From positions 49,993,574 through 50,057,573 of the forward strand of contig CM068842.1 in NCBI GenBank assembly GCA_028554795.2: a stretch of DNA of 64,000 nt. The letters are read 5' to 3'. The notes below the pieces were generated by a model. That model was not told where the DNA came from. It ran no database searches and saw nothing but the letters and a program-made list of their open reading frames with translations. The stretch is from Sinohyriopsis cumingii. Its lineage: Eukaryota; Mollusca; Bivalvia; Unionida; Unionidae. Positions within the stretch are counted from its first letter, which is position 1. Every line of letters starts with the position of its first letter. Of the stretch, positions 1-64,000 are shown piece after piece. The position numbers and the translations under genes were made by a program.

Positions 1-1087
1 ATTTGTAAGATTTTGGAATTTTCTAATGATAAATTCACTTCAGTTATGACAGTCTCAACTATAAATCCAGTTATTACATCCATTTGTAGTAATACAGGAC
101 TACAATTTTGATTTGGTATAATATTTTGTAAATACAGGATTTAATTTTGACATGCTGAAGGTCTGTTTTCTATTTATTAATGTTTGGCAATTGTTTTTTT
201 TATTAACTTGGTTAAATTTTATTTGACGTAATCTTATACTTTTAAATATATTGCTCAAATAATTTATATTTAAATGCATTTTAAGTTGAAAGAAAACATT
301 ATCATCTAAACTAGATTTAATTCGGGTTATTCCAAATTCAGTTCAATATAATTAATATAGCTTCGGTTAAATTCAATTCGAGTATATTCAATTCAATATA
401 ATTAATATAGATTCGATGAAATTCAATTCGAGTATATTCAGTTCAATATAATTAATATGGATTCGATGAAATTCAATTCGAGTATATTCAGTTCAGTTCA
501 ATACATATCCAGAATTAGAATTATTTCATTTTTCTTCAATATTTGCAGAATAATTATTTATACATTCTAACTCTAATAATATATCGCTTAGTTAGATTCA
601 ACCAATTCTTACATGGACATACCTACCAATAAGAAATATGTTGTGATGTCGAAGATGTTATGTGTTCTCTAACTCATAATCTATATAGTATTGTGATGCA
701 ATATAACGTGGCAGCCCCAGTACTCCAACGCATTATAACAATTATAAGTCACATAATATGTTTCGAAACAGTTAATTAGTAACACAATGAAATTAAAATC
801 TGAAATTAATAGCAATTCTTGAAAATATAATTGTACCTAAGCTACCTAAATGATTATAGGTAATTACGCCATTGTATTCAGAAATGTTTGGACTCTTGTC
901 ATGTAATTTATGGTATTTTAACTTTAAGAATTTAGTAGAAAACTGGCTAATTAACTTGATTTAGGATCATGTGCATGTACAGGTATGTGTTCTCTGTGTG
1001 CTCAGGGTCCTATTTACGAATACCTCCCAATGCATATATGTCCCTTTTTCTACTGAAATTTCAAATAGAGGAGCCCTTTCTCTTTTC
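1..1087. other. AT-rich host DNA with a 50-bp minisatellite
   Basis: No coding region is recognisable. Positions about 338-500 hold roughly three copies of an exact 50-bp tandem unit containing ATTCAATTCGAGTATATTCA (phased at 371, 421 and 471). The rest is unremarkable AT-rich sequence. Confidence 0.7.
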
Positions 1088-1336
1088 AGCATAATATAAT
1101 TATCTTTATATCTCAGTCAGCATAATATAATTATCTCTGTATCTCAATCAGCATAATATAATTATCTCTATATCTCAATCAGCATAATATAATTATCTCT
1201 GTATCTCAATCAGCATAATATAATTATCTCTATATCTCAATCAGCATAACATAATTATCTCTATATATCAATCAGCATAATATAATTATCTCTGTATCTC
1301 AATCAGCATAATATAATTATCCCTATATCTCAAGTC
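1088..1336. repeat. Minisatellite, ~31-bp unit, about 8 copies
   Basis: The unit contains CAGCATAATATAATTATCTC followed by TGTATCTCAAT. Copies differ by one or two bases, mainly G/A in the word TCTCTGTAT. No coding potential. Confidence 0.9.
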
Positions 1337-1918
1337 AGGGAACATTTCGGCTGTTCTTTGTTTAAGCGCGTCAGAATGGAACTAAATGTTCTTTTGAAAA
1401 GCTTGCTGTTACTGAAAAAAGCTCGGTTGTATGTATTTTGATTACTCAACAGAAAATATTTTCTTTTTAGTTTTGGATATAATTCCCGATTCAGTTTTAA
1501 AGTGGGCGTCATTTCCCAAGTGGCTAAAAGAAGAACTCTTCTAATAATTTCCAGTTTAATGCTTGATCAATCTAACTTTCAAACTATGGAAACTTGTGAA
1601 ATATTGTACGCTTGACAATGTAAGCCATATGGAGCTAGAATGACATTTCTCAAACGTTATTTTTTCCGAGAACTTAATATCATTGATTATGTTTTATTAT
1701 TCTTTTTCTGACGTTTTGGGTATCAGAGCCAGTTGTTTAAAGCATAACTTTATTATTTGAATTCGAGACTTCATCTTTAGACTTTTGAGCTTTAATATCC
1801 AAGCGGGTAATGTACTGGTTGTAGTAAATTTAGATTAAAATACTTTTGAACAAGAAATTATAAACTTACATTGGATATATATGATTAAGAGCAGTATACG
1901 CAATGTTTGTTTAATATA

Positions 1919-2180
1919 TGTTGGTTGTTGTTGTTGTTGTTGTTGGGTTTAACGCCATTTTTCAGCACACGATAGGCTATACATGGCGGCCAGTATTAAT
2001 GGTGGAGGAAGAACCCGGGAAAACCCCGGAAAGAACCACCGACCCTCGAGAAGCTACTGGCAAACTTTCTCACATATCCATATTGGCCGAATCCGAGACT
2101 CGAACCTACGCAGACAGAGGTGAGATGGCAGTGATCCGTAACGGAGAGCGCATTAGACCACTCGGCCACTCGGGGCCCCA
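1919..2180 (-). mobile_element. SINE family B (tRNA-derived), near full length
   Basis: Read on the minus strand, it starts GGGGCCCCGAGTGGCCGAGTG, which resembles the A-box end of a Leu/Ser-type tRNA, has a B-box-like GGTTCGAGTCTCGG about 80 nt later, and ends in a (CAA)n tail seen on the plus strand as (TTG)n at 1919-1945. Related copies are at 20530-20795 (-), 31891-32040 (+, 5' truncated) and, more diverged, 43612-43770 (+). Repetition in the window plus the tRNA-like head and simple tail support a SINE. The 142-codon ORF across it is a by-product. Confidence 0.8.
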
Positions 2181-3667
2181 ATATATGTTGGTAACATTAC
2201 CTATTAGATGGTTATATAATGAACAGCAGTTTAGCAAAATGGGTAGCTTATGGATAACTGAATTCATTATTTTATTAGAATGCACAATACAATCAATCAT
2301 TGCGTATCCAAAGAAAATTGCACTATTTGCATATGGTTCTTATTGAAGACCTAACACTCATAATCGCTAACCAGTAATTAATTCATAACGTGAGTTACCA
2401 GTAATCATTTGATGATATGGGTTCCTGTTGATGTATAATTATTATCCAGCTTCTTCACTTAACAATCATCGAATTCCTTTCTGCAAATATTTGTATTTAA
2501 TTGATAGAAACAAGAGATTTCAAAAGCAATTTGTGACATGGAGATTAACTGAAATTAAGTATATTTCCTTTAAAAAAAAATTTCATACCTGGATCTGATT
2601 TGATTTATAAAACTCAACTGGGAGTGGTAGGTAACAAATTTAGGTTACGACAAGAAGCAAACATTAGCAAAAGTCAGCGATGGACTCCATGAATGAGACT
2701 AAATGATAACAGCTGAGTACAAAAAGACCGTATATAATGATGTTTGAAATAAATTTCTACGCTTTGTTTGCTCTCTATATGGTTGTTTGTATCATCTTCG
2801 TCTCTTTCTCTTTCCAAATCTATACCCGCTATTCACGACTAAGAGGCAAGATCCGTGGATTTGATAGATCGATGGACCGGCTCGTAAACGTAGATTGTGC
2901 ACCAATGATATAACACAATGTCAACATGCACTGACAGCCATATATGAAATGTGCATTGAAAACAGGTTTCATTTGTCATTAGCAAAATAATATTGGAAGT
3001 CACTGTAAGTACGTGTCCTATTAAGTATCGATTTCGTGAATTGTAACAGGTGTTACATATGAGATGGAAGGTTGTATTTTAAAATACTATGGTGTTGTGC
3101 AATAAGAATTCAGATCCTTAATCAGTGGAAATTATCTTAATTCTCGACAAATTACTTTCATTCTTTGCAGGCAGGCTGCTGTTTCACTTTAACGTTACAG
3201 TAAAGAGTGAGAAAACACAGTTCTCTTAAAAAGGTAAGCAACATTTTTTAAACAATTAATATAACTAAACTTGGTTTCTCTAAACTAGGATAGTCATTCC
3301 AGAACATTATTCTTCGGTCTGCCATGTTCCTATGTTATGCAGCTTACATTTTAAATGTACAAATAAACTGCAGCAGAAGCTGAAATGATGCAAATATTCA
3401 CAATTGCACCAGTCTTTTTCTTATAGGTGAGATCTGTATAATGTTACCTGTTTTCAATAGATGCATTTTCATTCTTCGATATGATGCACAAACTCTTTGT
3501 CATCGTGTAGCGAACCTCAAATCTCTGAAAGAATTATATTTAGGACTCCACAATTACTTAACGTCATAAATAATAAGGAAACAGTCCAGTAGATTGCTAT
3601 TAGTGGTCACAAACATTTAACAGATGATATCAAATGTTATGAATGTACAGTGAAGTCTTCCTTTTCA

Positions 3668-3905
3668 AATCCCGGCCGAATCATACCAAATACATAAAAA
3701 TGACACTAACGGCTGCCTTGCTAGGCGCTCAGCATTAAAAAGTTAGTGTTAGGACTGGTTGGCATGTTATCTGGATAATGTGACTGGGTGGAACATCATG
3801 CTACATGTCTTCAGCATGATGCCCCGAGTGCTAGATATCACTATAAACTGCTACACCGAAAACATTTCAAAGCTGCGTTCAAAAATCCAAATCACACACA
3901 TACAA
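3668..3905 (+). mobile_element. SINE family A, 5'-truncated copy
   Basis: It begins at the B-box (AATCCCGGCCGAATCATACC) and runs through the family body (TTAGTGTTAGGACTGGT, then AATGTGACTGGGTGG, then CATGATGCCCC) to a CA-rich tail. The tRNA A-box part is missing. The 84-codon ORF at 3759-4013 is a by-product of the repeat. Confidence 0.8.
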
Positions 3906-5049
3906 ATCGTCTTTTACAGAACATTCTATATAAAGGACACTTGTTCATGTAGACAATATTTACGAATCATGTTCTTCATTTCGTTTACATTGTTGACCTT
4001 TGAATTTAGGTAACAGAGTTGATAGAAGAAACAAATTATCATCTCTTGGGCCTATTGTGTTGATAGATTGTAATATATACGACCTAGCAATTATTCTGCC
4101 TGTCTACCATCTACCTATCTACCAGCCTATACCTACCTACCAACATATCTACTTATTTATTTTTCTACCTTCTACGTCCTTACCGAAGAAGAGAGGAGGT
4201 TAAAAGAGAAGATAAGTATATATACTAAATAGAAAATTACAGAGATCAATAATTATTCAAACACACTTTTAGCGTAAAATCATGAATTATTCGGCAATAA
4301 AAGCGTTTCGCATGATTCTTGGATTTATTCCCAATTCAAGCCCTAAAGTGGGTAAAATTTCCCAAGTGGATAAAATAGGAACCCTTTTAACATTTTCCAG
4401 TTGAATCCTTAATTTATCTACCTTTTGAAGTATGCAAAGTTTTGAACGAATGGAATCGTTTAAAATACCTCACGCTTGCCATTGTAAGCTATATGCAGCC
4501 AAGATGACGTTGCTTAAACACTCTTTTCCTAGGACCTAATATCTCTGCTTTGGCGTTTTTTAAATTTTAATTCTGATGTCTTGGGTATCAGAACTAGTTA
4601 TTTTGAAGTACAACATTATCATCAGGATTTAGATGAATTATATTCAAGCGGTTGATGTATTGCGATCCTGGTTGTAGTATGTTTCAATTAAAATAGTCTT
4701 GAACCACACATCATAACTTCCGTAGTTATTCTAATAGACACTTTGGGGGAGGACCAACTTCTAAATGGTGGTGGTTGTGGTGGTGATGGTGGTGGGGGTT
4801 TGAATACCGTAGTTCACTGTTTGACTGAAAACGTTCGTAAATTAAGTTGTTTTAATTTTTCTAGAAGTTATTACTCATATATTGTTTTAATTATTTAGAC
4901 ATAGCATAATCGATATAATACGGATTTATAAGCCTCGATAAGGTAGGAATTTCTTTTTGGAGGGGGCGTATATCAGAAGGAGTCTACTATTAGAATAACT
5001 ATGGTAGTATTAAACGCATGATTAAGTGCAGTTTACGCCATGCTTGTTT

Positions 5050-5162
5050 AATGTGATGTGATGTGATTTGGATTTTTAACGTAGCTTTAACAATTTTTCA
5101 GTCATATTGCTACAATGTCTGCAATGTGGCAGTTTATAGTGATGTCTAGCACTGGGGACAGC
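5050..5162 (-). mobile_element. SINE family A, 3' fragment
   Basis: Reverse complement of the SINE A 3' end: GATTTTTAACGTAGC, TCAGTCATATTGCTAC and TTATAGTGATGTCTAGCAC are all shared with the full-length copy at 30943-31268. The short ORFs at 5115-5452 overlap it and downstream duplicated DNA and are not genes. Confidence 0.75.
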
Positions 5163-6177
5163 AGATTCATCAACTATATAGCAAGAGATAATGTTTATCG
5201 TCCACTGAAATCATTATTTTCTTGGAATGCACAACAGTCATTGCGTCTCCACAGGAAACTAAATCTCTTGCATATGGTGCTTTCCCACAACTTAACGATC
5301 GCGATGACTTAACTATAATTAATTCAGGACATGAGTTGCGGTTGGTGGATAATTATTATCTTCATTCTACAATTATCAAATCCTCTTTGTGCCCTGTATA
5401 TCTCATTAATGGAAACAAGAAATTTATAAGCAATTTAGGAAATGCAGATTAATCTAAAGTAAATAAACTTTCTTCATATAACATTTCTAAAACTGAAATC
5501 TGAGCAGTATTTATTTATAAAATGCAGTCAAGTCCAAAAAATACATCTGCTTCCTATTGGACTTTTTTTAAAATTAGAATAGGTAGGGAGTTTCTTAATA
5601 AAATAATATCTATTTAATGCGATATTCATTTATTTATTTATTTACCATGTGGGAGAAAAGTGCTATGGTCAGAAATGAGAAACAAGGGCGGTCAGCCGAC
5701 CGGAAACGCATTTTTGCCTGATAGCAGGTAGCAAACTTTCTGCTACGACAAAAGCTAAAGTCAACGGAGGCGATATGACAAGAGCATAGTAGAAAAAAAA
5801 GCAAAATATGTAATAATGCTTTGAGATAAACAGCTGTGCTCTGTTTGGTTGTCTATTTGTATCATCTTTGTCTCTTTCTCTCTCCAAATCTTTACCCGCT
5901 TTTTACGATTAAGACGTAAGATCAGTGCATTTGATAGATCGATGACGCGTCTTGTAAAAGTAGATCGTGCGCCAATGATATGAAACAATGTCAACATGCA
6001 CTTACAACAATATATGAAATGTGCACTGAAAACAGGTTTCATTTGTCAATAGCAACATACTGTAATAAGTTGACGTAAATATTGATTTCTTGAATTTCAA
6101 CAAATGTCCTCATATGAGATGCGACGCTGTACATTAAAATGTTATGTTGTCGTGCAATAACAATTCACACAATGTTA

Positions 6178-6230
6178 AAAGAATCACGTGCAACTCGACT
6201 CGTGTAGTCGAGTCTTGCACGTGATTCTTT
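6178..6230. repeat. Near-perfect hairpin (palindrome)
   Basis: Left arm 6178-6200 (AAAGAATCACGTGCAACTC...) pairs with right arm 6206-6230 (...GCACGTGATTCTTT) with only a 2-nt bulge and a 5-nt loop. Each arm carries CACGTG, an E-box-type palindrome. Long perfect arms with so short a loop are rare by chance. Confidence 0.85.
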
Positions 6231-6500
6231 CTAATATTCGTCATCATAAATAGTAAGGATACAGTTACCCGACTGCTTTGTGTCATAAAGTTTACTCGAT
6301 GATATCAACTGGTATCATTTTACAATGAAATTTTGTTTTTACAGAACAATCTAAATAAAGAACACTTGCTCTTATAAGCAAAATATAAAGGGTCGTTTTC
6401 GTCATTTCGTTTACATACTTGACCTTTAAAAAAGGAAATCTGTCCATCGTAGGAAAAAATGCCATGATCACTTGAACATTCTCTATCGACAGGTTGTATG

Positions 6501-6840
6501 TACTGTGTACCAGCCTACCATTTTCTTTTTACCCAGCAGTCTATACGTACCTGCCAACCTACCTACCTATTTATCAATATACCTTCCTTCGTAATTAACC
6601 AACACGAGTATATAAACTTATGTACTCAGTATTAAATTACAAAGATAAACAATTGTTAGGAAGGTACTGTGTACCAACCTACCAATTTTTTTTTATACCT
6701 CGCAGTTTATACTTAGCTGCCAACCTACCTACCTATTTATCTATGTACCTTCCTTCATAATTAACCAAGAGAAGCTTACAAGAGTAGATAAACTTATATA
6801 CTCAATATTAAATTACAAAGATAAATAATTGTTAGGAAGG
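6501..6840. repeat. Tandem duplication, ~164-bp offset
   Basis: TACTGTGTACCA(G/A)CCTACCA occurs at 6501 and 6665, and the following ~165 bp (CTGCCAACCTACCTACC, CCTTCGTAATTAACC-like, AAATTACAAAGATAAA) repeats with small indels. Non-coding. Confidence 0.8.
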
Positions 6841-8936
6841 TACTTTTGATGTAAAATCATTACAAGTAATTTAATATCACGATTTCTGGTAGACTATCGC
6901 CTTTTATTTCCACCCCGAGTGTTTCGGGATTTGTCTTTTCAAAGAAACAGGTGTTCTGGGAAATAAAATTCCCATTGTTTGTACTATCAAACAGTTATGC
7001 AATATGAATGAAACACAATGGTCAATAGCTTTAATGGCTACGAGGAGTATTCATGCAGTTGCCTAATTGGTTAATGACATGCGAGAAAAGTATAATCGCC
7101 AATGAAATAGATTGTACAATGACTTTCTGAACACACACACACACACACGCACGCACACGCACACACACACACACACACATACTCATACACACACACACAC
7201 ACACACGTGCGCGCGCGCGCACACGGAGTCATGATGTTTTGTATTAAGTAAATATGCCTGCAGCAAACCATTTAGCCCCACTTTTTCATTTTTATTTAAA
7301 GTAGGTAGAAATTAATGTCCGATTCAAAACAGTGTGACAATTTTATTCGAATTTTTTTGTCTATGTGAAATCTGGTGAATTCAAGTAATGTATACCTGAA
7401 CTAAAACTGCAGTCTTTGTACCGAATGACAAATGAATTCCGTGTGTTTTTCGCGTAATAATGACTACCACTTCCTTATTGAAAACAAGCAAGAAGATAAA
7501 CAAAACATCAGAGGGGTTGCCATATTTCGAAGTAACTTATGCAGTGAAAGCAAAAGGGTCGACAGGAAGTCGCCATCTTTGACCATACTTGATCCATTTA
7601 ACCTGCAAACATGTTAATGTATCTTTCTGATAAAGTCTTGGTCTGCGCAGGCACCTTTTGTCCAAAGGACAAAAGTCATCTCAGAATGCGATTTGATCTT
7701 TCACTGCAATATTCAGAAAAGTCTTCCATAAATAGATATAAATGTGAAAATACATCTTGCATCAAAACCAGTGTAGAGTTATCCTGTCAGTAGGAATCAT
7801 GCTAAGTCGATGCACAACATCTCACATGTAATTCTAATCCCAGACAGCGCTGTCCTCAGATAGATTTTAACGATTGGTAAAACCTAGAAGTGATACCAGC
7901 AGAATCATAAAAAGAATCTGAAAATAGACTTTATTTGGTGTTGGGTTTCTAATGACGTAGCCGTGGTTTTTTCTTCAAACTGAACAATAAACTCATAATT
8001 AATGTAAAGTGATATAACGGTACATTTAAACAGCTCTTTCGAAGTCAAAAAAGGGGCAGTGAAGATCTCACTTGTTACTGACTCGTTAAAAGCATTGCTA
8101 TGTTAAATACGAAAATGTTGCAGGATCTAAATCGAATTATTTCGAAAGCATGCCATCTCTTTTTACGATAATTAATGATTTAGGAGAGCAAATGGCTTTA
8201 CTAAATTATGGGCAATAATCGTTATATCCTATTTCTAGATTTCTGGATAAATTGCCTCCAAATTTGTTAGTACCATGCTTATATTTACATACTGACAGAA
8301 AGAAATTAGTTTTAAAACCATTATTACAGTATTGCCTCCTTCCGAAGTGAAATGTTCTCCTTCACGTTTTCTAGTGAGTATATCGCCCGAGCCCAATTCG
8401 TGGGCAACTACACCTCAGCGGTCAAGATTGTAAGAGAACATGTCTTAAGGAAAAAAGCATTTGTAGATTTATATGACGTATTATTACCTAAGTGCGATTT
8501 TATTAAAAGTTAACTATCTAATACTACCAGGAGTTAAAAAATCAATTTCTCTTTCTACAGATTTGTGGGAAATAGTTGAACGTGATGGAAAGTCACGTAC
8601 TAACTATTACATAAAACACGCTTGACTGAGATATGGAGTCATTCGCCAATAAAAGAACAAGAGATGAGACAGATCACAAAATGTTGATAATAATACATTT
8701 ATTTTGTAATAACGCATGGAAAGCACCTAACAATTTCCCCCTCATTGCTGTGGACAATAATGTGATCTGTTACCTTCAGCGTACAGTCTTGGGCAATAGA
8801 AGACCATTTTCTCAAGAAAAATAGTTTGCTCTATTCTTTGCATATCCATCGAATAACTGTATAATGTAGCGTCATATGGAGTCGGCGCGTGGCAAAAGTG
8901 CAGGTTGGAACAGATGTTATAAATGTGACCAGGCAT
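6841..8936. other. Gene-free host DNA with a CA/CG microsatellite
   Basis: Positions 7128-7222 are a CA-rich microsatellite with CG interruptions. The rest is AT-rich with only short ORFs (60-67 codons at 7432-7617, 7611-7793 and 8633-8824) that have no recognisable domain or codon bias. I see no gene. Confidence 0.6.
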
Positions 8937-9436
8937 ACTATCCATGGGTCAATGGGAAATACGTTCTATCCTAAAATAAATCCCTGTAGATAACCAATTG
9001 GAATTCGACAATCGATCATGTGATGTAGTAAAGATCTCGAGGCAACATCTAATATTTGAATGGACATATTCAAAGCAAAATATTAATCTTTTTAAAAATC
9101 TCTAATTGCAAGTTTTCATTAGAATTATCAAAGGAATATCAGACATTCCATTAGTCTAATTGGCTTCTTGATCTTAAACAGTACTAATATCCATGGGTCA
9201 AGGGGAAATACGTTCTATCCTAAAATAAATCCCTGTAGTTAACCAATCAGAATTCGACAACTGATCATGTGATGTACTAAAGATCTCGAGTCAACATCTA
9301 ATATTTGAATGGACATATTCAAAGCAAAATATTACTATTTTTTTAAAATCTCTAATTGCAAGTTTTCATTAGAATTATCAAAGGAACATCAGATATTCAA
9401 TTAGTCTAATTGGCTTCTTGATCGTAAACAGTACTA
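8937..9436. repeat. Tandem duplication, 249-bp unit, two copies
   Basis: ATCCATGGGTCAA-GGGAAATACG starts at about 8940 and again at 9189, and the whole ~249 bp to AACAGTACTA is repeated at about 95% identity. Non-coding. High identity suggests a fairly recent duplication. Confidence 0.9.
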
Positions 9437-9856
9437 AATGGTCTCGTGCAATCCTGTAACGTTCATGTCTTGAGTTTAAAAGCATGAACATGAGATGGAT
9501 GTAAAGCATAAAGTTGATTGCAGATTTAAATTTACAGTTCATGCAACAAAATTCTCAATTTACCGTTTCGTCAAGTAGATTGTCAAATGTTTTAATCGTT
9601 TATTTTTACCATATCAGAGTCGAGACCGGAATGAGCGTTCTTCTGGTTGAATATAGTTCTTGCCCCAGATACGTCTAATAAGCAAATCTGACAATAAAAG
9701 TTTACCATCTTTCTTTCTCATTTGTTATGCGATCAGCATGGTTTTGAATTTATCTTATTTAATATGGAATGAAATGAGCTTTTGGTATTTCCAATAAAAC
9801 TATATATTTTCTTCCTCGAGGACTGTCTTTCACATGCGTTCGACATTCTCTGCATC

Positions 9857-9976
9857 ATTCATGTAATACCTTTGGAAGTATATGTATGTATGTATCTATG
9901 TATGTATGTATGTATGTATGTATGTATGTATGTATGTATGTATGTATGTATGTAGTTCCAAAGGTGTTACATGAAT
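9857..9976. repeat. (TATG)n microsatellite between inverted arms
   Basis: Arms 9857-9877 (ATTCATGTAATACCTTTGGAA) and 9956-9976 (its reverse complement with one mismatch) flank a TATG tetranucleotide run. TTCCAAAGG-ATTACA words recur at about 9992-10040, so the arm sequence is itself repeated to the right. Confidence 0.8.
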
Positions 9977-10443
9977 GATAGGAGTTTACTTCCAAAGGCA
10001 TTACAGGTGTGACAGGAGTGTACTTCCAAAGGTATTACATGTTACATGTGTGTAACAGGAGTTTTCTTCAGTTACATTCATTGTTAACCCCATGTCTTGT
10101 GCTTTTAAACTGGTCAACTTACTTCGAAAGTTTTGCATATGTATATGAGTGTAGTTCACTCGATTTGTGGAAATCAACTAGCAATAAATACATTTTTATG
10201 ACATTTAACATTTACTTGAAAGAGAATTTTAGAACGTGATTTATACAATATGTTTATATGGAGAAATAGTTCCAGCCCATTCACTGATATTTTAAAGTAG
10301 AATTTCACGAAAGGATTCACAGATTTTTTCCGGGCGGTGGGGGTGAGAAGAGGACAATCGAAAATCCTAGAGAAGCAATAGATTAAAAATTATACTGACC
10401 CTACTTACTTCTCACACATTTATGTTAATTTAAAATAGTTTAA

Positions 10444-10536
<93 letters not shown>

Positions 10537-10890
10537 GAAGAATTGCAGCTTTAAAAGTAATTTTAGAATGCAACAAAATGATTGCATACAATGTTGGCTT
10601 GGCTTAAGATTAACCAATCATATGCTTTTAGTCTTAAGTATCAAACAATGGTGGTGATGCTTCTTATTCGGTACTGATGCTGCATGCAAGTTTGACTTTT
10701 TTTAAAGCCTATCCGAATTGATCTTGTTCGAAAAATGTTGTTTTCTTCCACCCATGATCTGGTAGTTACCCAATTTAAACGAATATTACACTGTAAATAA
10801 ATTGCAAGTGATTTATGTTCGTTTTTACTATGGACCCATTTTTTATTTATGATTGGAGCAGTTTGATATTAAGATAAGAAAGGGTTATAA
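9977..10890. other. Gene-free host DNA with a (TA)n tract
   Basis: A TA dinucleotide run of ~85 bp lies at 10446-10532. The 76-codon ORF at 10009-10239 has no recognisable motif. No gene seen. Confidence 0.6.
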
Positions 10891-11125
10891 TTTTGTTTGA
10901 ATGACATTTAGTTGTATTGCCATCTGATTAGGTTTCAAGACACAGCTGACATTTAGTTGTAATGCCAACAGATTAGGTTTCAAGACATAGCTGACATTTA
11001 GTTGTAATGCCATGTGATTAGGCTTGAAGATAACTCATTCTTAACTGTAATGCCCTCTTATTATGTTTCTAGATAACGGACACTTTGATGCAAAGCCTTC
11101 TGATTAGGTTTTAAGATTACTGGAG
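10890..11125. repeat. Degenerate ~54-bp minisatellite
   Basis: Four to five diverging copies of a unit with GACATTTAGTTGTAATGCCA then GATTAGGTTTCAAGA. Identity falls toward the right end. Confidence 0.75.
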
Positions 11126-12425
11126 TGTACTGCGTATAGATGTTACCGGAAACGATCAACAATTTTAAGAAATAGTACCATTTTTCTTTTTAGTCTCATC
11201 ATGCAAAGTCTGCATGTCCTCTCATTGCATGCTTCACACTGTTAGTTACTGTTGGCATAATGCTCAATATACAGGTTTACGATACAACATAGAATATATT
11301 TTTTATATCTCTAGAACATACAATTCATTTGTATGCGGTGTAAATTGTCGAACATGCTTCTTATATTTTCGGACGTTTGGTTCTTTCTCAAGAAAGATCA
11401 AACGACATAATTGACCATTCGTTTTGTCTTTGATTATTAGCCGCCATCAGTCAACTTGACTGATTTATTGGCAATATAATGCACGCAACTATTTGTCAGG
11501 AGAGTATATTTAATAACCATAATTTCGATAAACGGGCGGTATATTGGATTTGCTTGTCTGTCTGTTTGCTCGCCAGTCTGTCTCTTCTGTTCTGGCTCTA
11601 ACTCCTATAATTTGACACCGACTGACGTACAACGTGAACTCAGTGCAGCCTGGAGTGGAAGTCTAGCGCACATTACAATATAATGAACCTGATCTAGTGA
11701 TCTAAATTCTGGAATTGCTTCAAATTTAATATTTTAGATTTTCTAGTGCTTCTCTATCTATTGCCACAAGACGTGCACACAGCGTGAATTTATAGATGAT
11801 CATTTGACTTTAAAGGATAAGTATATTTTTCATTGATGACGATTACAGCAAAATTGTATGACGGTGCGCTAAAATAATTAAATCTATATCCCTTGTTTTC
11901 TGCCTTAGAAATTTGGAATAACTGTAGTCAGACATGCGAGTGTGTTGTGTGTTTGCTACGCAAGAGTGTATTTACTACCGACTTTGTCGCATCATGTTTT
12001 AGTGATGTGTGCTTAGTCGTGATGGAATATTGACTGGTGCGTGCAGGCGGACCTGGTTTCGAATCTCCGTAGAGTACGATTAAAATTTCTGTAACCTGTA
12101 TGAGTATGATATGATATGATATGATATGACACGATTTGATGAGCTTGGCTGTGGGAAATGTTGCAAATAATACTGAATCTAATATGTCGAAGAATCGCAA
12201 TTTGCTTGGTATGTTTGATCATTTAAACATTTGTCGCAACACAACTCAGGTGAACTTCATTTACACTCAGGTAAAACGTAATATTGACATAAGCTGTACG
12301 GATACAGTTGTAATCAGGGACGTAATTTCAACTTTTTTCGGGGGGGGGGGGCAAAACTTGATGGGGGGGGGGCACAACTTGATTCATGCAAATATCAACG
12401 CGCTGGCTCAGGATGAATAACAGAT

Positions 12426-12483
<58 letters not shown>

Positions 12484-12565
12484 ATAGCAGGGACGTCATT
12501 TAAATTTTTCGGGGGCTTGGGGCAAAACTTGACGGGTTTGTTAATTTCCGTATATAAATAAATAG
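11126..12565. other. Gene-free host DNA
   Basis: Contains a GA run (12428-12482), G-runs at 12340-12371 and short ORFs of 66-94 codons without recognisable domains. GATATGATATGATATGA at about 12108 is a short tandem repeat. Confidence 0.55.
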
Positions 12566-12680
12566 ACCGCTCCATTGGTCTAATGGTTAGAACCCCCGCT
12601 TCGGATTCGCGGGTTCAAATCCCGGCAGAATCATACCAAAAACTTATTAAAAATGGTACTAACAGCTGCTGATACTTTAG
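12566..12680 (+). mobile_element. SINE family A, 5' head fragment
   Basis: tRNA-like head with A-box TGGTCTAATGGTTAGAA and B-box GGGTTCAAATCCCGG, then ATCATACCAAA and ATGGTACTAACAGCTGC of the family body, after which similarity stops. 3' truncated. Confidence 0.8.
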
Positions 12681-14626
<1,946 letters not shown>

Positions 14627-14965
14627 CCGGTGGCCTAGTGGTTAGAGCGTCCGCCTCGGATGCGGGAGGTCGTGGGTTCGATCCCCGGCCGAGTCATACC
14701 AAAGACTTACAAAATGGTTCACTGCTCCGGTCGCCTAATAGTTAGGGCGTCCGCCTCGGATGCGGGAGGTCTTGGGTTCGATCCCCGGCCGAGTCATACC
14801 AAAGACTTACAAAAATGGTACTAACAGCTGCCTCGCTCGGCGCTCAGCTTTAAGAGGTTTGTGTTAGGACTGGTCGGCCTGGTGCTGGTCATCACTATAA
14901 ACTGTCACACTGCAAACATCGTAGCGATATGACTGAACAATTGTTAAAGCTACGTTAAAATCCAA

Positions 14966-15002
<37 letters not shown>
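14627..15002 (+). mobile_element. SINE family A with two tandem tRNA-like heads
   Basis: Head 1 (about 14627-14712) has A-box TGGCCTAGTGGTTAGAG and B-box GGGTTCGATCCCCGG. A second head with the same boxes follows at about 14722-14810, each with the linker GAGTCATACCAAAGACTTAC. A single body follows, lacking the GTGACTGGGTGG segment, then a (CA)n tail. The head shows intact RNA polymerase III promoter boxes. A doubled head may reflect a dimeric source copy or template switching. Confidence 0.85.
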
Positions 15003-15005
<3 letters not shown>

Positions 15006-15222
15006 GTACTAACAGCTACCTCGCTTGGCGCTCAGCATTAAGAGGTTAGTGTTAGGACTGGTCGGCCTGGTGTCAGGATAATGTGACTGGGTGGGACATC
15101 ATGCTACATGTCTGCGACATGATGCCCCATTGCTAGACATCACTGCTGCAGACATCGTAGCGATATGATAATCTTTAAAGCTAGGTTAAAAATCCAGATC
15201 ACACACACACACACACACACAC

Positions 15223-15264
<42 letters not shown>

Positions 15265-15282
15265 ACCACCACCACCACCAGA
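15003..15282 (+). mobile_element. SINE family A body fragment plus CA/ACC microsatellite
   Basis: Starts at ATGGTACTAACAGCTACC (body, no head), runs through GTGACTGGGTGGGACATC and CATGATGCCCC to the 3' end, then CA repeats with a TATTA break and a short ACC run (15203-15282). It sits directly behind the CA tail of the previous copy, so a SINE body was inserted into, or recombined with, the tail of another. Confidence 0.8.
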
Positions 15283-15732
15283 ACGTAGACAAACACATTA
15301 AAATCATTAAATTCAAATACAAGGCCTGAGTTCGAATAGGCAGGCCGTGTTAAACGTGTGGCACGTGTTGCTAATCGAACAAACAAAATAAACCCAACAC
15401 AATCGTTCGAAATTAATATTAGGTGTATACTCCCCCACAAACACCGACATAGGTCTGCCAGAAAATGGCGACCGTAGTACTAATCATTTTGATTAGTTGG
15501 GACCATTTAAGATCATTAAAAGAATTAGATGTCAATTCAGTGCATATTGAGCATACATTAATTGTCTTTACAACGCTGAAAAAGTCACTTGGTAGACTAC
15601 GAACTAGGCGAGAAATAAGAAAATAAGAAAATCTCCGCTTGTTATCCAGGCCGCCATGACGACTTTCCTAATTTCTTGTTCTTGAAGTTTTATGTCCGCA
15701 TCAAAGTCAAATTTAGTGGGCATGTTAAACAT
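15283..15732. other. Gene-free host DNA
   Basis: No repeat or coding region recognised. Minus ORFs here are extensions of the CA repeat. Confidence 0.5.
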
Positions 15733-16122
15733 CAACACTAGTGTCACCAGAATAATCATCAATACTAGTACCACCAAAGTAATAATCAACACTAGTATCA
15801 CCAAAGTAATAATCAACACTAGTATCACCAAAGTAATAATCAACACTAGTATCACCAAAGTAATAATCAACACTAGTATCACCAAAGCAATAATCGACAC
15901 TAGTGTCACCAGAGTTATCATTAATACTAGTACCACCAAAGCAATAATCGACACTAGTGTCACCAGAGTTATCATTAATACTAGTACCACCAAAGCAATA
16001 ATCGACACTAGTGTCACCAGAGTTATCATTAATACTAGTACCACCAAAGCAATAATCGACACTAGTGTCACCAGAGTTATCATTAATACTAGTACCACCA
16101 AAGTAATAATCAACACTAGTAT
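15733..16122. repeat. 27-bp minisatellite, open in both directions
   Basis: About 14 copies of a 27-bp unit built on AATAATCAACACTAGTATCA and CCAAAGT. A second variant (GACACTAGTGTCACCAGAG) alternates in 15890-16090, giving a 54-bp higher-order unit. Because 27 is a multiple of 3 and the unit lacks stops, both strands read as ~172-codon ORFs (9-residue repeats). I treat these as non-genic. Confidence 0.9.
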
Positions 16123-18649
16123 CACACTAGATGGCTTGATTCCTATATTACCTAAAAATAGTACACCTAAGTGTCCTTCGAAGTTCTCCTGGCAATCAAG
16201 ATGTCTCTAAGACAACACTCGACATACGTTAGGTGTATTTGTACTCGCCATCAACATTAACCCAATATTAAGGGCTCTGTCAATCTGGATGTATACAAGA
16301 GTGCTCCTTTTGGTGTTTAGGGATGACGTAAGGGAGTATGTTGATATCATGCCTATTTTGGACTCATTTGATTAAAATCGAAATAATTTGACGATTATCA
16401 ATTTATCATTTTGTTCATATATCTCAAAGTTAAAAAACACAAAAATTAATCACAGCTTTTGAAGGCATATTTATAAACCAAACACTCTGTTATTGATTTA
16501 TATTCTTTGTTTGTGGCCGGAAATACTGGCACTATATATACGTGAAGTTTTATTTTCGGATGAAAAGAAAACGAATTCAAAGTGTCATCGGACAAACGAA
16601 CTTAGTTTCTAGAATTGACAAATGGCTAAATCGATCTGTAGTTAGGAAGTAGATATGTTATCATCAATTTCAATGCAAATATATTGCCTAATTACGTCAC
16701 ATCTCACTCAAAGAATACCCCAAATATTGGTCATACAGATCTGAGGCATCAGATTTCTCATTGATCGAGACTTTTTTCTTTTGTAATATCATTTTAGACA
16801 ATATATTAATGATCGTCAGTGTAGTGGTACTTCAGTCCTTAAGAGAGGAATTTCAGACGAAATTACGGCAAACTTAAGTGACATTAATATTTTGTGAACG
16901 TTATTTACGAAATGTTTGTGGCTGAAATGGACATTACTTGAGAGATAAAACAATGAATGATGCCGTATTATTAAGCTCGAGAATTTAAAAGTGATTTAGA
17001 ATGTTATTGTCATAGACAGGTATGGCGGTGGAAGAAATGCAATGAATCATAGTCTTGTTAGTTTCTGTTTGATATTCAGCTGTTTGATAAGAACCGTATT
17101 TAATTTTTGAGGATTTTACTTGATCAAATTCTGCGAGGTTCAGTTTCTTGGTCTTTGACAATCCCGAAAATCCCCCAAATTGACCTGGAGGAACTACCTA
17201 CTTTTTTTGGGGGGGGGGGAGGAGGGGGGCACCAGGCAGATGCTTCCCACTCCTACGTGTCATGTTATAACCCATCTTCTCAAGGCAAGGTTCGTCAGTC
17301 AACTTCGTTCCACATCAATCATTGGCAAGTTTAGCTAGCTGAAGGGTAGCGACCGCTCTGCTATCTGATTGGATACAGCTGAAAGAATCTGATCTAATCA
17401 GATCCCTTGTTGCATTTCAATGTCGAGATTGTACGGGTATCATAACGATCTCGTTACGCAACGTCATATGTCGTATTTCTCCAATTTAAAAATTTGAAGC
17501 AACTTTCAGTTCGAGTCAGTGCATGCAAACATCGTGTAAATCGCCTAACATGTCAAGTTACTGGCTCCCTCATTGGTTAATTAATTACTTACCGGCCTCA
17601 TTGGTTAATTAATTACTTACTGGTCTCATTGGTTAATTAACGTAGGAAGGAACTCTTTTATCCACAGGAGTGCTCTTGTTCAAACTATCATTATCTATTT
17701 CTGTCATTTTGGTCACTGATAGTTCGTGTTAACTCTTGCGGAATTTCTGAAAAATGTTATGGTTTTCATGTGAAGATTTTATCCTTATTGTACTTGGGTC
17801 ATCATGATCCGAGAGCTTAAGGTAAAGCATACTGAGTAAGCAAGGTATTACACAACCTAAGAAATTGAAAAATAGAAAATATTTCCCACCCACCCCTTAA
17901 ATTCCTAGTTTTTGATAAATTCGCTAAACAGTAAGCTGAATAGGTAGTAAATGAAATACACGTGTTGCTTTACCGATATGTGCAATAATCGTTACATATA
18001 TGCCAACAGGAGTGTCATTACGTTGCCGGAGATCACGTAATTAGCAAATATTCTCTTTTTTCCTCTGAAAGATTCGTTCTGTTGTTTAGTATCAATATTA
18101 GATTCAAAATATGCCTCACGTCATAATTATTTATTAATATTTTGAATCACTTTCGTATCTATTTGCTGTAAATCGATCTGTATGTGTTTTAGTTTTAAAA
18201 TGTACATGCAACTGCTCTACGCCCATTCGATACTTAAATCTTACCTTTAAATCTAGTTTGATTCTACATGGACACATCACACAGATGATGTTTACTTATT
18301 GCCTATTTGGGAGATATTCGGAAGATTGTACGTTATCCTTGAGTTTGCTATAGTATACTCTGCTCGTACAGCTCTATGAACGTAAAGGGTACATGTCGAA
18401 TAATAGTCTGAGCCTAGAACTACAGTGATAGTCTAGTGGCCGCAAAATCCAATTCCAGCGTACATTTTACATCGTCTTTTATCTTAGAAAACCACGTTTT
18501 TTTAATAGTATAGTATATGCATGTAGATATTAATATGGCAGTGTGTCCCTTAACCTTTTGAAAGTATGGTAGTTAAGTCAATCCTATCGTATATTGATCT
18601 AGAATTTTGTTAATAGTGATCATATTTAGATAACAGGTTATTATGAGGA
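16123..18649. other. Gene-free host DNA
   Basis: Three copies of a 27-bp unit (CTCATTGGTTAATTAATTACTTAC) lie at about 17567-17642 and a G-run at 17208-17227. No ORF of note and no transposon recognised. Confidence 0.55.
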
Positions 18650-18905
18650 GTCATTTGAGAGCAATTCCCTGATTCACATTTTCACAGAGCTTCTGAGTCT
18701 GAGGAGTTAATCCGATTCACATTTTCACAGAGCATCTGATTCTGAGAAGTCAATCTGATTCACATTTTCACAGAGAATTTGTTTCTGAGGAGTCATTCTG
18801 ATTCATATTTTCACAGAGAATCTGATTCCAAAGAGTCAATCCGATTAACATTTTCACAGTGACTCTGATTCCGAGAATCTGATTCACATTTTCACAGAGA
18901 ACATA
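18650..18905. repeat. Minisatellite, irregular ~45-55-bp unit
   Basis: About five copies of TGATTCACATTTTCACAGAG followed by (A/C)TCTGATTCTGAGGAGTCAA-like sequence, with length variation between copies. Confidence 0.85.
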
Positions 18906-19768
18906 GACTTGCAATATTTATACTATTTTATTACAAACTTATTTTTAGAGATGTATAACGTTCAAATGTTCTTTGCGTCAGGGTTCAAATAAGAAATGAT
19001 GACGTGGGCAGTATTTGCGAGGGTTTAAATATGATTTCAACAGTTATTGTCACAAAACGGTATGACGTAATAACTACAGTTGTTGAAGAAATAGGATAAA
19101 TCGCAGTCTTGTGGACTTCTGTGTGATTTTCAGCTTTTTTACGACTACCATGTTTATTTTAGCGATATTGATTTTGTTCTGATTGATTAATGCCAGTTAC
19201 TTCAAATGGTACAGACTGATTTAAAAAACAACCCATTATAACGATTTTGCACTGAAGCTTACTATTGCAAAGAAACTCGTATTCAATGAAGACATGTAAA
19301 TAATGACATCGTAGAAGTGAAAATCTTTGTCCTTTTAAGTATATGCTCACATTGTGAGTCAGTAAATCTTTTGCAAGTCACTTAATATATATGTTTTCCA
19401 AAGCTTAACTGGATTTGATGTTGAGGATAACGGTACCTGTTATGATTCTCCATCACAAACCTCGTCCCAAAGCTGCTATTATAGAAAAGTACTGGTGGAC
19501 TTGATATGTCTTTCTGTCATTTTTCTTCATTGATAAATTGCTTGACTGAGTTAGCTCCAAAGAGTAGATTCATACCAATAAATCTCGGGAGATGTCTGGA
19601 TAATATCAAGGTTTCCATACGATGATTTATTCCCGTTTTACTTTTAAGGCACCAAAAATTGAGATCATGGGAACGAGCATATTTAGTTATTAAAGTATTA
19701 CACCTTCTAACGGATAGAAAAATAGCAACTGTTTGTTGCGTTCACAATTTTTAGTTTGAAGAAGGGTT

Positions 19769-19835
<67 letters not shown>

Positions 19836-20529
19836 CACGAATTCCATCGTTGTTTTACCGATATGAGCAACAGTCTTTGCATAACGGAAAGCATGCATCT
19901 TATGATGCTGATTTAGAAAACAGAATTAGCACGTCTTTTTTTCCTAAAAGCGTAATTCGGCTGTTTTAACTGAGTATTAAATTTCCAAATTTGACTCCGA
20001 GCCTTATTGTGCATCTATATTCAGGTCGTCATTCTACCAGTATGCTGGTGGTTTGTTGATAACTGTTGAAGTACTTTTTTGTACAGTATTTGAAATTGAA
20101 TGATGGACCCGCTCGACGTACGTGAAATCTTACCCTTAAATGCATTTGATTTTAATTCCGTTTGAATAGGTCATAGAGAAAATGCTTAGCTATTGCTTAC
20201 ATTTGTGACGATGGTACGGTGTTCTAATGTATGTAAATCTGCTATATCATATTCTTTTACACTTTATTAACGCATTAAATATGTCCAACAATAGTATGAA
20301 CATATAAAAACAAAGATACGCCAACTAAATCATTACTATATATATATATGATTTACCAACTGAAAGGACACCTTTAATGTGTTTTATTCATTTAATGTAT
20401 TATTGTTATTTTACCAATTCAGGGAAATATCAGCGGAAAAAGACACAGACAGTTTGTGATCTATATATCCGTCTAATTGTTTTTCACTCTGAAAAGTTGT
20501 TCCTTTAAAAGTCTGCATCTCGCCGTTTG
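18906..20529. other. Gene-free host DNA with a (TA)n tract
   Basis: A TA run lies at 19769-19834. No gene or known repeat recognised in the rest. Confidence 0.55.
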
Positions 20530-20795
20530 TTAGTTTGGTTGTTGTTGTTGTTCTAGGGTTTAACGCCATTTTTCAGCACAAGATAGGTTATACATGGTGG
20601 CCAGTATAACTAGTGGAGGAAGAACCCTGGAAAACCCAGGGAAGAACCACCGACCCACGAGAAGCTACTGGCAGGCTTTCCCACATACCCACGCTAGCCG
20701 ATCATTGGACTCGAACCCACGCAGACAGAAGTGAGATGGTAGTGATCCGGAACGGTGAGCGCTTTAGACCACTCGGCCACTCGGGGCCCCAAATG
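20530..20795 (-). mobile_element. SINE family B, near full length
   Basis: About 85-90% identical to the copy at 1919-2180: the minus strand starts GGGGCCCCGAGTGGCCGAGTG, has GGTTCGAGTCCAATG near the B-box position, and ends AAACCCTAGAACAACAACAAC. The 64-codon ORF is a by-product. Confidence 0.85.
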
Positions 20796-20966
20796 TTAGT
20801 TTGGTAACAGCTGTGTTCGATCTCCGTTTTCAATGCACATATGAATAAATTGCAATTTGAACAATTATATATTGTAATAGAATTAGATGAGGTGCACCGT
20901 AGTGCAATGAGATCATCTTTTTATTTCATAAATGGCTAAACTAAAAGGAAGTTAATGCTCCTAATT

Positions 20967-21110
20967 ACACGACTGGACATGCTCCTAATGACACGGCTTG
21001 ACATGCACGTAATGACACGGTTGGACATGCTCCTAATAACACGGCTGGACATGCTTATAATAACACGGCTGGACATGCTCACAATAACACGGCTGGACAT
21101 GCTCTTAATT
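20967..21110. repeat. 24-bp minisatellite, six copies
   Basis: Exactly six 24-bp units of the form ACACGGCTGGACATGCTCCTAATA with a few substitutions per copy. Confidence 0.9.
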
Positions 21111-21639
21111 ATGCGTATCAGTATATTGTAGTAGAACCTCGATAGCTCAGCACTAAAGGGACATAGGTATTGAATCCAAGAGATTTTAGTTCGAATAAAG
21201 GAAATTAAATATGATTATAAACTTTCTGTTGGGTCTTAAAGCAAGTTCCAGCGATCCAGGATGTCCCAGTCCAGTATGTTTTAGCCAATGAATTGTAAGC
21301 ACCTAAAGGAAGATCAAGGGCAAAACAGACAAAAAGGAAGAGCAATCATCCTTTTCTATCCAGCCAAAGGGGGTTTCATGGGACAGACTAAGAATTGCCT
21401 GTCTGTATGATTTTGGAATTACAAGTTGATAGTTCGCTGACTAATCGTCACCAGCAGGTACCTCGGAACTTCTCCATTTTCTCATAGGAATCCCATTTTT
21501 AATGGAATAACAGACAGGTACTTGTCAGGCTTCAGTTTCACTAATGGCCCTCTGAAACAAACAGGAGAGCTCAGGATCTTTTTCCTGTTCGACGACAAGT
21601 GATTGTTGTTTGTCACCCTGATTAGAATAAAGAGAATGA

Positions 21640-23645
21640 GTCGTTAAAAGAGCATCACTGTGATAAATACACTTTGATTGATCGAAGCAAGGAGTGAAGT
21701 GACCTCATCGAAACCTGACCAATACATGTGTCAGCTAAAGGAATACTTTCCTGATCAACATCATTCTCAAGAGCTTTCTTTGCCATAGCTCCGGTAACTG
21801 CTCAAGCTGGGTATAAATAAAGGTATTTGTTTTCTCAATATTATCAATTTTTTGATACAAACAAGGCTTGTCAGTTACAAGTGGATTAACCACAACCTTA
21901 TCTACAGCAATATCATTGCCTAGTAATAAATGAGTGCCTCAACGGTTAAAGAATACTCCGATCCGACTGTCACGGTTCCTGAGACTAAGTCTGATGAGAA
22001 ATTTACACAACGGAGAGGAACATTAACAAAGCCGCACTCTACTCCCTGAATAAGAAACCTGACAATAAAAGACTCTGAGAAGCTCCCGTGTCCCTTAAAA
22101 TTTTAATAGGGATGGGATAGGCTGAATCATTCATGAGTGATATAGAACCCTTCGACATCAATGGTTAATAATTCTCCATAATAAAATCAGACTGGGGTTT
22201 ATTAAACCCAGCAAATGTAATGCTTTCAATACATGACCGTGACCGTGACCGTGACCTCTTAGAAAAAAAGAGCATTTGGAATAAGTCTATCTTGATTCTG
22301 TTGCTTTTTAATTTGTAGCAATCAGAAATTACATGTCCTTTGTTCTTGCAATAGGTCCTTGTAGGAAGACATAATGATTGTTGATAATTCTAATCAGAAA
22401 CTTTATTTCTAAAAGTTGTACCAGATTGAAATTTAGCAGGGCTCGTATTAGGCTGAAATACTCTATTACCAGGCGACGGCTGAATGGAAGACTTTGTTAC
22501 AAAAAAAAAACTTTATGTGCTAAGGAATACTCGTCAGCAGTACGAGCAGCACTTTCTAAAATTTCGACATTATGCTCATCAATATAAGTCTCAACGTCAC
22601 AATGGGCGCAATTCTAGAACTCTTCAAGTAATACGAGTTGTCTGAGATTTTCGTATTCTTGATGAACTGTTTTGGCTAAGTACCACCAATCAAATAACTG
22701 CTCTTTTTCTCTTGCAAATTTGGCATGAGTTTTTCCAGTTTCTTTTACTTTGAAGGTTCCTAAATTTTTGACGATAAGCCTCGGGGACTAACTCATAACC
22801 CTTTTAGATGCATTCCTTAAGCAAATCATAGTCAGCACTCTGCTGTAATGACAGGGAAGCACATATATATCGGGCTTTGCCAAAAAGTGCACTCTGTAAT
22901 AATAGAGTCTAATGTTCCCTTGGCTAATTCGAATGTTCAGCAATGTTTTTCAAAATCTACTTCTTTTTCTCTAAAAGGAGGCAATAACATACTATTCTTA
23001 GCAACATCAAAACTTGAAATCGTATGTAAAGCAAGAATGTGCTTTTCACTTCCCAGCTCTAATTCTCTTAATCTAAATTGAAATTCTCTTTCTTCCTTTT
23101 CTTTTTGCATTTACATCTGTATGTCTCTCTCCTCTTCTTCCAATTGAAACTGCATTTGTTTCTCTTCTTTCCGAAGCTGCATTTATTTCTCTCTTCTCTT
23201 TCTCCGATAGCATTTTCCTCTCTCTTTCCTCCTTATCTAATTGCATTTGCTTCTCCTCTTTCTTCAGTTGCATTCTCATCTCTCTTTCCTCTTTATCTAA
23301 CTGCATTTGCTTCTCCTCTTTATCTTTCTGAAGTTCAAGCTTTCTTAACTCTAATTCCATCTTGTTTCTAAATTTCAATTCCTTTACTTTTATATTAGTG
23401 TCTGGTACAAACTTACTAATCAAAACCAAGGCAATTTTATCCGAAACATTCTTTTCCACCAAGCATATGACCAAAATATTTTTTATTTCTTGTTTCGATA
23501 AAGAGGCTTTTGCCTCAGAAAGATCATATTTTCTGGCAAGTTGAAGCAACTCATCTTTTTCTAAGGAATCTAACTGTTCCTGGGTAGGATTTGAAATAAA
23601 GATCTCTACTTTTGATGACATTGTAGAAAAGCTTGCTGATTTCAC
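21640..23645 (-). pseudogene. Decayed Ty3/gypsy retrotransposon gag-protease region
   Basis: Read on the minus strand. The gag start (23073-23645, open for 190 codons) has an N-terminal helical domain, including TQEQLDSLEKDELLQLARKY, followed by a long Glu/Lys/Arg coiled coil (about residues 90-170), a layout known from Ty3/gypsy gags of fish and molluscs. Further downstream, interrupted by stops and shifts, are a gag motif near 22590 (TYIDEHNVEI), a zinc-knuckle remnant near 22340 (KNKGHVISDC; its first cysteine is displaced), the retropepsin active site RDTGASQSL near 22095, and a protease C-terminal remnant near 21890 (VVVNPLVTDKPC). No reverse transcriptase or integrase was found further left, so the copy is 3' truncated or too decayed to read. 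Confidence 0.75.
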
Positions 23646-23746
23646 TTAGATTTCTAAAATATGAAATAATTGTAATTTTAAAATTCCGAAACTAGGGGAA
23701 TTTTAACTTCAGAAACAAAGTTTTCTGATATATTTTTGCAAAACTC

Positions 23747-23771
23747 GTATCCCGGACGAGCGTCAAATTTC
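23747..23771 (-). other. Candidate primer-binding site of the gypsy element
   Basis: On the minus strand, immediately inside the LTR edge, the sequence reads TTTGACGCTCGTCCGGGAT. This resembles the tRNA-complementary primer sites (GGCGC-CGTCCGGGA type) I know from Ty3/gypsy elements. The priming tRNA is not identified. Confidence 0.45.
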
Positions 23772-24429
23772 TGTTACGAGCCTATGCTCTTAAAATAAGT
23801 AACAGAAAAGAGTGAAGACAACAAGCTTTGTAAAATGTATCAATAAATTTATTTCTCTAGATCACAAAGTGAAAAATGAGAAAAAAAGAACTTACGAAAA
23901 AAGAACGGTATTGCGAATTAAATCCTGAAATAATCCAAGAACTAAAGATACAAATCCTAGTAATAAAAAGTCCTGACTGAACTCAGTTCAAGTCCCGAAG
24001 AGATCCAAAACTGAAGGCGATGACGTGTATGTTATAGCCTACGAAGTATTGCTGTGTCAACAGCCTCTTGTTTAATCACATAAATATTATTCCAGGTTTG
24101 AATTCAGGATAAACTCCAATGAATGTCTTTATCCAAGAATTTCGTCAGAGCACTTTTATATTTCCAGAGAAAATAATTACGTCAATTCAATAATTTGAAG
24201 AAATAAAATTCAGCCCAAACTCGTCACAACATCATACAACTTAAAGTGCTATGTGTCAATGCACGACTGGTAAAATCCTCGCAGTCACAAGATAATATTG
24301 ACCTCAGGTTACATTAGCATTTCTTAAAACAACCATTACCTAATAGAAAATAATCTTCTAGAATGATCTAATGAGGCTTGTTTATTTACAGTACAACAGC
24401 CTATACAATTCACTTGGGAATCTCCAACA
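23772..24429 (-). repeat. Candidate 5' LTR of the gypsy element
   Basis: On the minus strand the block starts TGTTGGAGATTCCC (at 24429) and ends GGCTCGTAACA (at 23772), i.e. TG...CA ends, directly followed by the candidate primer site. It contains an AATAAA-like word (AATAAATTTATT near 23846). The second LTR is not in the window, so the boundary rests on the terminal dinucleotides alone. Confidence 0.45.
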
Positions 24430-26656
24430 CCCTGACCCTAATGAACATATTTACCACTTCTTGTCTACCTGAAAAATAATTCGGTTAATAATCTCATACA
24501 CATAGAAAAAATGAAGCTGTTATAAGTTGTTTACATAAATGAAATTACAAAAAAGAGAATAAAACAAAGTCAGTCAGGTCAAGAAGAAATGAACTCAATT
24601 TTCGACAATTTCAAGCCCAGCAAACAATGTTACTTTACAATAACATTTAATGAACTAAAAAAAAGAAACAAACAAAATAAATATACATAACAATATATCA
24701 TCTTGGAAACATATCAGCTGTTGTATTAAATGTTATAATATTGTTTAAACTAATACCGGCAGTAATAACAAGAGTGAGTATGGGAACCACCCTAAATGAC
24801 CAGGTGAACAGGATTGTCAACCATTTTTGTTTGAAAGCCAAAATATTATACGATTATTATGTACATAAAATTGAAATTATATTATTTCTGTTTTATTTTC
24901 ATTTTTATAAGGGAGATGCACCTAAGGTCGGCTTTATCAAATTAACTTAAAGTGATGATATCTCACTAAATAGTAAAATACAATGTTGTATACCAAGTTG
25001 TTATATTATTGACAAAAACATTCAGCCCTTCTTGGTTTAATATATATACAATTTTGTCTTTAACATTTTTTCATAAATCAATTAGAACAGAAATTTTGAA
25101 GAGGGCTCTTCAGGCTGGGACATCGCTGTTTATATATTATATATAGATGTTTGCTCACTGTACATCAACATCTCACACAAAGATGGGGAAAGGGGGGCGA
25201 TATCCATGCTTGATAGTAATTCGCCTCCACTCTTACGCTCCAAGTGACTATCTTCTTAAGCTTTATGGTGATATCTTGAAATTGAACGTCTTTCTGTTTA
25301 ATAATCAACATTAACAACAAAAACAAAGGACAGCATTGGACACAACTGTGACTCCTACGTATGCCAATATTTTCATGAGAGGCTAGTGAAAAAATCTACG
25401 TAACCATTCATCGAAAATAACCCTAAGCTGGTATAGGTTTCTTGATGACAGTGAATCGAAATGGCTGGAAATAGAAGACAAATTTGAATGCGCAGACAAC
25501 TTTCATCAGTTCCATTAAAATAGTTTCTTAGATAATCGGTTAACACTTTGTAAATGGAAAATAGAAACTGACAAGTACTGCAAACCAACTGAATCTCATC
25601 TGCAACAGTTGCTACTCCAATCATTTAACCAATCACATTCCATACGAACTCTGCGAGACATCAAGAGAACGGGCAGCAAGAAGAGAAACATCAACAGAAT
25701 GCTGCAAAAATCTGAAATCAGGATATAAACACCCTTTTGAGATACAAAAACGGATGACGGGCTCATCCATATCGTGGTTACATAGAGCCATGATGGACTA
25801 AATGAAAATGCTCACGACATACTGGTATCACATGGAATTTTCCGAAAGTCTGAAGGGCATATTTCAAGACATGTTGACGATGCGTAGCTTAGTACTAATG
25901 TTAAGCCTCTACATCATGGACGGGGTACTATAACGAACCTGTGTGTATCAATGGAGCAGCCGGGCGCGATTTACACCTGGCGTTGTGTCAGCCTACTATA
26001 CAAAATGTCAGCATGTTCCTTACATATGTTGAAATAAATTAAATAGTCCTCTTATTTAATACCAGAATTGCTGCAAGTCATTGCAAAATATGGTTTACCT
26101 TCTTTGCCCGATATTTTCATTTGGATCGTCGGCCATAATAGTTCAACCGATAACAATTTCAATGTTTAGTCTCTTTTGTGTGTTCCATATAAGGACGTCG
26201 CTGCCTTATTTGTGATAGTAAACAGATATTTAGTACATATGGTATGAATTGAATAATGTATCGCAGAATATCCATATGTGGTATAGCATGCCTTATTTGG
26301 AAAACGAACTACCGCGAGAATCTCGTGCTATCTGTCATTGTGGAGAAGTTACGGTTAGCGTAAATATTCCAATATAATTTAAGTGGTAAAAGCTTAATAA
26401 TGTTATCCAGAGTCAAACTTCCTGAAAAACATATCTCTGCCTAGGGAGTAAGGTTTCTCTATAATCTGTTTGTCCTTGACAATTGTTTGATTTGCTCCAT
26501 TGTCAAGTATGTGATCAAATCGTAGCCTCAACCACGCTAAGGCTACGCAATCGTAGCTAGTGCGTACCCAAGACCTAATCTAGTACGTGCTAAGATCGCT
26601 TAAAATTGAAGCACGAAGGTAGGAATGTTAAAATGCAAAGACAAAGTATGTATGCT

Positions 26657-26694
<38 letters not shown>

Positions 26695-27077
26695 TTAATT
26701 AATGTATGGTATAAATATGTGGTGTAAGGACGTATATATATACACTGATAAAGAAAAACAATTTCGGTTGGATGAAGACCTTAAGACTAAACTTGCACCA
26801 GGTAACCTACAGTAATATGGTTCGTCGTAACTTTATATTTACACTTTCCTTGGGATCTGTCTACAGTGTTCATGATATCAGATATACATAGTTACAATAG
26901 CTTGTTAATACTAACATTTAAATTTTGTAAATGCTATGTTGAATTTGTCTTTTAGGAGGGTCACATAATGTAACGTATTTTGTGATTATTCTTTTTTCTT
27001 GTTTCTTAAACCTATTATAACGTTCTGAAAATCGATTATTATTTATTAAATACGAAAATGTCCAAGCGTTGACCCTC

Positions 27078-27078
<1 letters not shown>
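24430..27078. other. Gene-free host DNA
   Basis: A CA run lies at 26660-26691. ORFs of 69-83 codons (24741-24950, 25373-25624) show no recognisable domain. 25600-25950 has a less AT-biased texture and could be an old repeat, but I cannot name it. Confidence 0.5.
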
Positions 27079-27110
<32 letters not shown>

Positions 27111-27738
27111 GACCATCGTGGAAACAAAAACAACGGGCGATGATCCATGAAAATACGAGCATTGTGGATTTTCGCTCGTGCCATACGACGATCTCTCTGG
27201 ACCTATGAATGATGGTAAAGTCAAACCGTCCAAGAGAGAAAGAGAGAGTGAGAGAGAGTTTGTTTTGTGGTCAGTAGTAATATTAATTAAAGCAGAATAA
27301 TGACTTTGATCAACTGTAAATATATTAAAATATTTTAATCACCTCTTGCTGGAATCGTCATTTTGCTTAGTTTCTATTTCACGCTAATTTTTACACGCCA
27401 GTACTTGAATGCCTGAACGTTCAGTGTGTACAAGAGGCTAACGTGTTCCAGTGCTCTACTTTCTACATAAAAACAGCCTTTCATGTTTAAGTCATACTTG
27501 TGTCTTATATTGATTTAATCAATGTGAATATGTGAATAAAAATAGAAACTTAAAAATAAAACAATCAACTTATCAATTTGCAAATCTGATTGTGAGCAAC
27601 AAGAAAAGGTATAGAACTACATTTTGTAGCGGACACACTCGCAGGGATGTGATGAGGTCTTTCACTCGGCCAATACACAGTTGGCAGGAGCATAACTTAA
27701 CTCCGTTTATTTGTATGTGATATAAATAAAATATATGT
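27079..27738. other. Gene-free host DNA with a (TC)n tract
   Basis: TC run at 27080-27109 and a GA-rich patch at 27235-27260. Nothing else recognised. Confidence 0.55.
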
Positions 27739-27842
27739 ATAGTACGTACGCTGTATCAACGATATACCACTCGTTGCAAGCCTCGTTTCATTTTAATGAA
27801 AAGTTATACATAATGTAGTATATCATTGATACAACATACGTA

Positions 27843-27926
<84 letters not shown>
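27739..27926. repeat. Inverted repeat followed by a long (TA)n tract
   Basis: Arms near 27743-27770 (TACGTACGCTGTATCAACGA) and 27815-27845 (its diverged complement, TCATTGATACAACATACGTA) form a hairpin, followed directly by a TA run at 27847-27926. The 72-codon ORF is a repeat artefact. Confidence 0.75.
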
Positions 27927-27928
<2 letters not shown>

Positions 27929-30246
27929 GGGTTTTACATTATCTATTTAGTACCTTTCATAAAGTGCTTCCACAGACACAACCATTAGGCTGCATCCATC
28001 ATGAGGAGAGTTTTAATTTCAGAGGAAAACTCCCATTGCGGTAAAATAATTTCGCTTAGTGATATCCCATATCCCATACATATATTAGACTATTTGATTG
28101 AAGATTTTACGTCATTCGATGTAAACCATCTTCGACATACGTCAAGCACAGTATATTGTGCATAATTAAAATACTCTTTTTTTGAGAAAACAAAAAAAAA
28201 CTGCTACAATATTTTAGAATAGCAGCTAAATATTTCAAAAGATGATAATACAGTTTGAAAACGGTTATGATAAGTCTTGTAAAGTATTATCTGTCTATGA
28301 CAGACTATATTTCAACCTTGGTAGTAGGATAAGAACAGAGGGCGAGCTGTTTTCTAATTAATTTATTCTCTAAGTTACATTCTGTTCCACTCTTCGGACA
28401 CGTTTTACAGTTTGTGTGCACATTTGAACCATGCGAAAATTAATGTTGGATGTTGAGAATGTAAGATCGGCCGGCAATTTGTGTTGTTGAATTAGTCACA
28501 CACACAAATACGCACTATGTATACAGTACGACGGAAAATTTAAGATTGACGTAGTTTGCACTGTTCTTTGCTTATGAGACACTACAATTTAGAATTTTCT
28601 AGCAGTATTTACTTTTAAATGTCATTCTTCGTTTATTTCCATAACACAAAGATTCACATATTGTCCATTCTGAAGTTAAAGTTATGAAAGATGACACATT
28701 GAAAGCTAAAATAACGTGTTAATGTGGATTGGACTAATTATAGAGAGAGTACACTTAGAGGACACACGGTACTAGTGGTATGGAAAAATGGGAACCAGCC
28801 TGGAAATGGGTGCACATAAAATAGAGTATATATGGGTTTGGCTGACCAGGATTGGTTAATAATATAAGTTGTGTTTTAGGAAAAAGAATCTTTTGAGAGT
28901 TTATCCTAGTTGTAAGCGAAAAAAATGTTGAGACATTGCTTTATTGATGGAATTTCAGTCCTTTAACAGTCTTGATTTTGGAACACTCGTTACTAAAAGT
29001 AGCACCTGACTCTTTGGTGCGGAATTGAATGCACATGTTTCAAACACATGCAGGTCCAGAAAATGCCGCGGCTAATATCCTTTCCTCTGCATAGAAGCTG
29101 ACATCTAGGTTTCATCTATACTGATAAATATAAGTTTGATCATGAGCACTCAAAACTTTTAAGTTATTGAATTTTTAATATCATGGTGTTGGCATAGGTT
29201 TACTATGGGAACTGAATTAGTACCGTGAGTCCAAGAGCTTTAGGATCCTTTAAGACGGATCGTGACAAATACCAAAATAAATAATAAATAACAGCACATT
29301 AACGTTAAGTTAATTATTCGAAAGACGCGTACGAGTTTTTATAAAAGGCGTTTTTATGTTTCTTATAGTCTCGAGTCACTATGAAATCCAGCACAAACAT
29401 CACTGTGCGTTATCGTGCATTTTTCTTTTTTTTTGGTTTCGTTTTATGTTTCTTGTTTGGTTAAAAAAAGAAATAAATTGTAAACTACTATTTATGACCG
29501 ATCATAAACAACAATAAAAGAAAGAGCTTAAACGTGAATAGAACTGGAATCTCTATAATTGACAAAGATGAACGGCAGGTATTTTATATTTTTGCATTTT
29601 CTTTAACTCGCAATCTCGTCTGCTGAATACGTGTTAATCGCAATCAGTGGGGTTTTTTTTATTACTCGCAAACAAATATCAACATCAGATCACATGAAGA
29701 CAAAATTCCAACAGAAACCAGTCTCGTGATTTATATCTTTATTAACATTCTACTACGAAAATATATTTTTGATCCCTCACCACAGGTTCGTTTAGTTAAG
29801 CTCCCACATCCCGTCAAAAGTTCAGCTTGATGCAAAGATGTTTATCGAGTCCTTATTAAATACTGCCAGATTCGTACAGTAAATAACACTTGAATGATCA
29901 AGAAGGGTCCTTTTCCTCAGACGAGACAGCGTAGCTTGGCCCTATCAAACAACTTCAAATTATATACAATAAATGTCAGATAATTATTATGAAATTGCTA
30001 CTTTTGTAAAATATTCATTTATGATGGGGGGGGGGGGGTAATCGCTGATTCAAACGCGTATCGACAAGATCTGTAAGGATGAAATCCTGCATTTCTCATG
30101 ATCACACACACAGACAGACACACAGACAGACACACACACACACACACATCACTGTACTAAAATAGACTTTAAAAGATGTTTATCATTCTTGTCTCAAATA
30201 TTTGAAAACAATGTTCCGATTTTGTAAACAAGACGCCACCAGATAG
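27927..30246. other. Gene-free host DNA
   Basis: A G-run lies at 30026-30038 and CA/CAGA simple repeats at 30104-30148. No coding region or known transposon recognised. Confidence 0.5.
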
Positions 30247-30254
30247 TATTAGCC

Positions 30255-30599
30255 CAAGGGTGGGCAAACTACGGCCCGCGGGCTGCAAGCGGCCCGCCAA
30301 GGGCTTTCATGCGGCCCGCCAAGGGTTTTCATGCGGCCTTGGAACAAGTCATCATTCGTACTGACTCTGTTTATGTTACTCTGTTTATCAAATAAATAGG
30401 CTTCTTTTGAAGTTTAAGTTTAAGTTTTCAAATATTAACAACATATTAACAACTGAAAATTAATTATGATGTTATTAAGAAAAACCTTTTGTTTTTGCTA
30501 TTTCAAATATTAATTATTTTACTTAATGAACTATGCGGCCCGCGACAAGGTGTAAATTTGTGTATGCGGCACTTGCACTAGAAAGTTTGCCCACCTCTG
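30255..30599. mobile_element. hAT-like non-autonomous element (MITE), 345 bp
   Basis: Terminal inverted repeats CAAGGGTGGGCAAACT and (complement of the right end) CAGAGGTGGGCAAACTTT match the well-known hAT terminal pattern CAG-GGTGGGCAAACTACGGCCCGC. The 8-bp direct repeat TATTAGCC flanks it (30247-30254 and 30600-30607), the target-site length expected for hAT. The interior repeats CGGCCCGC-type words and has no transposase ORF, so it was mobilised in trans. Confidence 0.88.
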
Positions 30600-30942
30600 T
30601 ATTAGCCTGTTCGGAACAGTGCATCGCACCACTCTGCAGCAACATGCTACATTTGTGTTAGTGAGATATTAACAGTATCGAGACTTCGGAATACATTCTA
30701 AATTGTGTATTCCTTAAAAGAAGTTGTTTCCTAATTAGCAATTAATTTATAAGCAAGACTTTATTACTCGAAGTTGTTTTTCCACTTTTCGATATTCAGA
30801 TATATCCTTCTCTTTTCACTTCTCGCGTTCGAAAACTGTGAGATCAACATTTTGTTTTGGAGAAATACGCACCAAAACCAAAGGGAAAATTTACTTTGTA
30901 TATATTGACCTAGATATACTAAAAGACACATCATCTAATGAA

Positions 30943-31268
30943 GTGATGTGATGTGATGTGATTCTGATTTTTAACGTAGCTTTAACAATTTTTCAGTCAT
31001 ATCGCTACGATGTCTGCAATGTGGCAGTTTATAGTGATGTCTAGGACTGGGGCATCATGCCGCAGACATGTAGCATGATGTCCCACCCAGTCACATTATC
31101 CTGACACCAGGCCGACCAGTCCTAACACTAACCTCTTAATGCTGAACGCCAAGCGAGGCAGCTGTTAGTACCATTTTTTAAGTCTCTGGTATGACTCGGC
31201 CGGGGATCGAACCCACGACCTCCCGCATCCGAGGCGGACGCTCTAACCACTAGGCCACCGGAGCGGTC
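30943..31268 (-). mobile_element. SINE family A, full length
   Basis: Read on the minus strand: A-box TGGCCTAGTGGTTAGAG and B-box GGGTTCGATCCCCGG, linker GAGTCATACCAGAGACTT, the body with TTAGTGTTAGGACTGGTCGG, AATGTGACTGGGTGG and CATGATGCCCC, and a 3' end GCTACGTTAAAAATCAGAATC followed by CACAT repeats (seen as GTGATGTGATGTGATG at 30943). This is the reference copy for the family in this window. Confidence 0.9.
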
Positions 31269-31301
31269 CATCTAATGAAAGTTTAAGGATTAACTCATTA
31301 A

Positions 31302-32051
31302 CCCCTGGCGCCACGTTTATGCGGCAGGACGTAGTAGCCTACTGCCGAGCTCTGTAGCGCCATGGTCATATAAAATACATTAAAGTAGGTGGTATTATAG
31401 AAAGGTAGATAGATGCAGCTCTACAATGATACCAAATAATCTGGACGTTCTAGTTGCACTACAAAATACCAAAGAAAAAACCTAACTTTTTGGACCCGAT
31501 TTTTTTCCGCGCAAATTTCGCTCGTGGTTGGAATCCGATTTTGTGTCCGGATGTTAGACCTTTTGGTCTCTGATCTAAGGCAGACCGGTCTCAACAGTAC
31601 ACAGACAGGTGAACCTTTGCAAAAAGTAGGATAATATGGGCATTTGGAATAAAGAATGGTCTCAATACAAAAAAATGATAGGTCCGTGAAGCAACAAATA
31701 AAAAAAATCCAACTTTTACCCTTCTGCTCGTGAGCGAGCGAATTAGCCAATGAAAAACGACCTTTCTAACACAACTAGTCATTAGATTAAAGGGAAATCT
31801 CTTTTAAGTCGATGTATTGGGATGTATTCAGAAATAGCCACCAAATTTTGTTTCATACTCGCATTTCAGGCTAAAACGATAAAACCTCCCTTCTCGAGGG
31901 TCGGTGGTTCTTTCCGGGGATTTCCCGGGTTCATCCTCAACCATTAATACTGGCCGCCATGGATAGCCTATCGTGTGCTGAAAAATGGTGTTAAACCCTA
32001 CAACAACAACAACAACAACAACAATAACAACAACAACAAAACCTCCAGGGG
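31302..32051. mobile_element. piggyBac-like non-autonomous element, ~750 bp
   Basis: TTAA is present at both ends (31298-31301 and 32052-32055), with inverted ends CCCCTGGCGCC on the left and CCTCCAGGGG on the right. The symmetry extends outward (TTAACTCATTAA against TTAATGAGTTAA), so the true terminus could lie one TTAA further out. TTAA duplication plus CCC ends is the piggyBac signature. No transposase is recognisable; the 109-codon minus ORF at 31421-31750 is unassigned. A SINE B copy sits in its right end. Confidence 0.6.
31891..32040 (+). mobile_element. SINE family B, 5'-truncated copy
   Basis: Plus-strand body from TCTCGAGGGTCGGTGGTTC through TGGCCGCCATGGATAGCC to AAACCCTA and a (CAA)n tail (32002-32040). 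Inserted just inside the right end of the piggyBac-like element, so it is younger than that element. Confidence 0.8.
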
Positions 32052-33439
32052 TTAATGAGTTAAATATACTGCCAAGATAAAGTTTGACTTGAGTGTTGTC
32101 AACTCTGAAAGGAGTGTTGTTAACTGTTTATGTAAAATAAATGAAGGGTAAAGTCCATGAACGTTTTAACCCTTTATTGGATACTATTAATTTCATAAAT
32201 ACAAAAAATGTAAATTGAATTCGAAGGAAAAACTCACTTTTATGGAAATATTTTGATTTTGACATGTAAAAAGCTGGCGTATCATCCTTGTGGTCGGCAC
32301 GGCAGAGGTAAAACGAATCAACGAGATGAAAACATTTTAGGCCGTTAAACGAACTTTATGTTCGAGTTTTTAAATTAAACACCATAATTATGGAAGATGA
32401 TAACATTTCTGAATACTGCCATCGGGATATGGGTGTACTTCATCAAACTTAAGACCACAGTGTCAAGTCTTGGTGAGGAACTGACTGTTCATTGTATGTC
32501 AGAGACTTCTTAATCTGCTGTCAAGTATCCGCCATAAAATAATTGCTGGGGGACGCGTGTACTAAAATAAAATATTAACACAAAGAGCAAACATACAACT
32601 GAAGATCTGAACATTGACTACAGAAAAGTTCAAACTAATTTCGGAAATGGGATGAATAATTTTTTTGATAGTTTATATATATCGAATTCGTGATGGCCTC
32701 AAACTCTGTCCAGATAGTTCCGATATTCCTGAATGGACCAAATGTTTCTGGTTTATTTCTTTAGTGTAAACTAACTTTCCTTCATATAGATACCTTAGAA
32801 GCAACCGCTGAAGCCTTAGATTTAATACGAGTCCTGGCAAAAACAGACTGTGGAGCATAACGGTGGGGCTTGTTCCTGTTATGTAGACCGTTACTGCGCT
32901 TTAAACTTGACTAGGGCCCGATTGTACATGAATCAGCTTGTAAATCATACCTGTAGGATACAATCTTACCTGTAGGATACAACCTTACATGTAGGATACA
33001 ATCTTACCTGTAGGATACAACCTTACCTATAGGATACAATCTTACCTGTAGGATACAATCTTACCTGTAGGATGCAACCTGACCTATAGCTGCTTGAACT
33101 GATACAAGATCAGGAATTTAGACTTTGCCTGGATGGATTCAGAGCTTCCCTTTTAGAGGGATCATTTTTGAAGCAAGTTAACCGTTTTTTTTTCCCTCAC
33201 ACGAACGATTGTCTCCTCAGTTTATAACCGAATTATCATCTTGTTAGGGTTCACTCGTTACATGGCGATGGTCTGGTTATCGGTATCTAGATGCTTGACT
33301 ACGGTGTAATTGCACGGATCTAGCAAATAATAAAATAAAATATGAAATTAATTGATGGAATAAGAAAGATCTGAACATAGACATGGAATAGAACAACACG
33401 AGTCCCCGTAAGTAAAATATAACAATTAAAAAATTTACA
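32052..33439. other. Gene-free host DNA with a ~20-bp minisatellite
   Basis: About 32940-33085 holds seven copies of a ~19-20-bp unit (AGGATACAATCTTACCTGT). The rest has no recognised feature. ORFs of 61 and 113 codons (32673-32858, 33277-33618) are unassigned, the latter running into the foldback arm. Confidence 0.6.
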
Positions 33440-34650
33440 TAGTCCGAGTTTCCTCTGACCCTTGCCATCACATTTTTTGATATTTGGATATTTATGCTAG
33501 GGTGTAGGGTCAGAGTCCATTCCCTATTGAAAAGGTGGAATTCGCTGACACAATTCGGTATCGGCATGGGGTAGCCACTTACTAGCCGGCTCAGCAAACT
33601 TGAACTACCTTTCATCAAGATATACCTGCATGAAATCGATAAGAATATGATTTATTTTCTCAGAAATTGCGATCACATCATTCGTTATGTTTTTAATCCG
33701 CTGACAGACGAGACGAAAGTACATCGTTGTTGAAATTTGACCTGGATTTGGTTATTTGCATTCATAGTAACGTGACTACACAACTCTCGCAACCTACATG
33801 TCAGTGACATCAGAGGTCATACAGTCACGTGATATCAACAATATGCCATTTCTAGTGTTGCTGTAGGAAAACAAATCGAACATATAAATAAAAATCAGGT
33901 AATGTTTATGGAAAAATGAATTTTTTTATCAAAATATTTATTCTGAAAACAACGAACAAAATCTGTAAATGTTTCAGCAATTTGAAGAAAACCAGATTCA
34001 CTACGCAGAGAGCACATGTCAATGTGGTATTCACGTGATACCTACAAATACATTGCTGACACGTGCTCGGTACTTAAAAATAGTTTTTTTTCCACCCTGC
34101 TGCGATACCGACAGGTTTCTGGTTGTTGTTCTCAGAATAATATGTTGATAATTAAGTGTGCTTTATATTTATTTACAAACATTAAGCGACTTCTACATAA
34201 TATGTCCACATTCTATGTACAACAACTTTGGAAATTTGCTTATTGTCGTTATCACGTGACTATATGACCTCTGATGTCATTAACATGTAGGTTACGAGAT
34301 TTTTATAGTCATGTGACTCGGAATGCAAATGGCCAGATCCGTGTCAAATTTCAGCAACGACGTACTTTCGTCTCGTCTGTCAGCGGATTAAAGACTTGAC
34401 GACTGCTATTCCCATGATTTTTGAGAACAAAATCATATTCCTATCGATTTCATGCAGGTATATCTCGATGAAAGGTCGTTCAAGTTTGCTGGGCCGGCTA
34501 AGTAAGCGGCTACTTCATGCCGACACCAAATGGTGTCAGCGAATTCGAACTTTTTGAGAGAGATTGGATTTAAACCCTACACCCCAACATAAGTGTCCAC
34601 ATATCAAAAATGGGATGACAAGGGAAACTCGGATTAATAAAGAAAATGAA
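33440..34650. repeat. Long foldback (inverted) repeat, ~400-bp arms
   Basis: The left arm (about 33440-33840) and right arm (about 34237-34650) are diverged reverse complements. Paired words include CGATTTCATGCAGGTATATC with its complement at 33620, TTTCGTCTCGTCTGTCAGCGG with its complement at 33705, CACGTGA, and ACCCTACACCCCAACAT with its complement near 33500. The ~400-bp centre is unrelated. This looks like an old foldback/MITE element; no clear target-site duplication was found. Confidence 0.8.
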
Positions 34651-36254
34651 ATTGAACATGACATTTGAATGATACATTTTCTGTTAAAAATAAAACTGCC
34701 CAAAAGTTATAAATTATAAGTTATAAAAATAAAACAAATTTCATGATGAAATCGAGTGACTGATCGACTGAACTGTTGCTCCAGGTCCTTCAAAATTCAA
34801 TGTTGCCGATAGGTCAGCGTTGCCGTATTCCTTTTCCTTCTCTTTACCATTCTCCAGCCACAGAAAATAATTGGACTGAAAAATTATATAAGGGAAATTA
34901 TTTAAAACATTGAATTTCGTCTGGTAAACACCCCTCACCTCATTTAGCTTAGCCACTCAGGATTAACTTTATCTAACCGCCAAAATGTAGCCCACGCCTT
35001 TCCAAGTTAGAATAATTCTCTCTATTTAGCCTTTACTAATAACTATTTCCGGAAAAACCTAATTTTATTACACTCATTTTAAATGGCGCAGTATTGTCTC
35101 TGGATTATATCCACTTTGTCATTTCTCCGCTACTTAACCACCCAAAGTCACATCATCTCTCGATCTGTCTGACCGTTTTCCCAACGGATTCTAAATAAAC
35201 ATCAATCATGCTCCAAACGAGGGAGGTTAAACCATCGCAATCAAGCGATTTATTGTTAACTGGCAAGTGTCACGCTACCACGATAAGATTCCCTCAGTTA
35301 TGGCGCAGTAATCACATGTAAAAATTACACATCTACTCAATCTAATCCTGAATATGACCAGGTCAACAGGCTCAATTACCAAACCTTGTAAGCTCATACA
35401 TCATTTCATTCCACTGTTTGGCTTAATAATTCGCGTGTAAGTAGAAACAGCCTTGAAACTATTGCAAATATTCTATGTTCGAAAATCTCGACGTTTGATA
35501 TCAAACCCCCGAACCGTGTGACACATTCTTGTCGAGTGTAACTACTTCCTCCCTTTAAGAATGAAGTTTTTATTTTTTATTTTTTGTGTACCCGATGATT
35601 TAAACAATTTATGTTTACCTTTAACTTTTAGTTTAGATTCGTTTGGCACTTTTAACATGTTTGCCTTTTACTTTTTTGTACTTTATATTCATAAGAAGGC
35701 GACTTTCTTTATAATTCATTTGTACACATTTAGAACTTTACTTCTAATTGGCACCATGCAGCCATTTTTTTTGCTGACGTGCAATTAAACTGAAATACAC
35801 TCAGACATTATTACAACGTTGCAGATCGGCATGAAGAAAAATTAAGTTTCCCTACTTTTCTGCTTTGTTTGGGGCATAGATTGAACTTAAATAATAATCA
35901 GTTTGATAACTGTCAGACAGATATGTCAATGTTGGGTTAAGTGTAGGGAATGACAGGGTTGAGACATGCCAGAGAAAATCTTGGGCCATTTGAAATATGT
36001 ATCATAAAGTGACGTTTTCCAGAGTAGTTATTAATAAAGGCGGTCTAAAGAGGATTATGCTGACTTCGATGGGAGTGTTAACATTTTTTTTGTGGGGTGG
36101 GTGGGTAGAGGAAGTAATACTGAGTGGCTCAACTAAACAAGGATGTCTGTGTTTGATACCCAAATCACACAAAATATAGATGATTCATCACAATCTCTGA
36201 CAGTTATATTCTAATTCTAAATTAATTACAGAATTTAATACTGGTTACTTGTAC
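34651..36254. other. Gene-free host DNA
   Basis: Short ORFs (60-75 codons) only. Nothing recognised. Confidence 0.5.
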
Positions 36255-36654
36255 TTGAGAGAGAGAGAGAGAGAGAGAGAGTACAAGAAAAGAAAGGTGC
36301 ATTTATTGTAACTATTTTTTACATGTGCATACATATATGCACACACACATATAATTATACACACGCACACACACGCAAGTACTTATATCTGGACATAACG
36401 GATCTTAATTAAAGTTGTGGTTATGATTTGAAAATGTAGTACGAATCATTCAAAGTCATGTTCATACATTTTTTATTAGCTATCACACTTTTTCCATGTG
36501 CAATTGATATGCGTATAAATTGTTTCTGACATGTAACATAACTTCATTTATTTTGTCAAATGAGTCATTTTTTTATGTTTCCAGATTAACTCTACATTAA
36601 TTGATATATGATTTCAGTGGTAGCAGAAGGAGATTGATCACTGCATCACCTTTG
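36255..36654. other. GA microsatellite and AT-rich DNA
   Basis: GA run at 36257-36282 and CA-rich words near 36340-36375. No gene. Confidence 0.6.
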
Positions 36655-38850
36655 TTTTGGTCTTTTATACCAAATATAAATTCTCTCTTTTGGTCTATTA
36701 TACCAAGCATAAATTCTTCGTTTTGATCTATTATACCAAGTATAAATTCTTCGTTTTGATCTATTATACCAAGCATAAATTCTTCGTTTTGATCTATTAT
36801 ACCAAGCATAAATTCTTCGTTTTTAATCTATTATACCATGTATAAATTCACTGTTTTGGTCTTTAATACTTGGTCTAAATTATATTTTGGTCGATTATAA
36901 CCAAGTATAAATTCTCTGTTTGGTCTATTATACCAAGTATAAATTCTCTGTTTTGGTCTATTATACCAAGCATAAATTCTGTTTTGGTCTATTATACCAG
37001 GTATAAATTCTCTGTTTTTGGTCTTTTACAACAAGTATAAATTCTCTGCTTTTGGTCTTTTACAACAAGTATAAATTCTCTGTTTTGGTCTATTATACCA
37101 AGTATAAATTCTCTGTTTTGGTCTATTATACCAAGTATAAATTCACTGTTTTGGTCTCTCATACCAGGTATAAATTCTCTGTTTTTGGTCTTTCATACCA
37201 TGTATAAATTCTCTGGTTTTGGTCTTTTATACTTAGTATAAATTCTCTGTGGTCTTTAATACCAATTATAAATTCTGTTTTGGTCTTTCACAAGAAGTAT
37301 AAATTATCTGATATGGTCTATTATACCAATAATTAAATCACTGTTTTGGTCTATTATATCAAGTATAAATTCTCTGTTTTTGGTCTTTTATGCCAAGTAT
37401 AAATTCTGTTTTGGTCTATTATACCAGGTATAAATTCTCTGTTTTTGGTCTTTTACAACAAGTATAAATTCTCTGCTTTTGGTCTTTTACAACAAGTATA
37501 AATTCTCTGTTTTGGTCTATTATACCAAGTATAAATTCTCTGTTTTGGTCTATTATACCAAGTATAAATTCACTGTTTTGGTCTCTCATACCAGGTATAA
37601 ATTCTCTGTTTTTGGTCTTTCATACCATGTATAAATTCTCTGGTTTTGGTCTTTTATACTTAGTATAAATTCTCTGTGGTCTTTAATACCAATTATAAAT
37701 TCTGTTTTGGTCTTTCATAAGAAGTATAAATTATCTGATATGGTCTATTATACCAATAATTAAATCACTGTTTTGGTCTATTATATCAAGTATAAATTCT
37801 CTGTTTTTGGTCTTTTATGCCAAGTATAAATTCTCTGTTCTGGTCCTGTATTCCAACCTTAAATTCTCTGTTTTTGGTCTTTTATACCAAATATATATGC
37901 TCTGGGTTTTTTTTGTGTCTTTTAAACCTAGTATAGCTCCTCTGTTTGTGGTCTTTTGTACCAAGTATAAATTCTTTGTTTTGGTCTAATATACCAAGTA
38001 TAAATTCACTGTTTTGATCCAGTATACCAAGTATAAATTCTCTGTTTTTGGTGTTTTATACCAAGTATAAATTCACTGATTTGGTCAAGTATACCAAGCA
38101 TAAATTCTCTGTTTTGGTCTATTATACCAAGTCGAAGTAGTATGAATTCTCTGTTTTTGGTCTTTAATGCCAAGCATAAATTCTATTTTGTCTAATATTC
38201 CAGGTATAAATTCACTGTTTTGGACCAGTATACCAATATTAATTCTCTGCTTTTGGTCTTTTATACCAAGTACAAATGGACTGTTTTGGTCTATTATACC
38301 AAGTACAAATTCTCTGTTTTTGGTGTTTTATACCAAGTATAAATTCTCTTTCTTTGTCTATTATACCAAGTATAAATTCTCTGTTTTGGTCTATTTTACC
38401 AAGTAGAAGTAGTATGATTTCTCTGTTTTTGGTCTTTTATACCAAGTAAAAATTCTGTTTTTGTCTAATATTCCAGGTATAAATTCACTGTTTTGGTCCA
38501 GTATACCAAATATTCATTCTCTGCTTTTGGTCTTTTATACCAAGTATAAATTTTGTTTTGGTCTATTATCACCAAGTATAAATTCTGTTTTGGTCTATTA
38601 TACCAAGGATAATGTCTCCAATTTGGTCTATTATACCAAGTACAAATTTACTGTTTTGGTCTATTATACCAAGTATAAATTGACTGTTTTTGTCTTTTAT
38701 GCCAAGTATAAATTTTGTTTTGGTCTGTTCTACCAAATATAAATTCTGTTTTTGGTCTGTTCTACCAAATATTAATTCTGTTTTTGGTCTATTCTACCAA
38801 ATATTAATTCTGTTTTTGGTCTGTTCTACCAAATATTAATTCTGTTTTTG
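36655..38850. repeat. 2.2-kb minisatellite with higher-order structure
   Basis: More than 55 copies of a 30-36-bp unit of the form TATAAATTCTCTGTTTTGGTC then (T/A)TTATACCAAG. A block of ~427 bp starting at GTTTTGGTCTATTATACCAGG (36981) is repeated almost exactly from 37408, so the array grew partly by copying a large higher-order block. Units have different lengths, so reading frames such as 38167-38742 are not genes. Confidence 0.95.
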
Positions 38851-39589
38851 AAACTTGAAAATTATGCAGATGATTACACTTACATCTTATCCACCCAATA
38901 AAGCCAGTAAGTAATGACTCGGTTATGGAACAGTTCCAAAAGGATGAGATAAAGTCTTTAAGGAGTCATTAGATAGGGAGCTCATACTATGTATGGACTT
39001 TTCCAATGTTTATTCAGTAATGTATTTGTTGGTAAACTTCTATGTATTATTTTAGTTTGAACACATCTGCGTTTATGACACCTAGTTAATTTAAAAGGCA
39101 AAAAGAAGTATTCTTTCCGATGACTCTTAGTCTTTATCTCCTTAATGAACAAGATTACAACTTTATGTAAAGAAAAGGGTCATATATATTTGGAAAAAAT
39201 GTATATATGAAAGTTGTAGGAAGAAACTGAACCTCTCTAAGCATACCTTGAAACTATAGGATTTCGACATTTATTTCAAACTTATTACAAAAATCGTTTA
39301 TATTAATACATGAACCTGAAAATTTAGAATATTTGTCGATAGGATCTAGAGCTGACTTGAGGGACTTCTCTGAGCCATCAGGGTGAGATCGGTGTCAAAT
39401 TCATATTGTCAAGCTCGATATTCGGTGCTTTTTTATTTTAATTCCTCTGTTGTTTAGATTTTTCAAAATCAAAGGGGCTAATATTTCTGCACATGAAAGA
39501 GATATATACGGGGATGGGCGGGGTGTCGCGTTGTCTACATCCTCTTTTGATTTCAAACCATGGTGAGTATTGTCAATTTAAAGTTACAC
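38851..39589. other. Gene-free host DNA
   Basis: No repeat or coding region recognised. Confidence 0.5.
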
Positions 39590-39898
39590 AAGAGCTGATA
39601 GTTTTATAGAAGAGAAAGATCTAGCCTTGAAAATCCTTGTTAAAATTTAGAAAATTTAGAACATTATCAATAAAAGGCCACGCAACAGTATCGAATGCTT
39701 TCTCAAAATCAGTTTGAAGATGTCCAGGTAGCCTGCTTTTTTCCCAGGGTAAAACATAAGGCCATAAATAGTACGGATAATTTCTCTTATGTATCTGCCT
39801 TTAATTAAGCCTGTTTGACCACTGATTATAGGTGATGGCCGTACAGGTTTAAGTCTATTTGCAGTGCATACTGATGTGAGTTTGTATGATACATCCAT
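39590..39898 (-). pseudogene. LINE (non-LTR retrotransposon) reverse-transcriptase fragment
   Basis: The minus-strand ORF at 39656-39898 contains ANRLKPV and SGQTGLIKGRYIREIIRTIY, the conserved early reverse-transcriptase block of L1-like LINEs. After a frameshift, the next block continues in another frame with the catalytic-region motif DFEKAFDTVAWPFI near 39690-39650. Only these two blocks remain; a decayed, internally truncated fragment. Confidence 0.85.
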
Positions 39899-40044
39899 TT
39901 ACTTAACACGGCAGACAAGCAGTTATTTCAGCTACATGTAGTTAGCATTGCAGACAAAACAGTTATTTCAGTTTCGTGTACTTAATATCGCAGACGAAAC
40001 ATTTTTTTTCTTCAGTTACAAGTACTTAAGATAGCAGTGTGTGA
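39899..40044. repeat. Short degenerate repeat
   Basis: Three diverged copies of CAGACAAA-CAGTTATTTCAG followed by GTACTTA, about 50 bp apart. Confidence 0.6.
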
Positions 40045-40395
40045 ATGATTCCGGATTTTTATTCTAATTTTTAGCAATTATCCAGTCATATCGATACGAT
40101 GTCTGCAGTGTGACAGTTTGTAATGATGTCTAGCAATGGGGCATCATGCCAGAGATTTGTTGCATCATGTCTCACCCAGTCAATGCCTCGCTTGTCGTTC
40201 AGTATTAAGCGGTTAGTGTTAGGACTGGTCGGCCTGGTTTCAAGATAATGTGACTAGGTGGGACATGATGCTTCATCTCTGCGGCATGATGCTCCAGTGC
40301 TAGTCATCGATATAAACTGCCACACTGCAGTCATCGTAGCGATATGACTAAAATTGTTAAAGCTACCTTAAATATCTAACACACACACACACACA
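40045..40395. mobile_element. Two SINE family A bodies joined head to head
   Basis: 40045-40182 is the SINE A 3' half in minus orientation (ATCCAGTCATATCGATACGATG to GTCTCACCCAGTCA). At about 40184 it switches to a plus-oriented body (TGCCTCGCTTG, TTAGTGTTAGGACTGGTCGG) that ends in a CA tail at 40379-40398. Neither half has the tRNA head. The two halves form an imperfect palindrome. Confidence 0.85.
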
Positions 40396-40800
40396 CACGG
40401 AATTCTATTATCACTCACATACTATGCCAGACGTGTCGCTCTATCATCCTCTTGAAACTGTACATGTGTTAGGACCTTGCTTTCTCCAGAATAGCACGTA
40501 TTCCAGGAATTAATTTGATAATGCAATTAGGACTACGCTACATGAACAATTTTAAATATGGATGATATCAATTATATATCACACTATGACATGTAATAAT
40601 GCAAGACACTCAAGAGATTCGGCCTTAAATATTATTATTCAGAGTAATCCTTGGACACTCGCTAATTCAGTCTTGAGCGTTATATTTGGCAATAATGATG
40701 GATAGTCAAGGGGTTCGGTCTCTGATATCGTACTGTGTAACAATGCACGATACTCAAGGAATTCAGTCCTTAATATTACACATAGCGATAATACTGGGTC
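40396..40800. other. Gene-free host DNA
   Basis: No feature recognised; the right part grades into the following minisatellite. Confidence 0.5.
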
Positions 40801-41870
40801 CTCAAGGAATTCAGACTTTAATATTATACATGGTTAAAATGTTTGACACTTAAGGGACTCAGACTTTAATATTATACATGGTTAAAATGTTGGACACTTA
40901 AGGGACTCAGTCTTTAATATAATACAATGTTAAAATGTTGGACACTTAGGGGACCCAGTCTTTAATATTATACATGGTTAAAATGTTGGACACTTAGGGG
41001 ACTCAGACTTTAATATTATACATGATTAAAATATTGGACACTTAAGGGACCCAGTCTTTATTATTATATATGGTTACAATGTTGGACACTTAAGAAACTC
41101 AGTCTTTAATATTATACATGGTTAAAATGTTGGATACTTAAGGGACTCAGACTTTATTATTATATATGGTTACAATGTTGGACACTTAAGGAACTCAGTC
41201 TTTAATAGTATACATAGTTAAAGTGTTGGACACTTAAGGGACTCAGTCTTTAATATAATACAATGTTAAAATGTTGGATACTTAAGGGACTCAGACTTTA
41301 TTATTATATGTGGTTAAAATGTTGGACACTTACGGGACTCAGTCTTTAATATTATACAAGGTTCGACGCTTGAGGAATTTGGCCTTTAATATTATACATG
41401 TTAATAATACTGGACAGTCATGGGGTTCGGTTTATGATATTCTTCATAACAATAACGTTGGACACTCAAGCGATTCGGTCTTTAATATTATACATGGCAA
41501 TACTATTCGACAGTCGTGCCATATGGCCTTTAATGTTATACGTGGTACTAATAATGTTGGTCACTCAAGTAAATTAGGTAAAACTCTCACGAAATTAAGT
41601 CTGTAATATTTTACAGTGTAAAAATATAGAACACTGAATGAATGTAGTAATTAATGTTACACATGGTAACAATGTTGGATACTCAAAGGATTCGGTCTTT
41701 CATATTATACAGGGCGATAATGTTAGACCTCAGTAATACTGGGTACTCGAGTCAAGGGATTCGGACTTCATATTATGAATGGCAATAGTGTTGGATACTC
41801 AAGGCACTCATTCTTTAATATTATACATGATAATAATATAAAACACTTAACGAATCCAGACTTTAATAAT
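40801..41870. repeat. Minisatellite, ~48-55-bp unit, more than 15 copies
   Basis: Unit: ATGTTGGACACTTAAGGGAC then TCAG(A/T)CTTTAATATTATACATGG. Copies are regular in 40830-41340 and degenerate to 41870. ORF 41310-41606 is within it and not a gene. Confidence 0.9.
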
Positions 41871-42149
41871 AATATGACTGATACTAATGTTTTGTTTGGT
41901 ACTAACCCAGGTGAAATCAATCCTGATGACAATATACGTAGCTGATTTTGGCACGATTTTGTGATTTATGACCGATGCAGTTGCAAACTCGGAGTAACAA
42001 CAATAGTTGTAAATTTACTTAATTTTTAAGATATTTTGTCTCATTTATATTCATTTGCTGTGAGAAGCCAATATACAATGCCATGGACATATGCTTGAAT
42101 TGCCATGATGTTAAATTGATACTCATCCTGCTGATTCATACATATCCGA
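41871..42149. other. Gene-free host DNA
   Basis: Nothing recognised. Confidence 0.5.
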
Positions 42150-42395
42150 TGAGTTACAAAGATGAAAATTCAGTCTCCATTCCTGTTCTCATGAAAAGTC
42201 AGTCTCCATTCCTGTTCTTATGAAAATTCAGTCTCCATTCCTGCTCTCATGAAAATTAAGTCTCCATTCCTGCTCTCGTGAAAATTCAGTCTCCATTCCT
42301 GCTCTCATGAAAATTCGGTCTCCATTCCTGCTCTCATGAAAATTCAGTTTCCATTCCTGTTCTCATGAAAATTAGTCTCCATTCCTGCACTCAAC
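42150..42395. repeat. 30-bp minisatellite, about 7 copies
   Basis: Unit: AAAATTCAGTCTCCATTCCT then GCTCTCATG, with a few substitutions per copy. Confidence 0.9.
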
Positions 42396-43611
42396 TTATA
42401 TTTTCCATGTAACGAGAGTTCATCTCTAAAAGCGAACGTCACCTCAAAATGAATGGTACCCACATATAGGCAAGACTTGCTGACATAGTTGAAGGTAGTG
42501 ATGAAATTATAATGTAAGGAAACAAGGCTCTATCAGTCATTGCCCATTTTGTTTATGAAAGATTATTATTGTACATATATATCAAGGGTAGTGATACAGA
42601 ATAAGCCAATTACTAATAAAAGTTGCACATTGTACACTAGAGTTTTTTGCAAATGAGATATTATTCCTACCAATACAGATTTTTCTTTACTTTTGATAAA
42701 GATTCAGAGAACGAAATAAAAACAAAAACAATCATCGACATGCTTACTAGCTTTCAGGATGTACACAGTGGAAATAAACTAATCTAAGAATGTGAGGAAT
42801 GTAAGATCGATACAACGCTTATTTCATTCACTTGGGTCGGGCGTACTTATACATAGATTATATTAGGATATTGTGTAATTTCTCGTGTGTTTCACTGTTT
42901 AGTATTATAAATCGGACGCGTTTTTGTCAAATGCTTCAAAATGTAGAATTCAGACATCCCCATATGCAAACAATGTGGCGCATGAATGCTGTTTGTTGTG
43001 TTTGTAATTTCTTAATACAATATTATTAGTAAAAAAGATAGATATACGCCTAGGAATACTCAATTTCTTTTAAGATACCGGTGAGCTAGTGGGACAAAAA
43101 GAAGCTACACTTTCCCCAAATCTAGGTAAAATATTTCCCTAGCATTCATCGTTATTGTTTTTATACGAGCATTGCAGTGAAAGCGACAGCATGCAAATTA
43201 ATTTTCGGTGCCAGGCATGATAGTAGGTAAAGAAAACCCCAATGGACATATCCTGGTGATAAGATATGAAAACAAGGCAATTATTTTTGCATTGTCTGAG
43301 ATTATTAACTCCCGTTATATCTGACTCTTGTTTTGAGAAGCATGTTTTAGTATCTTGTATTTGTATGCAAACTGTGAAACAAAATTAATTTATAATGTAT
43401 GATGATGTACAGAATGGAGTCGTTGTGACGGTGAGAAAGCAACTGACGTAAATGTAAAGGCTTGGTCGTGAAAAGAAAGCAACACAGAATGATTGATTTC
43501 CTAATTGGAATAAATTGCACTTATTTTCCCCTATCAACAGCAAGTGTACACATAAAAAAGAAATACATTATAGCATAACAACTCACCGTTGTTCCCGTGA
43601 TTTCGAATATC
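42396..43611. other. Gene-free host DNA
   Basis: ORF 42832-43029 (65 codons) has no recognised domain. No repeats seen. Confidence 0.5.
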
Positions 43612-43770
43612 GGGCTCAGCCAATGTGGGTATGTGAGAAATCTTGCCAGTAGCTTCTCGTGGGTTGATTGTTCTTACCAGGGTTTTCACCAGTTCTTCAT
43701 CCACTATTTATACTTGCCACGTACAGCCTGTCTTGCGCTGAGAAGTGGTATTTAATCCAAAAGCAACGAC
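43612..43770 (+). mobile_element. Diverged SINE family B remnant
   Basis: Order and orientation match SINE B plus strand: GGGTATGTGAGAAA, TTGCCAGTAGCTTCTCGTGGG, TTCTTACCAGGGTTTTC, ACTTGCCACGTACAGCCTGTC, AGTGGTATTTAATCC. About 70-75% similar, so an older insertion than the other copies. Confidence 0.65.
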
Positions 43771-44713
43771 GAAAATAACATCAGATTAGATTTGTAAAAG
43801 AGAAAGTTTATTAGTGGAAAAAACTACGAAACAAGTTTAGGATTACATTTTGAAATATTTGTGAACATTCGTTAGTCATCTTTTAATTGAATAATGTTAC
43901 AGACCATGAATAGTTTGTTACAAATCTTTGTCTTAATTTAAGTGACAGAAAGAATCGAATCTTGCAAGTTTTGTAAAATCAACAAATCATTTAATTCTCT
44001 AAGTTACAAGGTGAAAATAAATAATCCGAAATGTTCTATGATTAAGTCCAAAAGTAAAGTGTTTGGAATTAATTCCAGTCTTGAAAGTGCTCATATACCA
44101 ATAGTCTTCAATTGTGTGAGGTACCAATAGTCTTCAATTGTGTGAGGTACCAATAGTCTTCAAATGTATGAGGTACCAATAGTCTTCAAATGTGTGAGGT
44201 ACAAACAGTCTTCATGTATCACAATGATATCATATAGAATGTCGTTAAATGAATTCGCAATAATCCCAAAATAGTGTTCAGCACCAACTATATGGAATTC
44301 CTTACCCCTGATGATACGTAATTCAAATTACTTTGCTTCTCTTAAAATATAATTAAAGAAATTCTTTCTTCACTAACTTGAATGCCATAATAAAGCCTCT
44401 GAATATAAAACTTTATCATTATGTCCATAAATAACGGGTCCAGGTCTTATTTGATAAATATAATACGTAAGACCTAGGTTACGCTGAAATGTATGTACCT
44501 GTGTATTGAATATTGTTCATATATGTCTATGTTTCCCAGTATAGTCACATATATTTATTCACGTTAAATATGTATGAATGAGTGTGCTTCGATACCCGAT
44601 TATGTGTATGATTTTGTAATTTTTTAAAAACATAGCCAATTACTAAAATTAAAGACCACATTGTATATGAGCCAGTCAAGACCAAAAATGTTATTCACGT
44701 TAAATAAAGTTGT

Positions 44714-44745
<32 letters not shown>

Positions 44746-44746
44746 G

Positions 44747-44799
<53 letters not shown>

Positions 44800-45129
44800 C
44801 CATTCTATGAGCACTTTAGTAAATGCAAAGCATGATTTAAATAATTCCTCCCAAATTATGTCTGAACACGACTAAAAGTGATTCCACAAAGAATGATACT
44901 AAATTAGGAATTATTAATTTTGTATATCAGAACATTATATAGAAACCTAAGACACAATAAGATGACCAGGATATAGGTCATAAGTTCTCTTCCAGAACTT
45001 TCTATGGTCAAAAGGCCATGTCAGCGTGTTTAGAAATATTATAATAAAGTACACCCCACAACCGCGGATAGCTCGCTATTTAAACATTTGTTTACAAATG
45101 ACCACTACCTTAAACCTCATCATAAAATT
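43771..45129. other. Host DNA with a 26-bp minisatellite and (ATT)n
   Basis: 44095-44215 holds about four copies of GTACCAATAGTCTTCAATTG then TGTGAG. 44709-44797 is an ATT trinucleotide run. No gene recognised. Confidence 0.7.
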
Positions 45130-45345
45130 ACTTTACCTGCATGTATAAATTGAACGAATGCTTCATACTTTACCTGCATGTATAAACTGAACGAATGCTT
45201 CATACTTTACCTGCATGTATAATTTGGAAGAACTCTTCATACTTTACCTGCATGTATAATTTCAACGAACAGTTCATACTTCACTTGCACATATAAATTG
45301 AACAAACTCTTCATACGTTACCTGAATGTATAAACTGAACGCAAT
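45130..45345. repeat. ~40-bp minisatellite, five copies
   Basis: Unit: TACTTTACCTGCATGTATAA then A(C/T)TGAACGAATGCTTCA. Confidence 0.9.
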
Positions 45346-45779
45346 CTTTAGATTTAAGCGTTAAGGAAGTGTATGAATCTGTGTGTACACACCGGTATAA
45401 AATGTTACACCAATGTTATATATATATTTGTTTTTTAATATATTACTTGTGCAACCTATCCTGTGAAACACAGTGTATTTTATAATAAATATTATACGTA
45501 ACAGTATGAAAATAGTCTTGTAAGAAAAAGTGAAAATTAGCTTTAATGAAGCAAACTTGCATATTTATAACAAACTGAGCATATTCGCGCGTAGTTTGGC
45601 TTTTTTATACTTTAAATATATCTGACCACTTTTTGTAATGAAAGAAGTCAGAAATATAGCACGGTAACGATTTTCTCTCATTGTTATGATCCGTTTATTA
45701 GATGCTTTCATAGCCATTTGAAGTAGAAAGTTAGTTAATATTACTTTATTTGCCTTGGGTATAGTTATATTTCTAACCA
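45346..45779. other. Gene-free host DNA
   Basis: Nothing recognised. Confidence 0.5.
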
Positions 45780-46232
45780 GGTATGGCTGTAGATGTAGTA
45801 GTCATGGCTGTAGATGCAGCAGTCATGGCTGTAGATGCAGTAGTCATGGCTGTGACGCAGTAGTCAAGGCTGTAGATGTAGTAGTCATGACTGTAGATGC
45901 AGTAGTCATGGCTGTGACGCAGTAGTCAAGGCTGTAGATGTACTAGTCATGGCTGTGTATGTAGTAGTCATGGCTGTGACGCAGTAGTCAAGGCTGTAGA
46001 TGTAGTAGTCATGACTGTAGATGCAGTAGTCATGGCTGTGACGCAGTAGTCAAGGCTGTAGATGTACTAGTCATGGCTGTGTATGTAGTAGTCATGGCTG
46101 TGACGCAGTAGTCAAGGTTGTAGATGTACTAGTCATGGCTATGGATGTGCTAGTCATGGCTGTAGATGTACTAATCATGGCTGTAGATGTACTAATCATG
46201 GCTGTAGATATACTAGCCATGGGTATCTATGT
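45780..46232. repeat. Minisatellite, ~20-21-bp unit with higher-order pattern
   Basis: Unit: GTAGTCATGGCTGTAGATGT. A composite of about five units, including the GTGACGCAGTAGTCAAGG variant, recurs several times between 45838 and 46120. Confidence 0.9.
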
Positions 46233-47227
46233 GCTAGTGCTCGTTATCGATGGGATGGAAACGTTTGCATTCTCATAACTCTAGTTTAATAGTTTAGTTT
46301 TAAAAAAGCATGCCTCGAACGGATATTGTTTCCCAGTTTTATGACAACGTCGTTAGTGACCATTTATTTCGTAGTGAAAATAACTAAGTTCACTCTATGT
46401 ACGCACGCATTTTCAATTCATTGTAAACTGTTTCAGCTGGAAATTAGATATGAATAAATCGTGAATTTTAGGAAGAGTCCCACTCCAAATAAACAAATTG
46501 AAAAACCCATACAGTTGTTTTGGAGAATGTATATTTTAATTATGTACATTGATAAAAGAACATAAGTATACCAATGCTGAAAACCAGGATCTCTATAACT
46601 AGCAAGGACAGAATGACAGCTATCTGCATTTTCAATTCTTAACTATCATCCCATCTTTATATTTTAATTCCAATTACTGCTTTAACATCACTTCACATGC
46701 TGATGAAATTATGACAGACACAATCTGGAACGATGTGGTTATTAACAGTCCTCCATCGAGAAGCATTCGGATCCACATTTGACACAGTTACTTCAGCTGA
46801 GAGCACATATGCTGTGGAAAGTTGAAAGAGTGCTGCAGGTATCACACTGCTAACGTTGGGTGAAATAAATACACATTTTGTCTTACTTCAGCATACGTTG
46901 ATAATTTGACGGCCCAAGTCATGAACAGCACTGGAGAGAGAGAGAGAGAGAGAGAGAGAACTCTGCCAGAACTAGGCCTGGGCAAGAGTTATCCTGTCAC
47001 AAGAAATACACTGATGTGTATCACATTACAAAAATCATGGAAAAAATAAAACACGATCTCAATCAATTTAATCTAGCAAGTGGCAAATTGATTCAAAGTT
47101 TCATTAGGCCTGACAGAAACTGCATATCTTACACAATGCATCAATCAGAACTGACTGTTGTTTATTTCCGAATGCATTGTTCCCTACGCCTTTACTTCCG
47201 CTTCCTGAGCTTGCGCAGTTGGTACCA
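46233..47227. other. Gene-free DNA left of the Polinton, with a GA tract
   Basis: GA run at about 46933-46960. The left boundary of the Polinton lies somewhere between here and the 47228 repeat; I could not define a terminal inverted repeat because the right end of the element is outside the window. Confidence 0.5.
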
Positions 47228-47490
47228 GTAGTGAATGGGGTCGATATAGGGTCTATGGGAATTAGCATTAAAAACACCCCTGGGTCACTATAGGGTCTAT
47301 GTAAATTTAACATGGACAAAACCCCTGGGTCGATATAGGGTCTATGAGGAATTAGCATTACAGACCTCCCTGGGTCTGTATGGGGTCTATGTAAATTTAA
47401 CATTAATCGCCCTGGGTCTGTATAAGGTCTATGTAAATTTAACATGGACAAAAATCCCTGGGTCTGTATAGGGTCTATGTAAAATTGAAA
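47228..47490. repeat. ~40-60-bp tandem repeat at the left edge of the element
   Basis: Five to six copies of a unit with CTGGGTC(G/T)(A/G)TATAGGGTCT then ATG(T/G)AAATTTAACAT. Polinton ends often carry tandem repeats inside their inverted termini, so this may be part of the terminal repeat. The 147-codon ORF across it (47104-47547) is a translation of the repeat. Confidence 0.75.
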
Positions 47491-47558
47491 CAGGGAGGGG
47501 TCTCTATTTTTTAAAAAAATAAAAAAAAATAAAAATGGGCTAGGCAATTGAAAGTCAA

Positions 47559-47568
47559 GATCTTTTCG
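47559..47568 (-). promoter_or_regulatory. Histone downstream element-like site 1
   Basis: On the minus strand CGAAAAGATC, 12 nt downstream of stem-loop 1. In replication-dependent histone pre-mRNAs a purine-rich element at this distance pairs with U7 snRNA. The same spacing is seen at the other two stem-loops. Confidence 0.65.
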
Positions 47569-47580
47569 AGATATTGGAGT

Positions 47581-47596
47581 GGCCCTGAAAAGGGCC
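47581..47596 (-). terminator. Histone-type 3' stem-loop 1
   Basis: The minus strand reads GGCCCTTTTCAGGGCC: 6-bp stem, UUUC loop, preceded by CCAAA and followed by ACTCC. This fits the metazoan replication-dependent histone mRNA 3' stem-loop (GGYYCTTTTYAGRRCC). It lies 143 nt downstream of the stop of the 47740-48213 gene. Confidence 0.88.
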
Positions 47597-47739
47597 TTTG
47601 GGTTTCTTCTTCTTCTTCTAACTCTTCCACTTCTTCAACCATCTTCTAACTTTTGCCACTATTCCTGTCTTCTTCTTCTTTATTTCTGACTTAGGCATCC
47701 AGTCAGGATGACCTATCGCTCGGAATGTCTCCTGTATTC

Positions 47740-48213
47740 TTATCCAGTTATTGTTGAGTTTCTCAAAGCTTTCTTTTCTCTTTCTATTTTCTTCTTCTTT
47801 TCTTCCTTAGACCACTTTTCTTTGATGTTCTTTACCTCTTCCGTCAGCACTTTCCTCATTACTTCTTCCGTTTTTGTCAACTGGTCGAACCCCCATTTTA
47901 CGTATCGCCACTCCATCCAATACAATACTTTTTCTAGGAAGCACCTGACTTGGATGACATGGTCCAGTGCTTCCTTCAAACGTCCCACTCTGACATAAGG
48001 TGGGTCAGTAAATCCTCTTGACTTGTTGACTTCTTCTTCTATCATCCCTGCGATGAGATCTCTGGCTACCTTTAGTCCTTTGATTTGAATAGTTAACAAG
48101 TCTTGCCTATTTCCATCACTCCATTCCTTTTCTATTCTTCCTACAACATATTCAATATCCATTATCCAGAAATAGATATCTCTTAATAGATTGAATAATT
48201 TTGTCACCTCCAT
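47740..48213 (-). CDS. Helical cassette protein 1 (histone-type 3' end)
   Basis: A 157-residue protein, function unknown, that I do not recognise from any named family. It is predicted almost wholly helical and ends in a very basic/acidic coiled-coil tail (residues about 128-150, KEEKKKKIEREKK). Two halves resemble each other: residues about 5-65 and 78-140 both run from an aliphatic/aromatic helix to an L-T-x-EE(V/I) block (AGMIEEEVNKS against KVLTEEVKNIK). The same block appears in the third cassette (EELFREEMNRE). The start is the ATG 64 nt below the shared promoter box at 48277. The stop is followed by histone stem-loop 1. Open without lesions, unlike most core genes of the element. Likely S-phase expressed if the histone-type signal works. 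Confidence 0.75.
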   Translation of the reverse strand: MEVTKLFNLLRDIYFWIMDIEYVVGRIEKEWSDGNRQDLLTIQIKGLKVARDLIAGMIEEEVNKSRGFTDPPYVRVGRLKEALDHVIQVRCFLEKVLYWMEWRYVKWGFDQLTKTEEVMRKVLTEEVKNIKEKWSKEEKKKKIEREKKALRNSTITG

Positions 48214-48276
48214 CTTCTTTGTTTATTCCGTGGAATGGTCTGAACGACGAATACTGTGGGTTCTTATAGTTAAAGA

Positions 48277-48300
48277 GCGGACGTGAAGGAAAACATCCCC
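48277..48300 (-). promoter_or_regulatory. Cassette promoter box 1a
   Basis: The minus strand reads ATGTTTTCCTTCACGTCCGC. The same box occurs at 48345, 49075 and 49978, and degenerately at 49141. It lies 64 nt upstream of the ATG of cassette 1. A TATA-like CTATAAGA follows at 48263-48270. It contains ACGTC, a CRE half-site. Confidence 0.75.
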
Positions 48301-48344
48301 CATAGAATCAAATCTTATATTGCCTAGATCATCACTTAAAACGC

Positions 48345-48368
48345 GCAGACGTGAAGGAAAACATCCCC
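48345..48368 (-). promoter_or_regulatory. Cassette promoter box 1b
   Basis: Second copy (ATGTTTTCCTTCACGTCTGC), 68 bp upstream of box 1a, with the conserved word TGATCTAGGCAATATAAG (minus strand) between them. The same two-box layout with the same intervening word recurs at cassette 2. Confidence 0.7.
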
Positions 48369-48379
48369 TACTTTTCTCA

Positions 48380-48646
48380 TTTCATATTATCTACTATACA
48401 CATACGTGAAGCAGCAATAAACAAACCCAAAATCTACTATCCACACACGCAAAACGTTAAAATGTAACCCAAATTTACTATCCACACAAACCAACTTAAG
48501 CGCTTACAAAACCCAATAATCTACTATCCACACAAACTTACGTGATTGCTTACAAACACAAACACATACACTCACACCAGGAAAAAAAAGAGTTAGTGTT
48601 TATATTCACACTACTCTACATACACACATTGGCAAATCGATTACTA
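48380..48646 (-). repeat. Spacer with CTACTATCCACA repeats, copy 1
   Basis: TCTACTATCCACAC-type words at about 48389, 48439, 48476 and 48521, the last followed by AAACTTACGTGATTGCTTAC. The homologous spacer of cassette 2 (49205-49345) carries three more. The whole spacer plus stem-loop plus gene is a diverged tandem duplication with a period of about 0.8 kb. Confidence 0.7.
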
Positions 48647-48656
48647 TTTCTTTTCT
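48647..48656 (-). promoter_or_regulatory. Histone downstream element-like site 2
   Basis: AGAAAAGAAA on the minus strand, 12 nt downstream of stem-loop 2. Matches the purine-rich U7-pairing element of histone pre-mRNAs. Confidence 0.75.
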
Positions 48657-48668
48657 AAAGGTTTGGGT

Positions 48669-48684
48669 AGCCCTGAAAAGGGCT
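48669..48684 (-). terminator. Histone-type 3' stem-loop 2
   Basis: The minus strand reads AGCCCTTTTCAGGGCT, preceded by AAACAAAC and followed by ACCCAAA. This is essentially a textbook histone stem-loop with the expected ACCCA flank. It lies 135 nt below the stop of the 48820-49005 gene. Confidence 0.92.
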
Positions 48685-48819
48685 GTTTGTTTTGAACTCC
48701 AGGGCACCTGGTTAATGATGGCACCTTCCAGGCCTGGCGCCACACACACATCTTCTACTCCAGTCTCTTTTTACTTTTTTTGTTGGGAGTGCAGAGGCGG
48801 GATGAGTGGTTTCAGAATT

Positions 48820-49005
48820 TCAATCTTCTGTCTCTGGGATTCTGAAATTTGCTATCTCCATTTCCTCCTCTTCTTTTTTACTTCTCTCCTCCTCTTTCCT
48901 CCTTCCCTCTTCGACGATGGCCTCCGCGGCCAGTTCATTTAGTATGCGCCTGGCATATTCCAGGTGCATCTGGAGTTCTAGAAGTTTCACAATCCTTGTA
49001 TTCAT
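48820..49005 (-). CDS. Helical cassette protein 2 (histone-type 3' end)
   Basis: A 61-residue protein. Residues 1-30 form an amphipathic helix (LLELQMHLEYARRILNELA) and residues 32-50 a run of Glu/Lys/Arg (EEGRRKEEERSKKEEEEME). The helix resembles the first helix of cassette proteins 1 and 3, so this looks like a single short member of the same family. The ATG is 69 nt below promoter box 2a, the same spacing as the other cassettes, and the stop precedes histone stem-loop 2. On size and sequence alone it would be a weak call; its place in the repeated box-gene-stem-loop unit makes it credible. No known domain, no signal peptide. Confidence 0.65.
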   Translation of the reverse strand: MNTRIVKLLELQMHLEYARRILNELAAEAIVEEGRRKEEERSKKEEEEMEIANFRIPETED

Positions 49006-49074
49006 TGTCTTGCTGTTAACAGGTCGACGATGCGTAGCCCAACTGACAATTAGTTTTCAATTTTTACTAATAGC

Positions 49075-49097
49075 GCGGACGTGAAGGAAAACATCCC
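49075..49097 (-). promoter_or_regulatory. Cassette promoter box 2a
   Basis: Identical core to box 1a (ATGTTTTCCTTCACGTCCGC), 69 nt upstream of the ATG of cassette 2. Confidence 0.75.
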
Positions 49098-49140
49098 ATA
49101 AAACAAAACTTATATTACCTAGATCATGACCAAACAGCGC

Positions 49141-49160
49141 GCGGACCTAAAAGAAACACT
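49141..49160 (-). promoter_or_regulatory. Cassette promoter box 2b (degenerate)
   Basis: Keeps the GC-rich end (GGTCCGCGCGC on the minus strand) but the TTTTCCTTCACG part is changed to TTTCTTTTAG. Position relative to box 2a (66 bp) matches box 1b, so it is a decayed homologue. Confidence 0.5.
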
Positions 49161-49204
49161 CACTCACTTTTTACTACCCATTACTAATTTAAAAATTTTT
49201 AATT

Positions 49205-49337
49205 TAAAAAAAAATAATATACTATCCACATACGTAAAGCAGCCAAATCAAACCCAAATCTACTATCCCCACACTTCAAGCAACAAAAAACATTATCATC
49301 ATCTACTATCCACACAAACGTACGTGAACGCTTACAA

Positions 49338-49384
<47 letters not shown>

Positions 49385-49473
49385 CATACACACATTTTTT
49401 AACTAAGTAAAACAATTCATGTGCTTATAAACGCACTTCTATTTTTTAACTTATTATCGGCAATCGATTGTTA
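49205..49473 (-). repeat. Spacer with CTACTATCCACA repeats, copy 2, and (CA)n
   Basis: Words at about 49208, 49260 and 49305; the last reads TCTACTATCCACACAAACG then TACGTGAACGCTTAC, matching the last word of copy 1. A CA microsatellite (49339-49393) has expanded inside it. ORFs at 49126-49410 on either strand are repeat artefacts. Confidence 0.7.
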
Positions 49474-49483
49474 TTTCTTTTCT
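49474..49483 (-). promoter_or_regulatory. Histone downstream element-like site 3
   Basis: AGAAAAGAAA on the minus strand, 12 nt downstream of stem-loop 3, identical in sequence and spacing to site 2. Confidence 0.75.
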
Positions 49484-49495
49484 AGAGATTGGGGT

Positions 49496-49511
49496 AGCCC
49501 TGAAAAGGGCT
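49496..49511 (-). terminator. Histone-type 3' stem-loop 3
   Basis: AGCCCTTTTCAGGGCT on the minus strand, preceded by AAAAAAC and followed by ACCCCAA. Located 162 nt below the stop of the 49674-49913 gene. Confidence 0.92.
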
Positions 49512-49673
49512 GTTTTTTGTGTACGAAGCTGAAGCTAGGGCGATCTTTTATATTCTAAGAATGCGACGTCCTCTGACGATAGGCCCTCTGACGATAGGTC
49601 TGCTTCTTCGGAAAGAGAAGAAGAACTCTTTGGTGTCGATACGACAATCGACAAAGCCTCTGTCAGGTTCAGG

Positions 49674-49913
49674 TTACTGCTGCTGCTGTTGTTGTTGCTG
49701 TTGTTGCTCTCTCTGTTGTTTCTGAAGTCTGTACTTCTCTGTCCATTCTTCTTTCTCCCTGTTCATTTCTTCTCTGAAGAGCTCTTCTATCAGGTCTTCA
49801 GTGACTTTTAACATTCTCACATTCTCTATCTCTTCTGGCTTGGGTATCAGACTGTGTCTGACCCTATGCAAATTCACGTAGGCTTCGTTTAGCTTAGCTA
49901 GTCTGGAGCACAT
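49674..49913 (-). CDS. Helical cassette protein 3 with poly-Gln tail (histone-type 3' end)
   Basis: A 79-residue protein when started at the ATG at 49913, which I chose because it is 64 nt below promoter box 3, the same spacing as in the other two cassettes; the upstream extension to 50030 runs through the box. An N-terminal helix (LAKLNEAYVNLHRVRHSL) is followed by a helix with LKVTEDLIEELFREEMNRE, which matches blocks in cassette protein 1 (LKVARDLIAGMIEEEVNKS). The C-terminus is charged and ends in a pure glutamine run encoded by CAG/CAA (49677-49710) directly before the stop. No known domain. Intact. Confidence 0.7.
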   Translation of the reverse strand: MCSRLAKLNEAYVNLHRVRHSLIPKPEEIENVRMLKVTEDLIEELFREEMNREKEEWTEKYRLQKQQREQQQQQQQQQQ

Positions 49914-49977
49914 CTTCGTAGGAGGATGAGTCGACAATGGATGGTTAGACTGGAGGCTGCCCGACTTTAAAGTAAAA

Positions 49978-50002
49978 GCGCGGACGTGAAGGAAAACATC
50001 CC
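49978..50002 (-). promoter_or_regulatory. Cassette promoter box 3
   Basis: ATGTTTTCCTTCACGTCCGC on the minus strand, extended by GCGC as in box 2a. No second box is seen upstream of this cassette. Confidence 0.75.
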
Positions 50003-50247
50003 TACACGGTTTTCGAGCCGGAACGTTCAATGAGTGTCATGAGAGGGATAGTAAGAAATCAAAGAGTATGAATCAAGATTCCTATAGCCAAACAAACCAC
50101 AAAGGCATTTTTTCTTCAAAACACAACATTTTTTATTCAAAATCACTTAACACTAACAAACAACTCTAACATTTTTAACAATAATCCAATAATATTACAT
50201 CAAACAATTTTTTTTCAAATGACAAACATTTTTTTTCAACTAACACA
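50003..50247. other. Intergenic spacer, AT-rich
   Basis: Low-complexity A/T sequence between the cassette array and the protease gene. It must hold the 3' end of the protease mRNA; no histone stem-loop is seen here. Confidence 0.5.
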
Positions 50248-50751
50248 TTATTTTGGACAGGGCTGACAACGTTGTGAATGAAATTGTGATTTCCACTGTT
50301 GGAAGTCATTAGGCCATTGATGGACACTACGTTTCCTAGCTTGAGACAAAAGATAACCATAATGGTCACAGAACCATTTATCTACTTTCACATCGTTTCT
50401 AGAAGAAGAACGAGGATCAAAATGAGTCACTAAATGTTCTAAAGAATAGCCCAGGCTGCGATGATGCAGAAAATACACACAATATTGTCCACACACCAAG
50501 GAATCTGTGCCTTGTAATTTCACATATTTGAATCCGGTGGTCTGTGCATTTCTTCTCATAAAGTCGATGATATCGTCTTCCAAAGGAGGCAATCCATACG
50601 AATCGAAATATTCCACACATCCTTCTTGAGGAAAGTAGACGGCTACCCAGTGGGTTCCTGGGAGATGACTGTCGTCCGTGTTGATCACATAAGCTTGATG
50701 GTCTTGAGGTTTGCGATGAGGGAGTTCATCTTTAGCACAGACGACAGGATT
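50248..50751 (-). CDS. Adenain-type cysteine protease (Polinton PRO), 5' end unclear
   Basis: Cysteine endopeptidase of the adenovirus protease/Ulp1 fold, which in Polintons is expected to mature capsid proteins. Counting from the GTG at 50688 (146 codons): catalytic His13 in GTHWVAVYF, Asp29 in EYFDSYG, oxyanion Gln59 and nucleophile Cys66 in QGTDSLVCGQYC, the Q-x6-C spacing of adenain. The frame stays open upstream to 50751 (a CAKDELPHR stretch that fits the family N-terminus), where TGA (50752-50754) blocks it; no ATG lies in between, so the true start is lost to a mutation, a frameshift or an unrecognised exon. The catalytic core is complete. Confidence 0.85.
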   Translation of the reverse strand, partial: NPVVCAKDELPHRKPQDHQAYVINTDDSHLPGTHWVAVYFPQEGCVEYFDSYGLPPLEDDIIDFMRRNAQTTGFKYVKLQGTDSLVCGQYCVYFLHHRSLGYSLEHLVTHFDPRSSSRNDVKVDKWFCDHYGYLLSQARKRSVHQWPNDFQQWKSQFHSQRCQPCPK

Positions 50752-50829
50752 TCAAGAAGCAGTGTACAAACTGTGGTTCAAAAGGTAACAAAGTTCCCAG
50801 GTATCCATTTATTTGTGTGGTTTTTTTCT

Positions 50830-51216
50830 TCACAGGTAATGATAAGTGATCAATTCGATCCTGACTTTTTGTTTGAAAATGTCTGACAAGGAAAAGGCGT
50901 TTAGATCCGACTTCTTAATCTGGTCCAAGAGAGATTCGATGCGACGGCACTCCAGAGACGTTAATGGAGGAGAAGAATGTTTATCCAAGCCTTTATACCA
51001 CTCATTCAACACGAATTCTATCTCGATGTGACCCCAAACTTTGTCCAGATATTCGTCCAATTTTTCTTCTTGACTCAACATCAGACATTTGTCGTGATGA
51101 ATTTGACTGGGATGATCGTTGTGAATTCCATAGCACTCTTCCTTGATCAATTCTTTCATTATATCTGCCAGGACTGTAGCAAAACAGGAGACTAAATGGC
51201 TTCTTGTTCTGGCCAT
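50830..51216 (-). CDS. Conserved-looking Cys/His protein of the Polinton
   Basis: 128 residues, function unknown. It has a Cys-His cluster around residues 28-44, ECYGIHNDHPSQIHHDKCLM, i.e. C-Y-G then HPSQxxHxxCL, that I recall from unnamed proteins encoded near Polinton-type elements in invertebrates (recollection, not checked). The spacing of Cys and His could bind zinc. The rest is helical. It starts at an ATG inside the end of the short acidic ORF 51192-51332 and lies between protease and capsid genes, so a role in the virion or in the host cell are both possible. Open without lesions. Confidence 0.65.
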   Translation of the reverse strand: MARTRSHLVSCFATVLADIMKELIKEECYGIHNDHPSQIHHDKCLMLSQEEKLDEYLDKVWGHIEIEFVLNEWYKGLDKHSSPPLTSLECRRIESLLDQIKKSDLNAFSLSDIFKQKVRIELITYHYL

Positions 51217-51332
51217 CTTGACTTCATCATGATAACTTCTTCGTCTTGGGATTCTTCTTCTTCTTCCACGGTCTCCTCACATTCCATCTTCAAAGTTTCT
51301 CCACTAGGTAAAGAGGGATAACAGTCTTCCAT
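51192..51332 (-). CDS. Short acidic ORF overlapping the next gene
   Basis: A 46-codon ORF from the ATG at 51332 to TAG at 51192-51194, overlapping the first 25 bases of the 50830-51216 gene in another frame. The middle is strongly acidic (a run EETVEEEEESQDEE around residues 19-32). It fills exactly the gap between the capsid gene and the next ORF. It could also be the displaced N-terminus of the 50830-51216 protein after a frameshift. Low certainty. Confidence 0.4.
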   Translation of the reverse strand: MEDCYPSLPSGETLKMECEETVEEEEESQDEEVIMMKSRWPEQEAI

Positions 51333-51337
51333 AGCTT

Positions 51338-52682
51338 TTAATAATCTAGAATGACTTCTCTCAAACTGTTGATTTCTATGGTATTGTCAATTTCTGCATA
51401 CAGGATGACGTTCACTGTGTTCTCTGGGGGCAGTGAACTCGCAAACTGAATTTCCACACGAATCTGGCAGGATTTTATAGGGTGGAAATGTCCCTCGTCG
51501 CTGCCTTGGTCTGGAGTGAAATCAAAAGCCCACAAAGCGTAGCCTCCTACATAATCCTCGTACGTAATACCGTGACTGGTGTTGGTTCCTAACTGTCCGA
51601 AAGCTTCGTACAGGGACAAGTACGATCTCAAATAATTCTTCGCGGCCCCAAAGTTAGGCTCAAAGGGTTGGGTACACAAGGTCTTGCCATGGCGACTGAC
51701 TTCAATCTTGGACACACTGTAATGTTGAAACTCAAAAGGATTTTCATGGTAGGCTCCGTTGAAGGCTGAATTCTTGACGATACCAAGGATTAGACGTTTG
51801 GGTAACTGTCCTTGGAACAGATGATCTTCGATCATGGATCGCTATCCAGCAGGAATGGTGAACGTTTTCACTTCTACTCTTCGTATCGGATACTTGGCGG
51901 TCGTTCTGCTCAACGTCTGACTGATGTCGTTTCCCACTTTAGGTAACACTTCCACACGACGCACGTAGAGTCTGGCTTCTTCAATTTTGGTTTTGTAAGT
52001 GGAACCATCAGCAGCCATCAAATGGAAAGCGGCAATGCTGCGATTCAGTCTCAAGCGGATATCCACCTCGTTCAGCAAATACTTTTCTTGTAACCACATA
52101 ATTCTAGATGCAAGCGATCCATTAGTTCTAAACTACGACTTAGATGAATTTTCGTTCGTCGTTCTACAAATCCCGTTGTATTTTGAGCAACCCCAGCATC
52201 TGTAATGCTGTTGAACTTAGTCGCTTTGTCAGGTTTCCATACGCTTTGTCAGGTTTCCATACCACGCAAGCATCCAGATGAGTGTTCTTGGCTTCTTTTC
52301 CGTACGTCAAGAGATTTTCCAGGTACGCTCGGTAAGGGTAAGTATCCATGCTGCTGCTGACCAGTTTGTTATTCAAGTACAAGTCCACTTCGCTAAAGAA
52401 GGAATGCATGAAATTATTGACGGGAGCTACTACATCATCATTGTCTATGCTAGTGTTGGGTGGTTCGATCACTTTCACTTTCAAGTACAAGTAACTGCTA
52501 TTCAGATCGATGTAATCTTCGGGCTGTCCTTTGATTTCAAACTCGATGGGAGCGGAATCCGTCAAAGAGGAGACGGGATGAAATTCCACCCACTGGGATT
52601 CTTGCATGGTCATCATAGTGGGTGGCATGGCAAACAGATCTAGTTCCGACTTGGAACAAGCGCAAGATTCTCGGTGCATCAT
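51338..52682 (-). pseudogene. Major capsid protein, double jelly roll (broken)
   Basis: Polinton hexon-like major capsid protein. The N-terminal part (52164-52682, 172 codons) carries the family's opening SELDLFAMPP and QWVEFHPVSSL and the DDYIDLN-type block (EDYIDLNSSYLYLKVKV). A middle part is 51842-52099 (LLNEVDIRLRLNRS), and the C-terminal part 51338-51835 contains YVGGYALWAFDFTPDQ. Three breaks: a 20-bp tandem duplication at 52221-52260 (CGCTTTGTCAGGTTTCCATA twice), which shifts the frame; a second shift near 52090-52100; and an in-frame TAG at 51842-51844. No complete capsid protein can be made from this copy by ordinary translation. It follows the pVI-like gene after a 21-bp gap. Confidence 0.9.
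52221..52260. repeat. 20-bp tandem duplication inside the capsid gene
   Basis: Two direct copies, CGCTTTGTCAGGTTTCCAT plus one flanking base, with one difference. 20 is not a multiple of 3, so the duplication shifts the reading frame of the capsid gene. A slippage-type lesion after insertion. Confidence 0.92.
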
Positions 52683-52703
52683 TTTTCTCTGTGTCTCAAT
52701 ACT

Positions 52704-53148
52704 TTAATAATCGAAAACGTCTAAGTCGCGGACGGTTCTTCTTTTCTTTGCCTTTCTAGCTTTATTAGTGTTAAGTCTGGTGAAAGGGTGTTTTCTTCGT
52801 CGTCTCTTTCTGCCTTGTCCTTGCTGTGGCGTCAAGGAAGTAGGAATGCCTGACTCGGTAGCGTGCAGGGCATTTATAGGTGTGTCTCGTCGGCCCAAAA
52901 GGTCTTTACCCGTTTTCAGCAAGACAGTTTTGCCTGCTCTCAAGAAGGCTTCTTTTGGGTTTTGTTTGTCGATGATGACATTTTGGAGAAATTCTTTGCC
53001 CTGTGTCAGTGCGGCATCTTTCAAGGCGTGCAATCCGCGTGTCACCATCGGTTTCAACACCGGAGCCACCGAACGAAAAGCCGATTTTAACATATCTCCT
53101 AAACCGTGTCCTCGCTGTCGAGCAACCCTCTCGGTACACTGGATACAT
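52704..53148 (-). pseudogene. pVI-like basic virion protein (frameshifted near its start)
   Basis: The main frame (52704-53093 plus upstream) has the Polinton/adintovirus hallmark RQRGHGLGDMLKS followed by an amphipathic helix (FRSVAPVLKPMV), which in the adenovirus pVI family is linked to membrane disruption and capsid-core contact. The C-terminus is very basic (GRKRRRRKHP and KARKAKKRR), like a nuclear-localisation or DNA-binding tail. The likely ATG (53148, opening MYPVYREG) is in a different frame, so there is a frameshift near 53115-53130. Order penton - pVI-like - capsid is usual for the group. Confidence 0.75.
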
Positions 53149-53151
53149 GAC

Positions 53152-54084
53152 TTACGAGTCGTGAGAGAACCGTTTTCGAAAATGGAGTTTCACCGTGACT
53201 TTTCCTTTGGTGAATGGAATATTTTGTCCCAGATCTCCTTTTATAGCAATGTTGACCGTGTCCAAATAAGACTTACTGACAGGCAAATAGTGAGGATGTA
53301 CAAATTCGCGGTGAACGTGGTAAGTGTTTCCACCTTCCTCGTCAGCGTTCGTGGCAGAATCCACTTTGAAAGGAATGACACGCAGTAACGGCACAGAGGT
53401 GTGTCCCACCACATTGTACTCCACTACATCGGAGTACACAAAGATCAAATTCAGTCCTTGGTTCAGTTCTACCGGGGCACGAAATAACTTGCTAAAAGAC
53501 TCGTTGTCGTAAATGATTGGTAATTCGTTTTTCTTGAGCATGGCCATTCTCATGTCCATGTCTCCGCCCAACATGTCAAACAATTCAGGACAAAATAAAA
53601 TGGACACGATTTTACTCCCGTCAAATTTCATCAAGAAGCGACGATCTGCTTTGTGGTATTCCATTGTGACACTTTTTTTGAAATTTTCCAAAGCTTTCAT
53701 TAACACGACATTAAACCTGGAGACTATGGTGCTCACCAAATGTTGACCACTAAAATAATAGTCTGCGGGAATGGACAAGTGATAGGTGGTGTACTTTTGA
53801 TTTTTTGTGCCGGGGGTTTTATGTTATATTTGCCATAGGTATCCAAGTACAGTTGCAACTGATCGTCATGAACTTCCACATCAAAAAAAATTTTGATTGG
53901 GAAGGACATTGAGGACTTGGATCGGGTGAATGATTTCTACTAAAGCCACTTCCCAATGGGCTTCGTGATCTAATTGGATGGCTTGAGGTAATTTGGCCGT
54001 GTAACAGCACAACGTGTTCTTGGGAAACACCTCCATGGAACTGTCACTGGGTAAGGTTAAGTAAAATTGGTTGTTATTGTTCAT
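53152..54084 (-). pseudogene. Minor capsid (penton) protein, single jelly roll (frameshifted)
   Basis: The N-terminal part (ATG at 54084) has the family pattern QFYLTLPSDSSMEVFPKNT then WEVALVEI. The C-terminal part (53152-53778) ends with NLIFVYSDVVEYNVVG, VPLLRVIPF and NIPFTKGKVTVKLHFRKRF, well conserved among Polinton penton proteins. The middle (DVEVHDDQLQLYLDTYG) is in a third frame. Shifts lie at the A8 run near 53883-53890 and near 53790-53805. Both are in homopolymer-rich sequence, so sequencing error is possible for these two. The start overlaps the end of the membrane-protein gene. Confidence 0.87.
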
Positions 54085-54505
54085 AATTCCAGAGTTCTAT
54101 GGTTGTCCGAGGGGTAACTGGAAGTCAGAGTCGTGTCTCCGCCCAAAATGGGGTTGTTGTTGTGGTTGTTATTGGAGTGGTGACTGACACTGGCACTGGA
54201 CACAAGGTTCCCGTTGTTCCCGTTGGAAGAGAATTTCAGGGAAGGATTGGGAAGCAGGTAACCGATGCAACTGCTTAATAAAATGGTCCACAATTGTTTG
54301 TCTCCTTGTTGCAAACTCAAATTGGCGATGGCTGCCCCGATGACACAATACGCCACGAAGATTTGGCAGAAAAAGACGATTTGCGTTTTAGGCACACGTT
54401 CTCCACACCACACCACACCCACAAGGGTTGTTTTTGTAAATCTTGCAGAGAAGAAATGGGTGAAGGAGTGGTAGCAGTAGTAGCTGCGTCTGTATGAAAG
54501 GGCAT
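54081..54505 (-). pseudogene. Small membrane protein of the Polinton (frameshifted)
   Basis: The C-terminal half (in the frame ending at 54081) reads QIVFFCQIFVAYCVIGAAIAN then LWTILLSSCIGYLLPNPSLK: a transmembrane segment plus a second hydrophobic stretch. The LLSSCIGYLLPNP block is one I know from small proteins located next to Polinton pentons. The ATG is probably at 54505 in another frame (opening MPFHTDAATT), so a shift lies near 54400 in a CACACCACACC stretch. The remainder of the C-terminus is Asn-rich (residues HSNNNHNNNP). TATAAAAAG (minus strand) sits just upstream at 54516-54525. Confidence 0.7.
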
Positions 54506-54510
54506 GATGG

Positions 54511-55830
54511 TCACTTCTTTTTATAGTCGATGACATGCGAAGCGTCGATCCAAGAATCAAAACTGGGTGGATATCCTTTCCAACGTACTTTGACTTCTTT
54601 GACACATCGTTTGCCCACTTTACGGGTTCTGCGTTCGAGAATGCTTTCGATGTCGTGCACGTCGTCTTCGTTTTTTGTGACACGTTGTAACTCGGGCAAA
54701 TAAAACGTTCCTTTGAGCACTTCTCCGTTCATGTCTTCCAATTTATAGACGGCAGGATGACGGCCATGCACTCGTCCAGTGACACGAAACAATTCCGTAG
54801 TCCAGTTAGGTAAGTAACCTTTGTCGAAAGTGCGTTTGCTTTTGCCAGTGCGTACCCAATCTCCTACGGCCAACACTCCACTTTTCTTGGGACAGCCCTC
54901 GTCGGGGACGTACCAACGTTCCTTTGAGCACTTCTCCGTTCATGTCTTCCAATTTATAGACGGCAGGATGACGGCCATGCACTCGTCCAGTGACACGAAA
55001 CAATTCCGTAGTCCAGTTAGGTAAGTAACCTTTGTCGAAAGTGCGTTTGGTTTTGCCAGTGCGTACCCAATCTCCTACGGCCAACACTCCACTTTTCTGG
55101 GGACAGCCCTCGTCGGGGACGTACCAAACAGGCACTCAGACACCAGCACTTCGTTCTCGGGAGTCACTTCTTGTAGGGCACATCCAATGCTTCGATGGTA
55201 AGATTGGTTGTACGCTTGCACCAGGTGCGGTAAGATGTCGATGTACTTCAGAGTGTGGTGATACGTAAAATATTTCCACATGCGTTCTTTCAAAGTGCGT
55301 TGAAAACGTTTCACGATGCTGGCTTTGGTTTCGGGATTCTCGGTGGTAAAAAAATGAATCTCACGTTTCTTTAATTCTTTTTGGAAAGCTTGGTTCTGAA
55401 ATTCGGTCCCTTTGTCAGTTTGCCATCGAAGAAGGTGACGACCGTTTTGTTTCAACACTCGTTGCAGGGCTCGCACTAACTCGCTGCTCGATTTGGAAGT
55501 CAAGGGTACGACCCAGGCACATTTGGAAAAGACGTCGATGACACAAAACAAATATTTGTAGCCACGATTGTAGCTGGCCAAATGAGAGACATCGGCTAAA
55601 TCAACTTGCCATTGATGATCGATGCCTTCCACTCGGGTGCGACTTCTGGAAAATTTGCGTCGAATGGGTTTGTGTAAAGTGTAGGTAGCTTGTTCTTGTA
55701 ACCATCGTTGCACTTGAAGTAAACGGAAACTTTTCAGTCGCGTTTTGGCAGCACGATACAATTTTTGAACTCCTGCGTAACCTGCAGGATGGGAGGGATC
55801 GTAGTAAATGCTGGCTAATACTTTTTCCAT
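54511..55830 (-). pseudogene. Polinton integrase with chromodomain (inactive)
   Basis: Retroviral-type DDE integrase. The start is the ATG at 55830 (MEKVLASIYYDPSHPAGYAG). Counting from 55935, the first catalytic Asp is residue 112 (WQVDLADVS) and the second residue 174 (WQTDKGTEF). The expected Glu is Lys209 (KASIVKRFQRTLK; codon AAA at 55309-55311), so the DDE triad is destroyed. The catalytic-domain frame ends in a shift near 55128-55140. A 211-bp tandem duplication (54706-54916 and 54917-55127) copies the SH3-like region (GDWVRTGK-KRTFDKGYL) out of frame. The C-terminal chromodomain is present (HDIESILERR, VKVRWKGYPPSFDSWI). Three independent inactivating changes. Confidence 0.93.
54706..55127. 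repeat. 211-bp tandem duplication in the integrase gene
   Basis: Copies 54706-54916 and 54917-55127 differ at only about two positions (GTTTGCTTTT against GTTTGGTTTT; CTTTTCTTGG against CTTTTCTGGG). 211 is not a multiple of 3. The near-identity says the duplication is recent relative to other decay. Confidence 0.93.
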
Positions 55831-55846
55831 TTTTTTTGTTTGTTTG

Positions 55847-56457
55847 TTAATAAGACACCCACTCGTGGAGGATGCTACTCTTTTTCTCTTTGGGTACTTT
55901 CTTGGATTGCAATGCTTTGCGTGTGCGACCGGCAATAGGTCTCGAGGAGGAGGATGTCTGAACAGGGGATATCGGTTCTTGTTTCACTTCTGTCTTCACC
56001 TTCTTTTTCTCTTGCGATGAAGAAGGGGTGGTCATCATCTTTGTAATCCATCCAATTCTGGAGGTAGGTGGTCTTGTTAACTTGCATACTTTTTCTGGAG
56101 GAGTTTGAAACCCTTCTTCTTCTCCTTTTTCTGTCTTGGTCACTGACAGTGTTGGTGGTACTGGTGATGGTGCTGGACTTTTCATCAAGGTCTTAAAATC
56201 TTTCAGAGTGGGTAGAGCTGTTTCGTCTAAAGCTTTCTGGTGAAAGAGTTGCAGTCGTTGCAAGAGTTGACCGTACTTTTGCGATTTTTCTGTATCGCAC
56301 AAATCTTGGCGATCCATCAAGGACTGCAATTCGTGTTGTAACTGGGACATCTCGCTCAAATTGGGATTGGGAGGTAAATGCGGGTGCGTTGTTCTTGCCA
56401 CCGATGGTATTCCATCCATCGTTTGTAAGGCACTAAAACTAGTTTTCGTCCTTCCAT
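55847..56457 (-). pseudogene. Coiled-coil / Lys-rich Polinton protein (frameshifted)
   Basis: The probable start is the ATG at 56457 (opening MEGRKLVLVPYKRW, a pattern I associate with a protein encoded beside Polinton integrase). The frame then shifts near 56380-56400 into the long ORF ending at 55847. There, residues resembling LSEMSQLQHELQSLMDR then DTEKSQKYGQLLQRL form a helical region, followed by a Ser/Pro/Lys-rich linker (TPSSSQEKKKVKTEVKQE) and GRTRKAL. Possibly a DNA-associated core protein. A TATA-like AAGATAAAAAGA (56502-56512) lies ~45 nt upstream of the ATG. Confidence 0.6.
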
Positions 56458-56506
56458 GGGGATGTCAAGGGTCAATTCTGAGATCTTGGGACTTCAGAGG
56501 GTCTTT

Positions 56507-56908
56507 TTATCTTGCGCCCACCAGTCCTCCCAACATGGTTCCCAAGACTCCTTTCAGCAATGGGCCTAACAAGAGGGGTAAAATTCCTCCACGTTGGACC
56601 AACATCTTCTTTTTTTGACGAATGGGGATTTTCTTTTGAACCATTTGGCGAAGAACGTGACGATTTTTGCCTAAGCATTGTTTCTGGTGTGTGGACAAAG
56701 GGATCGTACCTTTCAAGATGTTCAAACAACATTCGCATACGGTATCGATAACCTCTTTGGAGGTCGTTTGAATGAGTTTCTTTCGTAGGGGTGGAGAAGC
56801 TTTGGACAGGACAGATAACATGTCCCTATGTTTGACTAAACGAGGAGGCAGTCCTTTCCTTTTCTTTCCTTGGGTTTTAGAAGAGGGATGTTTTCTGGAG
56901 GGTGACAT
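56507..56908 (-). CDS. Small basic protein with hydrophobic C-terminal tail
   Basis: 133 residues. Basic N-terminus (HPSSKTQGKKRKG), then a helical region with LRKKLIQTTSKEVIDTVCECC and LNILKGTIPLSTHQK, a Lys-rich stretch (KKIPIRQKKKMLVQRGG), and a Leu/Gly-rich membrane-active-looking tail (ILPLLLGPLLKGVLG). The domain order also appears in the gene to the right (57.2-58.0 kb), so the two are paralogues. I recall similar unnamed ORFs in invertebrate Polinton-type elements. The tail could act like the lytic peptide of non-enveloped virions; that is inference. The ATG is ~60 nt below a TATA box (GTATAAAAAAGACC, 56961-56972). Intact. Confidence 0.65.
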   Translation of the reverse strand: MSPSRKHPSSKTQGKKRKGLPPRLVKHRDMLSVLSKASPPLRKKLIQTTSKEVIDTVCECCLNILKGTIPLSTHQKQCLGKNRHVLRQMVQKKIPIRQKKKMLVQRGGILPLLLGPLLKGVLGTMLGGLVGAR

Positions 56909-56960
56909 CTTTGAGTCTTCAGGAGCACCAAAAACACTGATACCCCTACTTGGTAACAGG

Positions 56961-56972
56961 TCTTTTTTATAC
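56961..56972 (-). promoter_or_regulatory. TATA box of the 56507-56908 gene
   Basis: AGTATAAAAAAG on the minus strand, ~55-60 nt upstream of the ATG at 56908, a usual TATA-to-start distance. Confidence 0.6.
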
Positions 56973-58000
56973 TGGAACGCGTCGCCACTGGTTGTCTTTA
57001 CGTCGTATCAACTTGAGGACGGGCATGACACGTCGTGCAGGGGTACGTAACGGACTAAATCGAGCCAGTTCTTGCTTGGACAAATCCAGTAAACTTTGTA
57101 ACATGCCCGATCTTTCTTGAACTTTGATTTTGGGAGAAGGTACTTTGTGAGCAGCGGCCACTGCCGCTAAGTTTTAGGGACCTGCCACTGGAGAAGTTCT
57201 TGGGGTCATCAACGGAGAAGTTCTTGGTGTAGTCAACGTCTCCAAGTACTTTTCAGTTCTTGGTGTCATCAACGGAGAAGTGAATGAACCTGAGGCTACC
57301 GGAGACGCGGCTACTGCAGTTGCTGGTCGTGGTTTGCGAGTGTAAGGTTGCGTCCTGGCCGAATTGTCTCTCTTGCGACTAGTTTTTTGTGGGCTTTTCT
57401 TTTTCTGGGGACTTTTTCTCTGTTTCTTTTTCTGGGGGCTTCTTTTCTTTTTCCGGGGTGGTGACTGGTAAGAAGAGGGTCCCGCCACTGGAGAAGTTCT
57501 TGGAGACACGGGTCTTCTTGGGGACTTGGCCTTGACACCGTGGCTCTTTTTCTTCTTTTTCTTGGAGCTTCGTTTGACTTTTTTCTTGGGGAGAAGTCTG
57601 GGAGCATTAGGATCCCATCTTAAGAGAGAGCGAATGATGACCCGTCCTAGAGTACCACTCCCTCCAGGTTTCAAAATGATATGGTTTTTGGTTTGAGTGT
57701 CGATGCGGGGATCGGCCAGTTGGGTCAAAGCGACTTTGTTTCGATCAAAAATCGTTTGGTTTGATGAGGAATCTGAATGATCCCTTGTAGTAATTGACAT
57801 GCTGTCACTGTGAACCATCGTAAGACTTCTTTGAGACTAGCTTCTAAGACACGAGCTCGTATTTGTGGATTTTTTTCTGGACTGATGCCATACAAGGCAC
57901 GAATCAATTTGACGGGAAGATGCGACTGAAGGGACGTCAGGTTCAAATTGTGTGAGACAGACGAAAAGTGTCTGAGGTTTTTACAGATTTTTTTGTGGAC
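56967..58000 (-). pseudogene. Basic protein paralogue with long Lys/Ser/Pro tail (broken)
   Basis: The N-terminal half (frame 57725-58054, no ATG found) contains LIRALYGISP, EASLKEVLRWFTVTACQLL and QGIIQIPHQTKRFL. The frame then shifts near 57740-57760 to LTQLADPRIDTQTKNHIILK and PGGSGTLGRVIIRSLLRW. This order matches the 56507-56908 protein block by block. Instead of ending there, it continues into a histone-H1-like tail rich in KKKKK, SPRRP, SPQKKK and PRTSPVAGP repeats, likely DNA-binding. An in-frame TAA (57174-57176) separates a last conserved-looking piece (LRTPARRVMPVLKLIRRKDN, ending 56967). Confidence 0.6.
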
Positions 58001-58005
58001 TGAAA

Positions 58006-58733
58006 TTAAGTCGAGGACGGAGACGTGTACAGGACAGGCCCTCCGTCTTGGCACCAGTGGTGAAACAAGTGGGTACGAAATCGCAAATCATCGGGGGTCG
58101 TAGGTTTCAAATCGACGGGTAAATAAGCGTGTGGAGTTTGAGTGGCATCGTCGTACGCCTGAGTTAGCCGAGGCGTTCCTAACTGTTTGGCTAAGACTTG
58201 CACTTGCGATTTATCTCGAGGGCTTTTAAACAAGACCACGTAATGCGCATTGAGACTGATGGTGCGATGGGCTTTACTTTGTTGAAACAAATTTTGAGTG
58301 ATTTAAACGACACTGGCATTACGATGATGCCCTTTGCACGTAAACCACAGTTTAATTTCTTCTTCGTCTTCTCCTAACATGTCGTCGAAAATGACCAAAT
58401 GGATTTGACGGGAGTCAGAGACGATTCCGTCGTCTTCTTTAGGAATGCCTTCCACAAACACGATGGAATCGCCTTGACTTTCTCGCAAGAGGCTGTACCC
58501 CGATTGCCACTCTTTGTAACACCACACGATGCGTTGAGGTGGTCGATCGATCAAATGATGTTTATGTTAGAACAAACGTTTGAGAAATTCAGTTTTGCCT
58601 GAACCGCTAGGTCCAGCAATGAGCATGTTAAAGGGATGGCGAAGATACAAAGCCTCCCAACTGGCACGATCTAAGTGTTCGTCATGACTTTGATAGTGGA
58701 GGAAGAGGGAGCAAAGACAGCAGAGGTAGCCAT
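58006..58733 (-). pseudogene. Packaging ATPase, FtsK/HerA-A32 type (broken)
   Basis: Genome-packaging ATPase of Polintons. Walker A is in the stretch HPFNMLIAGPSGSGKTEF near 58640-58585; Walker B is LVIFDDML near 58395. The C-terminal conserved block reads AHRTISLNAHYVVLFKSPRD then DLRFRTHLF. The likely ATG (58733) is out of frame with Walker A (shift near 58690), and the ATPase frame holds two in-frame TAA stops, at 58567-58569 just after Walker A and at 58303-58305 before the sensor region. All catalytic motifs are still recognisable, so the breaks are young. The ATG is ~45 nt below an AT-rich TATA-like stretch (58775-58790). Confidence 0.9.
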
Positions 58734-58805
58734 AGTGTTAGGAATGTCACTTGTGACACGAAAACAAACAAGACAAGATTTTATATATTTTTTCAGGACA
58801 CGTTT

Positions 58806-58811
58806 ATTGAA
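58806..58811 (-). promoter_or_regulatory. Polyadenylation signal AATAAA
   Basis: AATAAA on the minus strand, a few nucleotides below the stop of the membrane-tail ORF (58816). It shows that genes in this part of the element use ordinary poly(A) ends, in contrast to the histone-type ends of the left array. Confidence 0.55.
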
Positions 58812-58815
58812 TGTT

Positions 58816-59293
58816 TTAAACATGAACACGAAAGACAAAAATACATAAAAGCCAGATAGTTATGTACAGCAATGAAAAGCACATCAAAACGATCAAAGTG
58901 GAATATAAACAAGTCTCTGTACAACATGTTTTGGGTAACCAAGATGTCCTAGGGACAGTGTGTAATGTTCTTACAGTCTCTACATGAGGTATTGTCACAC
59001 AAGTGTCCTCCCGGAATGGCCTTTCAGGAATGTGTATGACAGTCCTGTCCTGAAGCAAGTGGTTCTTCTGGTACTGTCACTAACACTGGCTTAAGAGTGA
59101 CTTTTTTCCTTGGACGCTTGAATGGAGGATCACTACTCTTTAGCATAATGGGCCACTTCTTTGGTCTTTCAGGGAGGTCCACAACAGTCCTGTCCTGGGT
59201 GAAGGGTTCTTCTGGCACTGTCACAAACAGGTTGAAAAGTAACTTTTTTCCTTGAACAACTCTCGTGCATACTGGGCCACTTCTTGGGTCCAA
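58816..59293 (-). pseudogene. Repeat-containing protein with C-terminal membrane segment (frameshifted)
   Basis: Not recognised. The first frame (59024-59293) encodes VTVPEEPFTQDRTVVDLPERP, then a basic linker (FKRPRKKVTLKPV), then VTVPEEP again. A shift near 59050 moves to the frame ending at 58816, which continues with QDRTVIHIPERP, a Thr/Val-rich region and a C-terminal transmembrane segment (STLIVLMCFSLLYITIWLLC). The repeated VTVPEEP-QDRTV-PERP module reflects a ~125-145-bp DNA duplication (59035-59160 with 59170-59290). A tail-anchored membrane protein is plausible. Confidence 0.5.
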
Positions 59294-59295
59294 GC
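59035..59295. repeat. Imperfect ~125-145-bp tandem repeat
   Basis: AGTCCTGTCCTG occurs at 59041 and 59186, CTTTTTTCCTTG at 59101 and 59243, and GGCCACTTCTT at 59151 and 59275. The offset changes from 145 to 124, so copies carry indels. The duplicated DNA also covers the end of the 59221-59490 ORF. Confidence 0.8.
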
Positions 59296-59490
59296 CTCAA
59301 AACCCACATTTTTCCAGTCACGGACATCTGTCCAATGGGGGTGTAAGTCACAAGCTACACACACATCGTCATACAGGTCCTCGGTAGCTAAAAGTTGACG
59401 AATCTTTTTTTCCTGTAGAGTTCGAGAAGTATCCAGATGAAAACGCAAGGTTTTGAGCAAAAGGAGTCTTTCGTGACCATTTAAGGCCAT
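59221..59490 (-). CDS. Unrecognised ORF X2
   Basis: 89 codons from the ATG at 59490 (ATGGCCTTAA, which overlaps the stop of X1). Helical, with HERLLLLKTLRFHLD and EKKIRQLLATEDLYDDVCVA, then a Trp-rich end (HPHWTDVRDWKNVGF). No family recognised. Either a separate gene overlapping X1 by 10 bases or the second half of one gene split by a frameshift; the frame stays open upstream to 59574, which favours a split gene. Confidence 0.45.
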   Translation of the reverse strand: MALNGHERLLLLKTLRFHLDTSRTLQEKKIRQLLATEDLYDDVCVACDLHPHWTDVRDWKNVGFEAWTQEVAQYARELFKEKSYFSTCL

Positions 59491-59705
59491 TTGGGTGGTA
59501 AGTACTGTTCGTAAAGAGTCCACAAGGAATCGGCTGGTAAACGAAATCCCAGAAAACAAGTCACTAAGACACACACTATGCGTCGACCCAAATTGAATGG
59601 ATACAGTTCTTGTAATAATTGATGGTAATGATCCACGGTTTGAATATTTTCATTGAGTTCCTTCCACGGAATCTGTTCAATCACATGTGATAAAAACCTT
59701 GACAT
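59481..59705 (-). CDS. Unrecognised ORF X1
   Basis: 74 codons from the ATG at 59705. Helical (SHVIEQIPWKELNENIQTV, HQLLQELYPFNLGRR, LWTLYEQYLPP). The hydrophobic helix pattern recalls small helical-bundle adaptor domains, but I cannot match it to any. The start overlaps the end of the F-box-like gene 1. TATAAAAAC (59715-59724) is just upstream, rather close for a TATA box. Confidence 0.45.
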   Translation of the reverse strand: MSRFLSHVIEQIPWKELNENIQTVDHYHQLLQELYPFNLGRRIVCVLVTCFLGFRLPADSLWTLYEQYLPPKWP

Positions 59706-60169
59706 GACAGCCTGTTTTTATATTCTCTTTTTTTTTGGAGGCAATACACGTACTTTCTACCCAGAGATCTTCGTTCTCCAGTTGGAAATTTAAATGCTCC
59801 AAACTGTAACCTACAGTTCAAACTTCGTTTAGAAGTTTCCTCTTCCACTAAGCAGATTCCACGTAAAATATGTTGGTAATCCTTTAACTCGTCTTCCTCA
59901 ATACGTTGCACTAGGTGAATCTCGAAGTAACCAAAATTATGAACATGTCGATAATTGGCGACCTCAAAGTTTTGAACAATGTCTGACCACTGTAACAATT
60001 TCTGACGAATCAGTTCTCTTATACCATTCAGGTACCAGTGGTTCAAACACCGGTGACGTAACTGATGCAATTGTTCTTTACGTTTCACTTGTATTTTGAC
60101 CAGCTCTCGGTAAATGCGTTCTCTCAACTCCACAGGCAAAGCACGAATGTTCTCTTGTAAAGTATCCAT
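59681..60169 (-). CDS. F-box-like N-terminal protein 1
   Basis: 162 residues from the ATG at 60169. The N-terminus ALPVELRERIYRELV (residues 10-24) resembles the start of an F-box (LPxELxxxIxxxL), followed by a basic stretch (IQVKRKEQLHQLRH) and WYLN. A possible substrate receptor for SCF ubiquitin ligase, by analogy with F-box proteins of large DNA viruses; this is inference from a short motif. The C-terminal half has EEDELKDYQHIL and LVEEETSKRS, shared at about 45% with gene 2. The first ~150 bp are 96% identical to gene 2. Intact; the last residues overlap X1. Confidence 0.6.
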   Translation of the reverse strand: MDTLQENIRALPVELRERIYRELVKIQVKRKEQLHQLRHRCLNHWYLNGIRELIRQKLLQWSDIVQNFEVANYRHVHNFGYFEIHLVQRIEEDELKDYQHILRGICLVEEETSKRSLNCRLQFGAFKFPTGERRSLGRKYVYCLQKKREYKNRLSCQGFYHM

Positions 60170-60181
60170 GAATAGGTCATA

Positions 60182-60634
60182 CTAAATTCTCTTTTTGACA
60201 CAAGAAATGTACCGTTTGCACAGAGATGGTTTTACTTCAGTGTCGAATTTAAATCGTTTAATCACTAATTTACACATTACAATTCGTTCAGAAGTTTCCT
60301 CTTTCACTAAGTTGACATTGTGTAAAAGATGTTGGTAATTCGTTAACTCTTCCTCTGGAATTCGATGCAGTAAGTTTACAATGTAGTAGATAGAATCATC
60401 AATAGCAAACCAATCCTTTTTAAAACCAGGGGGTCGTTGATCAATGTCTGTCCAATGGAACACTTTCAACTGAATCAGTCCTTGTATAGCATTCAGGTAC
60501 CAGTGGTTCAAACACTGGTGACGTAACGGATGCAATTGTTCTTTACGTTTCACTTGTATTTTGACCAGCTCTCGGTAAATGCGTTCTCTCAAGTCCACAG
60601 GCAAAGCACGAATGTTCTCTAGCAAAGCATCCAT
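60182..60634 (-). CDS. F-box-like N-terminal protein 2
   Basis: 150 residues from the ATG at 60634; I prefer this to the upstream start at 60661 because it matches the start of gene 1 (MDxLxENIRALPVxLRER). Same layout: F-box-like ALPVDLRERIYRELV, basic IQVKRKEQLHPLRHQC, WYLN, then a diverged second half (IPEEELTNYQHLL, LVKEETSERIVM) ending in KRYISCVKKRI. Lies 12 bp upstream of gene 1. Intact. The second half probably sets target specificity, since it is where the paralogues differ. Confidence 0.6.
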   Translation of the reverse strand: MDALLENIRALPVDLRERIYRELVKIQVKRKEQLHPLRHQCLNHWYLNAIQGLIQLKVFHWTDIDQRPPGFKKDWFAIDDSIYYIVNLLHRIPEEELTNYQHLLHNVNLVKEETSERIVMCKLVIKRFKFDTEVKPSLCKRYISCVKKRI

Positions 60635-60700
60635 GAATAGGTCAGTCCGTACAATCCACAATCTTCTCCTAGATCAAAAGTAATCCACATAGTGTGTAAT

Positions 60701-61044
60701 TTATGACCACTGCCACTTAGGGTAACGCCCAAGAATCTCATTGAACTCTTTTGATGTAAACGGTTTAGAGTAATATAATAGGATGAATGCACCCTTGACC
60801 CAGAGAAATCTAACACATTGATTGACTTTTTTCACTTTCCTCTTGTGAATTGTCGACACAAAAGTTCTACAGTCACCCATTGAGATTTCACTCTGGCAAG
60901 CCCCTGCCAAACTTCCTTGTAAATCTTCTCTTGCAGTTCTTTAGGTAATGATTCAATATCGTTTTTGAAATGAAGTTTAAATACTGGTCTCGGTGATGTC
61001 CAACATTTGACTCCTAACCAATTTGGTTTCTTCTTCAACGACAT
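60701..61044 (-). pseudogene. F-box-like paralogue 3 (frameshifted)
   Basis: ATG at 61044. The first frame (to 60832) holds a longer N-terminus and the motif SLPKELQEKIYKEVW, equivalent to ALPVELRERIYRELV of genes 1 and 2, then LARVKSQWVTVELLCRQF. After a shift near 60835-60850 the frame ending at 60701 continues with RFLWVKGAFILLYYSKPFTS and KEFNEILGRY. More diverged than genes 1 and 2 and lacks the near-identical 5' block. It follows the BIR gene after 11 bp. Confidence 0.5.
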
Positions 61045-61055
61045 GGTAAGTTACT

Positions 61056-61691
61056 TCAATGTCTCGGTCCCACTAAGGATGAGTAATGACAATTCGGTGA
61101 CCATCGAGCATGTTCAACGTAGGCCGAATCTTGCGGTTCCCAGTGGTGAAGTGACACACCGCAACTGAAGCACTTGACTTTATCCCCTTCGCCCAAGTAG
61201 AAAAATCCGGCTCTGGCTAATTCTTCGGGGGTCGGTCCTCCCAGATACTTAGGCCATTTTCCTTTGAACGATAGAAGACGATTTTCAAAGTCACAGTATT
61301 CCGACAAACGCACAGGGAACGAATATTCGTCTCTCACAGGTTCGTTTCGATGAAGGTTGGGTGACATGAACAGGAGTTTGCTCAGGGCTGGATGACATCC
61401 GTAGTGGGGTAGACGTGAAGGTTGACATCCACATTTAAAACGAAACCCAGTAAAGTGTCCAAGAGGACGAGCGGCATCGCTTTCGCATCCCTCAGGTTTG
61501 ACACGCACAGCATCACTTTCCATGATCGGGGTAGTGAGAACAAAGTTCCCATGATGCTTTACGACATCGCTAAGGTCACAATGTACAGCATCGTTCCCAT
61601 CGCAAGGCTCACAATCGCATTCCACTTCAGAAGCCCCAAACCTGAATTGTGCCTTTCTGAACTTGTTTTGTGTTTCTCTGAAAGTATTCAT
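61056..61691 (-). CDS. BIR-domain (IAP-like) protein
   Basis: 211 residues with one C-terminal BIR domain (about residues 132-206): EYCDFENRLLSF, TPEELARAGFFYLGEGDKV, and zinc ligands Cys174, Cys177, His194 and Cys201, exactly C-x2-C-x16-H-x6-C. BIR proteins bind caspases or their activators and block apoptosis, as in baculovirus IAPs. No RING or second BIR follows. The N-terminal half has further Cys/His (ECDCEPCDG; FKCGCQPSRLPHYGCHP) that may form another zinc site I cannot name. Intact, with a TATA box ~55 nt upstream. Probably captured from a host and used to keep the cell alive. Confidence 0.88.
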   Translation of the reverse strand: MNTFRETQNKFRKAQFRFGASEVECDCEPCDGNDAVHCDLSDVVKHHGNFVLTTPIMESDAVRVKPEGCESDAARPLGHFTGFRFKCGCQPSRLPHYGCHPALSKLLFMSPNLHRNEPVRDEYSFPVRLSEYCDFENRLLSFKGKWPKYLGGPTPEELARAGFFYLGEGDKVKCFSCGVSLHHWEPQDSAYVEHARWSPNCHYSSLVGPRH

Positions 61692-61744
61692 CTTGTTCGC
61701 TTGGTCTTGATAGTCAGAATGAACTATCGATCTTGCCTAGGGTT

Positions 61745-61757
61745 CCTTTTTATATAC
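61745..61757 (-). promoter_or_regulatory. TATA box of the BIR gene
   Basis: GTATATAAAAAGG on the minus strand, ~55 nt upstream of the ATG at 61691, in the only intergenic gap between the polymerase and BIR genes. Confidence 0.65.
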
Positions 61758-61810
61758 AGACCAATACCGACGTGTCCATACGGTAAGGTGAAATGATTGG
61801 GAAGTCGCAC

Positions 61811-64000
61811 TCACTTCTGGTACACGATTTGATAGACTTTTTCCAAGGGTCGACTGACCATGTGGTGAGTGGGTAAACGTACAATCTTGTTGGGCTGATA
61901 GGTGGTCACTTTAAAGTGTTCATCTTCTCTAGACTGCAAGGCTTCTTTCAATACCCCAAAGTTCACCACTCGACTGGTACGATAATTCAGAGTCAGTCCT
62001 TTCACTTTACACTTCGTATGCACTTCTCCTTGTTTGTCCCCGTATTCGTAGCCGTAATTTTTAGGACCACCACTGACAAAACGTAGAATCTTGTCGTCGG
62101 GGTGCTCGTCTGTCCAGGCTCCTAAACGGTCTCCTTCGATGTCAGGGTGCTGTTGACTCGGGTGATGGATGTAAATGCAACTGTCCGTGTCAAAGTACAG
62201 GACACGTTCTCCTAACAGTTCTAAAGCTTCGTACAATTTTAAGCGAGCATGAGCTGTCACGTAAGCCGCAATGATGACATTTCCAAAAGGGTCATCTTGT
62301 ACAAAGTACAGATCTTCTTCGTAATTCACTAAGATCAAATTTTCGCGAACGACGTCCACGTGTTTCATGAATTTGGTTTTGTCATGAATCATCTGGAAGT
62401 AGCGGGAAGGTTCTGTCAAATATTCCGTCTTGAGTAAACACGGTCGTTGTGCCATTTTGCCCCACAAGCAATTTAACATCACTTTGGCAAACGATCGCCT
62501 GCCTTCGTTTTTCTCGATGTGATCTAAAGTGATGCCTTCTTGTGCCCAGTATTTCTCTTTGACTGTCTTTCGGTCTTCGGGAGTGTGACACCAGGAAGGA
62601 TAGCCACTGGCTTCTTGCTTCAGTTTCACAAAGGCATCCACGTAGTCTGCGAAAATGTCTTTCTGCGTGGGGTCACCCTTGTCGTATTGTTGTGTCTTGG
62701 GAAAGTGACAAATTTCGTATACTTGTAACAGTTGGTATCCCATGTCCAGAGCTTTGAACAATTCTACGCTGACCCACGTCCCCGTCAAGGCCCGTTCTTT
62801 CTGGGTGTAATGACAAGGTTGATCTTGGTTGCACGTTTCGGCACAAGTACGGCACAATGGAAACATCAGTTTGCCTTGACAATGGTGAGGTAAGACGGGA
62901 TGGTATAAGTTCGTGGGAGGCAAAACTTCGCACTTGATCAAGCCTTCGTATTGTCGAATGTTTTTCAGGTCGATGTGTTCCGTTAACAATTGTGGGTGCC
63001 CTGCAGGAAAGCGACAATATTTGCACACGTAGGGATACAGCGAACACACGTCCAAGTATTTGATTTCTTCTCCTTTCTCTTCGTCAGCTTGGTACAGCAA
63101 ACAGGTGGCATTGGTCCTTCCTCCGTACAAACTATTTCTCGGGTTCAGGGGGTCCATGAACTGGTAACTTTCCACGAGGCGTTTAAAGTCGGGATCGGTT
63201 TTCAAACGGTGATCGTACTCGTGTTCCCACATTTCCACCACTTGGTATCCTTCCTGTTCTAACTTTAGGCGTCGCTGACAAGTGGCCTGGTACAGGTCTT
63301 CCATGGTTCGTTGTAAAAACTGATTTTTAGTGCCACGATCAGGGTAACAGACGGGGCATCCGTGAAATAAGCAACCGTTAAATTCGTACACGATCTTGGG
63401 GTTTTCTAAGTCTCAGCCATCGACCGAATGCGTTCCGATGGTCTTTTCACCTCCTCCGTTGCGGGCATGCTGAATCCATTTGTCTTCCTTGTCGCACAAG
63501 TAATGTAACCAACGTAGGGCTTTGACCGATTATTGACGTTTGACATAGTTGGTCGCTTGAGGGCTGATGACAGCCACGGTGTTTTCAGGCATGAATCGTT
63601 GCCGGTACACTAAGGAACACGCTTTGGCAATGGTGCAAGCTTCTTTCAAGGGATCGACCCCTCCGTGTTCCATGAACAGTTCTCGAAATTTTCCACAGCA
63701 TCGACGTAAAATGTCCACGTCGGAACGGCAATACTTTAGCATTTCTTCCTGAAAGTCGAAAGGGTCGGAGGCGTGAGCCTGGTACCAAGCGTAGAAATCT
63801 TTTCGTTGTTCGGTACGCATGTTGTCGGGGTCGTAATAGTGAGCCTCGGGCAAATGGGGTAGAACCTCATGTTGATTGGCTTCCGTATTGAAAAAGTGAG
63901 GAAAGTACCCTTTAGCCATTTCTGTCATTCCAAATGTTTTTGGCATTCGACTCAAAGGCATGGCTAAGTAACTCATCGAATCTTTAAACTGCACTTGTCC
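61811..64000 (-). pseudogene. Protein-primed family B DNA polymerase, 5' end outside window, two in-frame stops
   Basis: Replicative polymerase of Polintons (pPolB). The exonuclease region (63530-64000) includes FKDSMSYLAMPLSRMPKTFG and an Exo III motif YCRSDVDIL. In the polymerase region, counted from 63391: EFNGCLFHGCP near the start, motif A DVCSLYP (114-120), motif B FAKVMLNCLWGK (301-312) and motif C YFDTDS (399-404), all with catalytic residues present. The frame is broken only by TAA at 63530-63532 and TGA at 63413-63415, both between the exonuclease and polymerase regions; no frameshift is seen. The gene starts to the right of the window. Confidence 0.94.

What the first reader, a model, noticed from the sequence alone, without database searches (positions are those of the whole stretch)
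47559..50002. Three virus-like genes with histone-type mRNA 3' ends
Seen: three small minus-strand genes each end in a 16-nt stem-loop of exact histone form (GGCCCTTTTCAGGGCC once, AGCCCTTTTCAGGGCT twice), all 135-163 nt below a stop codon and all followed, at exactly 12 nt, by a GAAAAGA purine element. Known: this pair directs SLBP/U7-dependent, poly(A)-independent 3' processing of replication-dependent histone mRNAs. The encoded proteins are not histones. I know of no Polinton described with this arrangement. It would couple expression of these genes to S phase, when a self-replicating element needs the host's replication machinery.
Basis: partly seen in the sequence, partly recalled or inferred. 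Interest (0 to 1): 0.93.

Follow-up and report, generated by a model that had tools for sequence, protein, structure and literature searches.

The report
Virus-like elements disguised as histone genes
A virus-like mobile element, present in very many copies in what looks like a mollusc genome, gives several of its own genes the start and end signals of the host's histone genes, which suggests they are switched on and processed as if they were histones while the cell copies its DNA.

Summary
In detail: Rfam RF00032 (histone 3' stem-loop, SL) hits all three window sites. The spacer to GAAAAGA is 13 nt, not 12. The element is a Polinton/Maverick (PolB, integrase, AGTAGT..ACTACT inverted repeats, GGTACC duplication) spanning 47227-67997, past the window end. 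A second copy has five such genes: three at one end, a divergent pair at the other.

Genome-wide, SL plus purine element occurs at 53,456 places (reversed control 0). In 20 copies of one gene sampled by protein, not by SL, 20 keep the SL; SL identity is 0.99 against 0.57 in downstream DNA. All five host histone genes of the unit read use the same SL and GAAAAG element.

One of nine other Polinton-like contigs also has a gene ending in this SL.

Best reading: the element runs accessory genes on the host's S-phase histone programme. U7 pairing and transcripts are untested.

The parts
47227..64000 (-). Polinton/Maverick element, part inside the window; it ends at window coordinate 67997 (L066)
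   Evidence: TIR begins AGTAGTGAATGGGG and ends CCCCATTCACTACT; TSD GGTACC at 47221-47226 and 67998-68003; Pfam PolB, rve, chromo, BIR
47227..47605 (.). Left terminal inverted repeat; its inner edge contains the stem-loop of gene A
   Evidence: blastn to L066 4003-3663 inverted: 90.5% over 325 nt and 100% over 81 nt
49978..50002 (-). 25-nt histone-type promoter motif before gene C
   Evidence: exact match; host H2B/H1 promoters carry it
49674..49913 (-). Gene C ORF (79 aa in this copy), non-histone
   Evidence: pN/pS 0.18 over 22 copies
49496..49511 (-). Histone-type stem-loop of gene C
   Evidence: RF00032 28.9 bits, below gathering score 34
49476..49482 (-). GAAAAGA purine element of gene C (HDE-like)
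   Evidence: 13 nt after the stem
49139..49163 (-). Second promoter-like box containing TTTCTTTTAGGTCCGCGCG, as in the host H4 promoter
   Evidence: 19 of 19 nt identical to the host H4 promoter in the window copy, 21 of 21 in the C1 copy
49073..49097 (-). 25-nt histone-type promoter motif before gene B
   Evidence: exact match
48820..49005 (-). Gene B ORF (61 aa in this copy), non-histone
48669..48684 (-). Histone-type stem-loop of gene B
   Evidence: RF00032 31.6 bits, below gathering score 34
48649..48655 (-). GAAAAGA purine element of gene B
48343..48367 (-). 25-nt promoter motif before gene A, distal copy (1 mismatch)
48275..48299 (-). 25-nt promoter motif before gene A, proximal copy (1 mismatch)
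47740..48213 (-). Gene A ORF (157 aa in this copy), non-histone
   Evidence: no homologue at E<=0.01 among the 77 candidates
47581..47596 (-). Histone-type stem-loop of gene A, inside the TIR
   Evidence: RF00032 36.6 bits, above gathering score 34
47561..47567 (-). GAAAAGA purine element of gene A
50248..50559 (-). Protease-like ORF (adenain-like by eye, recalled; no Pfam hit), followed by an AATAAA/ATTAAA at +110 and no stem-loop
51338..52682 (-). Major-capsid-like region, split into three ORFs (broken in this copy; assigned from memory and gene order, no Pfam hit above cut-off)
   Evidence: collinear in the C1 copy
55075..55830 (-). Integrase (rve); chromodomain ORF at 54511-54732
   Evidence: Pfam PF00665 4.5e-13, PF00385 1.8e-8
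61056..61691 (-). BIR (inhibitor-of-apoptosis) domain gene
   Evidence: Pfam PF00653 1e-22
61811..64000 (-). DNA polymerase B, in at least two ORFs
   Evidence: Pfam PF03175; 87% identical to P0001

Best explanation
A Polinton/Maverick lineage in what is probably a mollusc expresses its accessory genes (A or D, B and C at one end, the divergent E/F pair at the other) with the host's replication-dependent histone gene signals. Genes A-D have the host histone promoter motif at the 5' end; E/F have another promoter. All six gene types end in the histone stem-loop plus a GAAAAG element. Inferred mechanism: host S-phase histone transcription factors act at the motif; SLBP and U7 snRNP then cleave a few nucleotides after the stem (at ACCCA), giving non-polyadenylated mRNAs that are stable and translated in S phase and destroyed afterwards, so the products appear when the element can be copied. 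Shown here: sequence identity to host signals at both ends, position and orientation, conservation, copy number. Inferred: SLBP/U7 cleavage, S-phase timing, benefit to the element.
For: RF00032 at the three window sites and at five sites of the C1 copy (27.7-41.2 bits; five host histones 35.0-39.4). Genome-wide GCCCTTTTCAGGGC-N10..24-GAAAAG: 26,461+26,995 places, reversed control 0+0. 20 of the 150 scored gene-C places (21,436 candidates), chosen by protein and not by SL: 20 of 20 keep the SL (18 exact, 2 with one mismatch); 15-nt HDE stretch 16 exact, 3 with one mismatch, 1 with three; mean pairwise identity SL 0.989, HDE core 0.950, CDS 0.954, spacer 0.748, +60..150 nt downstream 0.573 (22 sequences). 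Outer stem pair changes on both sides (48 GGCCC..GGGCC and 16 AGCCC..GGGCT of 73 sites). Host H1, H2A, H2B, H3, H4 all end in SL + GAAAAG with a 13-14 nt spacer. The 25-nt motif (up to 4 mismatches) lies within 250 nt upstream of 33 of 33 usable A-D starts and 0 of 40 E/F starts; 9 A-D starts and 1 E start with too little upstream sequence were dropped. Host H2B promoter: 24 of 24 nt identical to the motif of the C1 copy; H1 25 of 26; H4 box 21 of 21. Motif genome-wide, at most 1 mismatch: 46,878 places, reversed control 0; 39 of 51 listed motifs in the first 3.1 Mb have a same-strand exact SL within 1.1 kb downstream, 0 on the opposite strand, random mean 0.9. pN/pS 0.18 (C) and 0.17 (E). In the window only the terminal accessory genes have SLs; 16 other ORFs have none within 250 nt. 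A second Polinton-like contig, L004, has RF00032 at 35.8 bits after a zinc-finger ORF.
Against: No RNA data. The host U7 snRNA (RF00066) and SLBP (PF15247) searches did not complete. The SLs of genes B and C score below the RF00032 gathering score. Only 1 of 9 fetched Polinton-like contigs has an SL (the contigs are 3.6-16 kb pieces), so it is not shown to be a general Polinton feature. Gene A of the window has an AATAAA/ATTAAA 55 nt after its stop, before the SL, and 2 of 22 gene-C copies have an AATAAA before the SL: polyadenylated forms are possible. 14 of the 16 non-SL window ORFs also lack AATAAA/ATTAAA within 250 nt, so absence of a poly(A) signal does not by itself mark the SL genes. 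L004 has AATAAATAA about 70 nt after its SL. The 25-mer is less conserved (0.861) than the SL; 2 of 20 sampled copies lack it in the stretch fetched; 12 of 51 motifs have no exact SL downstream. The E/F genes do not have the 25-mer.
Confidence: 0.8

Rival explanations
1. The signals are passive relics: fragments of a host histone cluster captured once and copied along without function.
For: Host and element share 21-24 nt identical blocks, so capture from the host is plausible as an origin.
Against: SL 0.989 and HDE core 0.950 identity against 0.573 in downstream DNA in copies not chosen by SL; paired changes in the outer stem pair; motif and SL kept at each of several different genes.
Confidence: 0.05
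2. The hairpin works in DNA, as part of the inverted repeat (end recognition, protein-primed replication or integration), and the resemblance to histone ends is secondary.
For: One SL sits at the inner edge of each TIR in both copies examined, though the right one of the window copy is mutated.
Against: Genes B, C and F have the same SL + HDE outside the TIR. Of 73 SL sites, 56 have a sense element ORF as best match within 700 nt upstream; 16 have gene F in antisense, as expected for gene E of the divergent pair; the last had only 80 nt to look at. The purine element and ACCC flank are RNA-processing features; host histones have the same arrangement.
Confidence: 0.05
3. The stem-loop does direct histone-type 3' ends (so this overlaps with the best explanation), but the benefit is not S-phase coupling: for example expression in oocytes or early embryos, or avoidance of poly(A)-based control.
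For: Histone mRNAs with short poly(A) tails after the hairpin occur in Xenopus oocytes (passage in PMC1924863); a DNA element must reach the germline (inference); the E/F promoter has CRE-like, CCAAT and TATA boxes instead of the 25-mer.
Against: The 25-nt motif belongs to the promoters of host H1 and H2B in the tandem histone unit, which favours the S-phase programme for A-D.
Confidence: 0.25
4. Ordinary polyadenylated viral genes in which the SL only adds stability or a back-up 3' end.
For: AATAAA/ATTAAA before the SL in gene A of the window and AATAAA in 2 of 22 gene-C copies.
Against: 20 of 22 gene-C copies have no AATAAA between CDS and SL; the HDE, known as the U7 binding site for cleavage, is conserved.
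Confidence: 0.08

Closest known systems
Polinton/Maverick elements (and adintoviruses)
   Same: PolB, rve integrase with a chromodomain ORF beside it, capsid and protease region by gene order, (AGT)2//(ACT)2 termini, 6-bp TSD, about 20 kb; the end motif and TSD size are those given for vertebrate Mavericks in PMC8097293 (passages).
   Different: Accessory genes carry host-type histone promoter motifs and histone 3' ends. My searches of the held library listed no such report.
Replication-dependent animal histone genes (RF00032 SL + HDE, SLBP/U7 pathway)
   Same: SL, A-rich 5' flank, ACCC 3' flank, GAAAAG element after 13 nt, short stop-to-SL distance in some copies, and for A-D the host's own promoter motif.
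   Different: The proteins are not histones; the genes are parts of a mobile virus-like element.
Viral histone-like genes (e.g. 'Histoid' of adomaviruses, PMC11071296, passages only)
   Same: Viruses borrowing from the histone system.
   Different: There the protein resembles histones; here the expression signals do and the proteins do not.

Membership tests
Polinton/Maverick | Family B DNA polymerase | tested here: met
   PF03175 7.5e-11 and 1.6e-25; 1186 relatives at E<=0.001, the 120 listed including Rhodactis coral adintovirus PolB-C
Polinton/Maverick | Retroviral-type (rve) integrase | tested here: met
   PF00665 4.5e-13
Polinton/Maverick | TIRs with (AG) or (AGT)-type ends and 6-bp TSD | tested here: met
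   AGTAGT..ACTACT; GGTACC (window) and CATGTT (C1 copy) on both sides; criterion from PMC8097293
Polinton/Maverick | Capsid and maturation-protease genes | tested here: inconclusive
   ORFs in the expected places are collinear in two copies but have no Pfam hit above a curated cut-off; assignment is from memory
Histone 3' UTR stem-loop (RF00032) | Score above the Rfam gathering cut-off (34 bits) | tested here: met
   Met by gene A 36.6, D and E 35.6, F 41.2 in the C1 copy. NOT met by B and C (27.7-31.6) nor by the window copy's F (27.0)
Histone-type 3' processing | Purine-rich HDE downstream of the SL | tested here: met
   GAAAAGA after 13 nt in all three window genes; GAAAAG in all five host histones of L083
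Histone-type 3' processing | HDE pairs with host U7 snRNA | not tested
   RF00066 genome search unanswered in all 26 attempts (not completed)
Histone-type 3' processing | Non-polyadenylated transcripts ending 3-6 nt after the SL | not testable with these tools
   no RNA data
Replication-dependent histone gene | Encodes a histone | tested here: not met
   A (truncated), B, C of the window: no Pfam hit at E<=0.1; B, D, E, F of the C1 copy: no histone family at E<=1

The most novel reading that the evidence does not exclude
The element has copied the whole expression identity of a histone gene cluster (host histone promoter box at the 5' end of A-D, SL + HDE at the 3' end of all six gene types, and a divergent gene pair as known, by recall, for H2A-H2B in other animals), so its accessory genes are read and processed by the machinery reserved for histones. 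With tens of thousands of such units in one genome, it may also compete for or sense SLBP/U7, giving a mobile element a direct read-out of host S phase. The related arrangement in L004 suggests that the strategy is older or wider than this host.
Probability: 0.5. Interest if true: 0.95.

Novelty: new variant of a known kind. Interest (0 to 1): 0.92.

Why it matters
In animals the stem-loop end is described as the mark of replication-dependent histone mRNAs, in place of the poly(A) tail of all other cellular mRNAs (PMC12775136, passages). A virus-like element that uses it on several non-histone genes, with the matching host promoter box, would show that this expression programme can be taken over as a module, would give a simple answer to how an integrated self-replicating element times its genes, and offers tens of thousands of natural variants for dissecting SLBP/U7 and histone promoter rules. 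It is directly testable with total RNA-seq.

Tried and rejected
Relatives in IMG/VR: none by PolB or by a capsid-region protein. A histone-tail pattern scan there gave 3 contigs, none of which reaches RF00032 at E<=1; treated as chance. Homologues of gene A's protein: 77 candidates, none at E<=0.01. That A-D are protein paralogues: BLASTP of A, B and D against C is not convincing (best E 0.019 over 25 residues); dropped, although the DNA of the B and C units is 75% alike over 457 nt. A first pN/pS for gene E (0.89) mixed two start positions and was replaced (0.17). Host species: not determined; the named matches of histone H1 among the 120 listed are nearly all molluscs, chiefly bivalves, so 'mollusc' is an inference. 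Searches use loci that were mostly found through their SL, so their counts are not free of that bias; searches are the sample not chosen by SL, though drawn only from the 150 best-scoring gene-C places. The 32 rows are 20 loci (12 counted twice because of a second match); I count loci. Structure prediction was not used: shallow, repetitive orphan proteins.
Full report
OBSERVATION. The stems are GGCCCTTTTCAGGGCC and twice AGCCCTTTTCAGGGCT; GAAAAGA follows after 13 nt in all three, not 12. A general search for such stem-plus-purine arrangements finds 3 in the window and none in 60 order-1 Markov shuffles.

WHAT IT LIES IN. The window is in a 2.90-Gb genome, C19:49993574-50057573. The histone H1 of that genome is most like mollusc, chiefly bivalve, H1 among the named matches of the 120 listed, so the host is taken as a mollusc; the species is not known. 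The element has PolB (PF03175), integrase (rve), chromodomain and BIR genes. Its termini are AGTAGTGAATGGGG and CCCCATTCACTACT with GGTACC duplicated on both sides, at window 47227 and 67997, so it is about 20.8 kb long and its right 4 kb lie outside the window (L066). The (AGT)2//(ACT)2 ends and 6-bp duplication are those described for vertebrate Mavericks (PMC8097293, passages). The two TIRs of this copy are about 90% alike and several of its ORFs are broken (capsid region in three pieces, polymerase in at least two), so it looks like an old copy. A second copy at C1:33861-53915 was examined in three separate pieces: same gene order, 21 of 22 window ORFs matched at 64-96% protein identity in their best hit (gene A not matched), TIRs 99.4% alike over 322 nt, TSD CATGTT (read).

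FIVE GENES, NOT THREE. In the C1 copy RF00032 finds five stem-loops (E up to 0.1): genes D, B and C at one end and the divergent pair F/E at the other. Gene A of the window and gene D of the C1 copy occupy the same place, and their stem-loop is inside the TIR, at its inner edge, as is that of E at the other end; B, C and F have theirs outside the TIR. In the window copy's right end the E stem-loop is mutated and the F one has a TTTTAA loop (27.0 bits). Sixteen other window ORFs have no stem-loop within 250 nt of the stop; two of them, including the protease-like ORF that is last in that run (+110), have an AATAAA/ATTAAA there and 14 have neither signal. None of the six gene types is a histone by Pfam (A was tested in its truncated window form, C in its window form). 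Genes C and E are under purifying selection, pN/pS 0.18 (22 copies) and 0.17 (17 copies).

GENOME-WIDE AND CONSERVATION. The exact pattern GCCCTTTTCAGGGC-N(10-24)-GAAAAG occurs 53,456 times; the reversed control pattern 0 times. Divided by five this would be of the order of ten thousand element copies, a rough inference that ignores partial copies, mutated stems and host histone tails. To avoid choosing copies by their stem-loop, 20 of the 150 scored gene-C places (21,436 first-look candidates) were fetched by protein match. All 20 have the stem-loop, 18 exactly and 2 with one mismatch. In the 22-sequence alignment (these 20, the window and the C1 copy) mean pairwise identity is 0.989 in the stem-loop, 0.950 in the purine core, 0.954 in the coding part and 0.861 in the 25-mer, against 0.748 in the spacer and 0.573 at 60-150 nt downstream. 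Among 73 stem-loop sites in loci L013-L066, mostly found through the stem-loop itself, 48 are GGCCC..GGGCC and 16 AGCCC..GGGCT, a change on both sides of the outer pair; 2 have A opposite C, 1 G opposite T and 6 another substitution; 55 of 73 have ACCCA after the stem. The best upstream protein match within 700 nt is in sense for 56 sites, is gene F in antisense for 16 (gene E sites of the divergent pair), and one site had only 80 nt available.

THE HOST'S OWN HISTONE GENES. The host has a tandem histone unit of about 8.3 kb (150 scored of 662 candidates). In L083 all five genes end in stem-loop plus purine element: H3 and H4 with loop TTTTTA, H2B TTTTCA, H2A TTTTAA, H1 GGTCC..GGACC, each followed after 13-14 nt by GAAAAG; RF00032 gives 35.0-39.4 bits to these and 27.7-41.2 to the C1 element's five. 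In 16 H3 loci the H3 tail was found 15 times.

THE 5' END. Genes A-D are preceded by a 25-nt motif (up to 4 mismatches within 250 nt): 33 of 33 usable starts, against 0 of 40 E/F starts; 9 A-D starts and 1 E start were dropped for want of upstream sequence; in the up to six rows shown per gene it starts 85-92 or 153-159 nt before the ATG. The same motif is in the host H1 promoter (2 mismatches), the H2B promoter (3 mismatches) and, more loosely and in the other direction, near H2A (6 mismatches); it starts 107 and 109 nt before the ATG of H1 and H2B. The H4 promoter has a related box (8 mismatches to the 25-mer); H3 has no such box. Against the C1 copy, blastn finds 24 of 24 nt identical for H2B, 25 of 26 for H1 and 21 of 21 for the H4 box; the other matches between the histone unit and the element ends are further motif copies or stem-loop/HDE regions, apart from one 16-nt match; the other 14 kb of window element give one 16-nt match and 47 kb of host flank one of 18 nt (E 0.009) and one of 16. 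Genome-wide the motif occurs 46,878 times with at most one mismatch, reversed control 0. Of 51 listed motifs in the first 3.1 Mb of C1, 39 have an exact stem-loop on the same strand within 1.1 kb downstream (25 have one upstream, as expected for genes in a row), 0 on the opposite strand, random expectation 0.9. The E/F pair uses another promoter: 20 of 20 loci have at least two CCAAT boxes and TATAAA at -52, 17 of 20 an exact and 20 of 20 an at most one-mismatch TGACGTCA (order-1 shuffles 0.9% for an exact TGACGTCA, 6.8% for two CCAAT boxes). Recalled, not tested: CCAAT and CRE-like boxes are common in histone and other cell-cycle promoters, and GGTCCG is the core of the vertebrate H4 cell-cycle element.

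ANOTHER ELEMENT. Of 9 Polinton-like contigs found among prokaryote assemblies, presumably as contamination, one, L004 (CALIZB010000033.1, PolB 40% identical), has an RF00032 match of 35.8 bits; the other 8 have none at E<=1. The stem lies 28 nt below the stop of an 89-aa C2H2 zinc-finger ORF, is followed by AAAAAAGAGA, and farther on come an AATAAATAA and CCATTGTCC repeats like those in the TIR of the C1 copy. It lacks the 25-nt motif at up to 7 mismatches. The other contigs are 3.6-16 kb pieces and need not contain an element end.

MECHANISM. From the literature seen (HDE binds U7 snRNP, SLBP binds the hairpin, cleavage a few nt after it: PMC1924863, passages; [quoted passage not shown] Shown: signals, identity to host signals, conservation, arrangement. 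Inferred: cleavage, timing and benefit. The host U7 and SLBP searches did not complete, so pairing is untested.

NOVELTY. Searches for histone stem-loops with Polintons, adintoviruses, viruses or transposons listed no report of this arrangement in the held library; most papers of subscription journals are not covered. I class it as a new variant of a known kind: a Polinton with a gene-expression strategy that I have not seen described.

Noticed in passing
L004:7189-7695: The Polinton-like contig L004 encodes a TATA-binding-protein homologue (PF00352, E 1.2e-27) next to the histone-tailed zinc-finger gene; possibly a mobile element with its own TBP.
   Followed up: partly
window 54704-55125: A 211-nt tandem duplication (99% identical) between integrase and chromodomain ORF.
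   Followed up: no
window 59681-60634: Two neighbouring ORFs (162 and 150 aa) are diverged tandem paralogues (208 nt at 91%); no Pfam hit.
   Followed up: no
L065:5130-5350 and 20 loci: Divergent E/F genes share one promoter with a CRE-like box, two CCAAT boxes and a TATA box, as known by recall for divergent histone pairs; in this host's own unit the histone genes found are all on one strand.
   Followed up: partly
window 47560-47540, L063, L065, L083: Some 10-20 nt after the purine element, TTTCAATTTGCC-like sequence recurs in element genes and in host H2A/H2B tails; possible extra downstream signal.
   Followed up: no
window 14624-14796 and 31192-31264: tRNA-Pro(CGG)-like sequences, possibly tRNA-derived SINEs.
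   Followed up: no
G000 small contigs, e.g. C531, C561, C725: Host histone genes lie in an 8.3-kb tandem unit spread over many small contigs.
   Followed up: partly
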